From positions 2,356,001 to 2,420,000 of the forward strand of contig NZ_CP115396.1 in the NCBI RefSeq assembly GCF_027625995.1: 64,000 nt of DNA, given 5' to 3'. The notes under the pieces are model-generated. The model worked only from the letters and a program-made list of their open reading frames with translations. It searched no databases and had not been told where the DNA came from. The translations under genes were made by a program, and so were the position numbers. Source of the DNA: Hymenobacter yonginensis (GTDB lineage: Bacteria > Bacteroidota > Bacteroidia > Cytophagales > Hymenobacteraceae). Below are positions 1-64,000 of this stretch, one piece after another (position 1 is the stretch's first letter; every line of letters begins with the position of its first letter).

Positions 1-1
1 C

Positions 2-1687
2 AACCCCTACGCCGCCGGTTCGGAGACTAGCCCCGTGAATAACCGGCCCGTGGGCACGTTCCTGGAAGACTCGTTCAGCAACGTGCGGCCCGTCATCAAC
101 GGCATTGGCTCACTGATTCGGGTGGTAGCCGGCGGCATCATGGCCCTCACCGGCTTTGCCATCCTGCTGAGCGTGGTTATTGCGCTGGGCATCGGCCTGG
201 GGCTGATTTCCTCTTCCGACAACCTGGATTTCGGCCCGCTGCAGCCCTTCCTGCTCTTCAATGACATTTCGGTGTGGGCCGTGCTTTCCTTCTTCCTGCT
301 CACGGCCATTCCGGCGCTGGCCCTGATGCTTTCGGGCCTGGGGCTGCTGCTGCGCCGCTCCGTGCTGAGCCGCACGGCGTCGCTCACGCTGCTGGGCTTG
401 TGGCTGCTGGGCATCGTGGGCAGCTCGGTGGCCGGCATCCGGGTGGGCCGCGAGTTTCAGCGCGAAGAGGAAATCACCCAGACTACCACGCTCGACCGCC
501 TCACCAGCCCTCGCCTAGTGCTGGAACGTCGGCAGCTCAACAACGACAAGTGGGTGGACCTCGACCTAGTAGGCATCGACAGTGCCCAGGTCCCACGCCT
601 GGAACGCATCATCGCCGCCAAAGGCGCTACCGATTCGCTGGCCCGCCGCACGGCAGCCACCTCCACCAGCCACAATGTGCGCGTCCTCAACGACTCGACC
701 CTGAGCGTGGACGACCACTTCACCTACCAGCCCAACGCCCGCTTCCGCGACCAGCAGATGCGCCTGCGCCTGCTGCTGCCCCGCGGCCGCTCCTTCCGCA
801 TGAGCGAGACGTTTGCTAACTGGCTTGATTCCGACAACTACGTGAACGGCCGCGAGCCCCAACACCCCGAAAACGAGGTATTCCGCATGCAGGGCAACAA
901 GGTGGAGTGCCTCAGCTGCTCCGCCGAAGACCTGCGCGAACAGGACAACTCCGACGACGAAGACTACAACGACGGCCGCGACGACTCCGACGTGAAACTG
1001 AGCTTTGACCGCGTGCGGTCCATCAACGCCGACGAGGACGCCTACGGCTCCGGGCGGGAGAGCTTCAATGAAACCGACTTCAACGAGGTCAACATCGTGG
1101 GCGGCTACCGGGCCATCATCCGGCAGGGCAGTACCTTCACCGTGCGCGCCGCCGGCGACGACCGCACCCTGCGCGACCTGAAAGTTACGCGTGACGGCCG
1201 CGAGCTGACCATCAGCCCCCGCAACCGCGACCTGTTCGATTCCCGCAGTGGCGACCAGGACCAGGTGCTGCTCATCATTGAGCTGCCCGAGCTGAACAAC
1301 CTGAGTTTGGTGGGCGGTACCCACGCCGAGGTTAGCGGCTTCAACTCCGGCGACTTGCGCGTCACGCAGGCCGGGGGCAGCAAGCTGCGCCTGACCGGCA
1401 CGCTGCAGCAGCTGCAGCTGGAGCTGGCCGGCGGCTGCCAGGCCGCCCTGCAGGGCAGCGCCGACGAGCTGAAAGTGGACGGCGCCGGCGCCTGCGAAGT
1501 AGCCGCCGCCGAGTTCACCGCCCGCCGCGCCGACATCGACGCGGTAGGTGCCACCAAGGTGCGCCTGCACGTGACGGATGAGCTGCGGGCCGAGGCCATC
1601 GGCGCCAGCCTCATCGAATACAGCGGCAAGCCTACCACCATCCGCCGCGAAGCCCTAGGGGCTGCTTCCGTCCGCAGCGTGGAGTAG
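2..1687 (+). CDS. PspC/DUF2807-type membrane protein, 5' end outside window
   Basis: The reading frame is open to the first base of the window, so the gene is 5' truncated; the GTG at 35 is only the first in-window start codon. About 560 residues are visible. Three hydrophobic segments (about residues 25-60, 75-105 and 115-140 counted from the GTG) make a membrane anchor. A long polar linker with Asp/Glu/Asn-rich patches follows. The last 200 residues carry repeated Gly-Gly, Gly-Ala and Ala-Gly-Gly turns of the kind seen in DUF2807 (GIN, head of putative autotransporter adhesin) beta-solenoids. In Bacteroidota such proteins often begin with a PspC domain; that part would lie upstream, so the PspC label is inference. 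Function unknown, probably envelope-associated. A hairpin and a remnant of a second DUF2807 C-terminus follow. Confidence 0.75.
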   Translation, partial: NPYAAGSETSPVNNRPVGTFLEDSFSNVRPVINGIGSLIRVVAGGIMALTGFAILLSVVIALGIGLGLISSSDNLDFGPLQPFLLFNDISVWAVLSFFLLTAIPALALMLSGLGLLLRRSVLSRTASLTLLGLWLLGIVGSSVAGIRVGREFQREEEITQTTTLDRLTSPRLVLERRQLNNDKWVDLDLVGIDSAQVPRLERIIAAKGATDSLARRTAATSTSHNVRVLNDSTLSVDDHFTYQPNARFRDQQMRLRLLLPRGRSFRMSETFANWLDSDNYVNGREPQHPENEVFRMQGNKVECLSCSAEDLREQDNSDDEDYNDGRDDSDVKLSFDRVRSINADEDAYGSGRESFNETDFNEVNIVGGYRAIIRQGSTFTVRAAGDDRTLRDLKVTRDGRELTISPRNRDLFDSRSGDQDQVLLIIELPELNNLSLVGGTHAEVSGFNSGDLRVTQAGGSKLRLTGTLQQLQLELAGGCQAALQGSADELKVDGAGACEVAAAEFTARRADIDAVGATKVRLHVTDELRAEAIGASLIEYSGKPTTIRREALGAASVRSVE

Positions 1688-1693
1688 CCAAGC

Positions 1694-1725
1694 CGGTGCG
1701 GGCCAGTATAGGCTGGCCCGCACCG
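1694..1725 (+). terminator. Hairpin after the DUF2807 gene
   Basis: A perfect 13-bp stem (1694-1706 with 1713-1725) around a 6-nt loop starts 6 nt after the stop codon. No T-run follows, so it may act as an mRNA 3' stabiliser rather than a strong intrinsic terminator. Confidence 0.55.
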
Positions 1726-1727
1726 CT

Positions 1728-1886
1728 GGCCTGGACGTGGCCGGTATCAGAAAAGTGCGCCTTCACGTGGCAGAAACTTTGGAAGCCGACGCCATCGGGG
1801 CCGGTATGGTGCAGTACAAAGGCAGCCCGCGCAACGAGGAGAAAAACATCGTTGAGGCTTCCCGCGTGAATGCCGTGCGTGCATAA
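1728..1886 (+). pseudogene. Remnant of a second DUF2807 C-terminus
   Basis: The frame beginning at 1728 reads KVRLHVAETLEADAIGAG and continues to a TAA at 1884-1886. It aligns with the last part of the preceding gene, which reads KVRLHVTDELRAEAIGAS. There is no plausible start codon or N-terminal region, and the frame differs from that of the intact gene. It looks like the 3' end of a decayed tandem paralogue, left after deletion between two copies. Confidence 0.7.
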
Positions 1887-2260
1887 CCACTACTTCATGC
1901 GGGGCTCACCTGATTGGCAGCACTTTTGCAATCGAAGTCCACAATTGTTACCCCACAGGCAACCTTGCCGCCCAAGCGCGCATCTATCTGCCTGAGTGAC
2001 CCACAATGTCTTTTTCTGGTGAGTGAAAGACTGGGCGAGAAAGTCCTCTTACCTACTGTGCTGCAACCAGTAGATAAGGGGCTTTCTCATGTTTGGGCCT
2101 GAGCAAATTGTAGCCCTACTCGCCTGGCTAGCCGCACGGCCGGCTCCATGTCCCATTTCCTAATTGCATCCTCCCAGTTGCTGGCACTCGGCGGCCGGGG
2201 CTTGACTGGTGGTCGGCCGCCGGTTTGTACAGTATTCTTCTACCTTTTATCTCACTACCT
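1887..2260. other. Intergenic region with no gene seen
   Basis: About 370 bp separate the DUF2807 remnant from the esterase-like gene. No convincing ORF, tRNA or strong hairpin was found. The short ORFs here lack coding character. Confidence 0.5.
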
Positions 2261-3433
2261 ATGAAGCCATTCCTTTTCGCGCTGATGCTGGCACCGGCCG
2301 TTTCGTTTGCTCAATCTGCTGCTCCCACTTACGCCCAACTCATGGACCAGAGCGGCGCCCAGATGCAGGCCAAAGACTTCTGCGCGGCCGTTGCCACCTT
2401 CGAGCAGGCCTTCCGGCCCGACAGCGCCCGCGCCAATGAGTTTGAGCTGTTCACTGGCGCTATAGCGGCCGCCAACTGCCCGGCGCGCCGCCCGCTGGCC
2501 TGGCGCTGGCTGGGGCAGCTGAGCCGCCACCGCCCCCTGAGCATGCAGCCCCGCGACCTTGACAACGTCGCCAACGACCCGATGCTGGCCCCGTTGCGCA
2601 CCGAAGCCGCGTGGCAGCGTTGGCTGGCCGCCATGCGCCAGGCCTTGGCCCAGCAAACCGCCGACGCCCAGGCCGCAAGTATCCGCTGGATAGCCGAAAC
2701 GAAGGCCCGCACGCTGCCCGCCGCCTACGGCAAAGCCCGGGCGGCCGCCACGCCTGGTTTCGCCCTCTACTTCAGTCCGGTACCGGCCGATACTGTTCGG
2801 ATGCCCTATCTGGTGCGCGTGCCGGCCGGCTACGATCCGGCCAAGCCAACCCCGGTGGTGGTGTATCTGCACGGCGGCGTGGTGAACACCAAGCAGTTTG
2901 GCTATGCCGACCGGGATGTGGCGGAAGAAACCATTTTCGAGGCGGCGCCCACCAACGCGCTGGTGGTGTATCCGTTCGGGCGGGCCAGCTTTGGCTGGGT
3001 GGCGCAACTGGCTGCCTTCGCCCAGATTGAGCGAGTCCTGGCGGAAGTGCAGGCCCGCTACCGCACCGACGGCCGCCGCACGGTGCTCGGCGGCATGAGT
3101 AACGGCGGCAGTGCCGCCCTGTGGTTTGCCAGCCAGCGCCCCGCTGCTTTCAGCGGGTTCTACGCGTTGTCGCCGGCGCCGGTGCTGCCGCTGCAGGCCA
3201 GCTACGGGCGCTTAGGCCAGGGCAAGCCCTGCTACCAGCTCAGCGCCCAAGACGACTCGCTCTATAGGTATAAGGCCGTGAAGGCCACCTACGACGCCCG
3301 CCCGTCGCAGGCGGCGCAATGGTTTCTGCAAACCCTGCCCAGCGGCGGCCACGGCTTCCTCTACCGCCCCGAGGGCCCGGCGCTGCTCCGGCAAACGCTG
3401 GCTACACTGTGCGCGTCACCCAAGCCGCGCTAA
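2261..3433 (+). CDS. Secreted alpha/beta-hydrolase (esterase-like)
   Basis: The 390-residue product starts at the ATG at 2261, where a signal peptide begins (MKPFLFALMLAPAVSFAQ). An in-frame start 36 nt upstream would spoil it. Residues 25-160 are helical and may form a TPR-like or cap region. Residues 165-385 form an alpha/beta-hydrolase core with an oxyanion motif HGG (204-206), the nucleophile elbow G-M-S280-N-G and a late His in GGHGF. This resembles the polyhydroxybutyrate depolymerase/feruloyl esterase branch, but the substrate cannot be read from sequence. It is predicted to be periplasmic or secreted. It converges on cca with a 44-nt gap. Confidence 0.75.
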   Translation: MKPFLFALMLAPAVSFAQSAAPTYAQLMDQSGAQMQAKDFCAAVATFEQAFRPDSARANEFELFTGAIAAANCPARRPLAWRWLGQLSRHRPLSMQPRDLDNVANDPMLAPLRTEAAWQRWLAAMRQALAQQTADAQAASIRWIAETKARTLPAAYGKARAAATPGFALYFSPVPADTVRMPYLVRVPAGYDPAKPTPVVVYLHGGVVNTKQFGYADRDVAEETIFEAAPTNALVVYPFGRASFGWVAQLAAFAQIERVLAEVQARYRTDGRRTVLGGMSNGGSAALWFASQRPAAFSGFYALSPAPVLPLQASYGRLGQGKPCYQLSAQDDSLYRYKAVKATYDARPSQAAQWFLQTLPSGGHGFLYRPEGPALLRQTLATLCASPKPR

Positions 3434-3477
3434 GCTTGGGCGGCCCGACGGAATCCCTCTCTCCGCTCCTGCCGGCC

Positions 3478-4902
3478 CTACTCCGCTGAAGGCACCGGCG
3501 TCAGGCCTTTGCGTGCCCCAAGCTCCAGCAGCAGCGCAAACGCCTCGTCGTGCTCGTTGCGGATTTTGCCTTCCAGGATGGCTTCCAATAGCGCTTCCTT
3601 CAACTCGCCCACTTCGCGGGACGGCTTCAGGCTGAAGGTGGCCATGATGATTTCGCCGGTGATGACGGGCTTGAAGTTGCGCAGGTGGTCTTTTTCCTCC
3701 ACCTCCTTCAGCTTCTGCTCCACCACGTCGAAGTTGCGCAGGTAGCGGTTTTTACGGTCGTAGTCTTTGCTGGTGATGTCGGCGCGGCACAGCAGCATCA
3801 GACGGTCGATGTCGTCGCCGGCTTCGAACAGCAGGCGGCGCACCGCCGAGTCGGTCACGATTTCCTTGCTCAGGGCAATGGGCCGCAGGTGCAGGCGCAC
3901 CAGCCTCTGCACCTGCCGCATCTCCTCGCCCAGCGGCAGCTTCAGGTCCGTGAAGATGCCCGGCACCCAGCGGGCGCCCTTGTCTTCGTGGCCGTGGAAG
4001 GTCCAGCCCACGCGCGCATCAAAGCGTTTGGTGGCGGGCTTGGCGATGTCGTGCAGGATGGCCGACCAACGCAGCCACAGGTCGCCGCCGGCCGCCACCA
4101 CGTTGTCGAGCACCTGCAGGGTGTGGTAGAAGTTGTCTTTGTGAGCGTGTTTGCCCACTTTCTCTACGCCCTGCAGCTGGGCCATCTTCGGGAAGATAAG
4201 CTGTAGCAGCCCACAGCTGAACAGCAGCTTGAAGCCGTAGCTGGGTTTTGGGGCCATAATGATCTTGTTCAGCTCGGTGGTGATGCGCTCCTGCGAGATG
4301 ATCTTGATGCGCTCCTTATTGCGGGCCAGGGCATCAAACGTATCGGGGTCGATGTCGAAGTCCAGCTGGGTGGCAAACCGAATGGCGCGCAGCATCCGCA
4401 GCGGGTCGTCGGAGAAGGTCACGTCGGGGTCCAGCGGCGTACGGATGATGCGGCGCTGCAGGTCGCCCATGCCGTCGTAGCGGTCTACCAGCTCGCCGTA
4501 GGTGTCGGGGTTGAGGCTCAAACCCAGGGCGTTGATGGTGAAGTCGCGCCGGGCCAGGTCTTCTTCCAGGGTGCCGGCTTCCACTTCGGGCTTGCGGCTT
4601 TCGGCGCGGTAGCTTTCCTTGCGGGCGCCCACAAACTCCACTTCAATCTCGGGCGTAGGCAGCATGGCCGTGCCGAAGTTCTTGAACACCGTCACGCGGG
4701 GCCGGCCCGGTAGCTTGCGCCCCACGGCCTGGGCCAGCGCAATCCCGTCGCCGACGCACACTACGTCCACGTCTTTGCTGCCGCGCTCCAGCGCCAGATC
4801 CCGCACGTAGCCTCCAATCACGTAGGCCGGAAACCCCAGCTCGCCGGCGGCTTCAGCAATGGTCTGGAACAGAGGGAGGCTGGGGAGTTGCGGGTTTTTC
4901 AT
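3478..4902 (-). CDS. cca: CCA tRNA nucleotidyltransferase, HD-domain type
   Basis: The 474-residue enzyme belongs to the class II nucleotidyltransferase family, which adds or repairs the 3' CCA of tRNAs. The head domain shows GGYVRD (30-35) followed by the metal-binding pair D44-x-D46. A basic R-R-D-F-T-I-N motif near residue 135 and an RxxRF motif near 170 belong to the same domain. The C-terminal half has an HD domain (ILHDIAKP around 285), common in bacterial CCA enzymes of this branch. Some family members are poly(A) polymerases, which sequence alone does not exclude. The start ATG is at 4902. It is a single-gene unit flanked by oppositely oriented genes. Confidence 0.92.
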   Translation of the reverse strand: MKNPQLPSLPLFQTIAEAAGELGFPAYVIGGYVRDLALERGSKDVDVVCVGDGIALAQAVGRKLPGRPRVTVFKNFGTAMLPTPEIEVEFVGARKESYRAESRKPEVEAGTLEEDLARRDFTINALGLSLNPDTYGELVDRYDGMGDLQRRIIRTPLDPDVTFSDDPLRMLRAIRFATQLDFDIDPDTFDALARNKERIKIISQERITTELNKIIMAPKPSYGFKLLFSCGLLQLIFPKMAQLQGVEKVGKHAHKDNFYHTLQVLDNVVAAGGDLWLRWSAILHDIAKPATKRFDARVGWTFHGHEDKGARWVPGIFTDLKLPLGEEMRQVQRLVRLHLRPIALSKEIVTDSAVRRLLFEAGDDIDRLMLLCRADITSKDYDRKNRYLRNFDVVEQKLKEVEEKDHLRNFKPVITGEIIMATFSLKPSREVGELKEALLEAILEGKIRNEHDEAFALLLELGARKGLTPVPSAE

Positions 4903-5077
4903 GGCGCAAAGTTCGGCAACCGGCAGCTAGCAACCATACGGGGCGGCGGCTGGGCGCCGCGCTTCATCCGGGTTTGCGGCAGCTTCAGGTGGCCCGGCCG
5001 ACAGTTCGGGCCCAGCCGCTTGGCGAACCGGCGGCAAAACGGCAGCTTTAGCCATTCGTTTACAGCCCCTTACTGCC

Positions 5078-5818
5078 ATGTCAGCCTTGCTGCTCGCCGC
5101 CCCCCTGTTTTCCCTTGCTGCTTCGGCGCTACCTGTGCGGGTGCTGCTGAGCCTGCACATTGCGGCCGGTACCGTGGCCCTGCTGGCCGGTCTGGTACCG
5201 ATGCTGGGCCGCAAAGGCGGCACCTGGCACGTGCGGGCCGGCCGCCTATACGTCTACTGCATGATGGCTGTGGCCCTGACGGCCGTGGGGCTCTGCCTGC
5301 TGCAGCCCCTGACGCTGAGCCGGCTTTTCCTGACGGGCGTGGCCATGCTGAGCTTCTACCTCAGCTTCAGCGGCTGGCGCGCTGCCCGCCGCCGCAGCGC
5401 CCTGCTGCCCCGCCCCGACCAGCTACTGGCCATTGCGGCCTTGCTGGTGGGCGTGCTGATGGTAGGAGTAGGTTTGTGGCTGCAGGCCGTGCTGTTCGCC
5501 TTCTTCGGCGCCCTGATCTGCCTGTTTGCCGGCCTCGATGCGCGCCAGAGTCTGTTTCCCCGGCCGGCCGAGCAGGCGGAGCCCTGGCTGCTGCGGCACA
5601 TTGCGCGCCTGGGCGGCTCCTACATCTCGGCCTTCACGGCGTTTCTGGTCGTGAACATGGGCCGGGTGCTGCCCGCCGATGCGCCCGCCTGGCTGGGCAC
5701 GGTCGTCTGGATTGCCCCCACGGTGGTGGGCAGCGTGCTCATTGCGCGCACCGTGCGCTATTACCGCGCCCGGCTGGCCGCCCGCCAAGCCGGATTGGGG
5801 GCGCCGGGCGCAGGTTAG
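5078..5818 (+). CDS. DUF2306-like multi-pass membrane protein
   Basis: The 246-residue protein is almost entirely hydrophobic, with about seven predicted transmembrane helices. After the first helix comes LHIAAGTVALLAG and then a polar loop G-G-x-W-H-x-R-x-G-R. These conserved His and Arg residues at a membrane face are characteristic of DUF2306-type proteins. The function of the family is not established. Its stop codon overlaps that of the convergent YrdC-family gene by 4 bp, so the two 3' ends are interlocked. Confidence 0.65.
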   Translation: MSALLLAAPLFSLAASALPVRVLLSLHIAAGTVALLAGLVPMLGRKGGTWHVRAGRLYVYCMMAVALTAVGLCLLQPLTLSRLFLTGVAMLSFYLSFSGWRAARRRSALLPRPDQLLAIAALLVGVLMVGVGLWLQAVLFAFFGALICLFAGLDARQSLFPRPAEQAEPWLLRHIARLGGSYISAFTAFLVVNMGRVLPADAPAWLGTVVWIAPTVVGSVLIARTVRYYRARLAARQAGLGAPGAG

Positions 5819-6396
5819 TCGCGCAGCACTTCCAGGCTGCCATCGGGCAGCACCCGCACCACCCGCGAAGGAGCGGCGCGCGTGGTGTCGTCCTGGCGCC
5901 AGTAGGCTACGTAGTCGGCTTTGCGCACCAGGGCCGGGTCGATTTCCGTGTACAGGGCGGGCGTTGGCTCGCCGCTCAGGTTGGCCGACGTCGACACCAG
6001 TCCGTGGCCCAGCCGCCGCACCACCAGCCGGCAGAACTCGTCGTCGAGCACCACCCGCAGGCCGATGGTGCCATCCGGCGCCAGCAGATTGGGCGCCAGG
6101 TGCGAGCTGCCAAGCACCACGTAGGTGGTAGGCCGCTGCTGGGTGGCCAGCAGCTCCGGCAGGTTGGGTGGCACCACGGCGGCGTAGCGGGCAAACATCT
6201 GCTCATCGGCCACCAGCACAATGCAGGCCTTGTTAGTGGGGCGGTTTTTGAGCTGGTAGATTTTCTCCACGGCCCGCGGCAGCTCGGCATCACACCCCAA
6301 ACCCCACACCGTATCGGTCGGATATAGAATGACTTGCTGCATCAGCAACGCATCCACAGCGGCATCTACTTCTTCACGGAGAAATCGGGGGTTCAT
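5815..6396 (-). CDS. tsaC: Sua5/YciO/YrdC-family threonylcarbamoyl-AMP synthase
   Basis: The 193-residue protein has the YrdC fold motifs: YPTDTVWGLGCDA near residue 27, a K-N-R-P stretch that binds the nucleotide, and STSANLSG near 145. TsaC makes L-threonylcarbamoyladenylate from threonine, bicarbonate and ATP for the t6A37 modification of ANN-decoding tRNAs. Its length equals a stand-alone TsaC/YrdC and lacks the extra Sua5 domain. The related YciO subfamily has a different, poorly known role and cannot be fully excluded. It overlaps the upstream convergent gene by 4 bp and precedes mce in the same direction. Confidence 0.82.
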   Translation of the reverse strand: MNPRFLREEVDAAVDALLMQQVILYPTDTVWGLGCDAELPRAVEKIYQLKNRPTNKACIVLVADEQMFARYAAVVPPNLPELLATQQRPTTYVVLGSSHLAPNLLAPDGTIGLRVVLDDEFCRLVVRRLGHGLVSTSANLSGEPTPALYTEIDPALVRKADYVAYWRQDDTTRAAPSRVVRVLPDGSLEVLRD

Positions 6397-6405
6397 AGGA
6401 GTCGG

Positions 6406-6473
6406 GGATTAGGGATTAGAATACGTCTCAGGAGTTCAGGAATGCCTAATCCATAGGCACCAATCCCTTATCC
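6406..6473. repeat. Short inverted repeat between mce and the YrdC gene
   Basis: The arms at 6406-6419 (GGATTAGGGATTAG) and 6460-6473 (CCAATCCCTTATCC) pair at 12 of 14 positions around a 40-nt loop. The right arm touches the stop codon of mce. It could be a dispersed intergenic repeat or a weak processing hairpin. Confidence 0.4.
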
Positions 6474-6877
6474 TACTTGATAGTCTGGCAGAGCTCCACC
6501 AGCACGCCGCCGGCTGATTTGGGATGCACGAAGCACACCAGCTTGTTGTCGGCGCCTCGCTTGGGGGTTTCGTTGAGCAGCGTGAAGCCTTCCTGCCGCA
6601 GCCGCGCCATCTCGGCCTCAATGTCGTCTACCTCAAACGCAACGTGGTGAATACCGGCCGGCTTCTTCTCCAGAAACCGCGTGATGGCGCTGTCGGGTGA
6701 GGTGCCGGCCAGCAGCTCTATCTTGGAGCCTCCCACCTGAAAAAACACCGTATCCACCGCCTCCGACGCCACATGCTCGCGCTTATAGGGCTCCTGGCCC
6801 AGCAGCGTGGTGTAGAGCGCCGTGGCAGCTTCCAGATCAGGGACGGCCAGGCCTAAGTGTTCGAGGTTGAGGAGCAT
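6473..6877 (-). CDS. mce: Methylmalonyl-CoA epimerase
   Basis: The 134-residue protein is a compact VOC-fold (glyoxalase/bleomycin resistance) enzyme. It interconverts the R and S epimers of methylmalonyl-CoA in propionate/succinyl-CoA metabolism. Family hallmarks are visible: H7 in [15 protein letters not shown] near the middle, [11 protein letters not shown] with the second metal His, and a C-terminal L-V-E-L that supplies the Glu ligand. Length and domain arrangement match the family exactly. It diverges from iscS with about 150 bp between start codons. No mutase subunits lie in the window. Confidence 0.9.
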
Positions 6878-6931
6878 GGTGGGGTTGTAAAAGTGCCGCC
6901 GCCGGATAGCGCGGCTTGTTTGGATTTGTTC

Positions 6932-6939
6932 TACTTTTG
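6932..6939 (+). promoter_or_regulatory. Candidate -7 promoter element for iscS
   Basis: TACTTTTG matches the Bacteroidota -7 consensus TAnnTTTG and lies 91 nt before the iscS ATG. No well-spaced -33 TTG was found, so support is partial. Confidence 0.4.
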
Positions 6940-7030
6940 CAGGTGCAAATGTGGGAAGAAAAGAAAACCTGTTTACCGGTTTTTGTGTTCTACCTGCGAA
7001 AGATTCTCCGCTGAAACCAGACCCCGAGCC

Positions 7031-8245
7031 ATGCTCAAGCTACCTATTTACCTCGACAACAACGCCACCACGCCTCTCGATCCGCGCGTTTTGGAGGCGA
7101 TGATGCCGTACCTGACAGAGGTATTCGGCAATGCAGCCTCCCGCAACCACCCCTTCGGCTGGGCTGCCGAGGAAGCCGTGGATTACGCCCGTGACCAGAT
7201 TGCCGGCCTGATCAACTGCGACCCCAAGGAGATTATCTTCACTTCCGGCGCTACCGAGTCCGACAACCTGGGCATCAAGGGTGTATTTGAGATGTATGCC
7301 CAGAAAGGCAACCACATCATCACCACCACCACTGAGCACAAAGCCGTGCTCGATACCTGCAAGCACATCGAGAAGCTGGGCGGCAAGGTAACCTACCTGC
7401 CCGTCGACTCCGAAGGCCTCATCAGCCTCGCTGAGCTGGAAGCCGCCATGACGCCGGAAACCATCCTGGTGACCATTATGTACGGCAACAACGAGACGGG
7501 CACCATCCAGCCCATCCGCGAGATTGCCGCCATTGCCCACAAGCACGGCGCCCTGTTCATGACCGACGGCACCCAGGCCGTAGGTAAGATTCCGGTAGAC
7601 GTGATTGCCGACGGCATCGACCTGATGGCTTTCACGGCGCACAAAATGTACGGCCCGAAAGGTGTAGGTGCTTTGTACGTGCGCCGCAAGAACCCACGCG
7701 TGAAAGTGACGGCCCAGATGGACGGCGGCGGCCACGAGCGTGGCATGCGCTCCGGTACGCTCAACGTACCCGGCATCGTAGGCCTGGGCAAAGCCTGTGA
7801 GCTGGCCAAGCAGGAAATGGCAGCCGACACGGCCCGCCTGAGCACCCTGCGCGACCGGCTGGAAAAAGAGCTGCTGACGCTGGAAGAAAGCTACGTAAAC
7901 GGCTCGGTAGAACACCGCCTGCCCCACGTAGCCAACATCAGCTTCAAATACGTGGAAGGCGAAGGCCTGATGATGGGCGTGAAAGACCTGGCCGTATCGT
8001 CGGGTTCGGCCTGCACCTCGGCCTCGCTGGAGCCCTCCTACGTGCTGAAGGCCCTGGGCCTGAGCGACGACCTCGCCCACAGCTCGCTGCGCTTCGGCCT
8101 GAGCCGCTTCACCACCGATGAGCAAATCGATTACGCCATCAACCACGTAAAAGAGGCCGTTACCAAGCTCCGTGAAATGTCGCCCCTGTGGGAGATGTTC
8201 AAGGAAGGCATCGACCTCGACAAAATCGAGTGGGCTGAGCATTAA
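7031..8245 (+). CDS. iscS: Cysteine desulfurase IscS
   Basis: The 404-residue protein is a group I class V aminotransferase-fold cysteine desulfurase that delivers sulfur from cysteine to IscU. The start ATG at 7031 gives the family N-terminus [17 protein letters not shown]; an in-frame start at 6857 would overlap mce and add unrelated sequence. Visible features are [10 protein letters not shown] near residue 74, the PLP-lysine segment AHKMYGPKG near 205 and the mobile catalytic Cys loop [14 protein letters not shown] near 325. Length equals E. coli IscS. It opens an iscS-iscU-unknown-iscA cluster; hscA, hscB, fdx and iscR are not in the window. Confidence 0.95.
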
Positions 8246-8315
8246 TAGTGCTCATTTCTTGGTTGTCAGTGCGTAGTTTACACTCCGCATCAACAGTCAA
8301 GTTTTGTCCTAAGCA

Positions 8316-8343
8316 CTAAGCACAAACAACTAAGCACAAACAA
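8316..8343. repeat. 14-bp tandem duplication upstream of iscU
   Basis: CTAAGCACAAACAA occurs twice head to tail, ending 8 nt before the iscU ATG; a partial copy (CTAAGCA) precedes it. The repeat therefore replaces the normal ribosome-binding region of iscU. Confidence 0.7.
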
Positions 8344-8351
8344 CAAAAGCC

Positions 8352-8768
8352 ATGGCTTACTCCGATAAAGTAATCGACCATTACAGCAACCCCCGCAACG
8401 TGGGCACGCTGGACAAGAGCAAGAAAAACGTAGGCACCGGCCTGGTGGGCGCGCCTGAGTGCGGCGACGTAATGCGTCTGCAGATCGAGGTAGACGAAAC
8501 CACTAACACCATCACCGACGCCAAATTCAAAACCTTCGGCTGCGGCTCGGCCATTGCTTCGTCGTCGCTGGCGACGGAGTGGCTGAAAGGCAAGACTGTG
8601 GACGAGGCCCTGGCCATCGACAACATGGAGATTGTGGAAGAGCTGGCGCTGCCGCCCGTGAAAATCCACTGCTCGGTGCTGGCCGAAGACGCCATCAAAT
8701 CCGCCATCAACGACTACCGCGTGAAAAACGGGATGCCGGAGCTGGAAATGGCCAAGTCGCACCACTAA
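8352..8768 (+). CDS. iscU: Fe-S cluster assembly scaffold IscU
   Basis: The 138-residue protein assembles nascent [2Fe-2S] clusters from sulfur supplied by IscS. The three conserved cysteines are C37 (in ECGD, with the regulatory Asp), C64 (in GCGS) and C107 (in HCSV). The LPPVKIHC segment around 100-107 matches the chaperone-recognition motif of IscU, even though hscA is not nearby. Length is slightly above the usual 125-130 because of a short polar C-terminal tail. It lies 106 nt after iscS; the gap holds a small tandem duplication. An inverted repeat follows the gene. Confidence 0.94.
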   Translation: MAYSDKVIDHYSNPRNVGTLDKSKKNVGTGLVGAPECGDVMRLQIEVDETTNTITDAKFKTFGCGSAIASSSLATEWLKGKTVDEALAIDNMEIVEELALPPVKIHCSVLAEDAIKSAINDYRVKNGMPELEMAKSHH

Positions 8769-8780
8769 GTTGATTGTTGA

Positions 8781-8854
8781 ATGGCTGAATTGTTAAATGG
8801 CTGTCCGCTCTACGAAAAAGTGGAAGGCAACTAACCAGTTAACAATTCGGCCAT
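8781..8854. repeat. Inverted repeat downstream of iscU
   Basis: ATGGCTGAATTGTTAA (8781-8796) pairs with TTAACAATTCGGCCAT (8839-8854) with one mismatch. Extra TTAAATGG-like words surround the arms. It has the vocabulary of dispersed intergenic repeats rather than of a typical GC-rich terminator and has no T-run. Confidence 0.6.
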
Positions 8855-8869
8855 TTAGCCATTTAATAA

Positions 8870-9280
8870 ATGGACGTTACTTCTTCTGACGTACACGTAG
8901 AAAGTGCCCGGATTCAGCGACAGATAGAGGACTATCTGGGGCTGGGCCCGGGCAACCTGCTGTTTGAGTTCCGGCAGCTGGACGGGCAGACCCGCCTGGA
9001 CCTGATTACCGTGAACCCACGGCACCAGCAGAGCTTCCTGTTTCGCTATGAAACCGGTTACGACAAGCTGGACGCCCTGCGCCGGATGCTGGCTTACGTG
9101 CAGCGCTACCGCGACGAGGAAAGCTCCTTCACGCTGCAATGGCGCGCCCGCGGCGAGAAGGAATTACAGACGTCCTACTTCCGGGCCCACAATGCCTACG
9201 AAGCGCTGGATAAGCTTTACTTCGGCCGCGACCTGAACACAATCACCGTGTTCAGTGTTGTATTGAATCCATCTTCGTAG
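8870..9280 (+). CDS. Conserved-looking protein between iscU and iscA
   Basis: The 136-residue soluble protein has no motif I recognise. It begins with a charged helix, contains several aromatic-rich beta-like stretches (LLFEFRQL, SFLFRYETGY, SFTLQWRARG), and ends with ALDKLYFGRDLNTITVFSVVL. There is no signal peptide or membrane segment, and only one Cys-free surface, so it is unlikely to bind a cluster by itself. Its position inside the isc cluster, with matching base composition, suggests an accessory role or simple co-transcription; neither is shown. It is followed by iscA after 85 nt. Confidence 0.65.
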   Translation: MDVTSSDVHVESARIQRQIEDYLGLGPGNLLFEFRQLDGQTRLDLITVNPRHQQSFLFRYETGYDKLDALRRMLAYVQRYRDEESSFTLQWRARGEKELQTSYFRAHNAYEALDKLYFGRDLNTITVFSVVLNPSS

Positions 9281-9365
9281 CAATACGCGGCCGCCACAAC
9301 GCGGCACCGCAGCGTAGCGGCCGCTTTTCCGGCTGCTCAAGCACTTCATACCAAGTACCAACGCC

Positions 9366-9692
9366 ATGATTACCGTTTCTGAAAAAGCTAAAGCGAAAGT
9401 AGAAAGCCTCATGCGCGACGCAGAGCTGGATTCTACCTACCGTCTGCGGGCCTCCGTGGCCGGTGGTGGCTGCTCGGGCCTGAGCTACAAGCTCGACTTC
9501 GACAACGAAGTGAAGCACATGGACCAGGAGTTTGAGGACAAGGGCGTGCGGGTAGTGGTAGACATGAAAAGCTTCCTCTACTTGGCCGGCACCGAACTGG
9601 ACTTCTCCGACGGCCTCAATGGCAAGGGCTTCTACTTCGACAACCCCAACGCCTCCCGCACCTGCGGCTGCGGCGAGAGTTTCTCGGTATAG
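9366..9692 (+). CDS. iscA: HesB/IscA-type Fe-S carrier
   Basis: The 108-residue protein is an A-type iron-sulfur carrier that passes clusters to apo-proteins. The three invariant cysteines are present as C36 (GGGCSGLSY) and C100-x-C102 (the C-terminal CGCGESF motif). Length and spacing match IscA/SufA/ErpA, which sequence alone does not separate; the isc neighbours favour iscA. It is the last gene of the cluster and is followed 30 nt later by a strong hairpin. Confidence 0.92.
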   Translation: MITVSEKAKAKVESLMRDAELDSTYRLRASVAGGGCSGLSYKLDFDNEVKHMDQEFEDKGVRVVVDMKSFLYLAGTELDFSDGLNGKGFYFDNPNASRTCGCGESFSV

Positions 9693-9721
9693 CGACACAG
9701 CCTTGCCGGTCAGCTGTTCGG

Positions 9722-9760
9722 GCAACAGGGCCTCTTCCAAACCGGGAGAGGCCCTGTTGC
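9722..9760 (+). terminator. Hairpin ending the isc cluster
   Basis: A 17-bp stem (9722-9738 with 9744-9760, one T-G wobble) closes on a 5-nt loop. It starts 30 nt after the iscA stop. The T-run is missing, but stem length supports a terminator or a strong 3' barrier. Confidence 0.7.
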
Positions 9761-9834
9761 ATAAACAGCCAGGCGCTCCGCTTCCCTTGGTTGCGCCATT
9801 TCAGTAGCCGCCCTGCTCCCCCGCCTGAGTTATT

Positions 9835-10008
9835 GGAAACGTCATCCGCACGCGTGGAAACGTGGCGCGCACGGATGGAAATACTGAGCGCACGGGTGAA
9901 AACGTCACGTGCATAGGTGGAAACACGGCGCGTATGGGTAGCGCCCTTGCGCGCACGAGTGGAAACACGACGCGTAGGGGTAGCTACCGGGCGGCAATGG
10001 CCGGAAAC
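9835..10008. repeat. 21-bp minisatellite, about eight units
   Basis: Units start at 9835, 9856, 9877, 9898, 9919, 9940, 9961, 9982 and 10003, exactly 21 bp apart. Most begin GGAAAC or a one-base variant and continue with GCGCNCACGGGT-like sequence; units at 9940 and 9982 are the most degenerate, and the last is only a partial copy. Because 21 bp is seven codons, open frames read through as heptapeptides on both strands, but none looks like a real protein. The array ends 50 nt before the next ATG. Confidence 0.85.
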
Positions 10009-10057
10009 GAGTTTATCAGTCCCTTTTTTCCAGTACACATCTCCCCTATTATTTGCC

Positions 10058-10741
10058 ATGCAAAACGATTTGATTGAGGCCCGCCTGCGGCGCGACACCA
10101 CCCTGCTGGCGTTTCTGCAGGAACAGAAAGCGCAGTATGCCGACTTGGAAGAGGATATAGCCAGCCCCCGCGAGCTGCTTGGACGCAGCCTAGCGCAGGC
10201 CCAGGCCCTGTCGGCGCAAGTACTGGAGGCCGACTCCGACAGCAGCACCAGCCGCAAGCGTGGCCTCCGCCGCCAGCTCACCGAACTGCTCAAGCGCTTG
10301 GCAGTAAGCCTGAAAGCGGCCGGCACCGCCACCGGCGACTTGCGCCTGCAGGCGCTGGCAGGCCAGCCCGGCCAGCTCACCAAACTCCCCGAAGCCACCT
10401 TTGCCGAGGAAGCCCGCCGCCTACTGAGTCTGGTGCCCGAGCGCAGCGCCGCGCTGGCTAAGCGCCGCTTCCTGCCCGAGCACTACCAGCAGGCGCAGAA
10501 GCTGCTACAGGAGCTGCGCGCAGCGGCCACCGAAGGCCGCCTCCACGACACCGCCGGCGCCGCCGGCCGCCAGGGTCTGGAACGCCTCATCAAAGAAAAC
10601 GCCCGCCTCGTGGCCCGCCTCACCGACCTTCTGGCCGTGTACGCGCCCGATGCCCCCGACTTCTGGAACGCCTACAAAGCCGCAGCCCGCGTGGTGAAGC
10701 GCGGCGGCCAGGACGGCCCCGACGATACCACTAAACAGTAA
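10058..10741 (+). CDS. Alpha-helical protein of unknown function
   Basis: The 227-residue protein starts at ATG 10058; an in-frame GTG at 9917 would translate the minisatellite and is rejected. It is rich in Ala, Leu, Arg and Glu, with heptad-like helices throughout (DLIEARLRRDTTLLAFLQEQ at the N-terminus and a C-terminal helix ending in a charged tail). There is no signal peptide, membrane segment, Cys or recognised motif. It may be a coiled-coil bundle. It stands alone, downstream of the 21-bp repeat and convergent with the first T9SS gene. Function is not recognised. Confidence 0.6.
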   Translation: MQNDLIEARLRRDTTLLAFLQEQKAQYADLEEDIASPRELLGRSLAQAQALSAQVLEADSDSSTSRKRGLRRQLTELLKRLAVSLKAAGTATGDLRLQALAGQPGQLTKLPEATFAEEARRLLSLVPERSAALAKRRFLPEHYQQAQKLLQELRAAATEGRLHDTAGAAGRQGLERLIKENARLVARLTDLLAVYAPDAPDFWNAYKAAARVVKRGGQDGPDDTTKQ

Positions 10742-10897
10742 ACCGTTGCCGTTGCGGGCCGTGCCAGCGCAGTAGTGGGCTCATCATACCAAGTAGGCAG
10801 CTATGAGTAATTGGCATGATGACAATGGTTAAAACGTATCAATCAGTTGATCGAACCAGATCTAACGCCTGATTACGTGTGTCTATCTACTCAGTAT

Positions 10898-10945
10898 CAA
10901 AGCACAACGCCCCTTCCACTGCAGTGGAAGGGGCGTTGTGCTTTG
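10898..10945. terminator. 48-bp perfect palindrome, bidirectional terminator
   Basis: Bases 10898-10921 are the exact reverse complement of 10922-10945, centred on CTGCAG. It lies between two convergent genes and can serve both. Short A and T runs flank the stem on each side. Confidence 0.75.
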
Positions 10946-10952
10946 CCTGGGC

Positions 10953-10978
10953 GCCTTGGCAACAGCTGTTGCCAAGGC
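10953..10978. terminator. 26-bp perfect palindrome beside the first
   Basis: Bases 10953-10978 form a second perfect palindrome centred on CAGCTG, only 7 nt from the first and 10 nt from the stop of the T9SS gene. It probably helps terminate the minus-strand transcript. Confidence 0.6.
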
Positions 10979-10988
10979 TTCTGAACGG

Positions 10989-13900
10989 CTAGTCCTGCTT
11001 GGTGAACTTGCGCACCACGCGGCCGGCAGCCGTTGTGACCTCCAGGTGGTAGAGGCCAGCGGGCAGCGACGCTACGTTCAGCGCGGCACTGCCGGTGCTG
11101 GTGCGGCCTTCCAGCAGCACGGCCCCGATGGTGCTTAGCACGCGGTAGGTAGCCTCCGGCGCGGGCGCTACCACCTGCAGCTCCGTGTGGGCGGGGTTAG
11201 GATAAAGGGCCAGCTCCTTGCCAGCGGCTACGGCCACCACCGGCGAGAACGACGCCTGACCGTTGGTGTCTACCTGGCGCAGGCGGTAGTAGGCCGTGGC
11301 GGGCAGCGGCTGCCGGTCGAGGGCGGAGTAGGTGTGGCGCTGGGCGGTGGTGCCCTGGCCGGCTACCGTGGCCAGGGTGCGGAACTGCGCGCCGTCGGCG
11401 GAGCGCTGCACCTCGAAGCGGGCGTTGTTTTTCTCGGAAGCCGTAGCCCAGTCCAGGCGCACGGCGTTGGCCTGCCGTTGGGCCGTGAAGCGTATCAGCT
11501 CCACGGGCAACGGATTGGTGCCGGGCGTCTGGTTGCCGAGCGTGAAGATGTTCTGCAGGTTGAAGTCGGCGGCAAAAGCATCGGAGATGATGGCGCCCGT
11601 GGGGTTGCCGGTACCGCCGCTGCTCTGGCCCCGGTCTTCGTACGCAGCCCCATTCACGGAGCGCAGCACCCGCAGGAACGCCGGATCATTTACGCCGTCG
11701 TCGGTGCCGTAGGTGAGCGTAACCTGGGCCGCCGTTACAGCCGCCGTGCCCGACAGGCGGTTGAGCGTGTAGTAGCGCACCAGCGAGCGGCGCGTAATGT
11801 TGCCCGGCAGGCCGAAGTCCGGCGAGGCTTCATTGATAACCTCCATTTGGTAGATGGCGGTACCAGTCTGGCTCACGTTGAGAGTGAAGGGCCGCACGAT
11901 GCCGTCTTTACCAATTGGGAACGTGCGGTTGGTGGCTCCATCGTACTCCCAGGCCAACGGGCCATCCACAAAGCTGGTAGAGGTGATAGTAGGCGTGGCC
12001 GGCACGATGCTGGCCGAAGAGCGCAGCGTTAGCAGGTTGGCGCTGGTCGTGAGCAGGCGGCCCTGCGTCAGGAGCAGCGCACTTTCTACCGTGGCCATGC
12101 CCTGCACGGCTACCACCTCGGCGGCCGAAGGCAGGTTCACTTCTACGTCGTAGTAGTTGCCGGCGCGCAGCGCAAACTGCTCATCGATGAAGCGCGGCCG
12201 GCCAACTACGGCACCCCAGCCGCTACCCACCCGAATCCCGTCGATAACCAGGTTCTGGTTGCTGGAGTTCTGGCGCAATACCACCGAGTTGATATCCACC
12301 TCCGTGGAGCCGCTGCCGCCGAAGGTGATAGGGAAGTCGGCAACCTGCGGCACGGCGGGCTCCACCACAGGCGTGTTCTGGTCGAGCACGTAGAGGCGCA
12401 GCACGTCGTCGTTGGTGCCCGGGTTGCGGGTGTAGCGAATCACGACGGTGTAGGTCTGGCCGAAGGTGTAAGCCAGCGGCCCGCTGCCATCGGCCGCGTA
12501 GTTGATTAGGGTATTGCTGCCGCCGGTGCTGCCAGCAAAGCTCACCCCGATGTTGTAGCCGGGGCCGCCGGAGTTGGCGCGGAAGTGAATACGGCCCCGG
12601 GTGTCGCCGTTGCCAGCGCCCGAAAGGCTGAAATAGTAGTCATCATTGCTTCCAATGCCATTGGCGCCCATGTTCACAAGGAACGAGGTGTAGAGCGTAC
12701 CGGCCGTGAGACCGGGCGAGAAGGTCCGGCGCACGTCTTGGCCGTCGGCGTCGAGCTTGGCGGCAGTACCCAGGCTGGGCGTACCGTACTGGCTGGCGCT
12801 CAAGCTCAGGTTGTCGGTCTGGATGACGTTGGTAGTGGTGCCACCGCCGAATGAGGTCCAGTTGCCAGTGCTGGTGAGCGTGGTGCCCAGCGGATAATCG
12901 AAGGCTTCCTCCATGTACAGTTCGCCGGGGCCGGTGGTGGCTACCGGGGCGCTGGTGGCAGCGCTGTTGTTGTCGGTGGGGCTGGTCAGGTAGTTGGTGT
13001 TGCCACCGGTACCGTTGTATTCCAGCAAGCGGAAGTAGTACGTCACGCCGGGAGTCAGGCCCGTTACCGTCACGCCGGGAGCGTTGGCCGTGCTGCGCAG
13101 CACCACGTAGTTCTGGCTCCCGATTTCGCTGCCCGCCCCGAAGGCCGGGCTGGGCGTGTAGGCAATACCGTCGATGGGGTCGGCGGTGACGGGAGCAGCT
13201 TGCCGCACTACCAGCAGGCGGCCGGAACCGTCGCCGGCCGTCACGTTCACGCGGATGGACGTGCTGGTGATGGCGCCGAAGCTGATGGTGCCCACTGTGG
13301 CAGGCTCGGCCGCCAGCGTGGCCGGGGCCGTTACGGTGCCCGACACCGCTACCGACACCGAGAAACCGCCGCTGACGTTGGTGACATTGCCCGCGCTGTA
13401 GCTGCCGGCGGCAATGGTGTTGCGCAGACGCACAAAAATGGTCTGGTTGACGCTGCCACTGCTGCGCACCACCGTCAGCGACGATGCGTAGGTGCCGGCG
13501 GCGGCAGTGGCAACCTCGTAGCCGTTCGGAGCCGTCACTACCACGTCGGCCACGAGGCCCGAGCCGGTGAGTTGGTAGCTCTGGGCGGCCGAGTTCTGGC
13601 CTACCGTGGCCGTGAAGCCGGCAAGGGAAGTTGGGTTGGCCACCAGGCCGGGAGCCGCATTCACGGTGCCTTGCAGCGCAATCTGCACCGGGGCCGCTAC
13701 GCTGGCCGAGTTGTTGTCTAGGTTGCCGGTGAAGGTGCCCTGGTTCACGCCGGTCAGGCGCACGAAGATGGTGGTGGTGGCGACGTTGCCGCTGCCGTTG
13801 GTGGGCAGCGTAAACGAGCTGGTGTACGCCCCACCCGCGGTGGTAGCCGCCTCGAAGCCGGCCGGCGTCGAAACCACGATGCCGTTGTTGCCCAGGCCGT

Positions 13901-16142
13901 CGCCGCGCACGGTGTAGGTCTGGGTGGCCGAGGGCGTACCCTGCGAAGTGCTGAAGCCCGAGAGGCTGGTGACGGAAGCCGTGATGCTGGGCGTGGCCAC
14001 CACCGTGAAGGCCGGGCCGGTAGCCGTGTTGGTGCCATCTGTTACGCTGACTGCCTGGGCGCCGGCCGGAGTGCCGAGAGCCACGGTAGCCGTGAGCTGG
14101 GTGGCGCTGACCAGCGTGAAGCCACTGGCGGGCGTAGTGCCGAACAGGACCCCGGTAATGCCGGTGAGGTTGCCCCCATTCACCGTAACCACCGTACCCG
14201 TGGGCCCGCTGGTAGGTGTGATGCTAGAAATGAAGGGCGTGGTGGCACCAAAATCCGCAATCCGTACATCATCAATGTTGATACGCGGGTTATTGCCCGT
14301 TGACAGATTGGTGCTTGCAATACGAATCAGGACTGTGCCTGGCACATTCAGCGTATAGGAATAGAGCGCCAGTGTATTCAACCCCAGTGTAGCAGGGGTA
14401 CCACTTACTGGAGTGAAGGTAGTACCACCATCCGTAGAATAGGAAATGGCAAAGCTGTTATCAGTGCTGGCATCCGAGCCAAAGCGCGCCGCATAAAGGC
14501 TCAGTTCGCCAACACCGTTAGTTTTGGTGTACTCAATGTATCCTCCACCTCGGATTCGCACGTTTTGGCTGCCCCGAGGATTGTCATTGCCTGTAGTAGC
14601 TGTTAGCGCCTGAAAGAAAGTCCAATTGCCGGAAGGAAAGGCGGTGGCTGCGGCTGGGCTAACATATCCGGTGCCGGGCGTGGAGCCGGTTTCAAATGGC
14701 TCAAACACGCCTATGAAAGCTGCCGTTACGGTTCCCTGCACCACCCGAGAAGCGGAAACCGAACCGCTGGTAAAGGTGATGTTGCCGTTGAAGGTGCCGA
14801 TAGCAGCTCCGCTCAGCCGAACGAACACATTGCCACCAGCCGCCGGTAGCTGCAAAGTGTTGGTAGCCCCCGCGAAACTGCCGGACGTAGCCGACAGTTC
14901 GTAGCCGGCTGGTGCTACCACATCAATACCTGCCGATAAGCTCGTGCCCGTTACGGCAATGCTCTGCTGGGCAGATGGGGTGCCCTGCGTAGTGCTGAAG
15001 ACCAGAGTACCCGTGCCGGCATTGATGCTGGGCGTAGGAGCCGCCGTAACGGTGCCGCTTACCGCCTTCGTAACGTCGGTAGCGCCGGAGCTGCTGTGGG
15101 TCAGGTTGCCTACATACGAGTTACCAGCCACTGTGGTACTGGCCAGTCGCACAAAAACGCGGGTAGCCGCCACGGTAGCTCCCGTGCGGTCTAGCACCAA
15201 TGGGGTGCCCGCGGGAGCCACCGCAAACGTACCGGGTGTGTTGGAGCCAGCAGTAGTTTCCAGCGCCAGTTCGTAGCCGGTGGGTGCCACAATGCTGATG
15301 CCGTCAGTCAGATTAGCACCCGAGACGGTGTAGCTCTGCGCGGCAGAAGCAGTTCCTTCAGTAGTCATGAAGGTTAGCGCGGCAGCAGAGGAAAGGGTGA
15401 TGGTGGGGGTTGTTGTAGTGCCATTTGTATAGCTCAATTGGAAGTCGTCGATTGCATGTGTATCTCTACTTCCAGAGCCTGTGCTACCTGCGAGGGCCAC
15501 AATACGTATCCAAACAGGTCCTGCTAAATTATTTAGGCTACTTCCAAATGAAATAGATATTGGAGTTGTGCCAAATGTCGTTGCTGTAATTGGACTTCCT
15601 ACTTGTGTAAAGGAGGAAGGGTTCGCACCCACTGCATATTCAACTACAAACGTGGTCGAGCGTGCTTGCTCATCCAAAAGCTGAAACTTAAAGTCTGCGC
15701 TTACAGCTGAAATATTTGTGGTATTAGCTATTTGCAATACAAAAGCTGCACCTGGGTCGAATCCACCAGAACCCGCTTGCCTAAGTCCAAAAGCACGGTC
15801 AGTTGAAGCATTCTGTGCTGCTGTATTTGCGCTCGAAGTAAGTCCATCAGCAGACGCGACATTACGGAAGTTACCAGTCGCATTAGCCCAAGTATTAGCA
15901 GTAGCGCTTAGAGTGCTTGTTGATCCTAAATTGCTACTGCTAGCCCCCGTTCTCCCTGTCCAACCAGTAGGATAGCCACTTGCAATTCCGTCGAAAGTTT
16001 CGGTGTATAAAGTTCCCGTAAGTGTGACCTGCCCCCACCCTACTACCGGGCTCAGCAACAGCAAGAACACAAACAACGTCCGCCAAACGGGGCCGGAACG
16101 GGTGGCGAATGAGCGAGTAACTGGTGCGACCATATGCAACAA
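10989..16142 (-). CDS. Giant secreted protein with T9SS sorting domain
   Basis: The 1717-residue protein has a signal peptide ending at VVGWGQ; starts at 16142 or 16133 fit equally well. An N-terminal jelly-roll-like domain begins LYTETFDGI (about 45-235). Repeated Ig-like modules of about 95 residues follow, marked by S-x-x-Q-x-Y-x-V and GYELA/GFEAA patterns. An IPT/TIG domain with ITPTSGPTGTVVTV lies near the middle, and further Ig/Fn3 and jelly-roll modules follow. The C-terminus (about 1645-1717) is a type A T9SS sorting domain with LYPNPA and SLPAGLYHLEV, so export through T9SS and cell-surface anchoring or release are predicted. No catalytic motif was seen; adhesion is inferred. The N-terminal third of the gene is AT-richer than the rest. 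Confidence 0.85.
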   Translation of the reverse strand: MLHMVAPVTRSFATRSGPVWRTLFVFLLLLSPVVGWGQVTLTGTLYTETFDGIASGYPTGWTGRTGASSSNLGSTSTLSATANTWANATGNFRNVASADGLTSSANTAAQNASTDRAFGLRQAGSGGFDPGAAFVLQIANTTNISAVSADFKFQLLDEQARSTTFVVEYAVGANPSSFTQVGSPITATTFGTTPISISFGSSLNNLAGPVWIRIVALAGSTGSGSRDTHAIDDFQLSYTNGTTTTPTITLSSAAALTFMTTEGTASAAQSYTVSGANLTDGISIVAPTGYELALETTAGSNTPGTFAVAPAGTPLVLDRTGATVAATRVFVRLASTTVAGNSYVGNLTHSSSGATDVTKAVSGTVTAAPTPSINAGTGTLVFSTTQGTPSAQQSIAVTGTSLSAGIDVVAPAGYELSATSGSFAGATNTLQLPAAGGNVFVRLSGAAIGTFNGNITFTSGSVSASRVVQGTVTAAFIGVFEPFETGSTPGTGYVSPAAATAFPSGNWTFFQALTATTGNDNPRGSQNVRIRGGGYIEYTKTNGVGELSLYAARFGSDASTDNSFAISYSTDGGTTFTPVSGTPATLGLNTLALYSYTLNVPGTVLIRIASTNLSTGNNPRINIDDVRIADFGATTPFISSITPTSGPTGTVVTVNGGNLTGITGVLFGTTPASGFTLVSATQLTATVALGTPAGAQAVSVTDGTNTATGPAFTVVATPSITASVTSLSGFSTSQGTPSATQTYTVRGDGLGNNGIVVSTPAGFEAATTAGGAYTSSFTLPTNGSGNVATTTIFVRLTGVNQGTFTGNLDNNSASVAAPVQIALQGTVNAAPGLVANPTSLAGFTATVGQNSAAQSYQLTGSGLVADVVVTAPNGYEVATAAAGTYASSLTVVRSSGSVNQTIFVRLRNTIAAGSYSAGNVTNVSGGFSVSVAVSGTVTAPATLAAEPATVGTISFGAITSTSIRVNVTAGDGSGRLLVVRQAAPVTADPIDGIAYTPSPAFGAGSEIGSQNYVVLRSTANAPGVTVTGLTPGVTYYFRLLEYNGTGGNTNYLTSPTDNNSAATSAPVATTGPGELYMEEAFDYPLGTTLTSTGNWTSFGGGTTTNVIQTDNLSLSASQYGTPSLGTAAKLDADGQDVRRTFSPGLTAGTLYTSFLVNMGANGIGSNDDYYFSLSGAGNGDTRGRIHFRANSGGPGYNIGVSFAGSTGGSNTLINYAADGSGPLAYTFGQTYTVVIRYTRNPGTNDDVLRLYVLDQNTPVVEPAVPQVADFPITFGGSGSTEVDINSVVLRQNSSNQNLVIDGIRVGSGWGAVVGRPRFIDEQFALRAGNYYDVEVNLPSAAEVVAVQGMATVESALLLTQGRLLTTSANLLTLRSSASIVPATPTITSTSFVDGPLAWEYDGATNRTFPIGKDGIVRPFTLNVSQTGTAIYQMEVINEASPDFGLPGNITRRSLVRYYTLNRLSGTAAVTAAQVTLTYGTDDGVNDPAFLRVLRSVNGAAYEDRGQSSGGTGNPTGAIISDAFAADFNLQNIFTLGNQTPGTNPLPVELIRFTAQRQANAVRLDWATASEKNNARFEVQRSADGAQFRTLATVAGQGTTAQRHTYSALDRQPLPATAYYRLRQVDTNGQASFSPVVAVAAGKELALYPNPAHTELQVVAPAPEATYRVLSTIGAVLLEGRTSTGSAALNVASLPAGLYHLEVTTAAGRVVRKFTKQD

Positions 16143-16177
16143 AGGTGAAAGATGTAGTAGACGAAGGTGTGCAACCC

Positions 16178-16209
16178 CAAAGGTACAAGTTATTCAGGGA
16201 GTAGTACAA
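16178..16209 (-). promoter_or_regulatory. Candidate promoter of the giant T9SS gene
   Basis: Read on the minus strand, TTG (16207-16209), 21 nt and TACCTTTG (16178-16185) approximate the Bacteroidota promoter (TTG-N19-TAnnTTTG). It lies 36 nt upstream of the start codon. The spacing is two longer than usual. Confidence 0.5.
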
Positions 16210-16244
16210 CATACTACATATTAAGGAATCATTACAGATCCGGC

Positions 16245-16284
16245 CAAAAAAAAAGCCTCCCGCAGCTGCGGAAGGCTTTTTTTT
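16245..16284. terminator. Bidirectional intrinsic terminator
   Basis: A GC stem centred on CAGCTG is bordered by nine A residues on one side and eight T residues on the other. It ends transcription of the 16316-19675 gene and could block readthrough in either direction. Confidence 0.85.
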
Positions 16285-16315
16285 GGAGCGGAGCGGCGAG
16301 GGCCGCGCCGGTAGC

Positions 16316-19300
16316 TTAGTTCTTCACCACTTTGCGGGTCACCTGCTGGTCGCCGGTGCCTACAGTCACCATGTAGGTGCCAGCGGGCATCGAGGTCAGG
16401 TCCAGCTCGCCGGTTACGGGCAGGCTCTGCTCGCGCAGCACCCGGCCGGTCAGGTCGGCGATACGAACGCGCAGGCCTTCGGCGGTCGTAGCCTGGGGCA
16501 GGGCCACCGTCAGCTTGCCCGAAGTTGGGTTCGGGTAGAAGCTAGCCTCAGTGAGGCCCGCGTTCTTCACCGTTACTACCGGCGAGTACGAGAACTTGCC
16601 GTCGGTGTCAATCTGCTTGAGACGGTAGTAGCTCAGGCCGGCCAGTGGGCGGGCATCTACGGCATCGTAGGTGCTACGGGCGCTGGTGGTGCCGTTGCCT
16701 TTCTTGAACAAGATGGTCGAGAACTCGCGGCCATCCTGGCTACGCTGTACTTCAAAGCCCTGGTTGTTGCGCTCCGAAGCCGTTACCCAGTTCAGGTTCA
16801 CCTGGCCGTTGCGAAGCTGAGCCGTGAAGCTTTTCAGCTCCACTGGCAGCGGTACTTGTGGTTGGTTGTTGGGAACACGATAATTCTCTGCATTGAGAAG
16901 AGCATCATCGTTGAACTCAAATGAATAGAAGTAATATACTACACCGGGAGTCAGGTTGCCCACGGTAAAGTTATTAGCTGCGCCACTGAATACTACATAC
17001 GTATTAGTGCTGGCTTCAATTGCAGTTCCAGAGCCAAATTGGTAGGCACCCGACACTGTTACACCTGGATTGAAATTCTGCTTGGGCTGAGGAAACAGGT
17101 TGGTAGGCAATTGCTGGTAGGTAGTAGTTGCAATAACCAAGCGGTTCTGACCATAGCTAGTGCCAGCAGGTGGTGAACTCAAATTGAAAGTAATGGTGGC
17201 GGTGCTAGAGTTGATATCACGCGCAATCACGGCTGTTGATTGAGCTGTCGGTACTGGAGCAATAGCAAATCCTTGTACACGCCCGTTGCCACTTGTCAAA
17301 ACAAAGAAGTTACCTGAATTCAGCGAGCTGTTTCGCACTTCCAATTCCTGTGCTGAAGCTCCTACACGAGTTGGAGCGTAGCGTACCTGAATTTGTTGTG
17401 AGAAATTACCATTAGCATCTGGTGTGATGGTCGCGATTTTGCTGTAAGATGCTCCGTTGTTAAGTGAAAGCTCATACTGAGGTGTCTGCAACGGATTACG
17501 CGTTGGGTCATCGGTGTCGGCAGGGAAACGGATATCCACATTCCCACCCAAAAGGAAACCTTCAAGCAGAGCTGTTACTGGCGCTGTGGTGGTATTTTTC
17601 ACTACGTTATCACCAAAGGAACCCAGTAAGCGACTCAGTCGAATCGTTGGTTCGCTGATACCGGTAACAGAAACGTCACGGTCAGGAGCTGGCGAACTCG
17701 TCGCCCGAATAATGGCGTTGACGGTTAGAGCATTGTTGCCTGGCAGAAAGCGCAGATAAATCGGACGCTGAGTTACATTCCCTTGAACATCAGGAGTGAA
17801 AGTCAATTGATTAAAGAAATTGACATTGTCTTCCGAGACTTGAAAATACTGAGCCGATGGCCCTGTAGGAGCAATGGTGAGTGGTTGTAATAGATTAGTA
17901 CCTGCCAATAGAAATTGTTGAGCGACCGAAATGGAGTTTGGTCGCGTAGCGAAAGTAAAGCTGTTATTAGCAGGATTAGTGATGGAAATGTCCGATATAT
18001 TTCCATTAGAGGTTGCCGAAATTGGTACAACGACAGGAGATGCTGTTGCGCTCGTTACGGTAATATTTCCATTAAAGGTAGTTCCGCTAATGAGTGCTAC
18101 CAGTCGCACTTCTATTGAAGTTGGCACTACTGTAGTACCAGTCCGCGGTACTACTAATGCATCACTTGTAAAAGCCCCACCTGCTGAAGCATTCCGAATC
18201 TGTACATTGGCAGAAGGTGTCAGTGTAATATTATCTGTCAAGCCAGTACCACTAACTGTCAGCTGCCGGGTATCACCTGAGCCACTTGCGGTAATATTAC
18301 CGAATGCCAGAGAGGCTGGCGAAACATTAATTGTAGCTCCAGGGGTTGGAGCAGTACCAATGCCTGTTACACTCACTAGTTGAGTTGGAGCACCCTGGGC
18401 GGATACCTGAACGTTGCCATTAGCAGTTCCGGCGGCCGTAGGGACAAATTGTACATCTATTTGCGTAGATCCAACAGTTCCTCCTACCGGCGTAAGCGTA
18501 ACACTGGAGCCAAAAACATTGGTACCAGTGCGTACTTGATAACCTGAAGGGGCAGCTACTGTCACAGGGTTAGCACCCAAGTTATTGCCGCTTACCGTGA
18601 AGCTCTGGGGAGACGATGCGTTGCCTACAACCACAGACCCAAAGTCAAGGGTACCATTAGTAGAGACTGCCAATGTAGCAGGGGCTGTTTGTCCTACACC
18701 AGATACACCCACAGAAGCGGTGGTAGCCCCTGTGCTCGAAAACTGAACATTATCTACATAGTTGCCAGTAGCAGTAGGGAGAAACCGTACAAAAACAGAC
18801 GTACTAGTGCTACCGTCTATTTTTCTTGCCAAAGTCACAGTCGAAGTATATGTTCCGGTAGATGTGAGAGACACTTGAAATCCTGCAGGAGCGGCTACCG
18901 TAATATCTTGATTCAAATAGACAGCATTAACATCTATCCTTTGCGCGGCAGAGGCAGTGTTTACAGTTTGTCCACCGAACGAAAGCGCTTGTGGAGCTAC
19001 AAGAATGGTGGGAGTAGTAGTAGCGCTAAGAGTGACATCGTCTAACTGATACTGACGCGCTTGGGCCTGAGTATTGTTCAAACGGATAAAGCGCAACTGT
19101 AGAAAGCGCTGGTCACTAGCAGGCAGGGCTGCTGGATTTAGAACGAATGCGTTCCAAGTTCCTGGCGTAATGCCTGATACAGGAGTGTAGGGAACATTAG
19201 TGTCATACACCGAATATGAAGCAGCATCTACCGATGACGCTAGATTTAAACGGAAAGCATTTCGCAGAGCAGCGATGGTCGTTGGACCACCTGCTGGAAT

Positions 19301-19675
19301 ATAAAGAGCAAACCTTACCTGAGGGTTGCTGATACCTGTCAAATTGATGTCGCCAATAGTAAAAGTACTGGTGGCACCTGTATTTGTCGGAAAAAGTACG
19401 TTAACTGAACCGGAGCTATTAGGATAGCCTGTGGAAGGGTTTAATAGAGACAACTGAGCGTTGCCTTGATATTGAAGCCCTTTCTCTTGGTCATTGTCAA
19501 ACCCACCCTGCCTGTTGTAGCTCTGTATGGTTTGTCCCTCAGTAGCAGTCGTACCTACTGACTCCGTGAAAATCTGTGCGTTGGAAAAACCAGGTAACAC
19601 CAATGCTACTAAAAACAGCATTTGGCAGACAAACCTAGAAATCCGGCGTGTATTACGCTGGTAAGTGTGGTTCAT
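16316..19675 (-). CDS. Large secreted repeat protein with T9SS sorting domain
   Basis: The start at 19675 (MNHTYQRNTRRISR, signal peptide ending FSNAQ) gives 1119 residues; a longer frame begins with implausible AT-rich sequence. After an N-terminal jelly-roll-like domain come repeats of about 100 residues with the pattern LxFGxxxVxxASxxQ, similar to choice-of-anchor D/Ig-like modules. The tail has an Fn3-like linker (PLPVELKSF) and a type A T9SS sorting domain with FYPNPTSGKLTV and SMPAGTYMVTV. No enzyme motif is seen, so a surface or matrix role is inferred. The C-terminal 180 residues are encoded by GC-rich DNA, whereas the rest (about 16860-19675) is AT-richer. It is a paralogue of the downstream giant protein in its tail. 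Confidence 0.85.
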   Translation of the reverse strand: MNHTYQRNTRRISRFVCQMLFLVALVLPGFSNAQIFTESVGTTATEGQTIQSYNRQGGFDNDQEKGLQYQGNAQLSLLNPSTGYPNSSGSVNVLFPTNTGATSTFTIGDINLTGISNPQVRFALYIPAGGPTTIAALRNAFRLNLASSVDAASYSVYDTNVPYTPVSGITPGTWNAFVLNPAALPASDQRFLQLRFIRLNNTQAQARQYQLDDVTLSATTTPTILVAPQALSFGGQTVNTASAAQRIDVNAVYLNQDITVAAPAGFQVSLTSTGTYTSTVTLARKIDGSTSTSVFVRFLPTATGNYVDNVQFSSTGATTASVGVSGVGQTAPATLAVSTNGTLDFGSVVVGNASSPQSFTVSGNNLGANPVTVAAPSGYQVRTGTNVFGSSVTLTPVGGTVGSTQIDVQFVPTAAGTANGNVQVSAQGAPTQLVSVTGIGTAPTPGATINVSPASLAFGNITASGSGDTRQLTVSGTGLTDNITLTPSANVQIRNASAGGAFTSDALVVPRTGTTVVPTSIEVRLVALISGTTFNGNITVTSATASPVVVPISATSNGNISDISITNPANNSFTFATRPNSISVAQQFLLAGTNLLQPLTIAPTGPSAQYFQVSEDNVNFFNQLTFTPDVQGNVTQRPIYLRFLPGNNALTVNAIIRATSSPAPDRDVSVTGISEPTIRLSRLLGSFGDNVVKNTTTAPVTALLEGFLLGGNVDIRFPADTDDPTRNPLQTPQYELSLNNGASYSKIATITPDANGNFSQQIQVRYAPTRVGASAQELEVRNSSLNSGNFFVLTSGNGRVQGFAIAPVPTAQSTAVIARDINSSTATITFNLSSPPAGTSYGQNRLVIATTTYQQLPTNLFPQPKQNFNPGVTVSGAYQFGSGTAIEASTNTYVVFSGAANNFTVGNLTPGVVYYFYSFEFNDDALLNAENYRVPNNQPQVPLPVELKSFTAQLRNGQVNLNWVTASERNNQGFEVQRSQDGREFSTILFKKGNGTTSARSTYDAVDARPLAGLSYYRLKQIDTDGKFSYSPVVTVKNAGLTEASFYPNPTSGKLTVALPQATTAEGLRVRIADLTGRVLREQSLPVTGELDLTSMPAGTYMVTVGTGDQQVTRKVVKN

Positions 19676-20341
19676 AGTATAAGCAAAAAGTGAGCGTTTC
19701 AAAAGTGAAGTGAAAAAAAACAGAAGAGAAGGCAGTAAGTAACTGCACCGGTAGCAGAAGATGATACGCAGCAGCAAACGTGAGGATTGCTATGTTTCTT
19801 ACATCTTATTGAACATTTTTAAGCACATTAAAAACAACGTGTTTGGGTTTTTCCGGAACTGCTCAACCATATTCCGTGCCAGTACAGCGCCTATTACATT
19901 ATTAGGGAAATAAGAAAATTAAGGCAGTACTGGTTCATCATATATAAAATAATGAATGTTTTATACTTTTTGTTTCAGATGCAAATTTGCGGCAAAAATC
20001 TGAATAACCCGGCAGCTTGTTATACTACATATCAAATAATAGGTTTTTTTACCCGTTGCAAGTCAATGCATTAGCCACTACAAATACTTCTATATTCCTT
20101 GCCAATCGGCCATTGGCCAGCTCATTCAAGGTGGTTTTACCTCTTTCCCTCCCACCATACTTCGGCGTACAGCTGCTACATCCGAGCCGTTACCAATCCT
20201 TGCCGACAGCCCATAGCGTCGTAGCGGAAACCGCAGACCGCGCCGGGTGAGCCAGCGCATAATGCCCAAAGTACCGCCTTGACTAGCCTTCCCAATTTGA
20301 CACTCACCTTTACGACAAAATGGATTTAATCAAGATAGCGC
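19676..20341. other. AT-rich intergenic region
   Basis: About 670 bp with low GC lie between the T9SS gene and the beta-propeller lipoprotein gene. The part nearest 19675 should hold the T9SS gene promoter. No exact TAnnTTTG with a spaced TTG was found. A 77-residue ORF at 20017 has no coding character. Confidence 0.5.
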
Positions 20342-20374
20342 AAAAAAATCCACTACCCTTTTCAGGATAGTGGA
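20342..20374 (-). terminator. Intrinsic terminator of the propeller lipoprotein gene
   Basis: On the minus strand a TCCACTATCC/GGGTAGTGGA stem with a short TGAAAA loop is followed by seven T residues. It lies 36 nt past the stop codon at 20410. Confidence 0.8.
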
Positions 20375-20409
20375 CTAAATGAGCACGTTAGGAGAGGGAA
20401 CTGTTGCGC

Positions 20410-21954
20410 CTACTTGGCGTCAGGCTGTGTCGCATTTTGAAACAAACGGGCGCGGTTACTACCAGTCAGATCCATTTGCCATACCTCCGGTACCGATTGA
20501 TTGACGTTGCTTACGTTCACGAAAACGACTTTAGCGCCGTTACCGCTGAAGCGAGGGTAAACGTCGTTGGTTCCCACAGGTTTACCCCCTGCCCCACCAG
20601 TGCCTTGTAATGCGGATAGCGACGTAACTCCAGTACCATCCAGATTCTGGACAAATATCTGCGCATCCAACTGCCGACCGGTCGGATCCACATAACTACT
20701 TAAATCGCGCGTATACATCACCTTATTACCTAACAAATTAAAGGACGGTGAATCCAGTCGCCCAGGTAAGTTACCGACTAGTTGCGTGAGGTTCGTACCA
20801 TTGGCATCGAGCAGGTAAATTTCAGAATCGTAGATGCTTGCCCCTACTGTCTGTACCACAATCCGGTTGATCTGGCCATTCCAGTCGCATTCGCGGAAGT
20901 TACGGCCGCTGGGCGCCGTAGCCAGTAATACTAGGCCAGAGCCGTCGCGGTTAATGCGCCAGAGCTTGTCGTTGTTAGCGAACAATAGTTGCGCGCCATC
21001 TGGCGACCAGCAATAGGCTACTCCAAAGTTATTATATCCTTCCACTGGCAACGGCGAAATAAGGCGCTGATCGGAGCCGTCGCGGTTCATGGTATAGAGC
21101 CGGTATTGACCGGAAGCATTGGAAGTATAGGCCACCTTATCGAGCAAGGGGCTAAGCCGTGGCGAAGCTTCCACAAAAGGAGAGTTGGTAAGCCGAACCA
21201 AGTTACCGCCGGTAGCATCCGATGAGTAGATGTCTGTATTGCTCCCTGTCTGCCGCACATACAGGAACGCATTATCGGGTACTTCCCGGGTGCGGAAGCT
21301 CCATACATCCCCACGGACAAGCTCACCGGCTTTGTCGCGTACCGTTACCTGCCAATAATAGGTGGTATTAAATTTCAGACCAGTGGCCACCACACTGCTA
21401 TCAGTGGAATTGGTCAGGAGTTGGCGGCGGTCAGTGGAATTGCTTTCGAACAGTGTTACGTCGCTGTACAGCACCGAGTCAACTTTGTCGGGGTCCGAGA
21501 CTTTCCAGCGTAGCGTCAATTCCACTGGCTGGGCAGTTGCTCCATCGGTAGGACGGGGCTTAGAGGGCAGGTTCGGCCGGCTATTGGAGGTAGCGGCTTT
21601 GCTCAGCGTTAGTGAAACGGGTAGAGTCTGATTTTCATTAATGTATACGTTTGCTACTTCCTGGCGATAATCTGCTTTACGCGCCGTCACAGCCAGCTCA
21701 CCAACCGGTACGTCCGGGATGGAAAATTTGCCGGCGGCATCCGTAGTATAAGAACTAGTGGCAGGGTTGGTAGTGATGGATACATTTGCAAGTGGCAGGT
21801 TGGTTGCCCCGTCTATTACCACTCCTTCTACGGCCCCATACAGCGTAGGCTCTACTGTATCCTCTTTACAACCTCCGGCGAATAAGGCGCTTACTAGCAA
21901 TAGACACTGGGTAATCCACACAAGTGGTATTCGGTTGGGAATAAGTGTTTTCAT
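20410..21954 (-). CDS. Lipoprotein with Cna-like, Fn3 and TolB-like propeller domains
   Basis: The 514-residue protein has a lipobox LFAGGC with C29 as the lipidated residue. Residues 40-115 form a carboxypeptidase-regulatory-like beta-sandwich (GVVIDGATNLPLANVSI, then DAAGKFSIPDVPVG). A fibronectin type III-like region follows (about 130-225, ending WSFRTRE). The rest carries WD40-like PD40/TolB propeller blades with repeated motifs such as NRDGSDQRL and WSPDGAQLLFA. It is probably anchored in the outer membrane. Ligand and role are unknown; such propellers usually mediate binding. It is transcribed alone, between the T9SS gene and the curli genes. Confidence 0.8.
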   Translation of the reverse strand: MKTLIPNRIPLVWITQCLLLVSALFAGGCKEDTVEPTLYGAVEGVVIDGATNLPLANVSITTNPATSSYTTDAAGKFSIPDVPVGELAVTARKADYRQEVANVYINENQTLPVSLTLSKAATSNSRPNLPSKPRPTDGATAQPVELTLRWKVSDPDKVDSVLYSDVTLFESNSTDRRQLLTNSTDSSVVATGLKFNTTYYWQVTVRDKAGELVRGDVWSFRTREVPDNAFLYVRQTGSNTDIYSSDATGGNLVRLTNSPFVEASPRLSPLLDKVAYTSNASGQYRLYTMNRDGSDQRLISPLPVEGYNNFGVAYCWSPDGAQLLFANNDKLWRINRDGSGLVLLATAPSGRNFRECDWNGQINRIVVQTVGASIYDSEIYLLDANGTNLTQLVGNLPGRLDSPSFNLLGNKVMYTRDLSSYVDPTGRQLDAQIFVQNLDGTGVTSLSALQGTGGAGGKPVGTNDVYPRFSGNGAKVVFVNVSNVNQSVPEVWQMDLTGSNRARLFQNATQPDAK

Positions 21955-22269
21955 GGTTTAAGGCAGGCTAAGGTGGGAGAGTTCAGAGTAGGTACAGACT
22001 AGGAAATCAGTGAGGGAACTTGTTCAGGCATCTGGTAGCACCCCCCTAAAAATATCATTAACCGCTGTAATTCAACATTTTGAAATAATACATCATATGT
22101 GCAATATATCAAGTATGGATAATGAGTATATCCACGCTACCAGCTATTCAAAGCAACGATCTATGCAATACTCAAGAACCTACGATTAGCAGAATGGCCG
22201 TATCATCGGAGCCATAAATGTAAGAATAATTTTAAAAATTCAGAATTTAATTCAAAACTACTGAGATGC
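21955..22269. other. AT-rich intergenic region before the curli genes
   Basis: About 315 bp with low GC and no ORF. It should contain the promoter of the beta-propeller lipoprotein gene; no consensus element was identified. Confidence 0.45.
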
Positions 22270-22310
22270 AAAAAATGGCAACCTGGTTATCGACTATAAC
22301 CAGATTGCCA
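22270..22310 (-). terminator. Intrinsic terminator of csgB
   Basis: A 15-bp stem with one mismatch (22276-22290 with 22296-22310) and a 5-nt loop is followed, on the minus strand, by a run of six T. It lies about 30 nt after the csgB-like stop codon. Confidence 0.85.
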
Positions 22311-22339
22311 CCAACATTTTACCATCTCTATCATGCAGC

Positions 22340-22930
22340 TTATGGTAGTACCCTACCTTGCTCAATAGTAAGCTGGATACCGTTGCCGCGCATCTCCACG
22401 CTATAGCCGCGTGGTGCCAGGGGTGTCGATTCCAGCTGGTTGAGTGTATGATTATTACCTATTTGCATGACTTCATACTTGCGGCTGTCTCCGACGACGG
22501 TGCTGTTGATCTTATTGTCGTCACCATCCTGCACCAGCTTCATTTCGTTTCTGTCGCCGGTCAGGTTTACGTTTAGCTCGTTTCGGTCACCGTCCTGCGT
22601 AATGCGGGCGCTGTTGCCTTCTCCTGTCTGAGTGAAGCTGAGTTGGTTGCTAAGGCCTGCCTGCTCCACAAAAGCCGAGTTGGCCAAAACACCAGTATTG
22701 TTCTGTGTAATAGCGCCCCGATTACCGGTGCCCATCTGTAGCAACGACGACACGTTGCGCGCATCGGCTTGGCTTGGGGCATTAGGCAGTCGCTCCAAGC
22801 CAATGGTTTCGGCGAGGCGCTGCTCTACACGCAGGTCTTCCGGGTCGGTACGGCTTTGTGCAGTAGCTGGCAGCCAAAGATTAGCGGCGCTAACTGTGCA
22901 AAGCAGAAAAAACAGTTTTTTCATAGCCAT
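22340..22930 (-). CDS. csgB: Minor curlin (CsgB-like) subunit
   Basis: The 196-residue secreted protein has a signal peptide (MKKLFFLLCTVSAANLWLPATAQ). After a polar linker of about 45 residues come curlin-type repeats with alternating Gln, Gly and Asn: LQMGTGNRGAITQNNTG, VEQAGLSNQLSFTQTGEGN, ITQDGDRNELNVNLTGDRN and KLVQDGDDNKI. The C-terminus diverges from the repeat and lacks a final Gln/Asn strand. Its order after the csgA-like gene and the less regular repeats favour a nucleator or minor subunit. Assignment as csgB rather than a second csgA is inference. It is transcribed after csgA through an 82-nt gap that holds a hairpin. Confidence 0.75.
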   Translation of the reverse strand: MAMKKLFFLLCTVSAANLWLPATAQSRTDPEDLRVEQRLAETIGLERLPNAPSQADARNVSSLLQMGTGNRGAITQNNTGVLANSAFVEQAGLSNQLSFTQTGEGNSARITQDGDRNELNVNLTGDRNEMKLVQDGDDNKINSTVVGDSRKYEVMQIGNNHTLNQLESTPLAPRGYSVEMRGNGIQLTIEQGRVLP

Positions 22931-22949
22931 GTCATGTTAATGCCCAAGA

Positions 22950-22987
22950 GGCCGGGCCTCCCTTCACAAAGAAGAGAAGACCCGGCC
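22950..22987 (-). promoter_or_regulatory. Hairpin between csgA and csgB
   Basis: GGCCGGG (22950-22956) pairs with CCCGGCC (22981-22987) around a 24-nt loop. No T-run follows. Its position suits an attenuator or processing site that lowers csgB relative to csgA. Confidence 0.4.
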
Positions 22988-23012
22988 AATTGTGCGTTAG
23001 ACACAAATCCGA

Positions 23013-23678
23013 TTAGGGGTGGTCCTGACGAACGATGGCAGCATTGCCACTACCATCTTGTACAACCTGGCTCCATTGGTTATTAGAACCGAGGCTACCA
23101 TCACCCTGACGCGTGTCAGCAAAGTTGCCGGGGATACCAAAGATCAAACCGGTAGCATTGGTTTGCTTCTGATGAGCAAAGTTGTCGTCGCTATCCTGGT
23201 CGATGTAGCCGTAGTTGAGGTCACCGGTCTGCTCTTGCACAGCATAGTTGCGGTTCTGGGCGTCACCAGTAGCACCTTGCTCTACGATGGCTTCTCCACG
23301 CCAGCCGCTTTGTACTTGGTCAACATAGTTGTTGTTGCCGGTTTGGCTGGAGTAAGCAGTGTTTAGGCCATTAAGTGGCGAGCTGCCAGACTGCGTCTGA
23401 TAAGCATCGTTGCCCGTACCGTTCTGGTACATATCAGCCGACTGGTTGGAACCAGCCTGCCGAACGACGCCGTAGTTATCAGTACCTACTTGCTGCACAT
23501 ACGAATCATGGTCAACCGAACCGGCATTACGGCTGGTAGCAGAAATCTGGGTAGTAGTAGGAATTGCGCGGACAGCTGCACCACGGCCTTGTGCCGCTGG
23601 GCGGGCATTAGGGGCGGACTGAGCGAAGGCAGCACCGGTCATCAGGAGTGCAGCGGCGAGGAGTTGGATCTTTTTCAT
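23013..23678 (-). CDS. csgA: Major curlin (CsgA-like) amyloid subunit
   Basis: The 221-residue protein has a clear signal peptide (MKKIQLLAAALLMTGAAFAQ). A linker of about 35 residues follows, then eight or so curlin-like repeats with regularly spaced Gln, Gly and Asn, for example YVQQVGTDNYGVVRQAGSNQ and YSSQTGNNNYVDQVQSG. The last repeat reads VVQDGSGNAAIVRQ. Such repeats stack into the beta-helical amyloid of extracellular curli. Asp and Tyr are more common than in E. coli CsgA, and some repeats carry insertions. It has its own canonical promoter and lies downstream of the secretion genes. Confidence 0.85.
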   Translation of the reverse strand: MKKIQLLAAALLMTGAAFAQSAPNARPAAQGRGAAVRAIPTTTQISATSRNAGSVDHDSYVQQVGTDNYGVVRQAGSNQSADMYQNGTGNDAYQTQSGSSPLNGLNTAYSSQTGNNNYVDQVQSGWRGEAIVEQGATGDAQNRNYAVQEQTGDLNYGYIDQDSDDNFAHQKQTNATGLIFGIPGNFADTRQGDGSLGSNNQWSQVVQDGSGNAAIVRQDHP

Positions 23679-23731
23679 GGGGAAAAGGGGGACTTTGGGG
23701 GAGGGGTTAGAATTTTGTTTTACTACTTTTT

Positions 23732-23756
23732 AATTGTCTCTTCCGGATAGACAATT
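23732..23756 (-). promoter_or_regulatory. Inverted repeat at the csgA transcription start
   Basis: AATTGTCT (23732-23739) and AGACAATT (23749-23756) are perfect inverted arms around 9 nt. The right arm abuts the -7 element, so the repeat covers the predicted start site. It could be an operator or a 5'-end hairpin. Confidence 0.55.
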
Positions 23757-23786
23757 CAAATATAAAGCACTTTTTTCATAATGCAA
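23757..23786 (-). promoter_or_regulatory. Canonical Bacteroidota promoter of csgA
   Basis: On the minus strand: TTG (23784-23786), exactly 19 nt, then TATATTTG (23757-23764). This is a full match to the Bacteroidota consensus TTG-N19-TAnnTTTG and implies a leader of about 70 nt. Confidence 0.8.
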
Positions 23787-23840
23787 GCAAGTGCGTAAAT
23801 TTTTTATTCAAATTTTTATTTACATAGTTATATAATAAGC

Positions 23841-23883
23841 AAAAGCCCTTTCAATCAGCCATTTGACCGATTAAAAGGGCTTC
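23841..23883 (-). terminator. Terminator between csgG and csgA
   Basis: A 14-bp stem with one mismatch (AAGCCCTTT...AATC with GATT...AAAGGGCTT) sits 4 nt after the csgG stop. It separates the csgEFG transcript from csgAB. Confidence 0.75.
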
Positions 23884-23886
23884 AAA

Positions 23887-25281
23887 TTATTTCATACGAT
23901 GGCTACCTAAGTAGTAGGTAAAGCCCAGACGAGCTGCCCAGACATAGTCATTATACTTGCCGTAGTCCATATAATCGAGGTCGTCGCTTAGGTAGTAGCG
24001 GTTTTCGATGCTGGCATTCAGGCCAATACGTGGTGAGAGCAGGTACTCTCCTCCTATGCCCAATAAGGTATGCGGCAGCACCCGCTGGCTGCCGCTGACT
24101 GCTGGCTGATTGCGCAACGTAGCACCTGCCCCTGCCATAGCGTAGGGCGTGAATCTATCTTGCGGCAGCAAACGCATCATCAGGCCCGCTTCGGCGTAGC
24201 TGAAGTCCTGGCTGAAGTAGCGCCGCGCCGATAACTGGCCCCAGCCTACGTTCGCAAAAGAACTTAGGAAGCCGGTTCCCCACTGGTAGCGCAGTGTAGC
24301 AGTACCTTCCGGATCATTGCGAGGATTGGCGAAATCACCGGAATATTGCTGCAGTGAGGCCGAAAGCCCTATCCCAAAGCGGCTGCGGCGTTCCGTCAGT
24401 TCGCGGCCCAGCACATCAATGGAAGCATTCTGCTCTTTCTCCTGGAAATAAGCAGCCATAGCCGGACCCTGTAGGTCCTCCACGTTTTTAGGCGCCCACA
24501 GCCGGTCGCGCAGGCCCTCGAAGATGAGGGCTTCCACTGACTTCTCAATGGCTTCCTTCACTGCCATTTCGCTAGGTTCGTTGTATGTGAAACCAGTCTC
24601 GGTTTCCAACAGCCGCTTGAAGTTCACGAATCGGAACAGGCTGGCATCTACTTGCTGCGAAAGAATCGTTTTGCTGACGTAAACTGTTTTGAGCACCCGC
24701 CCATTGGATGTACTGATGGCCCGCAGATACACCGTGACACGGTCCTGCCGATACTGGCCCGAGGCGCCGGCTCCAAAGTAGCGCAGGCCGGCACCGCCGG
24801 TCAGCATATTGGCATCGTAGGAGATAATACCGCCTTCCAGCAGCACTCCCGCAAACAGCAGCGGCGGCAACGGCGACTGTCGTTGCCCAGTCTGCTCGCT
24901 GTATTCGGCCCGAGTCGAACGAATGATTTTGCGCTCATTCAGCAGATTGCCTAGGTTTTCGCGCTCAATCGGCTCAAACCAATTAGACTCTTCCAGCGCC
25001 TTTATCAAAATAGTAGTAGCACCCTGCGTGATGGCCGTTGAAAAGCTTGAGCCATTGGTGGTAGGCTTGTACTGCCCGGTCTGGTCGCGGAACTTATACA
25101 CGGCCACGACCGCCTTTTCGCGGGGCTGCGGCATATTCTGGATTGGACGGGGCCGGATAACCTCGGCCCCCAGACGCGCGGGCTCGGTGGTGAGTGGCTG
25201 ATGGAAATAAGGCGCGCAGGCATCAGTTGCTAGGAGCAGCGTGATAGCTAAGTATACTTTCCAGGTGGCGATGGTACGCAT
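23887..25281 (-). CDS. csgG: Curli secretion channel CsgG with C-terminal barrel-like extension
   Basis: The 464-residue protein is much longer than E. coli CsgG (277). The N-terminal signal ends near C22 in LATDAC, a weak lipobox. Residues about 45-285 match CsgG: KAVVAVYKFRDQTGQYKP, GATTILIKALEESNWFEPIERE, the LLNERKIIR segment, and the RYFGAGASGQYRQDRVTVYLRAIS strands of the channel. Residues about 300-464 form alternating amphipathic strands ending LGFTYYLG, resembling an eight-stranded outer-membrane barrel. CsgG oligomers form the outer-membrane pore for curlin export. The extra domain is unlike the classical protein and may anchor or gate the pore. It is co-transcribed with csgF (52 nt) and csgE. 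Confidence 0.88.
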   Translation of the reverse strand: MRTIATWKVYLAITLLLATDACAPYFHQPLTTEPARLGAEVIRPRPIQNMPQPREKAVVAVYKFRDQTGQYKPTTNGSSFSTAITQGATTILIKALEESNWFEPIERENLGNLLNERKIIRSTRAEYSEQTGQRQSPLPPLLFAGVLLEGGIISYDANMLTGGAGLRYFGAGASGQYRQDRVTVYLRAISTSNGRVLKTVYVSKTILSQQVDASLFRFVNFKRLLETETGFTYNEPSEMAVKEAIEKSVEALIFEGLRDRLWAPKNVEDLQGPAMAAYFQEKEQNASIDVLGRELTERRSRFGIGLSASLQQYSGDFANPRNDPEGTATLRYQWGTGFLSSFANVGWGQLSARRYFSQDFSYAEAGLMMRLLPQDRFTPYAMAGAGATLRNQPAVSGSQRVLPHTLLGIGGEYLLSPRIGLNASIENRYYLSDDLDYMDYGKYNDYVWAARLGFTYYLGSHRMK

Positions 25282-25333
25282 GGGGAGGTGAGGCAGTAAC
25301 AGAGAGAAGATAAGCTAGTGGCCGTGCGACTGG

Positions 25334-25765
25334 CTAAGGGATATTTGGAATAGTGACGGTGGTCTGGTTGCCGGTGCTGGAGTCGGTAATCTGGATAACT
25401 ACTCCGTTGGCACCGGGCGTCACTTCAATCTGATAAGTGCCTACCGTATAGCTACCTTCCCGCACCGGCCCCGAACCAAACTGCGACGTGATAAACCGGC
25501 TGGTCAGCTGACTCAGAATCTGTCGATTAAGGTTTTCAGCAAAGCCATTAAGCGGATCGTTGGCGTTGACGCCAGTGCCGGTGTCGCGAGCAGGCTCTTC
25601 GATGGTGTTTTGCGAGGTAGCAGAACTGAGCAACCATTGGTAGTTGAAGCTGTTTCCACCGCCGAAAGACGGGTTTTTGGGTTCGTAAACGAAGTCCTGT
25701 GCATGCGCTTGGCTACCAGCGAGCATAAGCAGCAGGGCAGTGCATAGAGTAAAAAGAGTTTTCAT
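25334..25765 (-). CDS. csgF: Curli assembly factor CsgF
   Basis: The 143-residue secreted protein has a signal peptide ending AHAQ, followed directly by the CsgF hallmark: FVYEPKNPSFGGGNSFNYQWLLSSA. In E. coli this Asn-rich N-terminal segment inserts into the CsgG pore and couples it to the surface nucleator. The C-terminal half is beta-rich (YTVGTYQIEVTPGANGVVIQI), as in CsgF. Length matches the family (about 138). The gene lies between csgE and csgG with gaps of 37 and 52 nt, so one operon is likely. Confidence 0.9.
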   Translation of the reverse strand: MKTLFTLCTALLLMLAGSQAHAQDFVYEPKNPSFGGGNSFNYQWLLSSATSQNTIEEPARDTGTGVNANDPLNGFAENLNRQILSQLTSRFITSQFGSGPVREGSYTVGTYQIEVTPGANGVVIQITDSSTGNQTTVTIPNIP

Positions 25766-25802
25766 AGGGGGTGGGAGTAGTGAAGCAAGAAATGGGAAGT
25801 TG

Positions 25803-26429
25803 TCAGTAGGTTTCTCGGCCCTTCAGTTCGCCGCGCTCTAATTGATTGCTCACGCGCTGGGCTTCCACCAGATAGTCGCTGGCCAACCCTACGGCCTGGA
25901 TGGCGGCTTCTTCTATCAGGTCGTACTTAGGCTGCAAGGGTATCTCGAGTAGCGTCTCATCGTTCACGGCGAGCGACACCAAGGCACTGTTGCCACGAGC
26001 CGGCAATTCTATGATGGTGATGTTGTATTCGTTGACGCCTGGTGGGGCTTCGAAGGCGGTATAGAACACGCTGTAGAAGTCACGGCCAATCTTGGTTATC
26101 GTCTGATCGACAACCAAGCCTTGTGATTCTATTCCAGCCGTCTGGCGACGTTGTGTCTGCGAAGAGTCAGCTTGCAACAGCAGCCGCAGGGCCTCCTCCA
26201 GTTTCTTGGCCGGCAACGGTGCTGCCTGCGATTCTTTTACAGGCACTTCGGGCGTTTTCTGGGCATTGCTACCTTCCCTTACCGGAATCCGTCGCTCATT
26301 TTGGGCCAGCGCCGGGCAGCCTAACAATACCAGCCAGATAACAAAACAGGTGCTGGCCAGCTGTCTAAACAACGGCTGCTTACACGTAAGCCAGTGCACC
26401 AATGTAGATAAGGAGAGCTGGCGTAGCAT
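25803..26429 (-). CDS. csgE: Curli assembly chaperone CsgE
   Basis: The 208-residue protein has a long signal segment ending CPALAQ, then a variable linker of about 60 residues, and a CsgE domain (about 95-208). The domain shows GLVVDQTITKIGRDFYSVFY, the central ITIIELPARGNSALVSLAVND, and the terminal EEAAIQAV helix. CsgE caps the periplasmic side of the CsgG pore and selects curlin substrates. It is longer than E. coli CsgE (129) because of the signal and linker. It is first in the csgEFG operon. No csgD or csgC homologue occurs in the window. Confidence 0.85.
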   Translation of the reverse strand: MLRQLSLSTLVHWLTCKQPLFRQLASTCFVIWLVLLGCPALAQNERRIPVREGSNAQKTPEVPVKESQAAPLPAKKLEEALRLLLQADSSQTQRRQTAGIESQGLVVDQTITKIGRDFYSVFYTAFEAPPGVNEYNITIIELPARGNSALVSLAVNDETLLEIPLQPKYDLIEEAAIQAVGLASDYLVEAQRVSNQLERGELKGRETY

Positions 26430-26714
26430 TGGGTTGAGTGAGAATTGATGGATTTATAAATGCCCTTTCGTCTCTAGACTGAACTTACCCAGTACCTAAT
26501 CTGCCCTTCGCAGGCAGAATAAGCCAGGACGTTAAAAACTCGGTTTTACCAGGACGAGATAGGCAGAGCAGTTTTGCGGCATGAATGTAAATATTAAACG
26601 AAATAATACAATGATTTTTCACGATTTTAATCTATCAATAATTGAAATAATTAAAAACCCATGCACACGTCACTCCGCAACAACTTGTCAATCAGATGCC
26701 ATAGCTCAAAGCTT
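26430..26714. other. AT-rich region upstream of csgE
   Basis: About 285 bp with low GC in 26570-26680 and no ORF. It should contain the csgEFG promoter. No exact TAnnTTTG with a spaced TTG was found on the minus strand. Confidence 0.45.
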
Positions 26715-26760
26715 ATAGATAAGGCCCGCCTCTACTTTCGTAAAGGCGGGCCTTATCTAT
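26715..26760 (-). terminator. Terminator of the ATP-grasp gene
   Basis: A perfect 17-bp stem (26715-26731 with 26744-26760) encloses a 12-nt loop. It lies 26 nt past the stop at 26786. A short pairing of flanking GCTTA and TAAGC words extends it. Confidence 0.75.
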
Positions 26761-26785
26761 GTAAGCAATAAGCTTACAGACGCTT

Positions 26786-27964
26786 TTACGCTACCACATG
26801 CGGCACGAACTCCGACAGGTTGGTAATGAAGCCAGCGGCCCGACGGAAGCCGATGGCGCAGCCGCTGCCAGCCCAGAACACCCCAGCCTGGTAGAAACGC
26901 TGCCGGTCGTCCTGCGGAAGGTGGGCGAAACACTGATAAACCTGCGTCTGTCCGGCAAACTCGCCTTCCACGGCCTGCCCAGGCTGGCGGGCATTCATTT
27001 CCGTGACGTTCTGGCCCTCGCGGCCCAGCAGCGGCTTACGCACACTGTGGCCGGGCAGCTCGGAGAGGGAAGCCTCCAGCAGGAGCGGATGCTGCGGGAA
27101 GCATTGCCAGAGCAAGGCCAGGATGGCCTTGCTCTGGAACAGCAGCGTGTAGGCCGGGTTGGCAATGATAAGGTCGCGGCTTTGGAGCAGCTGCAGCAGG
27201 TCGGCCGTCAGCTCGGGCTCTTCGGCGGCCAGAATTTCCCAGGGCACCAGCTTAAACAGAAACCCAAACTGGCGCCACTGCTCCGGGGCTTGTTCGGCCC
27301 ACACACCCCTATCCTTCCCCACCACCGATACCTGCATGGCATCGACGGAGCAGATGTGCACGTGCTTGAAGCCGGCTTCCGCAGCTGCCTCGGCCACTAC
27401 GGCGCAGTTGGCGGCGTCTTCGGCACTGTCGGGCAGGTGCACGAGCAGCAGCGTGGGCGGCAGGTCGGGGTTGCGCTGCAGCCACTCGGTTAGCTGGGCC
27501 TGCAGGCCTTCGAACAGGCCGTTGGCCTGCCGGTCGTCGGAGGCCTGGCCGGCGGCTACCAGGCTGGCCCACTGCACCACAGCCGTTTCGGGGATGCTGG
27601 TGGCGGTGTCGGCGTTGAATTCGAGTAGCTTGGGGCCTTCCGGAGTCTGGGCCAAGTCGAAGCGGCCGTAGAGGTGCCAGTGCCGGTCGTCGTTCCAGGA
27701 GTGGCGCACGGCAGGCCACAGCAGCTCCGGAATGGCCAGTAGCCGCAGCAGCGTGTCCGGAATGGGGTCGGGAATGGCCTGTAGCAGCAGCTCATAGAGC
27801 GTATCGGCGGCCTCCAGCAGCGCATCGGCCTCGGCTTCGGGTAGCTGCACGGCCTCGCGGGCCACGTAGTTCTGGCAGTCTTCTTCCACCACCCAATCCC
27901 AGCCCAGGCTGCGTACGGCCGGCGTTACGTCGCCGGAGAGCGGCAAAAGCGAAATATCAGGCAT
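26786..27964 (-). CDS. Glutathionylspermidine synthase-like ATP-grasp protein
   Basis: The 392-residue protein matches the C-terminal synthetase half of glutathionylspermidine synthase (the YgiC/YjfC branch), with no amidase domain. Visible motifs are LYGRFDLAQTPEGPKLLEFNADTATSIPE near residue 98, the conserved F-K-L-V-P-W-E segment near 240, and the late ATP-grasp strand KPLLGREGQNV near 315. Proteins of this type join a polyamine or amine to a carboxylate using ATP; YgiC relatives have not been shown to make glutathionylspermidine. It follows the gene for a YgiB-like lipoprotein by about 90 nt. Confidence 0.82.
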   Translation of the reverse strand: MPDISLLPLSGDVTPAVRSLGWDWVVEEDCQNYVAREAVQLPEAEADALLEAADTLYELLLQAIPDPIPDTLLRLLAIPELLWPAVRHSWNDDRHWHLYGRFDLAQTPEGPKLLEFNADTATSIPETAVVQWASLVAAGQASDDRQANGLFEGLQAQLTEWLQRNPDLPPTLLLVHLPDSAEDAANCAVVAEAAAEAGFKHVHICSVDAMQVSVVGKDRGVWAEQAPEQWRQFGFLFKLVPWEILAAEEPELTADLLQLLQSRDLIIANPAYTLLFQSKAILALLWQCFPQHPLLLEASLSELPGHSVRKPLLGREGQNVTEMNARQPGQAVEGEFAGQTQVYQCFAHLPQDDRQRFYQAGVFWAGSGCAIGFRRAAGFITNLSEFVPHVVA

Positions 27965-28057
27965 GGGGGTAAGCGGTACGAATGAGAGATTATGAAAGGA
28001 GACTCAAGAAAGCGTGCAGGCATCAAGTAGGCTGATGGGCCGCGCCGGCTGCCGGAA

Positions 28058-28744
28058 TCAGCCGCCGAAGCCCCGGCTGCTGCTGCGGCTGCCGAAACCG
28101 GAGCTCCGGCTGCTGCTGGGCGCGGTGCTCCGGACGCTGCTGCGGCTGCCGAAACCGGTGCTGCGCACTACGCTGGTGCTGGGCCGCACGCCGTTGTTGG
28201 TGCGGCTGCCACCAAAGCCGCGGCCGAAGAAGCCCCGGCCCTGGTCGCGCTCCTGCGCCACCCGGCCGCGCCAGCCGTTGTTTTGCTGCACAATGCCGGG
28301 GTTGGCGTAGGCTCCCACGTTCGGCGTGAGGAAGCGCCCGGCCATGTAGCCGATACCGCCCCACATCAGAATATCCATCATGCCGGTGCCACCCATGCGG
28401 TTTTCCGGGTTTACGCGCGTGTATTCCTGCATCTGGCGCTGCAGGGCCTGGCCTTGCAGGGTATCTACCTTGCCATCGAAGTGCTTGAGCACGGCGGCCA
28501 CTTCTTCTTTGCCGGCGGGGCGCTCCGCCGTGATTTTCCATTCGCCCGGCTTCACTTCGGTCATTTCCGTGATGACGCCTTCCGAATACGACTCGCCGCC
28601 GCCCCAGTCTTCCTGGGTGGTGGCCCTGTCGGTGTCGGAGCTGCCGCCCGAGCAGGCGGGCAGCAGGAGTCCCAGGCTGGTAGCGGCAGCCATCAGCAGC
28701 ACATTGCGGCGCAGGTCGCCGAGACGGTAATAAGGCTTATTCAT
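28058..28744 (-). CDS. YgiB/DUF1190-like lipoprotein
   Basis: The 228-residue lipoprotein has a lipidated C31 (LLLPAC). A charged domain (45-115) follows, then a hydrophobic Gly/Met segment (MMDILMWGGIGYMAGRFLTP), then a low-complexity C-terminus of Ser, Gly, Arg and Phe in SSGFGSR-like units. E. coli YgiB has the same plan: a lipobox, a central Met/Gly-rich G-Y-M-x-G-R segment, and a Ser/Arg/Gly tail. The neighbouring ATP-grasp gene corresponds to ygiC. The match is by architecture and context, not alignment, and sequence identity is low. Confidence 0.6.
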   Translation of the reverse strand: MNKPYYRLGDLRRNVLLMAAATSLGLLLPACSGGSSDTDRATTQEDWGGGESYSEGVITEMTEVKPGEWKITAERPAGKEEVAAVLKHFDGKVDTLQGQALQRQMQEYTRVNPENRMGGTGMMDILMWGGIGYMAGRFLTPNVGAYANPGIVQQNNGWRGRVAQERDQGRGFFGRGFGGSRTNNGVRPSTSVVRSTGFGSRSSVRSTAPSSSRSSGFGSRSSSRGFGG

Positions 28745-28815
28745 CGGAGTGAGAAAAGGAAGGATTACGAAACGGAAAGCAACGGCACGAGCCGTGAGCT
28801 GCAGCTAGTACAACA

Positions 28816-29637
28816 CTACTCCCAGAGCGGATAGTGCTCCAGGTGCACTTCCTGGCCAAAAAATATACGCGTGCTTTCCTCGAACGAACGGGTGAAATCG
28901 GAGACGTAGAAGTGATGCACCGGCGCCGCTTTGCCCGGCTGGGCCGCCAGGTTCTGCTGCTGCAGGTAGTGCTGCACGTGCGCCGCCACCACGTCGGAGG
29001 CGTCCAGCACGGCCGTGCGGCCCTGGTAGAAGTCGGTAATCTGCTTTTTGATGAGCGGGTAGTGCGTGCAGGCCAGCACCAGGGCCTCAATGCCTTCCAG
29101 AGCAGGGTTAGTCAAGTAGCTTTCAATGATGTTGCCGGCGATGCTGTTATCGAAAAAGCCTTCTTCAATCATCGGGGCCAGCAAGGGGGTGGCCAGGCTC
29201 TGCAGCTGCACGCCGGCATCCAGCTCGTCTATTTTCTTGCGGTACACGTTGCTGTTTACCGTCTGCTTGGTGCCAATCAGCCCGATGGTGCGGCCGGCGT
29301 AGGCCTGCCCCACATGGGCCACAATCGGGTCGATGACGTTGAGCACCCGCGCCTTGGACCCCACGTATTCGCGCACCAGCTCGTAGGCCGCGGCAGAAGC
29401 TGAGTTGCAGGCAATGAGAATGACTTTGCACTGCTGCTTGAGCAGTAAGTCACAGATTTTGACGCTGTACGCCTGAATGGCGGCAGTGCTTTTGTCGCCG
29501 TAGGGCAGGTGGGCCGTGTCGCCGAAATACACGAGCCGCTCGTGGGGCAGCACGCGTGCCACGGCCCGCGCGACGGTGAGGCCCCCGATGCCGCTGTCGA
29601 ATACGCCGATGGGACGGATGGAAAGGTCTGGGTTCAT
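28816..29637 (-). CDS. murI: Glutamate racemase
   Basis: The 273-residue enzyme makes D-glutamate for peptidoglycan. Motifs are all present: IGVFDSGIGGLTV (substrate Asp and Ser), YFGDTAHLPYG, the first catalytic Cys in IACNSASA and the second in LACTHYPLI. The start at 29637 gives the family N-terminus; an in-frame ATG 54 nt upstream would add MET-GGYN sequence with no counterpart. It diverges from the small gene at 29745 with about 110 bp between start codons. Confidence 0.93.
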   Translation of the reverse strand: MNPDLSIRPIGVFDSGIGGLTVARAVARVLPHERLVYFGDTAHLPYGDKSTAAIQAYSVKICDLLLKQQCKVILIACNSASAAAYELVREYVGSKARVLNVIDPIVAHVGQAYAGRTIGLIGTKQTVNSNVYRKKIDELDAGVQLQSLATPLLAPMIEEGFFDNSIAGNIIESYLTNPALEGIEALVLACTHYPLIKKQITDFYQGRTAVLDASDVVAAHVQHYLQQQNLAAQPGKAAPVHHFYVSDFTRSFEESTRIFFGQEVHLEHYPLWE

Positions 29638-29744
29638 ATCGGCGGCAAGTAACGAGGAACCATGCAAACTGTTGTAGCCGCCGGTTTCCACAATACCGCC
29701 AATTTCCTATCTTCCGACTTCGTACCGCCCTTCTGCCCCTGCGT

Positions 29745-29978
29745 ATGAGCACTATTCTGGCTGAAATTGACCAGGCTCTGGCCTCTTTCGATTCTTCCCG
29801 CGGACGCCCTGTTGCTATTGAGCTGGGCGAAAGAAAATACACGCAGCTGATTCTGGATGTGGCCCACCTGCACGCCGATGGCGGCGAGCTGACCCACAAC
29901 ACCGGCCGCCCGCTGGCCTACCGGGGCCTGGAAATCCTACGCGACGACCTGCACGTCGACCGGGTGCTGGTCATTTAA
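29745..29978 (+). CDS. Small protein of unknown function
   Basis: The 77-residue protein has clean coding character, with a balanced helix-strand pattern (ILAEIDQALASFDSS, VAIELGERKYTQLILD, LEILRDDLHVDRVLVI). It has no Cys and no signal peptide. No motif is recognised. The stop codon is overlapped by the left arm of a long inverted repeat, which also lies just before the ABC-F gene. Confidence 0.55.
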   Translation: MSTILAEIDQALASFDSSRGRPVAIELGERKYTQLILDVAHLHADGGELTHNTGRPLAYRGLEILRDDLHVDRVLVI

Positions 29979-30106
29979 TCACAGATGATGCAGATGCCGC
30001 TGATTTCGCTGATCCGGGCAACGCCCTACGAATGGCGCTGATTTCGCTGATTCGGGCGTTAATCAACTGCATCTGCGGAATTCCCATAATCTGCATCATC
30101 TGTGAT
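29978..30106. repeat. Long inverted repeat before the ABC-F gene
   Basis: ATCACAGATGATGCAGAT (29978-29995) is the exact reverse complement of 30089-30106. Between the arms are two copies of CGCTGATTTCGCTGAT. The element starts inside a stop codon and ends 13 nt before an ATG. A related element lies at 55927-56098. Confidence 0.85.
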
Positions 30107-30107
30107 G

Positions 30108-30115
30108 TAGCTTTG
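30108..30115 (+). promoter_or_regulatory. -7 element 4 nt before the ABC-F start codon
   Basis: TAGCTTTG matches TAnnTTTG and is followed by CGGC and then the ATG at 30120. Transcription from it would start at or next to the start codon, so the mRNA may be leaderless. No spaced TTG was found. Confidence 0.45.
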
Positions 30116-30119
30116 CGGC

Positions 30120-32039
30120 ATGAATCTGCTTTCCGCTGAGAACCTTTCGAAGAACTATGCCGACCGGTGGCTTTTCCGGGACCTGAACTTTGGCTTGCTG
30201 CAGGGCCAGCGCGTGGCCTTTGTGGGCATCAACGGCACCGGCAAAACCACGCTGATGCGCATTCTGGCGGGCCTGGAGCAGCCCGATACCGGCCTAGTGA
30301 GCACCCGCAAGGGCATCCGGGTGACGTATCTGGGCCAGCAGCCCGTGTTCGATGAGAGCATGACGGTGGAGGAAACCATCTTCGCCAGCCAGAACGACAC
30401 GCTCCGTGCCATCAAGGAGTACGAGCACGTGGTGAACGACCCCAACCACAAATCCGACGACCTGCAGCGGGTGCTGGAGCGCATGGACGCCCTCAATGCC
30501 TGGGACTACGAGGCGCAGGTGCAGCAGATTCTGAGCCGTTTGGGCATTCTGGGCGACTTGCTCACCCGCAACGTGAGCATGCTCTCGGGCGGGCAGCGCA
30601 AGCGCGTGGCCCTGGCCCGCGTGCTGATTGAGGAGCCCGACGTGCTGCTGCTCGACGAACCAACCAACCATCTGGACCTGGCCACCATCGAGTGGCTTGA
30701 AAACCGTTTGTCGTCGCCGACTCTGACGCTGCTCATGGTGACCCACGACCGGTACTTCCTCGACAAGGTGGCCAACGAAATTGTGGAGCTGGACCAGGGC
30801 CAGATGTACCGTTACCAGGGCAACTACGCCTACTTCGTAGAGAAAAAAGCCGACCGCGAAATGCGCCAGGCTACCGAGGTGGAAAAGGCCCGCCAGCTGT
30901 TCAAGAAAGAGCTGGAATGGATGCGCCGCATGCCGCAGGCCCGCGGCACCAAGCAGAAGGCCCGCATCGACGCCTTCTATATAACCAAGGAAAAAGCCAG
31001 CACCAACCTGAGCAAGCAGCAGGTGGAGCTGAGCGTGAAAACCACCCGCCAGGGTGGAAAAATCATTGAAGCCAGCCACCTCAACAAGGCCTTCGGCGAC
31101 AACGTGGTGCTGGACGATTTCAGCTACGTGTTCAAAAAGAAAGACCGGATCGGCCTCGTGGGCCCCAACGGCGCGGGCAAGTCTACGCTGCTGAACATGC
31201 TCACGGGCAAGCTGGCGCCCGACTCCGGCACCATCGAGGTGGGCCAGACCACCGTGTTCGGCTACTACACCCAGACCGAGCTGGAATTCGATCCTTCCCA
31301 GCGCGTGATTGACATTGTGAAGGAGGTGGCCGAGGTGGTGGAGCTTGCCAACGGCGACGTACTGACAGCCAGCCAGTTCCTGAGCTTGTTCCTGTTTCCG
31401 CCGGCCCAGCAGTACACGCTGGTAAGCAAGCTGAGCGGGGGCGAAAAGCGCCGGCTGCAGCTGCTGCGCGTGCTCATCAAGAACCCCAACTTCCTGATTC
31501 TCGACGAGCCCACCAACGACTTGGACCTGGGCACGCTCAACATCCTCGAAGACTTCCTGCTGCACTTCTCAGGCTGCCTGCTCATCGTCAGCCACGACCG
31601 GTACTTCCTCGACCAGCTGGCCGAGCACCTGTTTGTGCTGGAACCCGGCGGGGCTGTGCTCAACTTTCCCGGCAACTACACCGACTACCGCGAATACCTG
31701 GCTGAGCGCGAAACCGAAGCTGCCCTCGAAGCCGAGGAAAAAGCCGCCAAGGCCGCCCGCGCTGCTACCAAGGCGGCCGTAACGGCCCCAGCCCCGGCTC
31801 CCGTGGCTGCCCCCGCGCCGGCCAAGCGCAAAGCCAGCTTCGCCGAGAAAAAGGAATACGAAACGCTGGAAAAGGAGCTGGCGCAGCTGGAAGTCCTGAA
31901 ACAGCAGCTCATCGACAAGCTCAACGCCGGCTCCGGCTCGCACACCGAGCTGGCCGACTGGGCCGCCCAGCTCAAGCGCACCGACGCCGACCTCGACGCC
32001 AAAGGCGAGCGGTGGCTGGAGCTGGCCGAATTCATCTAG
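30120..32039 (+). CDS. ABC-F subfamily ATPase
   Basis: The 639-residue protein has two ABC domains and no membrane segments. Domain 1 shows the Walker A GINGTGKTT (36-44), signature LSGGQRKRVALA and DEPTNHLDL. Domain 2 shows GPNGAGKST, LSGGEKRRLQL and DEPTNDLDL. A charged interdomain linker and a long C-terminal coiled coil after an Ala/Pro linker resemble Uup. Uup/YdiF-type proteins act on the ribosome, at E-site or stalled complexes; the exact role here is inferred. A terminator follows after 22 nt. Confidence 0.88.
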   Translation: MNLLSAENLSKNYADRWLFRDLNFGLLQGQRVAFVGINGTGKTTLMRILAGLEQPDTGLVSTRKGIRVTYLGQQPVFDESMTVEETIFASQNDTLRAIKEYEHVVNDPNHKSDDLQRVLERMDALNAWDYEAQVQQILSRLGILGDLLTRNVSMLSGGQRKRVALARVLIEEPDVLLLDEPTNHLDLATIEWLENRLSSPTLTLLMVTHDRYFLDKVANEIVELDQGQMYRYQGNYAYFVEKKADREMRQATEVEKARQLFKKELEWMRRMPQARGTKQKARIDAFYITKEKASTNLSKQQVELSVKTTRQGGKIIEASHLNKAFGDNVVLDDFSYVFKKKDRIGLVGPNGAGKSTLLNMLTGKLAPDSGTIEVGQTTVFGYYTQTELEFDPSQRVIDIVKEVAEVVELANGDVLTASQFLSLFLFPPAQQYTLVSKLSGGEKRRLQLLRVLIKNPNFLILDEPTNDLDLGTLNILEDFLLHFSGCLLIVSHDRYFLDQLAEHLFVLEPGGAVLNFPGNYTDYREYLAERETEAALEAEEKAAKAARAATKAAVTAPAPAPVAAPAPAKRKASFAEKKEYETLEKELAQLEVLKQQLIDKLNAGSGSHTELADWAAQLKRTDADLDAKGERWLELAEFI

Positions 32040-32061
32040 CCTCCTGCTGCTCTGAAGCTCA

Positions 32062-32096
32062 CACGGCCCTTTCTGACCAGTTCAGAAAGGGCCGTG
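32062..32096 (+). terminator. Terminator of the ABC-F gene
   Basis: A 15-bp stem (CACGGCCCTTTCTGA with TCAGAAAGGGCCGTG) encloses a 5-nt loop; a TTTT run follows five bases later. Confidence 0.8.
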
Positions 32097-32202
32097 CTGG
32101 TTTTACGCCTGTTCAGTTGCCGTCAGAAGCGCGAGCCTTATTTCCTGTTCAGTTGGGTTTGCTGAAGCAACATTTCTGCCTCAGCCCGCCCGCTGAACAG
32201 CC

Positions 32203-33036
32203 CTAATAGCCGGATGCCGTACTGCTGCTTGGCGCGGCCGAGTAGGTTCCGGGCTTCTGGGTGAAATCGAATACCACCGGCCGAGCATTCACGAACAGCA
32301 CCACCCGTAGCCGCCGGGCAGCATCGGTGCGCGGGAAGTGCACCTGGCCGGTGATGTACTCGTTGGACTGGAGCACCGTTTTGCGCAGAATCACCGATTC
32401 CAGGTGCTGCTTGCGGCCGCTGAGCTCGTCGGCCTGCTGGGCATGGGTTGCGCGCTGGTCGGCGAAGTAGGCTTCGTCGTCGGCGTGGCGCTGGTCGCGC
32501 TCGGCAATCTGCTCGGGCGTTTCAGTCTTTTTGATGGAGGCAATATCCTCGGTGATATTCGCCACGCTGCTCAGGATTTCCAGCCAGCTACCACTTTCGG
32601 CCTTGGCAGCTTCCTTGTTGAGGCGAGCCGTGAGCTGCTGCAGGGTCGCTTCAGGGTCGAGGGCCATGACGCGGGTGGACGTCAGTGCCGGGGCTCCCGG
32701 AGCAGTGGCCGCAACCGCCGCTGCCAAGTCGGTGGTCTGGGTGGTAGCGGCCGCATCGGTCAGGGAGTAGTCGGGCACGTAGTAGAACGTCTCGGGCAGG
32801 ATTTCCAGCGGCCGGCGCGCATCGTTCCCGATTTCCACCTCAAACACCAGCTCCTTCTTATCGTAGCGAACAAAGCCCAGCTTCACCTCCACGCTGTCGG
32901 GGTGGTAGAGGCGGCTGGTGGGGTGGCCGTTCAGGCTGGGGCCGTTGGGCGTGGCAGGCTGCATAGCCAGGAAAGAGGTGGAGCTGCAGCCGGCAAGCAG
33001 CAGCCCCGAGGCAGCCAATAGAGTAGCAATACGCAT
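32203..33036 (-). CDS. Lipoprotein of unknown function, paralogue A
   Basis: The 277-residue protein has a lipobox LLLAGC with C17. Residues 48-85 (SVEVKLGFVRYDKKELVFEVEIGND) form a beta-sandwich segment shared with the next gene. A helical insertion with a charged coiled-coil-like stretch (155-200) follows, and a C-terminal segment reads GQVHFPRTDAARRLRVVLFV. The C-terminus has a short Ser/Ala tail. It may sit in the outer membrane. No family is recognised. It lies 51 nt downstream of the paralogue, in one transcription unit. Confidence 0.7.
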   Translation of the reverse strand: MRIATLLAASGLLLAGCSSTSFLAMQPATPNGPSLNGHPTSRLYHPDSVEVKLGFVRYDKKELVFEVEIGNDARRPLEILPETFYYVPDYSLTDAAATTQTTDLAAAVAATAPGAPALTSTRVMALDPEATLQQLTARLNKEAAKAESGSWLEILSSVANITEDIASIKKTETPEQIAERDQRHADDEAYFADQRATHAQQADELSGRKQHLESVILRKTVLQSNEYITGQVHFPRTDAARRLRVVLFVNARPVVFDFTQKPGTYSAAPSSSTASGY

Positions 33037-33087
33037 AACACGAAGAGTAAGAATATCCGGAAAAAGCCAACCGGCGCAGGTGGCGGG

Positions 33088-33747
33088 TTAGTAGGCCGGC
33101 TGACGGCTGCGTAGCTGGCGGTAGCTCAGCAGCAGCGGCTGGCGGCGCAACGGCAGTGAAAGGCGCAATACATCGGCCTCGTCGGTGCGCGGGAAGTACA
33201 CGTAGCCCCGGATTCCCTGGCCCGGTAGCAGCGTGTTTTTGCGCAGCAGGCGGGCTTCCACGTCTTGCTTCTGAGTCTGGGCCTGCAGGGCGGCCGCGCT
33301 GTGTTCCATGCGGTACTGCTGCCCGTATTCGGCCCCGGCCAGTACCAAGGGCCGCTGCGATTCGCGCACGTTGTATACTACCGCCGCCACCAGGCCATCC
33401 AGTTTCTGCTCGGGGTTGATGGCGCTTACCGGCCCGGGAAAATACGGCATGTACTCCTGGCCTTTGTGCAGCGTGGTGGCTACGGGCGTGTAGTTGAACT
33501 GTTCGGGCGCTACCAGCACCGCCCGCTCCGACTGGTTCTGAATATCCATATCGAAGACCATCGAATTGCCTTCGTAGCGCACAAACCCCAGGCTCACCTC
33601 CAGGCTATCCTGCCGGATAACAGACCGTTCGTGGCCGTCTTTCCAGGTGCCGCTGCCCTGGTCGGGCTTCAAGGATAGATAAGCGGTGGGCGTGCAGGCC
33701 GTGAGCAACAGGCTTAGTGCCGCAATACAGTGTCGAGTTGTTGGCAT
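33088..33747 (-). CDS. Lipoprotein of unknown function, paralogue B
   Basis: The 219-residue protein has a lipobox LLLTAC with C18. It shares LGFVRYxxxxxVFDMDIQNQ with paralogue A and, near the end, GYVYFPRTDEADVLRLSLPL. The central insertion is shorter and lacks the long helix of A. It is followed 51 nt later by A, consistent with tandem duplication and divergence. No enzymatic motif is seen; the shared segments may bind a partner or form the fold core. Confidence 0.7.
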   Translation of the reverse strand: MPTTRHCIAALSLLLTACTPTAYLSLKPDQGSGTWKDGHERSVIRQDSLEVSLGFVRYEGNSMVFDMDIQNQSERAVLVAPEQFNYTPVATTLHKGQEYMPYFPGPVSAINPEQKLDGLVAAVVYNVRESQRPLVLAGAEYGQQYRMEHSAAALQAQTQKQDVEARLLRKNTLLPGQGIRGYVYFPRTDEADVLRLSLPLRRQPLLLSYRQLRSRQPAY

Positions 33748-33796
33748 ATACTATAGAGAGTAGGGGAAGGAAAAGCCACCCCGGCCGGCGCGTTTT

Positions 33797-34141
33797 CTAC
33801 AGGCCGGCGGGCAGCGCGGCTTCTCCCGCAGCATTTGTGCCAAACTGCCACACGCGCCGCACCGCCGCCAGCGGAATTGGCCCAAAGGCGTGGGCAAAAT
33901 GCTGCTGCCGGCTCTCCACCCACTCCCGCTCTACCCGCACTCCGGCCGCCGCCAGGGCGGCTTCGTCCAGCTCCAGCAGCCACAGGTCGGAGCGGTGGGC
34001 GTAGTAGCGGCGGGCCGTTTCTAGCACCTGATGCAGCTCCGAGCAATGGATGAATCCTTCCTGCACAAGGTCGGGGCTGGCGAAGGCGCCGGTTTGCTGG
34101 GCGTGCTGCCAGTCGGCAGGTTCGGCTATTCGGTAGAGCAT
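33797..34141 (-). CDS. DUF952 protein
   Basis: The 114-residue protein shows DUF952 features: MLYRIAEPADWQHAQ, the central GFIHCSELHQV with conserved His and Cys, LWLLELDE, and the late AHAFGPIPLAAV motif. The family resembles ADP-ribosyl-transfer-related folds, but its substrate and role are unknown. It is encoded upstream of the lipoprotein pair, in the same direction, with 49 nt between. Confidence 0.78.
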   Translation of the reverse strand: MLYRIAEPADWQHAQQTGAFASPDLVQEGFIHCSELHQVLETARRYYAHRSDLWLLELDEAALAAAGVRVEREWVESRQQHFAHAFGPIPLAAVRRVWQFGTNAAGEAALPAGL

Positions 34142-34207
34142 ATGGAAGAGTAGTTAGAGGGAGTTACAGGGCGCCGACGAGGCAGTATACTGGTCGGGTG
34201 GAAAGCA

Positions 34208-34239
34208 GAAAGGACTCATGCTGCAGCATAAGTCCTTTC
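34208..34239 (-). terminator. Terminator of the 129-residue gene
   Basis: A 32-bp near-perfect palindrome centred on CTGCAG (one mismatched pair), 35 nt past the stop at 34275, with AAAGGA/TCCTTT arms. Confidence 0.7.
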
Positions 34240-34274
34240 GGTAAGCGTGGCTTTAAAAGCTGTTCAGCGGCAGA

Positions 34275-34664
34275 CTAGCTGGCTTTCCAGAGCTCCTGCT
34301 GCACGGCTTTGCCTACCGTGAGCATGATGCGCGTGGGGTTGGGCACCAGCGTAATACGGGCCTCTTTGCCGGGGTATTTTTCCGAGTCCACCCACACGCC
34401 TTCCTTGGGCGAAGGCGTACCGCCGGTGCTGGAGGGCAGGTAGGCCGTAGGCAGCAGCACATCGGTATCGGAGCTCAGCTCGGTGTGCACCTTGTCGAGG
34501 GCGGCTTCGAGGTAGGCGCCGTATTCTTCGTTGAAATCGTCTTCGAGGTCGTGCAGCTCCTCTTCTACGTCGTCGTAGCGGGCATCATCATACGACATAT
34601 CGTGCAGGGCCTGCTTTTTCTCGATCAGCGTAACGAGGGTGCGGTTCAGCTCTTCCAGATTCAT
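34275..34664 (-). CDS. Small acidic protein of unknown function
   Basis: The start at 34664 (MNLEELNRTLVTLIEKKQAL) gives 129 residues; longer frames run into the 53-bp repeats. The first half is a highly acidic helical hairpin with YDDARYDDVEEELHDLEDDF. The second half is beta-rich (GVWVDSEKYPGKEARITLVPNPTRIML). No signal peptide, no Cys. No family recognised. It diverges from hppD across the repeat region. Confidence 0.65.
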   Translation of the reverse strand: MNLEELNRTLVTLIEKKQALHDMSYDDARYDDVEEELHDLEDDFNEEYGAYLEAALDKVHTELSSDTDVLLPTAYLPSSTGGTPSPKEGVWVDSEKYPGKEARITLVPNPTRIMLTVGKAVQQELWKAS

Positions 34665-34796
34665 AAGGGTAAGGCGTAGGGTTGTGCTACAAAGGTGAAG
34701 AGGATTCGGCAGTTTTATGCGCCGTTCCTGCTCCCGGCTCAATTTTACGAAGAAAGCGGCATTCCTTTCGCCTGGAGGTGGCCACGCATGTGGCAG

Positions 34797-34930
34797 GAGC
34801 GCGAACTTTGTAGTTCGCGCCCCCGCGCCGTTTGGGTGCTTATCGTTCCGGGGCGCGAACTGCACAGGTCGCGCCCCGCCCCGTTTGGGTGACTGTCGTT
34901 CCGGGGCGCGAACTACAAAGTTCGCGCTAC
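34797..34930. repeat. 53/54-bp tandem repeat with internal palindromes
   Basis: Units begin at 34801, 34855 and 34908, each starting GCGAAC. Each contains an imperfect palindrome GCGCGAACT/AGTTCGCGC, joined by CCGTTTGGGTG and TCGTTCCGGGG segments. About 2.5 units occupy the middle of the 350-bp gap between the 129-residue gene and hppD; no gene is seen in the rest of the gap. Confidence 0.85.
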
Positions 34931-35016
34931 TGCCGGCGGCCGCTCCTTGCCCCGACGGAATCATTTGCCTCAAAAACGTATTTTTACCCACGCATCCCAC
35001 CCAACCCCTTCTGCCC

Positions 35017-36150
35017 ATGCAAACGATGACCTCGCCCGAAGTGCAGGCCCACCCTGCCCACGACTTCCTCCCGCTCAACGGCACCGACTACCTGGAATTC
35101 TACGTCGGCAATGCCAAGCAGTCGGCCTACTACTACCAGGCTGCCTTCGGCTTCGAGCTGGTGGCCTATTCCGGCCCCGAAACCGGCGTGCGCGACCGGG
35201 CCAGCTACGTGCTGCAGCAAAACAAAATCCGCTTCGTCCTCACCACCTCCCTCCTGCCCGACTCCGATATCACGCGGCACGTGGCCCAGCACGGCGACGG
35301 CGTGAAGGTGATGGCCCTGTGGGTGGACGACGCCCGCAAATCCTTCGAAGAAACCACCAAGCGCGGCGCCAAGGTGGCGTTTGAGCCCTACACCATCGAA
35401 GACGAGCACGGCTCCGTGACGATGGCCGGCATCTATACCTACGGCGAAACCGTGCACACTTTCGTGGAGCGCAGCAACTACACCGGGCCGTTTCTGCCGG
35501 GCTTCGTGGCCAGAACCAGCGGCATTCCGCAGGGCGCGCCCGTGGGCCTGCAGGTGGTCGACCACTGCGTGGGCAACGTGGGCTGGGGCGAGATGAACCA
35601 GTGGGTGAAGTTCTACGAGGACGTAATGGGCTTCAAACTGCTCATCACCTTCGACGACGACGACATCAGCACCGAATATTCGGCCCTGATGAGCAAGGTG
35701 GTCAGCAACGGCAACGGCTTCGTGAAGTTCCCCATCAACGAGCCCGCCGAAGGCAAGAAGAAAAGCCAGATTGAAGAATATCTGGACTTCTACCATTCGC
35801 CCGGCGTGCAGCACATGGCCCTCATCACCAACGATATCCGCACGACCGTAACGGAGCTGCGCCGCCGCGGCGTGGAGTTTCTGCAGGTGCCCGCCACCTA
35901 CTACGACGACCTGCTGGACCGCGTCGGCCACATCGACGAAGACCTCGACAGCATCCGCGACCTGAACCTGCTCGTAGACCGCGACGAGGAAGGCTACCTC
36001 CTCCAGATTTTCACCAAGCCCGTGGAAGACCGTCCGACGGTGTTCTTCGAAATCATCCAGCGCAAAGGCGCCAAGAGCTTCGGCAAAGGCAACTTCAAGG
36101 CCTTGTTCGAAGCCATTGAGCGCGAGCAGGCCCTGCGCGGCAACCTGTAA
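35017..36150 (+). CDS. hppD: 4-Hydroxyphenylpyruvate dioxygenase
   Basis: The 377-residue VOC-fold enzyme converts 4-hydroxyphenylpyruvate to homogentisate in tyrosine breakdown. The Fe(II) ligands are H183 (VDHCVGN), H266 (QHMALI) and E345 (FFEIIQR). Family segments GNAKQSAYYYQAAFGF and the terminal FGKGNFKALFEAIE are present. The ATG at 35017 is chosen because earlier in-frame starts translate the 53-bp repeats. No hmgA or other homogentisate gene follows in the window. Confidence 0.95.
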   Translation: MQTMTSPEVQAHPAHDFLPLNGTDYLEFYVGNAKQSAYYYQAAFGFELVAYSGPETGVRDRASYVLQQNKIRFVLTTSLLPDSDITRHVAQHGDGVKVMALWVDDARKSFEETTKRGAKVAFEPYTIEDEHGSVTMAGIYTYGETVHTFVERSNYTGPFLPGFVARTSGIPQGAPVGLQVVDHCVGNVGWGEMNQWVKFYEDVMGFKLLITFDDDDISTEYSALMSKVVSNGNGFVKFPINEPAEGKKKSQIEEYLDFYHSPGVQHMALITNDIRTTVTELRRRGVEFLQVPATYYDDLLDRVGHIDEDLDSIRDLNLLVDRDEEGYLLQIFTKPVEDRPTVFFEIIQRKGAKSFGKGNFKALFEAIEREQALRGNL

Positions 36151-36157
36151 TACGGCC

Positions 36158-36291
36158 CGTCATGCAGAGGTGCAGCCGAAGCATCTCGCTAGTGTAGTAA
36201 TCCAGTCATGTTGGGTAGCGCGAGGAATCTTGCTGGTGTCTGGTATTGATTTACTACACTGGCGAGATTCCTCGCTGCACTCGGAATGACG
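36158..36291. repeat. Dispersed-type inverted repeat between hppD and the mutase
   Basis: Arms of about 45 nt (36158-36204 and 36247-36291) pair imperfectly; the outer ends carry CGTCATGC/GGAATGACG and the inner parts AGTGTAGTAA/TTACTACACT. It starts 8 nt after the hppD stop and ends 30 nt before the next ATG. The GAGATTCCTCGCTGCxCTCGGAATGACG word is typical of common interspersed repeats in this group (recollection, not searched). Confidence 0.8.
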
Positions 36292-36321
36292 TTCTTTTTC
36301 TTTTCTTTCCTCCTCCAGAAT

Positions 36322-38058
36322 ATGGCCCTTACCCCCGACATTCAAGCGAAAATCAATACCTGGCTCACCGGTGGCTACGACGCCGAGACGCAGACTGAAA
36401 TCCGGCAGCTGCAGGCTGACAACCAGGATGATTTTCTGTCGGATGCCTTCTACCGCAACTTGGAATTTGGCACCGGTGGCCTGCGGGGCATTATGGGGCC
36501 CGGCTCCAACCGCATGAACCGCTACACGCTGGGCATGGCGGCGCAGGGCCTGAGCAACTACCTGCTCCAGCAGTTCGCGGGCCAGGAAATCAAGGTGGCC
36601 GTGGCGCACGACTCGCGCAACAACAGCCGCGCCTTTGCCGAAATGGTGGCGGGCGTTTTCTCGGCCAACGGCATTACGGTGTACCTGTTTGAGGCACTGC
36701 GGCCCACGCCGGAGCTGTCGTTCACCATCCGGCACCTGGGCTGCCAGAGCGGCTGCGTTATCACGGCCTCGCACAACCCCAAGGAGTACAACGGCTTCAA
36801 GGTATACTGGAACGACGGCGCCCAGGTGGTGGCTCCGCACGACAAGAACATCATCCGCGAAGTGGAAGCCATTCAGGGCGTCGAGCAAGTGAAATTCCAG
36901 GCCGACACCACGCGGATTCACAGCATCGGGTCCGAGGTGGATGCCGCCTACCTGGCCAAGGTGAAGGAGTTGAGCATCAACCCGGCTGCCATCCAGCGCC
37001 AGCACGACCTGAAAATCGTGTTTACGCCGATTCATGGCACCGGCATCACGCTGGTGCCGCAGGCGCTGGCGCAGCTGGGTTTCACCAACGTATCGGTGGT
37101 AGAAGCCCAGGCCACCCCCGACGGCAACTTCCCGACGGTGCTTTCGCCCAACCCTGAGGAGCAGGTAGCCATGCAGATGGCCCTGGACCAGGCCAAAGCC
37201 CTCGATGCCGACATCGTGCTGGCCACCGACCCCGACTCAGACCGGGTGGGTATTGCGGTGAAGAATACTCGCGGCGAATGGGTGCTGGTGAACGGCAACC
37301 AGACGGCCGCCCTGCTGACCTACTACGTGCTGTCGGCGCGGCAGCAGGCCGGCAAGAAGACCGATAAGGACTTCATCGTGTACACCATCGTGACCAGCGA
37401 GGTGCTCGGCGACATTGCCCGCTCCTATGACGTGCAGAGCTACCAGACGCTCACCGGCTTCAAGTACATTGCCGGCCTGATCCGGGACCTGGAAGGCGAA
37501 GCCAACTACGTGGGCGGCGGCGAGGAAAGCTACGGCTACATGCTCGGCGACTTCGTACGCGACAAGGATGCCGTATCGGCCTGCGCCCTGCTGGCTGAAA
37601 TGGCGGCCGTGGCCAAAGACAACGGCCACTCGCTTTACGAGGAGATGACGCGCATGTACGCCCAGTATGGCCTCTACAAAGAGCACCTGATTTCGCTCAC
37701 GAAGAAAGGCCAGCGCGGCGCCGAGGAAATCCAGGAAATGATGGCCGAGCTGCGCGCTATGCCGCCCGCTACCATTGCCGGCCAGCCCGTGGTGGAGCTG
37801 CGCGACTACAAAACCGGCCTCATCCGCGACCTGCGCACTGGCCTGGAAACGCCCACCGGCCTGGAAAGCAGCAACGTGCTGCAGTTCATTCTGGAAGACG
37901 GCAGCAAGATTTCGGCGCGGCCTTCGGGCACTGAGCCCAAAATCAAGTTCTACTTCAGCGTGCGGCATCCGCTCAAGTCGCACGTCGATTTTGAGTTGGC
38001 TGAACGCCAAGCGCAGGAGAAAATTCAGGCCATCATTGAGGATATGCAGCTGAAATAA
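36322..38058 (+). CDS. Phosphoglucomutase/phosphomannomutase
   Basis: The 578-residue enzyme belongs to the alpha-D-phosphohexomutase superfamily and likely interconverts glucose 1- and 6-phosphate. The phosphoserine is S150 in TASHNPKEYNGFKVY. The metal loop ATDPDSDRVG, sugar loop GGEESYGYM and phosphate-binding RPSGTEPKIKFYF are all present. Length matches the PgcA/PGM2-like branch (about 575). Glucose versus mannose specificity cannot be read. A textbook terminator follows. Confidence 0.9.
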   Translation: MALTPDIQAKINTWLTGGYDAETQTEIRQLQADNQDDFLSDAFYRNLEFGTGGLRGIMGPGSNRMNRYTLGMAAQGLSNYLLQQFAGQEIKVAVAHDSRNNSRAFAEMVAGVFSANGITVYLFEALRPTPELSFTIRHLGCQSGCVITASHNPKEYNGFKVYWNDGAQVVAPHDKNIIREVEAIQGVEQVKFQADTTRIHSIGSEVDAAYLAKVKELSINPAAIQRQHDLKIVFTPIHGTGITLVPQALAQLGFTNVSVVEAQATPDGNFPTVLSPNPEEQVAMQMALDQAKALDADIVLATDPDSDRVGIAVKNTRGEWVLVNGNQTAALLTYYVLSARQQAGKKTDKDFIVYTIVTSEVLGDIARSYDVQSYQTLTGFKYIAGLIRDLEGEANYVGGGEESYGYMLGDFVRDKDAVSACALLAEMAAVAKDNGHSLYEEMTRMYAQYGLYKEHLISLTKKGQRGAEEIQEMMAELRAMPPATIAGQPVVELRDYKTGLIRDLRTGLETPTGLESSNVLQFILEDGSKISARPSGTEPKIKFYFSVRHPLKSHVDFELAERQAQEKIQAIIEDMQLK

Positions 38059-38092
38059 GCCTGCCCTTTCCTGCAGTTGCCTTCCGGCTGCC

Positions 38093-38124
38093 AGCCCCGA
38101 CTACTCACGTAGTCGGGGCTTTTT
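38093..38124 (+). terminator. Intrinsic terminator of the phosphohexomutase gene
   Basis: A perfect 12-bp stem AGCCCCGACTAC/GTAGTCGGGGCT with loop TCAC is followed by TTTT. Confidence 0.92.
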
Positions 38125-38523
38125 GCTGGCGGGTGGCTGGGTGGCGCGTATTTATTGTTCAGGGGACACAGGATCTGCATTGTTTTTTTGCCGACGACCC
38201 TGAAAAAGGTGAGGTGCCTTCATGGCGGAGCAGGCACCAGAAGCGGGCTGATGACTTGTGCAATAAGCGTACAGGGCAGCCTCAAAAAACCCATTTCCAG
38301 CCAATTGAGCTATTTTTGCGGCTTGCTTTTGCTTCGCTCAGACACTAGTTTTGGTTGCATCCCCAGGGAGCTTTAGCCGTGCAAGCGAGCATGGCCCCTG
38401 CAGCCGGAAGTATAGCCGCTGCCACAAGCAGCTTTTACAATTTTTGAGTGAGAAAGTGAGGCAAATAGGACGGGGCTTCCCTGTCCTGTTTCTCGCTGGC
38501 CTCCTGCTCATCTATCTCCCTTC
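38125..38523. other. Intergenic region upstream of the beta-glucan locus
   Basis: About 400 bp with no credible gene; the short ORFs have no coding character. TATTTTTG at 38311-38318 matches the -7 consensus but has no spaced TTG, so it is only a weak promoter candidate for GH5. Confidence 0.5.
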
Positions 38524-40377
38524 ATGCGTCAATTGGTTAGAGCCGGCCGCTTTCCCGTGCGGCTGCTGTACTGTTTTGTGCTGCTGCTAGCTGGCAGCGA
38601 GCCGTGGGCCACACCTGCCGCCGCTCAGCCCCTGAGTTTACTGCACACCAAAGGCCCCGCGCTGCTCGACGCCCAGAACCGGCCCGTCGTGCTGCGCGGC
38701 ATCAACGTGGGCGGCTGGCTGCTGCAGGAAAGCTACATCCTCCGCACCGACTCTTTGAACTCCCAGGGTCGCATTCAGCAGGCCATGCTGCGCACCATGC
38801 CCGAGGCCGACGTAGAGGACTTCTACCGCCGCTACCGGGCCGGCTTCATCACCAAGGCCGACATTGACTTCATTGCCCGGCAGGGCTTGAACTGCGTGCG
38901 GCTGCCACTGCACTACGACCTGTTTCTGACTGGTGCTCAGCGCCGCGCCCGCACCCGCGCCCTGCAGAACCCGCGCCACGTGGATGCCTACGTCCAGTCG
39001 CTGAGCACGTGGTACGACCAGAACCAGCTGTTCACGGACGCCCAAAATTTGGATGGTTTCCGGCTGATTGATGACGTGCTGCGCTGGTGTGCCGCCAACC
39101 GGCTCTACGTGGTGCTCGACCTGCACGCCGCCCCCGGCGGCCAGGGCGCCGACCGCAACATCAGCGACTGTCTGGTGCCGCTGGACCTGTGGAAGCGCCG
39201 CGATGCCAAGGGCCGCCTCCTCTACCAGGACCTCACGGTGCGGCTCTGGCAGCAGATTTCCCGGCGCTACCGCACCGACGCCCGCGTGGCGCTCTACGAC
39301 TTTCTCAACGAGCCCAACGGCCTGAGCACCGCCAACGGCCTGGCCGGCGACAACTCCGAGCTGAGCGAGCTGTACAGCCGCCTGATTGACGTGGTGCGCG
39401 CCCAAAATGACCAGCACGTGGTGCTGCTGGAAGGCAACGGCTACGGCAACGAGTACACCAACCTCACGCCCGACAAGCTGCGCACCCCGCACAAAGGCAA
39501 CCTCATGTACAACGCGCACCGCTACTGGTGCCCCAACGACACCACCGCTTCCGACGCCAATTCACTGCAAATCAATCTTATTCACAATCTGGTGACTTTC
39601 CGGGAGCGGTGGCAGGTGCCGGTGTGGGTGGGCGAAACCGGCGAGAACTCCAACGAGTGGTTTGCCGCCGCCGTGCAGGCACTCAACCAGCAGAACATCG
39701 GGTGGTGCCACTGGACGCTGAAGCGGGTGGATGGCCGCACCAGCCTACTGAACGTGCCCCGCTACGGCAGCCTGCTGACGCCGGCCGGACGCATGGCGCT
39801 GCTACGCAACAGCGAGTTCCGGAACTGTACCGTAAACACCGATGTGGTGGCGGCCCTCACCCGCCCCACGGCCGCCCCAGCGGCATTTGTGCCGCACGTA
39901 GTGCCCGGCACCATCCAGGCGGCCGACTACGACCTGGGCCGCCTGGGCCAGGCCTACTCCGACACCTACGCCACCCGCACCGACTTCCGCAACCACACGC
40001 CCCACAACGCCGGCGACGCCTACCGCAACGACGGCGTGGATATTGAGCCCATGCCCGACAGCACTGCCACTATCCTAGCCGTCAGCCATATGGAAGCCGG
40101 CGAGTGGCTGAGCTACACCGTAACCGTGCCCCAAACCACGGCCTGCGCCGTGCAGCTGCGGGCCCGCAACCCGACTGCTGCCGCCGCCCAACTGCTTGTC
40201 AGGGTGGATGGGCAGGTGTTGGCGGGGCAGGTGACCGTACCCGGTGGCGGCTGGCAAACGCTGCCGGTCGGCAATGTGCAGCTGGCGGCGGGCACGCACA
40301 CGATGCAGCTGTACGTGGAGCAGCCGGGTGCCGTGGTGAGCTGGCTACAATTTGTGCCGCTGGCCGGTCCTCGCTAA
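38524..40377 (+). CDS. GH5 endo-beta-glucanase with C-terminal CBM6
   Basis: The 617-residue secreted enzyme has a signal peptide ending PAAAQ (about 35). The GH5 (beta/alpha)8 domain runs from about 40 to 435: VLRGINVGGWLLQES, the N-C-V-R-L-P segment, acid/base E263 in FLNEPNG and nucleophile E371 in WVGETGEN. A CBM6-like beta-sandwich (about 465-615) begins IQAADYD and contains the GEWLSYTVTV and HTMQLYVE motifs. Its partners suggest beta-1,3- or mixed-linkage glucan as substrate; the GH5 subfamily is not determined. No T9SS domain or lipobox is present. It precedes the receptor gene by 40 nt. Confidence 0.88.
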   Translation: MRQLVRAGRFPVRLLYCFVLLLAGSEPWATPAAAQPLSLLHTKGPALLDAQNRPVVLRGINVGGWLLQESYILRTDSLNSQGRIQQAMLRTMPEADVEDFYRRYRAGFITKADIDFIARQGLNCVRLPLHYDLFLTGAQRRARTRALQNPRHVDAYVQSLSTWYDQNQLFTDAQNLDGFRLIDDVLRWCAANRLYVVLDLHAAPGGQGADRNISDCLVPLDLWKRRDAKGRLLYQDLTVRLWQQISRRYRTDARVALYDFLNEPNGLSTANGLAGDNSELSELYSRLIDVVRAQNDQHVVLLEGNGYGNEYTNLTPDKLRTPHKGNLMYNAHRYWCPNDTTASDANSLQINLIHNLVTFRERWQVPVWVGETGENSNEWFAAAVQALNQQNIGWCHWTLKRVDGRTSLLNVPRYGSLLTPAGRMALLRNSEFRNCTVNTDVVAALTRPTAAPAAFVPHVVPGTIQAADYDLGRLGQAYSDTYATRTDFRNHTPHNAGDAYRNDGVDIEPMPDSTATILAVSHMEAGEWLSYTVTVPQTTACAVQLRARNPTAAAAQLLVRVDGQVLAGQVTVPGGGWQTLPVGNVQLAAGTHTMQLYVEQPGAVVSWLQFVPLAGPR

Positions 40378-40417
40378 CCCTCCCAAGTACAGGAGTTTCT
40401 TTAACTTAGAGATTCCC

Positions 40418-42469
40418 ATGCCAACCCTGCCCTCCCTGATTTCCCGTTTCAGCCTACTAGCCGCCGCCCGCCTGCTGTGGGTGCTGGTCGTCCTGGGTGC
40501 CGCCGGCCACCAAGCCCGGGCCGAGCGCCCCCTCCCGCTGGATGCCCGCCAGCCGGAAATTTTCGTCAGCCCCCTCAACTACAGCATTCTCGAAGACCCC
40601 ACGGGCCAGCTCACGCTGCGCGATGTGCAGCAGCCCCGCTATGCCAGCCGGTTTGTGTCGGGGGCGCGGGTGGCCACCAACATGGAGCACCCCGGCTCAG
40701 CCTACTGGCTGCGCCTGACGGTGCAGGCCATCGGCCCGCAGCCCCAGCACTGGTACCTGGAGATGTTCGACTCCCACCTCAACGACATTTACTTTTTCCC
40801 CAAGGCCCCCGCTGAACAGGGCCGCATCCATACCGGGGCCGACCGTCCGTTCACGACCCGGCCTTACCGCTACAAAAACTACCTGCTGCAACTGCCAATA
40901 GCCGACAACCAGCCGCATACCTACTACCTGCGGCTGCAGTCCAATTCGCGCACCAGCTTCCTGTCGAAGATGCGCACCGAGCAGGGCATTGCCGAGCACT
41001 TCCAGCTAGAATATGGGCTGCTGGGTGCCTTCTATGGCATGCTGCTCATCATGATTATCTACAACTTCTGCCTGTTCTGCTTCACCGGCGAGCAGACCTA
41101 TCTGCGCTATGTGCTGTACGTGCTCAGCTGCAGCCTAGTGTTTCTATCGGAGGATGGGCTGGGATTTCAGTACCTGTGGCCCGGGCAGCCGTGGCTCAAT
41201 CGGGTGGTGGAAGTGGCGTCGGCGCCGCTGCTGCTGCTCACCTTCGGCTACTATGCGCGCCAGTTTCTGGACACGCCCCAGCGTCTGCCCCGCTACGACC
41301 AGTGGCTGCGGGCCGTGGTGCTGCTGAGCGTGGCGGCCCTGCTGCTCGACGGCATCTGGTGGAAAACCGGGATGGGCATGGGCCTGTATCTGCTGCCCTA
41401 CGGCATGCTGTTTTTCGCGGCGCTGCGCGTGTGGCAGCGCGGCTTCCTGCCGGCCCGCTTTGTGCTGCTGGCCCACTCGCTGGTGGCCGTCAGCGTGTTG
41501 TTTCTGATTTTGCGCAAGCTGGGTATTCATACGTTCACCAACACCTACACGGTATATAGCATGAACGCCGCCTTTGTGGTGGAAGTGGTGGTGCTGTCGT
41601 ATGCGCTGGGTGAAAAAATCCGCGCCATTCAGCACGCCACGCTCAAGGCCCAGCACCGCCTCGTGAAGCAGCTGCGCAAAAAGCATGACGTGCAGCACCG
41701 ACTGGTAGAGCAGCTGCGCCAGAACGAGGAGCTGAAAGACCAGCTGAACTCGGAGCTGGAAAACCTGGTGGCCCAGCGCACGGCCGAGCTGCAGCGCCAG
41801 GGCGAAACAATTGCCTCCCAGAACCGCGACCTGGTGCAGGCCAACGGGCTGCTGGCCTTGCAGTCGGCGGCCATTGAAAAGCTGAACACCGACCTGCAGC
41901 GCGACCTGCAGAAGGCCCAGACGGCGCGGGTGCTCTCGCAGGAAGTGGATTTCGGCGAGTTCAGTCAGATCTACCCCGACAAGGAAGCCTGCCTCACCTA
42001 CCTCGCCGACCTGAAGTGGGCCCACGGCTACCACTGCCGCAAATGCGGCCACGACAACTACTGCGAAGGCCGTGAGACGCTTTCGCGCCGCTGCACCCGC
42101 TGCCGCTACGTGGAATCGGCCACAGCCTACACGCTGCTGCAGAAATGCAAGTTTTCGATTGTGAAGGCATTTTATGCGGTGTTTTTGTTGCACACGCACA
42201 ACGGCAGCTACTCGGCGCAGGAGCTGTCCCGGGTGCTGGATCTGCGGCGCGCCACCTGCTGGAGCTTCAGCCATAAAGTGCTGGAAGCCATGCGCCGCCA
42301 GCCCACCGACCCCGCCGGCGAGGACAGCTGGACCCGCCTGCTGCTGGACGACAGCGGCACCGAGCCAGACGAGCCCGCCGAGGAAGAATTGGCAGTAGCG
42401 GGCGAGGCAGGCCCGGGTTTGGAGCACGAACCAGCCAAACCCAAAAACAAGCAAAAAAAAGTGGGCTGA
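40418..42469 (+). CDS. 7TM-DISM receptor fused to an IS1595-like zinc-ribbon/HTH domain
   Basis: The 683-residue protein has a signal peptide (1-35), a periplasmic 7TMR-DISMED2-like sensor (about 45-190), seven transmembrane helices (about 198-398), a long coiled coil (about 400-500) and a cytoplasmic domain. The last reads DKEACLTYLADLKWAHGYHC, then a four-Cys zinc ribbon C540-x2-C543-x15-C559-x2-C562, then a helical module with SAQELSRVLDLRRATCWSFSHKVLEAM. This matches the N-terminal DNA-binding half of IS1595-family transposases, without the DDE domain. No kinase, GGDEF or LytTR domain is present. The start is the ATG at 40418. It lies between GH5 and susC, so a glycan-sensing transcription regulator is inferred. 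A terminator overlaps its 3' end. Confidence 0.85.
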   Translation: MPTLPSLISRFSLLAAARLLWVLVVLGAAGHQARAERPLPLDARQPEIFVSPLNYSILEDPTGQLTLRDVQQPRYASRFVSGARVATNMEHPGSAYWLRLTVQAIGPQPQHWYLEMFDSHLNDIYFFPKAPAEQGRIHTGADRPFTTRPYRYKNYLLQLPIADNQPHTYYLRLQSNSRTSFLSKMRTEQGIAEHFQLEYGLLGAFYGMLLIMIIYNFCLFCFTGEQTYLRYVLYVLSCSLVFLSEDGLGFQYLWPGQPWLNRVVEVASAPLLLLTFGYYARQFLDTPQRLPRYDQWLRAVVLLSVAALLLDGIWWKTGMGMGLYLLPYGMLFFAALRVWQRGFLPARFVLLAHSLVAVSVLFLILRKLGIHTFTNTYTVYSMNAAFVVEVVVLSYALGEKIRAIQHATLKAQHRLVKQLRKKHDVQHRLVEQLRQNEELKDQLNSELENLVAQRTAELQRQGETIASQNRDLVQANGLLALQSAAIEKLNTDLQRDLQKAQTARVLSQEVDFGEFSQIYPDKEACLTYLADLKWAHGYHCRKCGHDNYCEGRETLSRRCTRCRYVESATAYTLLQKCKFSIVKAFYAVFLLHTHNGSYSAQELSRVLDLRRATCWSFSHKVLEAMRRQPTDPAGEDSWTRLLLDDSGTEPDEPAEEELAVAGEAGPGLEHEPAKPKNKQKKVG

Positions 42470-42495
42470 GGCCCCTTTTTTTTTGCTTGTTTTTT
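42443..42495 (+). terminator. Terminator overlapping the receptor's stop codon
   Basis: A long inverted repeat pairs AAAAACAAGCAAAAAAAA with its complement, closing on GTGGGC/GCCCC around the TGA stop (42467-42469). The coding sequence for the Lys/Gln-rich tail is the left arm. It separates the receptor gene from the SusC operon. Confidence 0.88.
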
Positions 42496-42641
42496 ACCCG
42501 TTAGCTGGGCCTGAGGGGAATATAGGATTTGGAAGGACTAACGGCGAAATGCTCCTTAAAAGTGGGTGCCGTAAGCGTACAGGGATGCGTGCGATGTAAG
42601 CGAAAATCGGCCTTCCCGCTATTCCTAGCGGGGTTTCACGC

Positions 42642-42673
42642 TTGATTTTTAAGAAAAATGGCGGATACCTTTG
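42642..42673 (+). promoter_or_regulatory. Candidate promoter of the SusCD operon
   Basis: TTG (42642-42644), 21 nt, and TACCTTTG (42666-42673) resemble TTG-N19-TAnnTTTG. Transcription from here gives a leader of about 370 nt before susC; a GCGGCCCAA triplication lies in it at 42912-42936. Confidence 0.55.
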
Positions 42674-43052
42674 ATCATCCCCCCCGCCCTTATGATCCGT
42701 TCTGCCCCCTTCCCGTGCCTGCCTCGGGTGAGTGAACACCCACTCCTTTGCCCGGCAACCCGCGCCGACAGGCGCCTGCCCGGCACCCACGCCCGCGCAT
42801 CACCTGTGCGCCGGCCTTGAGCTCTTATGCAGGGCTCCTGCCTGCTCCCTTTTTCCGGCTGAGTGCCCGGCGCACCTCCCTCTCTGCGGGTACCCGATAG
42901 CCGGCAAACCGGCGGCCCAAGCGGCCCAAGCGGCCGTGAGTTACTACTCACCCCGGAAGCCTACCACGTTTTCCTGTGCGACTTTCCGCCCTGCTCGCAG
43001 GGCATTCGGACCGTCGTTTTCAAATTCCCACACTCTTCCCCACTTCCTACAC

Positions 43053-46000
43053 ATGAACCGCAATCAATACTCGTATCTGGGGTTCCGGCGCGTGGTGCCT
43101 CTCGCAGCCTATGGGCTGCTGAGCCTGGCGTCGCCACTGGCTGCCCAAGCCGCTCTGGCGCCCGATGCCAGCCTGGCCTTTGTGGCCGACGTTCCGGTTT
43201 CGGGACGGATTACGCAGCGTAACGGCGACGGCCTGCCCGGCGTGACGATTATCGTGCAGGGAACCACCATCGGAACCAGCACCGACTCCAACGGCAACTT
43301 CTCGCTGTCGGTGCCCGAAGGCAGCACTCTCATTATCAGCTCCATCGGCTTTACGCGCCAGGAAGTTCGCATCACTGGTGCCAACCCTTCCCTGAACGTA
43401 GTGCTGGCGGACGACGCCAAGGCCCTGAGCGAGGTAGTAGTGGTCGGCTACGGCACCCAGGAGCGCGGCAGCGTGACGGGCGCTATTTCGTCGGTGGGGG
43501 CTGCGGAAATCGTGCGCCAGCCGGTGGCCGATGCCACGCAGGCCATCCAGGGCAAGGTGTCCGGCGTAACGGTGATATCGAACGGCGGGGCGCCCGGTGG
43601 GGCCTCCGGTACGGCCGTGCGGGTGCGCGGCATCACGTCGGCCGGCAACAACAACCCGCTGTACGTGGTCGACGGCTTCCCGCTGCCCGACGGCGGCGAC
43701 AACCAGCTCAACGCCATCAGCCCCAACGACATCGAGTCGATTGACATTCTGAAGGACGCTTCGGCTACGGCCATCTACGGGGTACGCGCCGCCAACGGCG
43801 TGGTCATCATCACCACCAAGCGTGGCAAAGCCGGCCGCACCAACGTCAACCTCGACGTGTACCGCGGCGTGCAGACCGTGGCCCGCCGCCTGGACTTGCT
43901 CAGCGCCTCGGAGTACGCCGTTATCAACAACGAAAGCCGCCTGGCCAAGGGCCTGCCCATTGTGGTAGACAAGCTGCGCGACCCGGCTTCGCTGGGCGAA
44001 GGCACCGACTGGCAGGATCTGGTGTTTCGCCGAGCTCAGATTCAGAACTACTCCCTCTCGGCCACCGGCGGCAGCGAAAAAGCCCGCTATGCCGTGTCGG
44101 GCACGTATTTCCAGCAGGACGGTATCATCATCGGCACCAACTTCGAGCGGTTTACGATACGGGCCAACGGTGACGTGCAGATTGGCCGCATGCTGAAGCT
44201 GGGCAACAACATCCAGCTCACGCACCTGGAAGACCGGCAGGTAACCACCAACAGCGGCGAGTATGGCACGGTACAGCAGATGCTGCGCATCCCGGCCACC
44301 GTGCAGCCCTACCGGCCCGATGGCTACTGGTACCAGCCCAGCTCGGGCGCTGACAACTTCATCGAGGAAAACCCACTGGCCAGCGCCCTGATCAACAACC
44401 AGAAGTTCACGCGCAACCGGGCCCTGACCACGTTCTTCGCTGAGCTGGAGCCCCTGAAAGGCCTGCGCTTCCGCACCAACGTGGGCGTCGACTTCATCTT
44501 CGACAACTTCAACCGCTTCACGCCCAAAGGCCCCGAGCTGGCTGGCTACACCCAGCGCTACTCTACGGCCAGCGCCGAAGCCAGATCCAGCTACGCTCCC
44601 ACGTATCTGATTGAAAACACGGCCACTTACGACCGCCTGTTTGCCGATAAGCACCAGCTGACGGTATTGCTGGGCCAGTCGGCGCAGGAGTTCAACTTCA
44701 GCAACGTAGTGGCTAACCGCCAGGGCTACCTGCGCAACGACCTGCAGGTAATCAACGTCGGCCCCATCAACTCGCAACTCAGCAACGAAGGTGCCATTAG
44801 CCCGCCCCAGCGGCTGGCCAGCTACTTCGGGCGCGTGAACTACGAGTTTGCCGGCAAGTACCTGCTTTCGGCCGTGGCCCGCTACGACGGCTCGTCGGTA
44901 TTCCCGCCCGGTGAGAAGTTCGGCTTCTTCCCCGGCGTATCGGTGGGCTGGCGCATTTCGGAAGAAGGCTTCCTGGACGGCAACAGCACCATCAGCAACC
45001 TGAAGCTGCGCGCCGGCTACGGCAAAGTGGGCAACCCCCTGAACGCGGGTCGCTTCGCCTCGCTGTACACCATCAACTTCGGCGCCATTTACCCATTCGG
45101 GCCCGATGGCACCATCAACACCGGGGCCGCGCCCACCCGCCTCGCCAACCCCGAGCTGCGCTGGGAAAACAATAACCAAACCAACGTGGGGGTGGATGTG
45201 GGCTTCCTCGACAACCGCTTCGAAGCCAGCCTCGACCTCTACAACCGCAACTCGCCCAACCTGATTGCGCCGGTACCGCCGTCTTTGGTATCGGGTACGT
45301 TTGAGTCGGTGAACACCAACGCAGCTTCGGCCTACAACCGGGGCATCGACTTCTCGTTTACCTCGCGCAACGTGCAGGGTAGCGGGCAGGCTTTTAGCTG
45401 GACCACCCTGCTCAACATCTCAGCCTATAAGACGCGGCTGGAGTCGCTGGGCTTGGGCGTACCGTACAACGGGCCCAACTTCCTGAGCAACAGCGCCGTG
45501 GTTCGCTACGATGTTAACCAGGCCTTTGGCTCGTTCTACGGTTTCGTGGCCGACGGCCTGTTCCAGACGGCCGACGAGGTGAATGCCGCCCCCCGGCAGG
45601 AAACCGGCACCGCCCCCGGCGACATCCGCTTCAAGGACCTGAACGGCGACGGGGTCATCACGGCGGCCGGCGACCGGACGTTCATTGGCAACCCCAACCC
45701 CGATTTCACCTACGGCATCACCAACACGCTGGGCTTTAAGGGCTTCGACCTAAGCTTCTTCATCCAGGGCGTGCAGGGCAACGATGTGTACAACATCAAC
45801 CGCTTCATCACGGAAAGCGCCCTGTACGGATCCAACAACGGCACCACCCGCGTGCTGAACCGCTGGACCGGCCCCGGCACCAGCAACGACGTGCCCCGCG
45901 CCATCGACGGTGACCCCAACACCAACCTGCGCGTGTCGTCGCACTTCGTGGAAGACGGCTCCTACGTGCGCCTCAAGAACCTGACGTTTGGCTACACGCT

Positions 46001-46181
46001 GCCGCAGACTCTGCTGAGCCGTATTTCGGCCAGCCAGGTGCGCTTTTACGTGACGGCCCAGAACCTGGCCACGCTCACCAAATACACTGGCTACGACCCC
46101 GAAGTAAGCCCCAGCGGCATCGACCTGGGCGTGTATCCGCAGGCCCGCGTGTTCATGGGCGGCCTCAATATCGGGTTCTAA
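43053..46181 (+). CDS. SusC/RagA-family TonB-linked outer membrane transporter
   Basis: The 1042-residue outer-membrane protein starts at ATG 43053 (signal peptide ending AAQA). A longer frame from 42732 translates leader sequence and is rejected. Residues 49-125 form a carboxypeptidase-regulatory-like domain. The TonB-box-like segment VVVVGYGTQ (about 130) precedes the plug, which shows VRVRGITSAGNNNPLYVVDGFPL and SIDILKDASATAIYGVRAANGV. The rest is a 22-strand barrel ending FMGGLNIGF. It imports oligosaccharides with SusD and TonB energy. It heads the operon after a 370-nt leader and is followed by susD after 24 nt. Confidence 0.94.
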   Translation: MNRNQYSYLGFRRVVPLAAYGLLSLASPLAAQAALAPDASLAFVADVPVSGRITQRNGDGLPGVTIIVQGTTIGTSTDSNGNFSLSVPEGSTLIISSIGFTRQEVRITGANPSLNVVLADDAKALSEVVVVGYGTQERGSVTGAISSVGAAEIVRQPVADATQAIQGKVSGVTVISNGGAPGGASGTAVRVRGITSAGNNNPLYVVDGFPLPDGGDNQLNAISPNDIESIDILKDASATAIYGVRAANGVVIITTKRGKAGRTNVNLDVYRGVQTVARRLDLLSASEYAVINNESRLAKGLPIVVDKLRDPASLGEGTDWQDLVFRRAQIQNYSLSATGGSEKARYAVSGTYFQQDGIIIGTNFERFTIRANGDVQIGRMLKLGNNIQLTHLEDRQVTTNSGEYGTVQQMLRIPATVQPYRPDGYWYQPSSGADNFIEENPLASALINNQKFTRNRALTTFFAELEPLKGLRFRTNVGVDFIFDNFNRFTPKGPELAGYTQRYSTASAEARSSYAPTYLIENTATYDRLFADKHQLTVLLGQSAQEFNFSNVVANRQGYLRNDLQVINVGPINSQLSNEGAISPPQRLASYFGRVNYEFAGKYLLSAVARYDGSSVFPPGEKFGFFPGVSVGWRISEEGFLDGNSTISNLKLRAGYGKVGNPLNAGRFASLYTINFGAIYPFGPDGTINTGAAPTRLANPELRWENNNQTNVGVDVGFLDNRFEASLDLYNRNSPNLIAPVPPSLVSGTFESVNTNAASAYNRGIDFSFTSRNVQGSGQAFSWTTLLNISAYKTRLESLGLGVPYNGPNFLSNSAVVRYDVNQAFGSFYGFVADGLFQTADEVNAAPRQETGTAPGDIRFKDLNGDGVITAAGDRTFIGNPNPDFTYGITNTLGFKGFDLSFFIQGVQGNDVYNINRFITESALYGSNNGTTRVLNRWTGPGTSNDVPRAIDGDPNTNLRVSSHFVEDGSYVRLKNLTFGYTLPQTLLSRISASQVRFYVTAQNLATLTKYTGYDPEVSPSGIDLGVYPQARVFMGGLNIGF

Positions 46182-46205
46182 TCTTCTCCCTACAGCTCTA
46201 CTGCA

Positions 46206-47744
46206 ATGACTATTTCCAAATACGCTTGCGGCGCTTTCCTGCTGTCGCTGGGTTTGCTCACCGGCTGCGGTGAGAAATTCCTGGAAGAAACCCCTTCCGA
46301 CCAGATTACGGACGCCAACTTTTACCGCACCCAGGACGACGCCATTCAGGCCGTTACGGCTTCCTACAGCGAGCTGACCAAGGAAGGCCAGTACAACCTG
46401 GCGCTGTGGGCCATGGACATCATGGCCGACATTTCCACCACCGGCGGCGGCGGCGGCAGCGACGGTATTGAGTACACCCAGCTCGACGACTACAACATCC
46501 CGACCACCAATACCGTGGCCAACCGCCTCTGGGGGGGCTGCTTCATCGGGCTGCAGCGCGCCAACATAGTATTGCTGAAGGTGCCCAACATTGAGGGCAT
46601 GGACCCTGCCATCAAACAGCGCTGCCTGGGTGAGGCGCAGTTCCTGCGGGCCAAATATTACTTCGACCTGGTGCGGGCCTTCGGCGACGTGCCGCTGTTC
46701 ACGACTCCACCCTCCGGGCCGGCGCAGGTGTATATCCCGCGCACGCCGGCTGCCGACGTGTACCGCCAGATCGAGCAGGACCTAACCGATGCCTTCAACA
46801 ACCTGCCGCCTTCCTACAGCGGCGCCGACCTGGGCCGGGCCACCAAGTGGGCCGCCGCCGGCCTGCTGGCCAAGGTGTACCTGACCGACGGCAAGAAAAC
46901 CGAAGCCGCCCAGTGGGCCCGCCAGGTCATCAACAACTCCGGTAAAAGCCTGTGGCCGAACTACGGCGACAACTTCAAGATTGAAAACGAGAACGGCCGG
47001 GAGTCGCTGTTTGAGGTGCAGTATGTGAGTGGCCGCAACGGCTACGAGCGCAACAACGTGGGTTTCAGCGGCAACGAGTTCTTCGCCCCCCGCGGTTCCG
47101 GCACCACGCCGGCCGGTGGTGGCTACGGCTTCAACATTCCGGAGCCCGACTTCGTGAGCGGCTACGAAGCCGGCGACACGCGCAAAGCCGTGACCATCTG
47201 GGTACCCGGCGACCCATATCCGGCCGGCAGCGCCACGCCGGCGCAGCTGCCCCAGGCCCCTGGCTCGCCGTTTGGCTTCAACTGCAAGAAGTGGTTCATC
47301 GGTAAGGTGAACACCAACATCTGGGACTCGGGCCTCAACATTCCGGTGCTGCGCCTGGCCGATGTGTACCTGATTCTGGCCGAGGCCGTGGGCCCCACCA
47401 CCGAGGGTCTGGACGCCATCAACAAGGTGCGCCGCCGCGCCTTCGGCTTGCCCATCAACACGCCTTCGGCCGCCCGCGACCTGACGGCCGCCACGCCCAA
47501 CTTCAACGACGCGGTGCTGCGGGAGCGGAAGTACGAGCTGGCCTTCGAGTTTGACCGCTGGTTTGACCTGAAGCGCTACGCCGGTACCCCCAACGGCCTG
47601 GTGCCACGCATGACCCAGCAGTCGGCCTTCCTGCGCACGCTCAACATTCAGCGCGGCGTGCCCACCGACAAAAACCTGGTGCTGCCCATTCCGCAAAGCG
47701 AGATGGACGCCAATCCGGCGCTGGTGCAGAACCCCGGCTACTAA
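46206..47744 (+). CDS. SusD/RagB-family glycan-binding lipoprotein
   Basis: The 512-residue outer-membrane lipoprotein has a lipobox LLTGC (C21). TPR-like helices and the SusD fold are recognisable from FLEETPSDQITDANFYRTQDDA, the YFDLVRAFGDVPL segment, RLADVYLILAEAVG and the LRERKYELAFEFDRWFDLKRY motif. The C-terminus NPGY is typical of the family. It forms the lid of the SusC pore and binds the glycan; its specificity, presumably beta-1,3-glucan, is inferred from neighbours. It lies 24 nt after susC. Confidence 0.94.
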   Translation: MTISKYACGAFLLSLGLLTGCGEKFLEETPSDQITDANFYRTQDDAIQAVTASYSELTKEGQYNLALWAMDIMADISTTGGGGGSDGIEYTQLDDYNIPTTNTVANRLWGGCFIGLQRANIVLLKVPNIEGMDPAIKQRCLGEAQFLRAKYYFDLVRAFGDVPLFTTPPSGPAQVYIPRTPAADVYRQIEQDLTDAFNNLPPSYSGADLGRATKWAAAGLLAKVYLTDGKKTEAAQWARQVINNSGKSLWPNYGDNFKIENENGRESLFEVQYVSGRNGYERNNVGFSGNEFFAPRGSGTTPAGGGYGFNIPEPDFVSGYEAGDTRKAVTIWVPGDPYPAGSATPAQLPQAPGSPFGFNCKKWFIGKVNTNIWDSGLNIPVLRLADVYLILAEAVGPTTEGLDAINKVRRRAFGLPINTPSAARDLTAATPNFNDAVLRERKYELAFEFDRWFDLKRYAGTPNGLVPRMTQQSAFLRTLNIQRGVPTDKNLVLPIPQSEMDANPALVQNPGY

Positions 47745-47780
47745 GCCGCCTGCTTTCCCCCTTCCACGATTTTCAGCCTG

Positions 47781-48590
47781 ATGTTCATGAAAACCCACTT
47801 TCATAAAGCAGCCCTGCTACTGCTGAGCGGCTCCCTGCTGCTGGGCGCCTGCAAGAAAGACGACACCGGCAGCCTCGACGGCGCGGTGCCGGCTTCTGAT
47901 TTCACCTTCACGACGCGCACCGTAGGCTTCACCACCGAAGTCACCTTCACGGCCACCAACACCGACGCCTTCCTCTACCAGTGGGAGTTCGGCGACGGCA
48001 CCGTAGGCTCCGGCCAGCGGATTGTGCACACCTACTCGGCCAGCGGCCCGGTAAAGCCCCGCCTGGTAACGGCCTACCGGGGCGGCACCAGCGTATCGGC
48101 CCAGAAGGAAATTGTGCTGCCGCCGGTGTTCGAGTTGGTGAAGACGGTGCTCACGGGCGGCTCGTCGCGCACCTGGGTGCTCGACGACACCCAGAACGCG
48201 CCCATCATCGTGGGCCCCAACGACTCCGACCCCGGCGGATACTTCTCCGGCAGCCCGGCGGGCTCACTGCCTGCCTGCCAGGCCGACGATGAATTCACGT
48301 TCAGCACGGCCAACGTGTACACCTACGACGCCAAGGCCCAGACCTTTGTGGCTGGCGGCGGCGGGTGCCAGGCGCCGCGCTCCGGCACCTCGGCCTTCAC
48401 CTTTGGGGCGCCCACGGGCCCCGGCCTGGCGCAGTTCGTGCTGGCCCGCACCGGCGCCTTCATCGGCGTCACCGACGCGCCTGACCTAGTGTACCGCGTG
48501 CTGTCCATCGACAACCAGCGCATGGTGCTGCGCGCCGGCCGCCCCACGGCAGGCGTAGTGTTCACGATGAAACTGCGCGTGAAGCCGTAA
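47781..48590 (+). CDS. PKD-domain surface lipoprotein (putative glycan-binding)
   Basis: The 269-residue protein has a lipobox LLGAC (C24; start at 47781 or two codons later). A PKD domain follows (about 40-115) with FLYQWEFGDGTVGSG and IVHTYSASGPV. The rest is beta-rich with SRTWVLDDTQNAPIIVGP near 130, which resembles binding modules of glycan surface proteins. It occupies the position of a SusE-type surface glycan-binding protein in the locus, 37 nt after susD. Its ligand is inferred. Confidence 0.75.
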   Translation: MFMKTHFHKAALLLLSGSLLLGACKKDDTGSLDGAVPASDFTFTTRTVGFTTEVTFTATNTDAFLYQWEFGDGTVGSGQRIVHTYSASGPVKPRLVTAYRGGTSVSAQKEIVLPPVFELVKTVLTGGSSRTWVLDDTQNAPIIVGPNDSDPGGYFSGSPAGSLPACQADDEFTFSTANVYTYDAKAQTFVAGGGGCQAPRSGTSAFTFGAPTGPGLAQFVLARTGAFIGVTDAPDLVYRVLSIDNQRMVLRAGRPTAGVVFTMKLRVKP

Positions 48591-48692
48591 GCACACCCCC
48601 GCCAACCGCCGGCCCCGCCAACCACTGCGGGGCCGACGGCTGACGGCTTTCGTACGCATTCCTCCTCCCCACCACCCATTTACATTTCCGCT

Positions 48693-49562
48693 ATGTCTTT
48701 TTCCACTTCTTCGTGGGCGCGGGCTGGCCTGGGGCTCAGCCTGGCGCTGAGCACGCTGGCGGCCTGCACCTCCGATCCGCCCAAGCCCGTGCTGCCACCC
48801 GCCGCGCCGCCCGCCGTCAACTCCGAATCGCGCGACTACGCCGCCTACACCAAGCTTGTCTGGAGCGACGAGTTCGACACCGGCTCGCTCGACCTGACCA
48901 AATGGGGCTTTGACCTGGGCGCCGGCGGCTGGGGCAACAACGAGCTGCAGACCTACACCAACGCCCCGGAAAACGTGACGACCACTGCGGGCGGCACCCT
49001 CGTAATCAAGGCTATCCGGCCGGCCTCCAACAGCCCGGCCTACACCTCGGCCCGCATCCTCACCAAGGGCAAGCAGACCTTCGTGTTTGGCCGGATTGAC
49101 GTGCGGGCCAAGATTCCGAAAGGCAAGGGCATTTGGCCGGCCATCTGGATGCTGGGCGCCGACATCGACCAGAACAACTGGCCCAAGTGCGGCGAAATCG
49201 ACATTATGGAACTGCGCGGCAGCAAACCCAAGGAGCTGATTTCCACGATGCACTTCGCCAACAGCGCCGGCACCCGCGAGTTCCGCACGACCACCAAAGT
49301 GCAGGCCACGGACCTGTCCGACGACTTCCACGTGTACTCGGTGGTGCGCAGCCAGGACCAGATCCGCATGTTCCTGGATGGCCAGCAGTACCTGACCTTC
49401 AGCAAGAGCGACGTTGGCTCAGCCCCCTACCCGTTCAACAATCCGTTCTTTGTGATTCTGAACATTGCGGTGGGTGGCGACTTCGACGGCAACCCCGACG
49501 CCAGCACCACTTTCCCGCAGCAGATGGAGGTCGACTACGTGCGGCACTACCAGTACCAGTAA
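48693..49562 (+). CDS. GH16 laminarinase-like lipoprotein, first copy
   Basis: The 289-residue protein has a lipobox TLAAC (C25), so it is probably anchored on the surface. The GH16 fold shows VWSDEFDTGSLDLTKW (57-71), GWGNNELQTYT, GIWPAIWMLGADI and the catalytic E168-I-D170-I-M-E173. The nucleophile and acid/base residues are intact. Sequence around the loops suggests endo-beta-1,3-glucanase. It is followed after 46 nt by a second GH16; the two share the plan but not the anchor. Confidence 0.9.
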   Translation: MSFSTSSWARAGLGLSLALSTLAACTSDPPKPVLPPAAPPAVNSESRDYAAYTKLVWSDEFDTGSLDLTKWGFDLGAGGWGNNELQTYTNAPENVTTTAGGTLVIKAIRPASNSPAYTSARILTKGKQTFVFGRIDVRAKIPKGKGIWPAIWMLGADIDQNNWPKCGEIDIMELRGSKPKELISTMHFANSAGTREFRTTTKVQATDLSDDFHVYSVVRSQDQIRMFLDGQQYLTFSKSDVGSAPYPFNNPFFVILNIAVGGDFDGNPDASTTFPQQMEVDYVRHYQYQ

Positions 49563-49608
49563 TGCCGCCCGGCAGCCGGCGCCTGCGTCGGCACTCACGG
49601 TCTTTTCT

Positions 49609-50484
49609 ATGGCTATGAACTTACGAATGCCTTTCCCCCGCCTGGCCGCCGTGGCTGCCACGGCAGGCCTGCTGCTTTGCGGCCGTGCCGCCAGCGCCCA
49701 GACCAAGCCCGCCAAAACTGCCAAGTCGCCTAGCTACAGCTTCAAGGAGCTGATCTGGAGCGACGAATTCGACAAACCCGGCTTGCCCGACTCGCTGAAG
49801 TGGACCTACGACGTGGGCGGCACCGGCTGGGGCAACAAAGAGGAGCAATTCTACACCAAGGCCCGCCGCGAAAATGCCCGCGTCGAAAATGGCCACCTCA
49901 TCATCGAGGCCCGCAAGGAAGCCCTCAACGACAAGAACGCCTACACCTCGGCCCGACTGGTGTCGCGCGCCAAGGGCGGCGGCAGCCTCACCTACGGCCG
50001 CGTAGAGGTGCGGGCCCAGCTGCCGGCCGCTCGCGGCACCTGGCCCGCCATCTGGATGCTGCCCGACGATTGGAAGTACGGCGACAAGAGCTGGCCCGCC
50101 AACGGCGAAATCGACATCATGGAGTACGTGGGCTACCGGCCCGAAGTGGTGCAGGCGTCCACGCACAGCAAGAAGTACTACTTCCGCCTCAACAACCAGA
50201 AAACCGACTCCGTCCGCGTGCCGACGGCCACCACGGCCTTCCACGACTACGCCATGGAATGGACGCCCGAAACCATCACGGTGTTCGTCGATAACAAGCC
50301 CTACTTCACCAGCCGCAACGAGCACACCGGCTGGGAGGCCTGGCCCTGGGACCATCCGTTTCACCTGCTGCTGAACGTGGCCGTGGGCGGCGAGTGGGGC
50401 GGCCTCAAAGGCATCGACCAGACGGCCTTCCCCCAACGGATGCTTGTGGACTACGTGCGCTTCTACAAAATGCGCCAGCGCTAA
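49609..50484 (+). CDS. GH16 laminarinase-like enzyme, second copy
   Basis: The 291-residue protein has a normal signal peptide ending AASAQ (about 31) and no lipobox, unlike the first GH16. Motifs are LIWSDEFDKPGLPDSLKW, GWGNKEEQFYT, GTWPAIWMLP and the catalytic E167-I-D169-I-M-E172. Identity with the first copy is only moderate, so they are paralogues with likely different locations or cleavage preferences. It is presumably a periplasmic or released endo-beta-1,3-glucanase. A start two codons later is possible. Confidence 0.9.
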   Translation: MAMNLRMPFPRLAAVAATAGLLLCGRAASAQTKPAKTAKSPSYSFKELIWSDEFDKPGLPDSLKWTYDVGGTGWGNKEEQFYTKARRENARVENGHLIIEARKEALNDKNAYTSARLVSRAKGGGSLTYGRVEVRAQLPAARGTWPAIWMLPDDWKYGDKSWPANGEIDIMEYVGYRPEVVQASTHSKKYYFRLNNQKTDSVRVPTATTAFHDYAMEWTPETITVFVDNKPYFTSRNEHTGWEAWPWDHPFHLLLNVAVGGEWGGLKGIDQTAFPQRMLVDYVRFYKMRQR

Positions 50485-50574
50485 CCGCCGGCGCCTCACC
50501 CTGCCTTTTTTCAGCGTAGCGGCCCTTTTCGGAGGGTCTGTTGCCACGCTTTGCCCTCTATCTACCACACGACT

Positions 50575-51045
50575 ATGGGCCGCCAAAGACAGTTTTTCCG
50601 GTTGTCGGCCGCCGAGCAGCAGGAGCTGCAGCACTACCTGCTGCTGCCCGGGCTGCTGCGCCGCCAGACCAACCGCGCCCACACCTTGCTCGACTGGCAC
50701 GCCGGGCTGTCCGCCGCCGAATCGGCCGAGCACCTGGCCATGACTGAGGGCCGGGTGTATGCCCTGCGGCGGGCTTACCAGCGGCAGGGCCTCACGGCCT
50801 ACCTCAACACCCAGCCGGGCGGTGGGGCACCCACTAAGCTCACGCCCGCCGTGGAAGCTGCGCTGCTGGCGCTGCTTTCGCGCCGCAGCGCCGACGCGCC
50901 TCGCCGCTGGACGCTGCGGCAGCTGGCCGCCTACCTCGTGGCCCAGGGCCACACCAAGTCCATTTGCCCCGTGACGGTGGGCAAGGCGCTGCACCGGCTG
51001 CAGCAGTTGCTGCCGACTGCTGCAGCCGGCTTGCGGGCTGCCTGA
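50575..51045 (+). CDS. Small double-HTH protein of IS630 transposase type
   Basis: The 156-residue protein starts at ATG 50575 (an in-frame TTG at 50551 is less likely). Residues about 10-75 form a homeodomain-like HTH (LSAAESAEHLAMTEGRVYALRRAY), and a G-G-G-A-P-T-K-L-T hinge leads to a second winged-helix module (TLRQLAAYLVAQGHTKSICP). This is the layout of the N-terminal DNA-binding half of IS630/Tc1-type transposases; the DDE domain is absent and no inverted-repeat ends flank the gene. It lies 90 nt after a GH16 and 125 nt before GH3, in the same direction. A regulatory role in the locus is inferred. Confidence 0.75.
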   Translation: MGRQRQFFRLSAAEQQELQHYLLLPGLLRRQTNRAHTLLDWHAGLSAAESAEHLAMTEGRVYALRRAYQRQGLTAYLNTQPGGGAPTKLTPAVEAALLALLSRRSADAPRRWTLRQLAAYLVAQGHTKSICPVTVGKALHRLQQLLPTAAAGLRAA

Positions 51046-51170
51046 GCCGGTCGGATTTTTTCGAGCGGTGAGATGCCGGCTGCAGGAAGCTGAACGGCCG
51101 GCGCAAGCCTGCTTTTTTCAGCCGCCTGCCCCATCTCACTGCTATCCACTCAATACCTAATACTCCTCCG

Positions 51171-53546
51171 ATGACTTTCTCCCGCTTTGTTGTGCTTACG
51201 CTGCTGACCAGCCTGGCCGCGCCCACTGCCATCCACGCCCAGAAGGCCCGACCCCGCCAGCCGGCCCGCACCGCCAAAACTGCCCGGCCGGCCGCAGCCC
51301 CGCTCACCGAAGCCACCATTGCCCGGCAGGTAGATGCCCTGCTGGCCCAGATGACGCTGGAAGAAAAAGTGGGCCAGATGACCCAGGTGACCATCGACGC
51401 CGTGACGCAGGGCAAGAACCGCTACAGCTCCGACGAGCCGCTGGCCCTCGACCCCGCCGACCTGCAGAAGGTGCTCGTGGACTACAAAATCGGCTCGGTG
51501 TTGAACTCGGCCAACAACCGCGCCCGCACGCCCGAACTCTGGTACACCACCGTGAAGCAGATGCAGGACGTGGCCACCCAGAAAACCCGCCTCAAAATCC
51601 CGATTATCTACGGTATTGATGCCGTGCACGGCGAAACCTACACGGCCGGGGCCACCATGTTTCCGCAGGAAATAGCGCAGGCTGCCAGCCGCAACCGTGC
51701 CTTGGTGCGCCGCGGCGCCGAAATATCGGCCTACGAAACCCGCGCCAGCAACATCCCGTGGGCCTTTTCGCCGGTGCTGGATCTGGGCTCCGATGCCCGC
51801 TCGCCCCGGCAATGGGAAACCTTCGGCGAAGACCCCTACCTAATTTCCGAGCTGGGCGTGCAGATGGTGCGCGGCTACGAAGGCGACCCGAACAATATCG
51901 GCGACCCGACCAAAGTTGCCTCCAGCATCAAGCACTTTCTGGGCTACCAGGTGCCGCAGTCGGGCAAGGACCGCACCAACGCCTACATCTCCGACGAGGC
52001 GCTGTATGAGTACCACGTGCCGCCGTTCCGGGCCGCCGTGGCCGCCGGCGCCCACACCATCATGATCAACTCGGGCCTCATCAACGGGGTGCCCATGCAC
52101 GCCAACTACGCCCTGCTCACCAAGCTGCTGAAGCAGGATCTGGGCTTCAAGGGACTGGCCGTGACCGACTGGCAGGACATCGAGAACCTCTACACCCGTG
52201 ACCATTTCGCCAAAGACCAGAAGGACGCCATCCGGCTAGCCATCAACGCCGGCATTGATATGTCGATGGTACCCTACCAGTACGAGCAGTTCTGCGACAA
52301 CCTGGTGGCGCTGGTGAAGGAAGGCCAGGTGAAGCAGGAGCGCATTGATGATGCCGTACGCCGGGTGCTGCGCGTGAAATACGCCCTCAACCTGTTTCAG
52401 CAGCCCAACACCAACCGCCAGGATTACCCGCTGTTCGGTAGCAAGGAGCACGAGCAGGCCAGCTACCAGATGGCCGCCGAAGCCATTACGCTGCTCAAGA
52501 ACACCGACAACATTCTGCCCCTGAAGAAAACCAGCAAGGTGCTGCTGGCCGGCCCCAACGCCAACTCCATGCGCACCCTGAACGGCGCCTGGACCTACTC
52601 CTGGCAGGGCGAGAAAACCGAGGAATTTGCCCAGCAGTACAACACCATTCTGGAGGCGGTGCAGAAGGAAATCGGGGCCCAGAACGTGCAGCACGTGCCC
52701 GGCGTGAGCTACAAGATGGACGGCAAGTACTACGAGGAGTACGCCGACAAGCTGGACGAAGCCGTGGCCGCCGCCCGCAACGTGGACGTGGTGCTGCTCT
52801 GCCTCGGCGAAAACTCCTACGTGGAAAAGCCCGGCGACCTGAACGACCTCTACCTCTCCGACCTGCAGACCCAGCTGGCCCAGCGCCTGCTGGCCACCGG
52901 CAAGCCCGTGGTGCTGGTGCTCAACGAAGGCCGCCCGCGCGTCATCAGCCGCATCGAGCCCGGCATGAAGGCCGTGGTGCAGACCTACCTACCCGGCAAC
53001 TTCGGCGGCGACGCCCTGGCCGACATCCTGTTCGGCGACGTGAACCCCTCCGGCAAGCTGCCCTACACCTACCCGCGCTACCCCAACGCCCTCATTTCCT
53101 ACATCCACAAGTACGCTGAGGAGCAGAGCAAGGCCGAAGGCGCCTACAACTACGAGGCCGATTACAACCCGCAGTACAAGTTCGGCGACGGCCTGAGCTA
53201 CACCACCTTCCGCTACGCCAATCTCACCGTCGACAAGGCCTCGCTGCCCAAAACTGGCCAGCTTACGGTATCGGTTCAGGTGACCAACAGCGGCGCCCGC
53301 GCCGGCCAGGAAGCCGTGCACCTCTACTCCTCCGACCTCTACGCCAGCCTGGTAGCGCCCGACATGCGCCGACTGCGCCGCTTCGAGAAAGTGAACCTCA
53401 AGCCCGGCGAAACCCGCACCGTCACGTTCACGCTGCCCGTTTCGGAGCTGAGCTACGCCGGCCCCGACGGCAAGCCGGTGCTGGAAGCCGGTGAGTTTGA
53501 GCTGCGCATCGCCGACCAGACCACCAAGTTCATGGTAACCGAATAG
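51171..53546 (+). CDS. GH3 beta-glucosidase
   Basis: The 791-residue enzyme has a signal peptide ending IHAQ, consistent with the periplasm. The N-terminal (beta/alpha)8 domain shows the substrate-binding DAVHGETYTAGATMFPQ and the nucleophile D333 in AVTDWQDIENL. The alpha/beta sandwich domain (about 440-640) has the GENSYVEKPGDL segment with the candidate acid/base Glu, and a fibronectin III-like domain ends the protein (about 690-790). It should release glucose from beta-oligosaccharides imported by SusCD. It ends the locus, and a terminator follows. Confidence 0.9.
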   Translation: MTFSRFVVLTLLTSLAAPTAIHAQKARPRQPARTAKTARPAAAPLTEATIARQVDALLAQMTLEEKVGQMTQVTIDAVTQGKNRYSSDEPLALDPADLQKVLVDYKIGSVLNSANNRARTPELWYTTVKQMQDVATQKTRLKIPIIYGIDAVHGETYTAGATMFPQEIAQAASRNRALVRRGAEISAYETRASNIPWAFSPVLDLGSDARSPRQWETFGEDPYLISELGVQMVRGYEGDPNNIGDPTKVASSIKHFLGYQVPQSGKDRTNAYISDEALYEYHVPPFRAAVAAGAHTIMINSGLINGVPMHANYALLTKLLKQDLGFKGLAVTDWQDIENLYTRDHFAKDQKDAIRLAINAGIDMSMVPYQYEQFCDNLVALVKEGQVKQERIDDAVRRVLRVKYALNLFQQPNTNRQDYPLFGSKEHEQASYQMAAEAITLLKNTDNILPLKKTSKVLLAGPNANSMRTLNGAWTYSWQGEKTEEFAQQYNTILEAVQKEIGAQNVQHVPGVSYKMDGKYYEEYADKLDEAVAAARNVDVVLLCLGENSYVEKPGDLNDLYLSDLQTQLAQRLLATGKPVVLVLNEGRPRVISRIEPGMKAVVQTYLPGNFGGDALADILFGDVNPSGKLPYTYPRYPNALISYIHKYAEEQSKAEGAYNYEADYNPQYKFGDGLSYTTFRYANLTVDKASLPKTGQLTVSVQVTNSGARAGQEAVHLYSSDLYASLVAPDMRRLRRFEKVNLKPGETRTVTFTLPVSELSYAGPDGKPVLEAGEFELRIADQTTKFMVTE

Positions 53547-53592
53547 CTTGAAACCCCGCCGCTGCAATTGGCGGCGGCAGCTCTATCTTTAT

Positions 53593-53624
53593 CGGCCCGG
53601 CTGCCTGTGCAGCCGGGCCGTTTT
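53593..53624 (+). terminator. Terminator after the GH3 gene
   Basis: A perfect 12-bp stem CGGCCCGGCTGC/GCAGCCGGGCCG with loop CTGT is followed by TTTT. Confidence 0.92.
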
Positions 53625-53635
53625 ATGTTGCTGCT

Positions 53636-54205
53636 ATGTCTATTCGTCTGGTTACAATTATGCTGGAACGCCGGGGCCGAAAGCACTGCTTTGGCGCGCT
53701 GCTGATGGCGGCGGTTTTCGCCTATGGCGGCCTGTGGGTGGTGGCCGGCGCCCTGGCCCTGTTTGCCCTGTTCCTGGTTGGATACTCCTCGCAGTGGCAG
53801 CTCGACATCCGTACCCGCCAGTACCGGCACGGCGTCAGCCTGTTCGGAATGCACCTGGGTTCCGACTGGCTCCGCCTGCCCGACGTGCAGCGCGTAGTAA
53901 TCCGCTACTTCTCCGATTTCGCGGTGACCGACAGCGGCTACAGCGACGGCGACGAGTCCAGCAAAGACCGGCGCTACATCCTGCTGCTGTCGGTGCCGGA
54001 GTCGGCGCAGGGGCTGGTGGTGGCGCAGCTTCGCAATCAGCAGCAGGCGGTGCAGCTGGGCTGCCAGCTGGGCCGGGCGCTGGGCTTGCCCGTGCTGGAG
54101 TGCGACCGGTACGGCGAGCTGACGGTGGTGGAGGAAGCCGATCCAGCTGACAATCGAGCCTACAATCCGCCGCATTTCGAGCCTGCGCCTTCAATAGAAA
54201 CTTGA
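53636..54205 (+). CDS. Small membrane protein of unknown function
   Basis: The 189-residue protein has a hydrophobic hairpin (about 20-48) and a soluble domain. The latter contains WQLDIRTRQYRHGVSLFG, then VQRVVIRYFSDF, then RYILLLSVP, a pattern of short strands like PH-domain membrane proteins. No catalytic motif is seen. It converges on the UbiB-like gene with a 28-nt gap. Confidence 0.55.
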   Translation: MSIRLVTIMLERRGRKHCFGALLMAAVFAYGGLWVVAGALALFALFLVGYSSQWQLDIRTRQYRHGVSLFGMHLGSDWLRLPDVQRVVIRYFSDFAVTDSGYSDGDESSKDRRYILLLSVPESAQGLVVAQLRNQQQAVQLGCQLGRALGLPVLECDRYGELTVVEEADPADNRAYNPPHFEPAPSIET

Positions 54206-54233
54206 TTTAAGGCGGCGCTGCAGCACGGTTCCG

Positions 54234-55925
54234 CTACTCCGTCCGCCGCTCCTTCTTGGTGCCCAGAATAAACAGAATCAGCAGCAGAAACGCCGCCAGC
54301 CCCAGGCTGTACCACGTCACGACGGGCAGGCCGCGGTAGTAGGGCATCTGGCCGGCGGGGTAGCGGCCCAGCAAGCTCAGGCCCGCAAACAGGATCAGCG
54401 CCACCGACACAGCCGCCAGAATGCCGCGGCTCACCAGCTGGTCGGCTTTGTGCAGCAGCAGCTGGTAGCCACTCAGCTCGATGCGCACGCGCAGGTCGCC
54501 GCGTGAGATTTTGCGCACAATCTGCCGGATATCGGCCGGCAGCGTCTGGATGAGGGCCAGCAGCTGGGTGCCGGTGTATTCGGCTTCGCTGAGGATGTTC
54601 TCGGTGGAATACTGCTCGGCCACGATGCGCGCGCCGTAGGGCCGCACAAACTCGAACGTATTGAAGCGCGGGTGCAGCACCTTGCCGATGCCCTCCAGAA
54701 TCACGAGGGCCCGCAGAATCAGGAACACGGCGCCCGGCACTTGCAGCTTATAATTGTAGATGACGTTCTGCAGCGCGTCGGCCAGGTCCGACATGCTCAT
54801 GTCCTTGACGTCGAGCGAAGCAAAATCCTCAATCAGCTCGCCCAGCGACGCCTCAAACGCCCGCATATCCGGAATATCCGACGTAAGCGCCAGCCGCCGG
54901 AAGCTCAGGGCCATGCCGCGCGGGTCCTGCCGCGCCATGCCAATGAACACGCCCGCAAAGGCGTATTTCTGCTGCTTGCTGAGCTTGCCCACCATCCCAA
55001 AGTCGATGAGCACCAGCGTGCCATCGGGACGCACCAGCACGTTGCCGGGGTGCGGATCAGCGTGGAAGATGCCGAACTCGAATATCTGCGTCAGGTAGAT
55101 ATCCATGCCGGTTTCGGCCACTTTCTCCGGGCTCAGGTCCCAGGCTAGCAGCTGCGGCTTGTCCGTGATTTTGCAGCCGCTCACAAACTCAATCACCAGA
55201 ATCCGGGCCGTGCTCAGCTCGCGGTAGGGCTTCGGAATGTAGAAGGTTTCGTAGTTCTCGTAGAGCGAGCGGAACTGCTCCATGCTGCGGGCCTCGGAGG
55301 TATAGTCCAGCTCCTTGGTCATACTCCGCTCGAAGGCGTCCACAACGTCCTGGGGGTTGCTCAAGCCCTGCTTGCGCAGGAAACCGGCCGTCAGGCGCAC
55401 CAGCTCGTTGAGCAAAGCCAGATCGGAGCGCACCTTTTCCGGCACGCCGGGGCGCTGCACCTTCACCACCACTTCCTCGCCCGTGAGCAGCCGCGCCCGG
55501 TGCACCTGCCCGATACTGGCCGAGCCCAGCGGCACGTCGTCGAACTCAGCAAATACCTCCTCCAGCGGCTGCCCCATTTCCCGCTCGATGATGGCCTTGG
55601 CCACCTGCACGTCGAAGGGCGGCACGTTGCTCTGCAGCTTCTCAAACTCATCGATCAGCGGCTGCGGCAGCAGGTCGGCGCGGTTGCTCATGGCCTGCGC
55701 CAGCTTGATGAACGTAGGCCCCAGCTCCTCGATAATCATCCGGATCCGCTGCCAGCGCGTGGTTTCAAACACGGCCTGCTCGCCCTCCTGCCACGAAAGG
55801 CGCCGGCTCCGCGTCACCAGGCGCCGCAGCGGCGTGCTCGTCACCACGTCTTCAAAGCCGTAGCGGATCAGCACCTCCGCCACTTGCCGGATGCGGGTCA
55901 GGTTGGATATCGTTTGCTTGAACAT
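54234..55925 (-). CDS. ABC1/UbiB atypical kinase family protein
   Basis: The 563-residue protein shows UbiB/ADCK features: the KxGQ-type motif as FIKLAQAMSNRADLLP (about 72), GSASIGQVHRA, the VVKVQRPG lysine segment, DPHPGNVLV and the D-F-G motif in VLIDFGMVGKL. Two C-terminal hydrophobic segments (about 505-555) anchor it. E. coli UbiB supports ubiquinone synthesis; here menaquinone or lipid roles are possible. The start at 55925 lies 1 nt from the left arm of a long inverted repeat, so the ribosome-binding region lies in the repeat. Confidence 0.82.
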   Translation of the reverse strand: MFKQTISNLTRIRQVAEVLIRYGFEDVVTSTPLRRLVTRSRRLSWQEGEQAVFETTRWQRIRMIIEELGPTFIKLAQAMSNRADLLPQPLIDEFEKLQSNVPPFDVQVAKAIIEREMGQPLEEVFAEFDDVPLGSASIGQVHRARLLTGEEVVVKVQRPGVPEKVRSDLALLNELVRLTAGFLRKQGLSNPQDVVDAFERSMTKELDYTSEARSMEQFRSLYENYETFYIPKPYRELSTARILVIEFVSGCKITDKPQLLAWDLSPEKVAETGMDIYLTQIFEFGIFHADPHPGNVLVRPDGTLVLIDFGMVGKLSKQQKYAFAGVFIGMARQDPRGMALSFRRLALTSDIPDMRAFEASLGELIEDFASLDVKDMSMSDLADALQNVIYNYKLQVPGAVFLILRALVILEGIGKVLHPRFNTFEFVRPYGARIVAEQYSTENILSEAEYTGTQLLALIQTLPADIRQIVRKISRGDLRVRIELSGYQLLLHKADQLVSRGILAAVSVALILFAGLSLLGRYPAGQMPYYRGLPVVTWYSLGLAAFLLLILFILGTKKERRTE

Positions 55926-55926
55926 G

Positions 55927-56098
55927 AATCGCAGATTTTGCGGATTTTACGGATTTCGCAGATTGAGCGGTGCTGTTTCAGACGTTCAGGCAGCAGCTAA
56001 ACAGCCACGCGGCAGCGAAATCAGTGGACGCCAGCCGCAAAGCTATTCCAACCAGCCACAATCCGCGAAATCCCCTGAAATCTGCAAAATCTGTGATC
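55927..56098. repeat. Second copy of the long inverted repeat family
   Basis: The left arm (55927-55965) and right arm (56059-56098) pair over most of about 40 nt, sharing CAGATTTTGC, GATTT and GGATTTCGC words. Like the element at 29978-30106 it has ATCrCAGAT ends and GATTTCGC cores, and it abuts a start codon (UbiB-like gene, minus strand). Confidence 0.85.
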
Positions 56099-56101
56099 AA
56101 A

Positions 56102-56132
56102 AAACCCCGCCCGTAAAGCACGGACGGGGTTT
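56102..56132 (-). terminator. Terminator of the phasin-like gene
   Basis: A 13-bp stem with one mismatch (AAACCCCGCCCGT with ACGGACGGGGTTT), 24 nt past the stop, followed on the minus strand by a short T-run. Confidence 0.75.
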
Positions 56133-56156
56133 CCAGCGGCACAAAGCCGCGCGGTA

Positions 56157-56708
56157 TTAGGAGTTAGCCTGCGACGACGACGAAGCCGCGCCGGCTGCTT
56201 TGTTTTCTTCTTTCTTAGCGGCACCAGCCGAGCCGGCAGCCGATTTCTGCGTTTTGCTGGCAGCAGCGCTGGTTTTGTCAGCAGCCTTCTTCACCGTGGA
56301 AGCGGCTTTGCTGGTGGCGCTGGCTACAGCCCCTTTGGCGGCCGCAGCCGTTTTGCTGACCGGAGCTTTGGCAGCAGGCTTAGTAGCCCCGTTCTTGACG
56401 CCACCTCCCCCAGAAGCTGAAGTAGATTTTGAGCTGCCTTTCACGGTACGCTTCAGTTCCTCTACCTCTGCGTTGGGCGCTACGCCTACCGTCTTCATCA
56501 TTTTTGCGGCCAAGCCCTGCACCTGCTTCTCCAGCTCCTTGCGCTTGGTTTCGCCGTTTTTCTTCAGCTCGTCCATGATCTTGGCCCCTTCCTTCTCCGA
56601 CAGCTTGCTCTCTTTCACCAGCGTGTCGATGGTTTTCTGCACCCGGTCGGTGGTGAGCGAAACAAAGCCTACGCCGGCGTTAACGAACTTCTTAAATAGA
56701 TCTTCCAT
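56157..56708 (-). CDS. Phasin-like protein with lysine/alanine-rich tail
   Basis: The 183-residue protein has an N-terminal helical domain of about 90 residues (LFKKFVNAGVGFVSLTTDRV, then SEKEGAKIMDELKKNGE) of the phasin/PhaF kind. The C-terminal half is a low-complexity tail of Lys, Ala, Ser and Pro, resembling the H1-like tail of PhaF. Phasins coat polyhydroxyalkanoate granules, and PhaF-like tails bind DNA; neither is shown here and no pha genes are in the window. A TAGGTTTG -7 match lies at 56809-56816 on the minus strand, about 100 nt upstream. Confidence 0.7.
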   Translation of the reverse strand: MEDLFKKFVNAGVGFVSLTTDRVQKTIDTLVKESKLSEKEGAKIMDELKKNGETKRKELEKQVQGLAAKMMKTVGVAPNAEVEELKRTVKGSSKSTSASGGGGVKNGATKPAAKAPVSKTAAAAKGAVASATSKAASTVKKAADKTSAAASKTQKSAAGSAGAAKKEENKAAGAASSSSQANS

Positions 56709-56947
56709 GAGACTGTAGGGGATTGGAAAATGAAGGTGAGAGAATGTGAAACCCGGTACCGCAAAAATGCTGACCGGAAAAAGTAGTATGCAAGCCGACT
56801 ACTTGACGCAAACCTACGAAAACGCCGCTATATAGTTGGATATGAGGATTGAAAATTTATCCATGCTGCTTACTGGCGTCTGTAAAAAAGCAAATTCAAG
56901 GCCTCTAAATGCCCAATTGAACGGTTTTCAGCCCGCTCAATTGGCCG

Positions 56948-57934
56948 CTACACCTGCGGCCGTGGGCGGTACGGCGTAGCTGAGCGGGCTTTCTGGCTGG
57001 CGCGCTCAGCTACTGCCTGCGCTGCCTCCTGAGCCGCCCACACACCCCGCGCGAAGTCCCCAACCTGCGCCAGCGCCAGCCGCGCTTCCGGCACGAAGCG
57101 CCAGAACAAATGCCACCAGTGCACCAGCCCCCCAAACACCTGCAGCGTGACAGGTACGCCCACGGCCCGAGCCTTCTGCGTGAAATGCAGCACGTCGTCG
57201 TGCAGCACTTCGGCGTCGGAAATCTGAATCAGGAGTGGCGGCAGATCGTGCAGTTGGGCGCGCACCGGCGAGAGCAGCGGGTGGGCCAGCGGCGTCTCGT
57301 GGGCGTACATGCCGCCCCACCCCCGGATTTCGAGGGCCTCGAGCAGCTGGCTTTCCTCGCGGCACACCTGCCGGAGCGTGGCGGTGGGCAGCACCAGGTC
57401 GGTCCAGGGCGAGAGGCCGATGGCGGCGGCGGGCAGCGGCTGGCCGGCGTCGCGCAGGTGTAGCAGCAGCGCCAGAGCCAGTCCGCCCCCGGCCGAGTCG
57501 CCGGCTACCATGATGTTGTGCGCGGCGTAGCCTTCGGCCAGCAGCCAGTCATAGGCCAGCCGGGCATCGTCGAGGGCGGCCGGAAACGGATACTCGGGCG
57601 CTTTGCGGTAGTTGATAACTAGCGTGTTGAGCTGGCAGCTGCGGGCCAGCACGCCCACCAGGGAGCGGTGCGTATTCAGGGAACCCAGCACGTAGCCGCC
57701 GCCGTGCAGATACAGCAGCACCCGCCCGGCGGGCGCGCCGGCCGGCCGCAGCCATTCAGCGGCCATGCCGTCCACGTCGGTTTCTTCCAGAAACACGTTC
57801 CAGGGCACAAACTGAAACAGGGCGGCCGCCTCGGTGGCCAGCCGCATGGTAGTGAGGCGGGGGCGCTGCCGGGCAAGCGGGCCGGTGGCAGCCGCCAGAA
57901 ACTGCTTGAGCAGCAGGTGCTGAGGAGAAGGCAT
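56948..57934 (-). CDS. HSL-family alpha/beta hydrolase
   Basis: The 328-residue protein has the oxyanion motif HGGG (77-80), then the nucleophile elbow G-D-S147-A-G-G, which define the hormone-sensitive lipase (class IV) esterases. A catalytic His segment lies near residue 275 (VFGGLVHWWHLF), and an Asp candidate near 245 (ISDAEVL). There is no signal peptide, so it is likely cytoplasmic. The substrate is unknown. It is transcribed alone, downstream of the PlsC-like gene with about 220 bp between. Confidence 0.85.
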   Translation of the reverse strand: MPSPQHLLLKQFLAAATGPLARQRPRLTTMRLATEAAALFQFVPWNVFLEETDVDGMAAEWLRPAGAPAGRVLLYLHGGGYVLGSLNTHRSLVGVLARSCQLNTLVINYRKAPEYPFPAALDDARLAYDWLLAEGYAAHNIMVAGDSAGGGLALALLLHLRDAGQPLPAAAIGLSPWTDLVLPTATLRQVCREESQLLEALEIRGWGGMYAHETPLAHPLLSPVRAQLHDLPPLLIQISDAEVLHDDVLHFTQKARAVGVPVTLQVFGGLVHWWHLFWRFVPEARLALAQVGDFARGVWAAQEAAQAVAERASQKARSATPYRPRPQV

Positions 57935-58155
57935 CAGAAAAGCACGTGGGAATTGGGCAGAAACCGGAGCAGAACGGTGGAATGCCGGAGCCGTCCACCA
58001 CCACTATGCCAGATACGCACGGTGGCAACGATAAGATACTGATTTACTTGAACTCCACCTGAAAAAAGCCACCGCCACCAGTTCCCGAAACGGCCGATCC
58101 TCCGGCCGCCGCCTTTCCGCACCAGGCAGCCAGGCGCTGCGAGGTAGCTACGGCG

Positions 58156-59319
58156 TTACGGCTTTTCGCCGATGCGGTGGCCGCGGTAGCCGCGGATGGC
58201 AATCGGAATCCAGCCCAGAATCGGGATGAAAAAGGACAGGGTGAAGGGGTTGCGCCACACCATCCGGAGCCAGGCACCCGGCTTGTCGAGCTGCATCTTG
58301 AAGTCGCGGCGCCCTTCGCGCACGTACAGGCGCTCGAACTCCTGAAACAGCGCCGGCCAGGCCACGGGCAGGAAAAACGGGAAGCAGCGCCAGTTGGCCT
58401 TCATGCGCTGCCACAGCTCGCGCCAGCGGTAGGGCTGCTGCCCGTGCTTGGCCACGGCGGCGTCCAGCTCGGCCTGCATCAGCAGCCGCACCTTTTCCGA
58501 GAGGGCCGTGTAGTCTTCGCGCGTCATGTCGGCGGGGTCCTTGTCGAGCATCTCGTAGGGCCGGATGCGCGAGCCCAGCACAAACGTAAGCTTGGCCGGA
58601 AAGGCCATGTAGAACGACCACGGCTGCAGCAGCACCAGCAGCACAATGGGCCCCAGCGGAATAAACGGAATCCCGATTTTCTTGCTCAGGTTGTTGAGCC
58701 AGGGCCAGCTGTAGGCGTAGGGGTTGAGGTATTCGCCGTTGATGGTGTAGAACGGCACTACGTCGGTGCGGTGTGTGATGCTGTGGCGCACCATGCTGGA
58801 AGCCAAGCGCTGCAACTCGTACTTTTTGTTGAACCCCTTCCCGATGCCCGGCACGCCCTCCGGGTACAACATCAGGTTGTGGTCCTGGTAGTACATCATC
58901 GTCTCGAAGTTGAGCGTGGTGGCATCCACGCAGCCGCACTTCTTCCAGAATTCCTTCACCTGAAACGGGTTCATGAGCGTGGACTGCGAGAGCAGCGGCG
59001 CCGACAGCGGCCGGGGCAGCCCGCGCTGACCCGGCAGCGTGCGCCACATGTGTGCCAGGGCCACAATGGCATCCCAAGGAAAAGCCATGCCCGAGTGGTT
59101 GGAGGCGAAGATCAGGGGCACATCCGGGTCGTTGCGCTCCGGGAAGTTTTCGAATCCTACCAGCTCCGAGCGAAACCAGACGGCATCCAGCAGCTGCAGG
59201 ATGTTGTTGTCGAGGGTTTGCACGAAGTCTTCCTCGAAATAATCGGAGTAGATGTGCTGGTTGGCTTGGATGGCGGGAGGCGGCTGGGGCAGCGCGGCAG
59301 GCGTGGTAGCCGTGGGCAT
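58156..59319 (-). CDS. PlsC-like glycerolipid acyltransferase
   Basis: The start at 59319 (MPTATTPAALPQPPP) gives 387 residues; longer frames from 59397 or 59439 add Arg-rich sequence of doubtful value. The acyltransferase block shows IFASNHSGMAFPWDA, with His and Asp spaced as in DGAT/PlsC-type enzymes rather than the classical HX4D, and YPEGVPG near 190. Two hydrophobic stretches (about 225-265 and 365-380) suggest membrane association. It likely transfers acyl chains to a lipid acceptor. Confidence 0.75.
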   Translation of the reverse strand: MPTATTPAALPQPPPAIQANQHIYSDYFEEDFVQTLDNNILQLLDAVWFRSELVGFENFPERNDPDVPLIFASNHSGMAFPWDAIVALAHMWRTLPGQRGLPRPLSAPLLSQSTLMNPFQVKEFWKKCGCVDATTLNFETMMYYQDHNLMLYPEGVPGIGKGFNKKYELQRLASSMVRHSITHRTDVVPFYTINGEYLNPYAYSWPWLNNLSKKIGIPFIPLGPIVLLVLLQPWSFYMAFPAKLTFVLGSRIRPYEMLDKDPADMTREDYTALSEKVRLLMQAELDAAVAKHGQQPYRWRELWQRMKANWRCFPFFLPVAWPALFQEFERLYVREGRRDFKMQLDKPGAWLRMVWRNPFTLSFFIPILGWIPIAIRGYRGHRIGEKP

Positions 59320-59525
59320 CGGGAAGCGGAATGGGCGGGCGGAGAGGATAAACCGGAATAGCAGCGCCGGGTGGCGGCGGGCTTCTAATGTAGGCATTTT
59401 ACGCGCCAGGGCAAATCCAGGACGCCCACCGGACGCCATACCGCCATGTCAGCGCAGCTTCGGCCTCTCGCACGCATTCTACCTTACCTTTTATAAGCAT
59501 ATTTTATATAGATTTAATTAAATTG

Positions 59526-59533
59526 TATATTTG
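59526..59533 (+). promoter_or_regulatory. -7 element of the metalloprotease gene
   Basis: TATATTTG matches TAnnTTTG and lies 24 nt before the ATG at 59558. The upstream DNA is AT-rich but has no clear TTG at the expected distance. Confidence 0.5.
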
Positions 59534-59557
59534 CAATATATTCATTCTCGCCTCGGC

Positions 59558-62110
59558 ATGAAAGCACTATCTATTCTACTTCCCGCGCTGATGCTGGCAG
59601 GGGTTTTACGAGCCCAGCCAACCGTGCCGGCACGCGGGCTAAGCGCCGGACCGTGGCGTGAAAGCGCCACCAAGCTGCTCCCGGCCACGCTGCGCCAGGC
59701 GCGGGCGTTGCTGCTCGATGAGCCGGCCCTGGCGCGCCTGTTGCAGGCAGCGCCGGCCGAAACCCAGGCCAGCCGGGGCGTACTGCTGCCGCTGCCCCTG
59801 CCCGATGGCCGGATTGACACATTCAGCGTGTGGCAGACGCCGGTGCTGCATCCGGCGCTGGCGGCGCGCTACCCAGCCATCCGCACGTTTGCGGGCCGCA
59901 GCCTGACCCGCCCGGGCGTGACCGGGCGGTTTGACCTTACGCCGCAGGGTTTCCATGCCTATGTGCGTGGGGGTGGCCAGGGGCCTGAATTCGTGGACCC
60001 CGTACCGGCCGAGCCGGGCCGCTATGCCGCCTTTGCAGCCGCCGACCAGCAGCCCGACCCGGTGTGGCGCTGCCTGACTACCGGCCAGTTGGAACTCACC
60101 TCTACGGCCGGCCGCACGCAGGCCGCGCCTTTCGGCAGCCAGCTGCTGACCTACCGCTTGGCGCTGGCCTGCACCGGCGAGTATGCCACCCGGGTGTGCC
60201 AGCCCGCCGCCCCTACCGTGCCCGCCACGCTGGCCGCCATGACGACGGCCGTAAACCGCGTAACGGGCATCTACGAGCAGGAAATAGGCGTGCGGCTGCA
60301 GCTCATTGTCAACAACACCGTCCTGATTTTTCTGGATGGCGCCACCGACCCATACACCAACACCAGCGGTTCCACCATGCTCACCGAGAACCGCAACACG
60401 CTGCGCGACCTGATCGGAGCCGACAACTACGATATCGGGCACGTGTTTAGTACGGGCGGAGGGGGCATCGCCAGTCTGGGCGTGGTGTGCCTCGGTGCCA
60501 CCACCGGATCAGCAAATATCCGCAACCAGAAAGCCCGCGGCGTTACGGGGCTACCTAATCCCACCGGCGACGCCTTCTACGTAGACTACGTAGCCCACGA
60601 AATGGGGCACCAGTTTGGCGGCAACCATACCTTTAACAGTGAGACCAACAGCTGCGGCGGAGGCAACCGCAACGACGCCACCGCCATTGAGCCAGGCTCG
60701 GGCAGCACCATCATGGCCTATGCCGGCATCTGCGGCGCCGACAATATCCAGAGCCGCTCCGATGCCTTCTTCCACGCCATCAGCCAAGATGAGATTCGCA
60801 CGTATATCACCTCCGGCGGCGGCAGCACGTGCCCGGTGAGCAGCAGCACCGGCAACACGCCGCCAAGCGTGAATGCGGGCCCCGACTACACTATTCCCCG
60901 GGGCACCCCATTTGTGCTGACCGGCTCGGGCACCGACACCAACAACGATGTACTGGCCTACAGCTGGGAGCAAACCAACCCCGACAATACGCCCACCGGC
61001 GGAACCCCGGCGGCCGCCGCTACCAGCACTACGGCGCCATTGTTTCGCTCGTTTGCGCCGGGAGCCAGCCCCAGCCGCACGTTTCCACGCCTGGCCGATA
61101 TTCTGGCGGGCACGAATACCACGGGCGAAATTCTACCGCAGGTGGCCCGCGTGCTCCGCTTCCGCCTTACTGCGCGCGACAACCGCAGCGGCGTAAGCTC
61201 CGACGAAGCGCTGGTGACTGTGCTGGACGTCAACCCGTTTCTTATCACCAACGCCAATACGCCCTTCACGCAGGCCCCCAACAGCACTTTCACGCTCACC
61301 TGGGACCAGACCGGCACCACGGCCGCCCCTATCAGCGCGGGCACCGTCAATATCCTGTTTTCGGCCGATGGCGGGCTGACGTTTCCGTATCTGCTGGCAG
61401 CGGCCACGCCCAACGACGGCTCGCAGCAGATTGTGCTGCCCAACCTGACCACCTCCACCGGGCGCCTGCGCGTGCAGCCGATTGGCCAGGTGTTCTTCGA
61501 CATCAACAACGCCAACATCACGCTGGCGGGCCCGCTGCCGGTTACGCTCACCTCGTTTGAGGCCACGGCGCACAATGGCACAATTGAAACGCGCTGGACA
61601 ACGGCCCAGGAGCTCCGCAATGCCGGCTTCGAGGTGCAGGCGCAGGGGCCCGGCGAAACCGGCTTCCGCACCCGTGCATTTGTAGCAGGACAAGGCACCA
61701 GCAGCACCCCACGCACCTACCAGCACACGCTGCGCAACCTGGCCCCGGGCCGCTGGCACCTGCGCCTGCATCAGTTGGACCAAAGCTCCGCGGCCGCACC
61801 CGAAGGCAGCTATACCGCCGTCCGGACGGTGCAGCTACAGGCTGGTGCCGCGGCCGTACAGGTCTGGCCGAACCCCGCGCTAACCGACCGGCCGGCTACC
61901 GCCAGCATCTACCTGCCCGCGGGCGGCCCGGCCCAACTGGAGCTGTATGATCTGCTGGGCCGGCGCGTGCTGAGCTTGCCCCTGGAGCTGGCAGCCGGTG
62001 GTACGGAAGTGCCCCTGCCGCTGCGGGGCGTACCGGCGGGCCTGTATGTGTGGCAGCTGACGGCGGACGGGCACGCCCGGCTGCAGGGCCGGCTGGAGCT
62101 GCTACCGTAA
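59558..62110 (+). CDS. Reprolysin-type metalloprotease with T9SS sorting domain
   Basis: The 850-residue secreted protein starts at ATG 59558 (MKALSILLPALMLAGVLRAQ). A propeptide-like region (about 30-195) precedes a metzincin catalytic domain with H347-E-x-x-H351-x-x-G354-x-x-H357 (HEMGHQFGGNH); the M-A-Y-A-G segment downstream is the expected Met-turn. Beta-sandwich domains follow (about 430-670). The end carries an Fn3-like linker and a T9SS sorting domain (VWPNPAL, LYDLLGRRVLSL, VPAGLYVWQL). It is predicted to be exported through T9SS and to degrade proteins at the surface. Cysteine zymogen-switch residues were not identified. Confidence 0.88.
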   Translation: MKALSILLPALMLAGVLRAQPTVPARGLSAGPWRESATKLLPATLRQARALLLDEPALARLLQAAPAETQASRGVLLPLPLPDGRIDTFSVWQTPVLHPALAARYPAIRTFAGRSLTRPGVTGRFDLTPQGFHAYVRGGGQGPEFVDPVPAEPGRYAAFAAADQQPDPVWRCLTTGQLELTSTAGRTQAAPFGSQLLTYRLALACTGEYATRVCQPAAPTVPATLAAMTTAVNRVTGIYEQEIGVRLQLIVNNTVLIFLDGATDPYTNTSGSTMLTENRNTLRDLIGADNYDIGHVFSTGGGGIASLGVVCLGATTGSANIRNQKARGVTGLPNPTGDAFYVDYVAHEMGHQFGGNHTFNSETNSCGGGNRNDATAIEPGSGSTIMAYAGICGADNIQSRSDAFFHAISQDEIRTYITSGGGSTCPVSSSTGNTPPSVNAGPDYTIPRGTPFVLTGSGTDTNNDVLAYSWEQTNPDNTPTGGTPAAAATSTTAPLFRSFAPGASPSRTFPRLADILAGTNTTGEILPQVARVLRFRLTARDNRSGVSSDEALVTVLDVNPFLITNANTPFTQAPNSTFTLTWDQTGTTAAPISAGTVNILFSADGGLTFPYLLAAATPNDGSQQIVLPNLTTSTGRLRVQPIGQVFFDINNANITLAGPLPVTLTSFEATAHNGTIETRWTTAQELRNAGFEVQAQGPGETGFRTRAFVAGQGTSSTPRTYQHTLRNLAPGRWHLRLHQLDQSSAAAPEGSYTAVRTVQLQAGAAAVQVWPNPALTDRPATASIYLPAGGPAQLELYDLLGRRVLSLPLELAAGGTEVPLPLRGVPAGLYVWQLTADGHARLQGRLELLP

Positions 62111-62136
62111 AGCCACGTGTTTCGGGGTGGCCGACG

Positions 62137-63423
62137 CTAGATCTTGCGCTGCAGCCGTACCTGGGTGGTGTACAGCTCGCCATCGGGGCGGCGGAGCACC
62201 AGCAGCAGCATGCGGCCGTTGCCAGAATGGAAGATGCGGCTAAGCTCGGTGAGGCTGATGGCGGCGGCTGGCTGCAGGTTCACGGAAAGCAGTTCGTCTT
62301 TGGGCTGAATGCCAGCCATGGCTGCCGGCGAGCCGTCCTCAATCTGCATCACAATGTAGTTGCGGTATTGCTGGCCGGTAGCCAGCAGCTCTAGGCCGCA
62401 CATGTCGTGCTCGAAAGGGTCGTGGTAGAGGGCATTGGGGCGCAGCCACACTTCGCGGCGCGAATAGTCTATCACCAGATCGAAGCGCTTGAGCAGCTCG
62501 AACCCGATGTTGCCGTTGCGAGGCACATCGGTGCGCAGGGCGGCGCTGTTGGCTTCCGGAAACGACGTGAGCAGCGTCTGCAGCTGGTAGCGGCCCAACT
62601 GCAGGCTCCGCACCCGACCCAGGTACCCGTTGATGGCCCCACTCAGGCCCCGCCCCAGCTGCGAGCGAAGCCGCTGCTCGGGCACCCGCAACCTTGGGTC
62701 GGAGGTGGTTTCGATGGATAGGGCGTGGCCGGCGCCGGTATCGAGCACCAGCTTGAGCGGCAGCGTGAGCGAATCGGTCAGGCCCACAGGCACGGTCAGG
62801 TAGGGCTTGCGGCGCTCCAGGGTGAGGGGTACGCGCGTCCAGCGGCGGCCGCGGCGGGGCTGGTAGCCAGCCGGAGCGTGCAGCACCAGCTGGGTGGCAT
62901 TGGGCTCGATTTCGATGACAAAGCTCCGGAAGATGTCGTAGCCCAGAATGCCGTGAATGGGCATGCCCACGTAGCCTGACAGGTTCAGCACATCGGCAGA
63001 AAGCACCAGAAACGGCAGCGCTGGCGCCACAATGCCGGGCAGCGTCACGCGGATGCTGTCGGCGTAGTGGGCTTCGAGCGGCTCCTCCTCGCCCACCCCC
63101 GCCACCCGGTACACCTCGGCCCCGGGCCGCAGGCGCAGCAGCGGGGTCAGGCTGGGGTCGGTGATGATGGAGGTAGCCACCCCGGTATCGAGCAGGAAGT
63201 TGTAGGGCCCTGCCCCGTTCAGCTTCACCTCCACGATAATGAGGTTACGCTGGAAGTAGAACGGCAGCCGCACCTGCTGCTTGCCCGGCTTTTCCAGCCG
63301 AAACGGCAGGTCGGAGGACTGGGCCACGGCGCCGGAGGCAGCCCCCAGCAGCAGCAGCAGGCACACCCCCGCGGGCGCGACACGCAGCAGCAACAGCAGG
63401 AAGCAGAACCAGCGGGCGGGCAT
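62137..63423 (-). CDS. Retropepsin-like aspartyl protease with PDZ domain
   Basis: The 428-residue protein has a signal peptide ending AVAQ (about 35). Two retropepsin-type active sites occur: D79-T-G in FLLDTG and D228-T-G in VLDTG, so both lobes are fused in one chain. A PDZ domain (about 345-425) ends it, with EDGSPAAMAGIQPKDELLSV. It is probably periplasmic or surface-exposed. The family is common in Bacteroidota; substrates are unknown. It converges on the metalloprotease gene (26-nt gap). Confidence 0.85.
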   Translation of the reverse strand: MPARWFCFLLLLLRVAPAGVCLLLLLGAASGAVAQSSDLPFRLEKPGKQQVRLPFYFQRNLIIVEVKLNGAGPYNFLLDTGVATSIITDPSLTPLLRLRPGAEVYRVAGVGEEEPLEAHYADSIRVTLPGIVAPALPFLVLSADVLNLSGYVGMPIHGILGYDIFRSFVIEIEPNATQLVLHAPAGYQPRRGRRWTRVPLTLERRKPYLTVPVGLTDSLTLPLKLVLDTGAGHALSIETTSDPRLRVPEQRLRSQLGRGLSGAINGYLGRVRSLQLGRYQLQTLLTSFPEANSAALRTDVPRNGNIGFELLKRFDLVIDYSRREVWLRPNALYHDPFEHDMCGLELLATGQQYRNYIVMQIEDGSPAAMAGIQPKDELLSVNLQPAAAISLTELSRIFHSGNGRMLLLVLRRPDGELYTTQVRLQRKI

Positions 63424-63516
63424 AGAAATAGGGGAGGCCGGGAAATATAGCCAAAAAACTACCTGTCTGCCTTACTGGTTTTTCCGGGCCCCAATGTTCT
63501 GCTTCGGCGGCCTGTT

Positions 63517-64000
63517 TTAGTCCAGCAGGCCCGCCTGCGGCAGCTCCCAGGAGCCGGCCGGATCGAAGGTCAGCTCGCCGGCCCGGATGTGCAGGGGCGC
63601 GGCCAGGTTGTTGTGGTAGAGCTGGCCCGTGCCCAGCCCCTGCGGAAAGCCCGGCAGCGCATACTCGCCGGCCAGCTGGCTCACCGCGTTCAGGCCGATA
63701 TTGGATTCCAGGGCCGAGGTCAGCCACCAGCTGATGCCCTGCTCCTCGGCCAGCTGCCACCAAGCCAACGAGGCCGCCAGCCCACCCACCAGCGTGGGCT
63801 TCAGGATAATATACGCCGGCCGGATTTCGTGCAGCATCTCGGCCTGCCGGGCGGGGTCGGTTACACCAATCAGCTCCTCATCCAGTGCCACCGGCACCGG
63901 CGAGTGACGGCACACCTCGGCCATGGCCGCCCACTGCCCGGCCGCAATGGGCTGCTCGATGGAGTGCAGCGCGTAGCGGGCCAGCTGCTCCAGCTTGGAG
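63517..64000 (-). CDS. menC: o-Succinylbenzoate synthase, 5' end outside window
   Basis: The frame is open past the window end, and about 160 C-terminal residues are visible. They show IEQPIAAGQWAAMAE, the metal-binding LDEELIG and the ILKPTLVGG Lys motif, then LTSALESNIG, all typical of MenC in the enolase/MLE superfamily. MenC dehydrates SHCHC to o-succinylbenzoate in menaquinone synthesis. Dipeptide epimerases share the fold, but the LDEELIG and LTSALESNIGL segments fit MenC. Confidence 0.85.
   Translation of the reverse strand, partial: SKLEQLARYALHSIEQPIAAGQWAAMAEVCRHSPVPVALDEELIGVTDPARQAEMLHEIRPAYIILKPTLVGGLAASLAWWQLAEEQGISWWLTSALESNIGLNAVSQLAGEYALPGFPQGLGTGQLYHNNLAAPLHIRAGELTFDPAGSWELPQAGLLD

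Follow-up and report, generated by a model that had tools for sequence, protein, structure and literature searches.

PULs are the chief glycan-use machinery of Bacteroidota. Receptors of the 7TMR-DISM type usually carry kinase, cyclase or phosphatase domains as outputs, and ChiS controls the chitin regulon. The 7TMR-DISM is named among the domains that co-occur with the ChiS DNA-binding domain (PMC8092284). Three Bacteroidetes-specific types of PUL regulator are described in a comparative study of 2013, where HTCS and ECF sigma/anti-sigma pairs are given as glycan-responsive control of susC/susD loci (PMC3878776). SusR is described there as a membrane protein with a periplasmic sensor and a cytoplasmic DNA-binding part, which regulates the sus genes and is a precedent for a kinase-free membrane regulator (PMC3878776).

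The window analysed here, a stretch of 64,000 nucleotides, encodes a receptor that can be compared with these systems. Its gene and domains are:

40418..42469, + strand: receptor gene (683 aa, seven-helix) with a predicted DNA-binding output of the IS1595 type
40583..40960, + strand: 7TMR-DISMED2 periplasmic sensor (residues 56-181; Pfam PF07696, E 3.4e-27)
41012..41614, + strand: 7TMR-DISM_7TM membrane domain (residues 199-399; Pfam PF07695, E 1.3e-42, model positions 2-204 of 205)
41615..41944, + strand: charged helical linker, probable coiled coil (residues 400-509; sequence reading, conserved in the alignment)
41978..42109, + strand: IS1595-type zinc ribbon (Zn_ribbon_IS1595, PF12760; residues 521-564, Pfam E 1.8e-5)
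42146..42307, + strand: helical HTH-like part (residues 577-630; NCBIfam transpos_IS1595, NF033547, E 7.7e-8; hhalign)

An earlier sequence-only reading of this DNA had proposed the same architecture, which was confirmed: DISMED2 and a 7TM domain matching 7TMR-DISM, a helical linker, and at the C-terminus a zinc ribbon of the IS1595 type with an HTH-like part. Its count of seven transmembrane helices holds at the level of the Pfam model, which the receptor matches over positions 2-204, but hydropathy resolves only an N-terminal segment and six membrane segments within residues 197-397 (two overlapping peaks merged). The seventh segment rests on the Pfam model and gives no separate peak at the threshold used. 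The order of the domains fits a SusR-like layout of periplasmic sensor and predicted cytoplasmic DNA-binding domain, the membrane sidedness being predicted. Kinase, cyclase and LytTR domains, said before to be missing, had no Pfam match in the receptor up to E = 1, and neither had receiver, AraC-type, sigma-70 or anti-sigma domains. In four plasmid records with long matches, the family is annotated only as '7TM diverse intracellular signaling domain protein'.

The zinc motif C-x2-C-x15-C-x2-C was found, as claimed, at residues 540-562 (Cys 540, 543, 559 and 562, within 42035-42103), and its four cysteines are invariant across 64 aligned rows of the family. PF12760 scores 25.0 bits on the whole receptor, just under the cut-off of 25.4, and 27.6 bits when the C-terminal 188-aa piece is scanned alone. 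The match to NF033547 spans only model positions 2-57 of 215 and stays under the 75-bit full-length cut-off. Within the family, the Pfam ribbon was matched by 63/64 members and the NCBIfam IS1595 model by 64/64 (E ≤ 0.01 each), and hhalign aligned the family profile with one of 14 IS1595-type proteins over 120 columns (probability 99.9, E 4.8e-35). The likeness is therefore not due to chance, and the kinship that had been proposed for the region of residues 515-625 with the N-terminal half of IS1595 transposases is supported by matches at both Pfam and NCBIfam level. Two IS1595 transposases encoded by one genome of the same order have 31 and 35% identity to the output domain. A search of solved structures gave a sole match at chance level (E 0.51). 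The DDE catalytic domain (PF12762) had no match in the receptor, in contrast to 5/5 control IS1595-type proteins, and the receptor ends just 53 residues after the HTH-like part. Judged by its sequence, the output module shares ancestry with the DNA-binding half of IS1595 transposases, the catalytic domain being absent.

The gene lies between a GH5 gene and susC, as had been noted, and is surrounded by the following genes:

38524..40377, + strand: GH5 (cellulase family) with a CBM6/35-like module (Pfam E 2e-27 and 6.9e-8)
43053..46181, + strand: SusC-type TonB-dependent receptor (TIGR04056, E 1.5e-268)
46206..47744, + strand: SusD-type lipoprotein (Pfam E 3.7e-36)
47781..48590, + strand: PKD-domain protein (Pfam PKD_4, E 1e-8), perhaps a surface glycan-binding lipoprotein
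48693..49562, + strand: GH16 (Pfam E 5.2e-24)
49465..50484, + strand: GH16, second copy (Pfam E 1.9e-23; start of the ORF uncertain)
51171..53546, + strand: GH3, beta-glucosidase type (Pfam E 7.2e-70)

ECF, HTCS and SusR-type proteins, which the locus had been said to lack, indeed had no match in ten further ORFs of the window (E ≤ 1e-5). One of these ten, ORF 50551-51045, carries HTH_32/HTH_23.

The receptor belongs to a widespread family and is not a singular design. Of the 72 genomes searched in the genus, 61 have an orthologue, and susC lies downstream and codirectional at 51/53 loci, the remaining two being a contig end and a deletion. When presence of the receptor was predicted from SusD and ten fresh genomes were then searched, it was found in 8/8 genomes where it was expected and was absent from the 2/2 others. 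In other genera (Pedobacter, Mucilaginibacter, Dyadobacter, Chitinophaga), the best 80 of at least 572 relatives were kept. The ribbon is present in 80/80 of them, SusC lies within 1.2 kb downstream at 51 of the 80 loci, and 25 more have SusC/D or a member of three GH families elsewhere in the stretch; the remaining 4/80 loci, including one whose contig measures 3.4 kb, had no gene of the types sought near the relative. The SusC, SusD and GH labels around relatives and element copies were assigned with home-made HMMs, with a Pfam check for part of them. Two genomes counted as receptor-less (G037, G038) have a SusD (56 and 58% identity), and the contigs that carry it start within or close to susC, so that the absence of the receptor could be an assembly gap; completeness of the G037 assembly is 82%. 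The genome G004 has lost the output domain and susCD, apparently by one deletion, and no ribbon protein was found in it at E ≤ 1e-5. A widespread family with a known non-DNA role had been named as a case against the sequence-only reading: the family is widespread, and a non-DNA role was not found in the literature, the search being partly incomplete.

A conserved promoter/operator-like element follows the receptor gene, and a second copy lies upstream of GH5:

42487..42676, + strand: element behind the receptor gene (HMM built without the window, E 4.7e-23; alignment)
42487-42496, + strand: TTGTTTTTTA block, within the element before susC
42572-42577 and 42597-42602, + strand: two copies of TAAGCG, within the element before susC
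42642, + strand: -33-like TTG of the element before susC
42666-42673, + strand: -7-like TACCTTTG of the element before susC
38180..38332, + strand: second element copy, in front of GH5 and so also of the GH5-receptor gene pair (HMM E 2.6e-15)
38180-38188, + strand: TTGTTTTTT of the second copy
38264-38271, + strand: core TAAGCGTA of the second copy
38323, + strand: possible -33 TTG of the second copy
38346-38353, + strand: possible -7 TAGTTTTG, just beyond the HMM match of the second copy

The leader 42496-43052, which had been put forward as the region to test for binding, does start with a promoter and upstream sites, and the copy at 38180-38332 adds a second place outside it. These were the only two matches of the element HMM in the window (the window and its two closest relatives had been left out of the model). 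The conserved blocks are TTGTTTTTTA, the core, AAAA and the promoter. In the genus, TTGTTTTTTA is present in 48/52 receptor-susC gaps (shuffled sequences reach 3), the distance from core to -7 is 93-94 bp in 46/52 gaps, and the upstream spacing is constant to a few bases. T-rich runs by the receptor stop codon resemble a terminator. The element, with its rigid spacing and its recurrence before GH5, is new here.

Two models, R1 and R2, were used, each of which represents the whole promoter region and not one block. R1, for which more than 40 genomes were searched and stricter filters applied, matches 62/72 genomes of the genus with 1 to 8 matches per matching genome, 15/15 receptor genomes that contributed no training sequence, and 0/10 genus genomes without the receptor. 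Twenty distant copies (matches away from the receptor locus down to E 2.2e-7, among the matches listed) were classified by the next sizeable gene, which was GH16 in 9, AP_endonuc_2 in 6, GH5 in 4 and MFS in 1. A GMC oxidoreductase stands behind AP_endonuc_2 in those six copies (sugar-oxidation operon). The match G060:C4:430602, within stretch L245, was left out of this classification. At L241, the gene scanned is the MFS one, and a 153-aa ORF is closer to the element. Four element copies are kept in G004 despite the loss of its output domain and susCD; the element can thus outlive the gene. The pattern TTGTTTTTTAN{60,75}TGNNNTAAG occurs in 45/72 genomes and in 0/11 without an intact receptor, some of its matches being chance-like. 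Co-occurrence of gene and element in the genus partly reflects shared descent, and the counts ignore kinship. Gene and element adjoin, so joint loss is possible. That the receptor is a general neighbour of any SusCD was rejected: at three other loci of SusCD type in the genus (L226, L227, L231) the element HMM had no match at E ≤ 1e-3, and a divergent ORF there resembles, by eye, a NUDIX-type regulator.

In receptor gaps of other orders, GGTAnnnAAGCGTATCA occurs as a direct repeat with a spacing of mostly 90-92 bp, and the core AAGCGTAT is common to these gaps and those of the genus. At least two copies of CGTAT[CT] were found in 50/51 of these gaps (shuffled mean 0.52), and the 93-bp distance from core to -7 in only 22/51, with a looser -7 pattern. 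R2 matches 25/25 receptor genomes, 10 of these outside training, and 0/20 Bacteroidota genomes without a ribbon match (E ≤ 1e-12); among four receptor genomes outside the training set, two (G244, G072) had no match. Thirteen further R2 copies, chosen by hand with at least three short partial matches of better E than the weakest chosen one left out, precede SusC (8), GH30 (3), GH5 (1) and GH88 (1). L259 corresponds to the receptor locus in the genome of L161, and L265 shares its contig with the receptor of L136, upstream of which it is found. The pair pattern GCGTATCA...GCGTAT, found in 18/19 genomes but also in coding-looking places (reversed control 3/19), was replaced by R2. In a more distant clade, GCGTAT was present at 0/5 loci and TTGTTTTT at 3/5. 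A single universal operator was therefore rejected, and different forms of the domain may have different sites.

We consider, with good confidence, that the receptor regulates transcription as a one-component protein anchored in the membrane, that its targets form a beta-glucan (laminarin-like) regulon, and that its output domain acts on the conserved element. Many bacteria of soil and water appear to govern their beta-glucan genes in this way. DISMED2 and the seven helices would sense a glucan breakdown product in the periplasm, and the signal would pass through the helical linker to the C-terminal zinc ribbon and HTH-like module. This module would bind the AAGCGTAT-core repeats, which stand some 85-105 bp ahead of the -7 box (TAnnTTTG) in the promoter of susCD. 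Copies of the element in front of the GH5-receptor pair, GH16 and further glucan genes at other places would be bound too, with activation as the most likely effect. The position of susC and the co-occurrence with the element support the one-component membrane regulator suggested earlier, DNA binding being predicted. We infer binding of the element by the receptor, activation rather than repression, the identity of the ligand, formation of a dimer, and that the receptor acts while anchored in the membrane.

Several conserved blocks in the element suggest more than one bound factor, and in G004 element copies persist without a ribbon protein (E ≤ 1e-5). Both points would suit a receptor that acts indirectly, its ribbon and helices contacting RNA polymerase or a soluble factor which in turn binds the element. 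We regard such a route as unlikely, since the receptor retains the entire ribbon and HTH-like unit that precedes the catalytic part of IS1595-type transposases, the core AAGCGTAT is common to the gaps examined behind the receptor across orders, and no other regulator appeared among the window ORFs tested. Improbable, too, is a signal-triggered cleavage of the linker that frees the ribbon and HTH part to diffuse to unlinked promoters. A linker does lie between membrane and output domains, and a soluble fragment would easily reach unlinked target genes; however, release is unnecessary because SusR, as described, binds sus promoters as a membrane protein (PMC3878776).

The element might also have a general or unrelated function, as the site of a nucleoid protein or as the terminator of the receptor gene followed by an ordinary promoter. 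It includes a standard promoter (-33 TTG, -7 TAnnTTTG) and has terminator-like T-rich runs beside the stop codon, but we think this very unlikely: receptor-less genomes of the genus match in 0/10 cases and others 1 to 8 times, glucan genes stand behind nearly all copies examined, L226, L227 and L231 have no match (E ≤ 1e-3), and the upstream spacing is fixed. The clear kinship to IS1595-type transposases could finally mean that the output domain is a still mobile element, an IS1595 insertion fused by accident and without a regulatory role. We see next to no chance of this, as one branch of the tree (support 99/98) parts 43 seven-helix output domains from 13 transposases and 10 paralogues (the latter from a single genome, with altered catalytic motifs), a DDE match is missing, the position is fixed, and the ribbon is present in 80/80 of the relatives kept (the best 80 of at least 572) and orthologues in 61/72 genus genomes. 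That the domain arose as an artefact, by fusion in a recent insertion, was rejected on the conservation across the genus and other genera.

The membrane-bound regulator would probably represent a further class of PUL regulator, a seven-helix receptor whose IS1595 DNA-binding half was probably captured once and spread over several orders of Bacteroidota (genera of Cytophagales, Sphingobacteriales and Chitinophagales type), directly driving entire beta-glucan regulons via AAGCGTAT repeats about 93 bp before the -7 box. The design had been put forward as one not known among described PUL regulators, and no published description was found in a literature search that is incomplete for some topics. 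If the proposal is true, another PUL regulator type is present in many genera, bacteria offer a case in which a transposase DNA-binding half serves as the output of a membrane receptor, and the chain from ligand to promoter is contained in a single polypeptide. It is directly testable, because an operator has been predicted and the putative target genes are listed.

Compared with SusR, by the description of the latter, the receptor differs in its 7TMR-DISM membrane part and its IS1595-type output. From HTCS and ECF pairs, which do the same job, it differs in having no kinase, receiver, AraC-type, sigma or anti-sigma domain. ChiS-family architectures have a DNA-binding domain different from the IS1595-type one. 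IS1595 transposases share the ribbon and the helical region, whereas the receptor is without DDE, carries these parts fused to a receptor and has a conserved place in the genome. With 7TMR-DISM receptors (e.g. LadS type) it has DISMED2 and the seven-helix domain in common, but its output is a transposase-type domain, unlike their usual outputs.

The receptor is encoded in the gene order GH5-receptor-susC-susD-PKD protein-GH16-GH16-GH3, which resembles a beta-1,3-glucan locus, this being the presumed substrate. At its N-terminus the protein has a hydrophobic segment, followed by a 7TMR-DISMED2 domain and the seven-helix domain of the 7TMR-DISM type. A helical, charged linker then leads to a zinc ribbon (C-x2-C-x15-C-x2-C) at residues 540-562, and the helical stretch behind it matches the first part of the NCBIfam IS1595 transposase model. 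A domain search of the protein gave no match to kinase, cyclase, receiver, LytTR or DDE domains; the lack of kinase, cyclase and LytTR claimed in the sequence-only reading was thus borne out. Between the GH16 and GH3 genes lies a 164-aa ORF (window 50551-51045, +) with HTH_32/HTH_23, presumably a piece of an IS630-type transposase.

Features of the window
38180-38332: element before GH5, HMM E 2.6e-15
40418-42469 (+): receptor gene, 683 residues
42487-42676: element on the susC side, HMM E 4.7e-23

The likeness of the C-terminal module to IS1595 transposases, claimed in the same reading, was upheld when a profile of 64 family members was compared with a second profile drawn from 14 Bacteroidota proteins of IS1595 type, of which one is cut by a contig end and another has altered catalytic motifs (probability 99.9, E 4.8e-35, 120 columns spanning ribbon and helical part). 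At E <= 0.01, Zn_ribbon_IS1595 was matched by 63/64 members and the start of the IS1595 model by all 64. Ribbon and DDE matches were both present in 5/5 control IS1595-type proteins. In an unrooted tree of 68 output domains (133 columns, long branches), one branch (99/98) parts the 43 domains of seven-helix proteins from two other sets, 13 transposases and 10 paralogues whose catalytic motifs are altered; the receptor side also takes in a stand-alone ribbon ORF and a protein with one helix. This partition is compatible with one capture of a transposase-type output domain.

Similar ends were observed in other contexts. Locus L224 holds a stand-alone ribbon-HTH-like ORF (1197-1607, -) that has neither a membrane nor a DDE part; its start is uncertain, giving a length of 137-151 aa. 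In L102, the same ribbon-HTH-like end closes a protein of 236 aa that has a single hydrophobic segment (6992-7699, -); the divergent gene (5265-6926, +) shares a similar helical stretch and, judged by eye, encodes a C-terminal part resembling a SpoIIE-type phosphatase. Ten or more divergent IS1595-like proteins, each some 290-335 aa long, are encoded by genome G268 (L214-L223); the score of their ribbon-HTH part is near that of the receptor family. By eye, the acidic motifs of their relatives (VEVDE, TD) are changed; L113, the one scanned, still matches the DDE model. Their genes are dispersed among metabolic genes, some close to SusC/SusD, and they may represent a soluble group of tamed transposases.

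Full-length orthologues were found in 61/72 genus genomes (52/61, 8/10 further ones and G517), the remainder being one with a truncated receptor (G004) and ten without. Counting the nearest genome itself, 83/99 of its relatives match the receptor at E <= 0.001, many via the 7TM part alone. A survey for the same fusion and its neighbours, proposed earlier, yielded at least 572 relatives in named genomes; the ribbon motif was present in 80/80 of those kept (the best 80), which include Pedobacter, Mucilaginibacter, Dyadobacter, Chitinophaga, Siphonobacter and Filimonas. SusC lay directly downstream in 51 of these 80 loci (median gap 296 bp, range 237-642); in 5 SusC/D was elsewhere, in 20 nothing but glycoside hydrolases belonging to the three target families was seen, and 4 showed none of these, some contigs being short. 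Replicons of Persicobacter, Flammeovirga and Aureibacter match 67-89% of the receptor at 27-31% identity. One large replicon of Persicobacter sp. JZB09 (CP012852.1) matches at 14 places, some perhaps in the 7TM part only; if these are paralogues, many operator specificities are possible. Of 395 Bacteroidota genomes sampled evenly, 50 contained a ribbon-HTH match at E <= 1e-12; 11 matches (4 in the genus) lay in open frames of at least 600 aa, the others in transposase-sized or smaller frames.

Within the genus, a codirectional susC follows the receptor in 51/53 loci, with a GH3 gene in between in 16 of the 51. The exceptions are L073, which meets a contig end, and L083 of G004, where one deletion looks to have taken susC and susD together with the ribbon and a portion of GH16; the receptor gene is joined after about residue 498 to the middle of a GH16 gene. 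Among ten previously unsearched genus genomes, the receptor was expected wherever a close SusD orthologue occurred, and it was present in 8/8 with this orthologue and absent from 2/2 without. L261 has GH5 and two tandem receptor-like genes of the family behind one element copy. The genus also has a second SusC/SusD pair (L226, L227, L231), accompanied by a divergent conserved ORF (MNTRQEVLDFVHHG...) with the look of a NUDIX-type regulator.

The gap behind the receptor was compared across the genus in 52 sequences, from the window and 51 further loci. TTGTTTTTTA occurs in 48/52, against at most 3 in shuffles; allowing two degenerate T positions it occurs in 50/52, with TAnnTTTG 175-180 bp further on in 50/50 and a -33-like TTG beginning 24 bp ahead of TAnnTTTG in 39/50. 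CGTGTGnngTAAGCGTA and an AAAA block lie in between. An HMM whose training set left out the window and the two relatives nearest to it matched the 64-kb window twice, before the GH5-receptor pair and on the susC side, an arrangement that suggests autoregulation of the receptor gene. L045, L046, L053 and L055 show extra element matches upstream of the receptor, at the end distal to susC, in stretches holding an extra GH16-like gene.

Other orders contributed 51 gaps, among them those of Pedobacter, Dyadobacter and Chitinophaga. Of the 51, 44 contain GCGTATC (shuffle maxima for 7-mers 13-16) and 36 contain AAGCGTATC (for 9-mers 5-6). At least two CGTAT[CT] are found in 50/51, versus a shuffled mean of 0.52, and 42 successive pairs are spaced 90-92 bp. 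The aligned consensus contains GGTAnnnAAGCGTATCA twice. Across the 80 kept loci (1.36 Mb), 75/119 GCGTATCA sit within 650 bp behind the receptor. The core lies 60-130 bp from a -7-like box (TAnnTTTA or TAnnTTTG) in 34/51 gaps; the corresponding spacing in the genus is 93-94 bp in 46/52.

That the element is unrelated to the receptor appears highly improbable. R1, a sequence-only genus model of 47 sequences, with training sequences contributed by 46/61 receptor genomes, matched at E <= 0.01 in 62/72 genomes, namely the 61 with receptor and G004, and in 0/10 without. The 15 receptor genomes outside training (G001, G003, G013, G052, G056, G059, G100-G105, G108, G109, G517), though close kin, all matched. 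R2, built from 37 sequences of other orders, matched 25/25 receptor genomes (15 training sources, 10 outside training), 2/4 further ones and 0/20 Bacteroidota genomes lacking a ribbon match at E <= 1e-12. G004 keeps four copies without any ribbon protein at E <= 1e-5, so the element can persist without the receptor gene; we read these copies as remnants of a recent deletion. Twenty genus copies lie outside the receptor locus; the first sizeable codirectional gene behind them is GH16 (9), GH5 (4), AP_endonuc_2 (6) or MFS (1). A GMC oxidoreductase follows AP_endonuc_2 in 6/6 (L238, L240, L242, L248, L249, L251), which suggests that sugar oxidation belongs to the glucan regulon; GMC with gluconate dehydrogenase subunit 3 was Pfam-checked in L238 and assigned by sequence likeness in the other five. 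Thirteen further R2 copies precede SusC (8), GH30 (3), GH5 (1) and GH88 (1), and in three genomes whose receptor does not adjoin susC (L254, L255, L256) the element stands before a susC elsewhere.

It is quite probable, judging from these sequence comparisons, that the receptor is a one-component membrane regulator of a beta-glucan regulon, with direct DNA binding predicted. Outside, it would meet a glucan fragment; inside, the transposase-type DNA-binding head would act on the repeats upstream of the promoter. These lie well upstream of -33, which suggests an activator. Against direct binding, the conserved blocks of the element are not assignable to one protein from sequence alone. The core to -7 spacing is 93 bp in only 22/51 gaps outside the genus, which weighs slightly against this whole reading and against the class proposed below, and slightly in favour of an element unrelated to the receptor. 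An indirect action on the regulon is unlikely, and release of the output domain by proteolysis is a rather improbable route. Directly acting seven-helix receptors with a captured transposase head reasonably likely form a widespread class of PUL regulator driving beta-glucan regulons.

7TMR-DISM was reportedly named in a 2003 paper. Literature searches, mostly outside subscription journals and preprints and hence no proof of absence in print, found nothing combining 7TMR-DISM with polysaccharide utilization, nor 7TM diverse intracellular signaling with SusC, nor 7TMR-DISM with an IS1595 zinc ribbon; no further result matched by title and abstract start. Two known kinds come close: SusR is a PUL membrane regulator without kinase (PMC3878776), and the ChiS family has a DNA-binding domain that occurs with 7TMR-DISM (PMC8092284). 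The combination of 7TMR-DISM with an IS1595-type output, its regulon and its predicted operator appear to be new.
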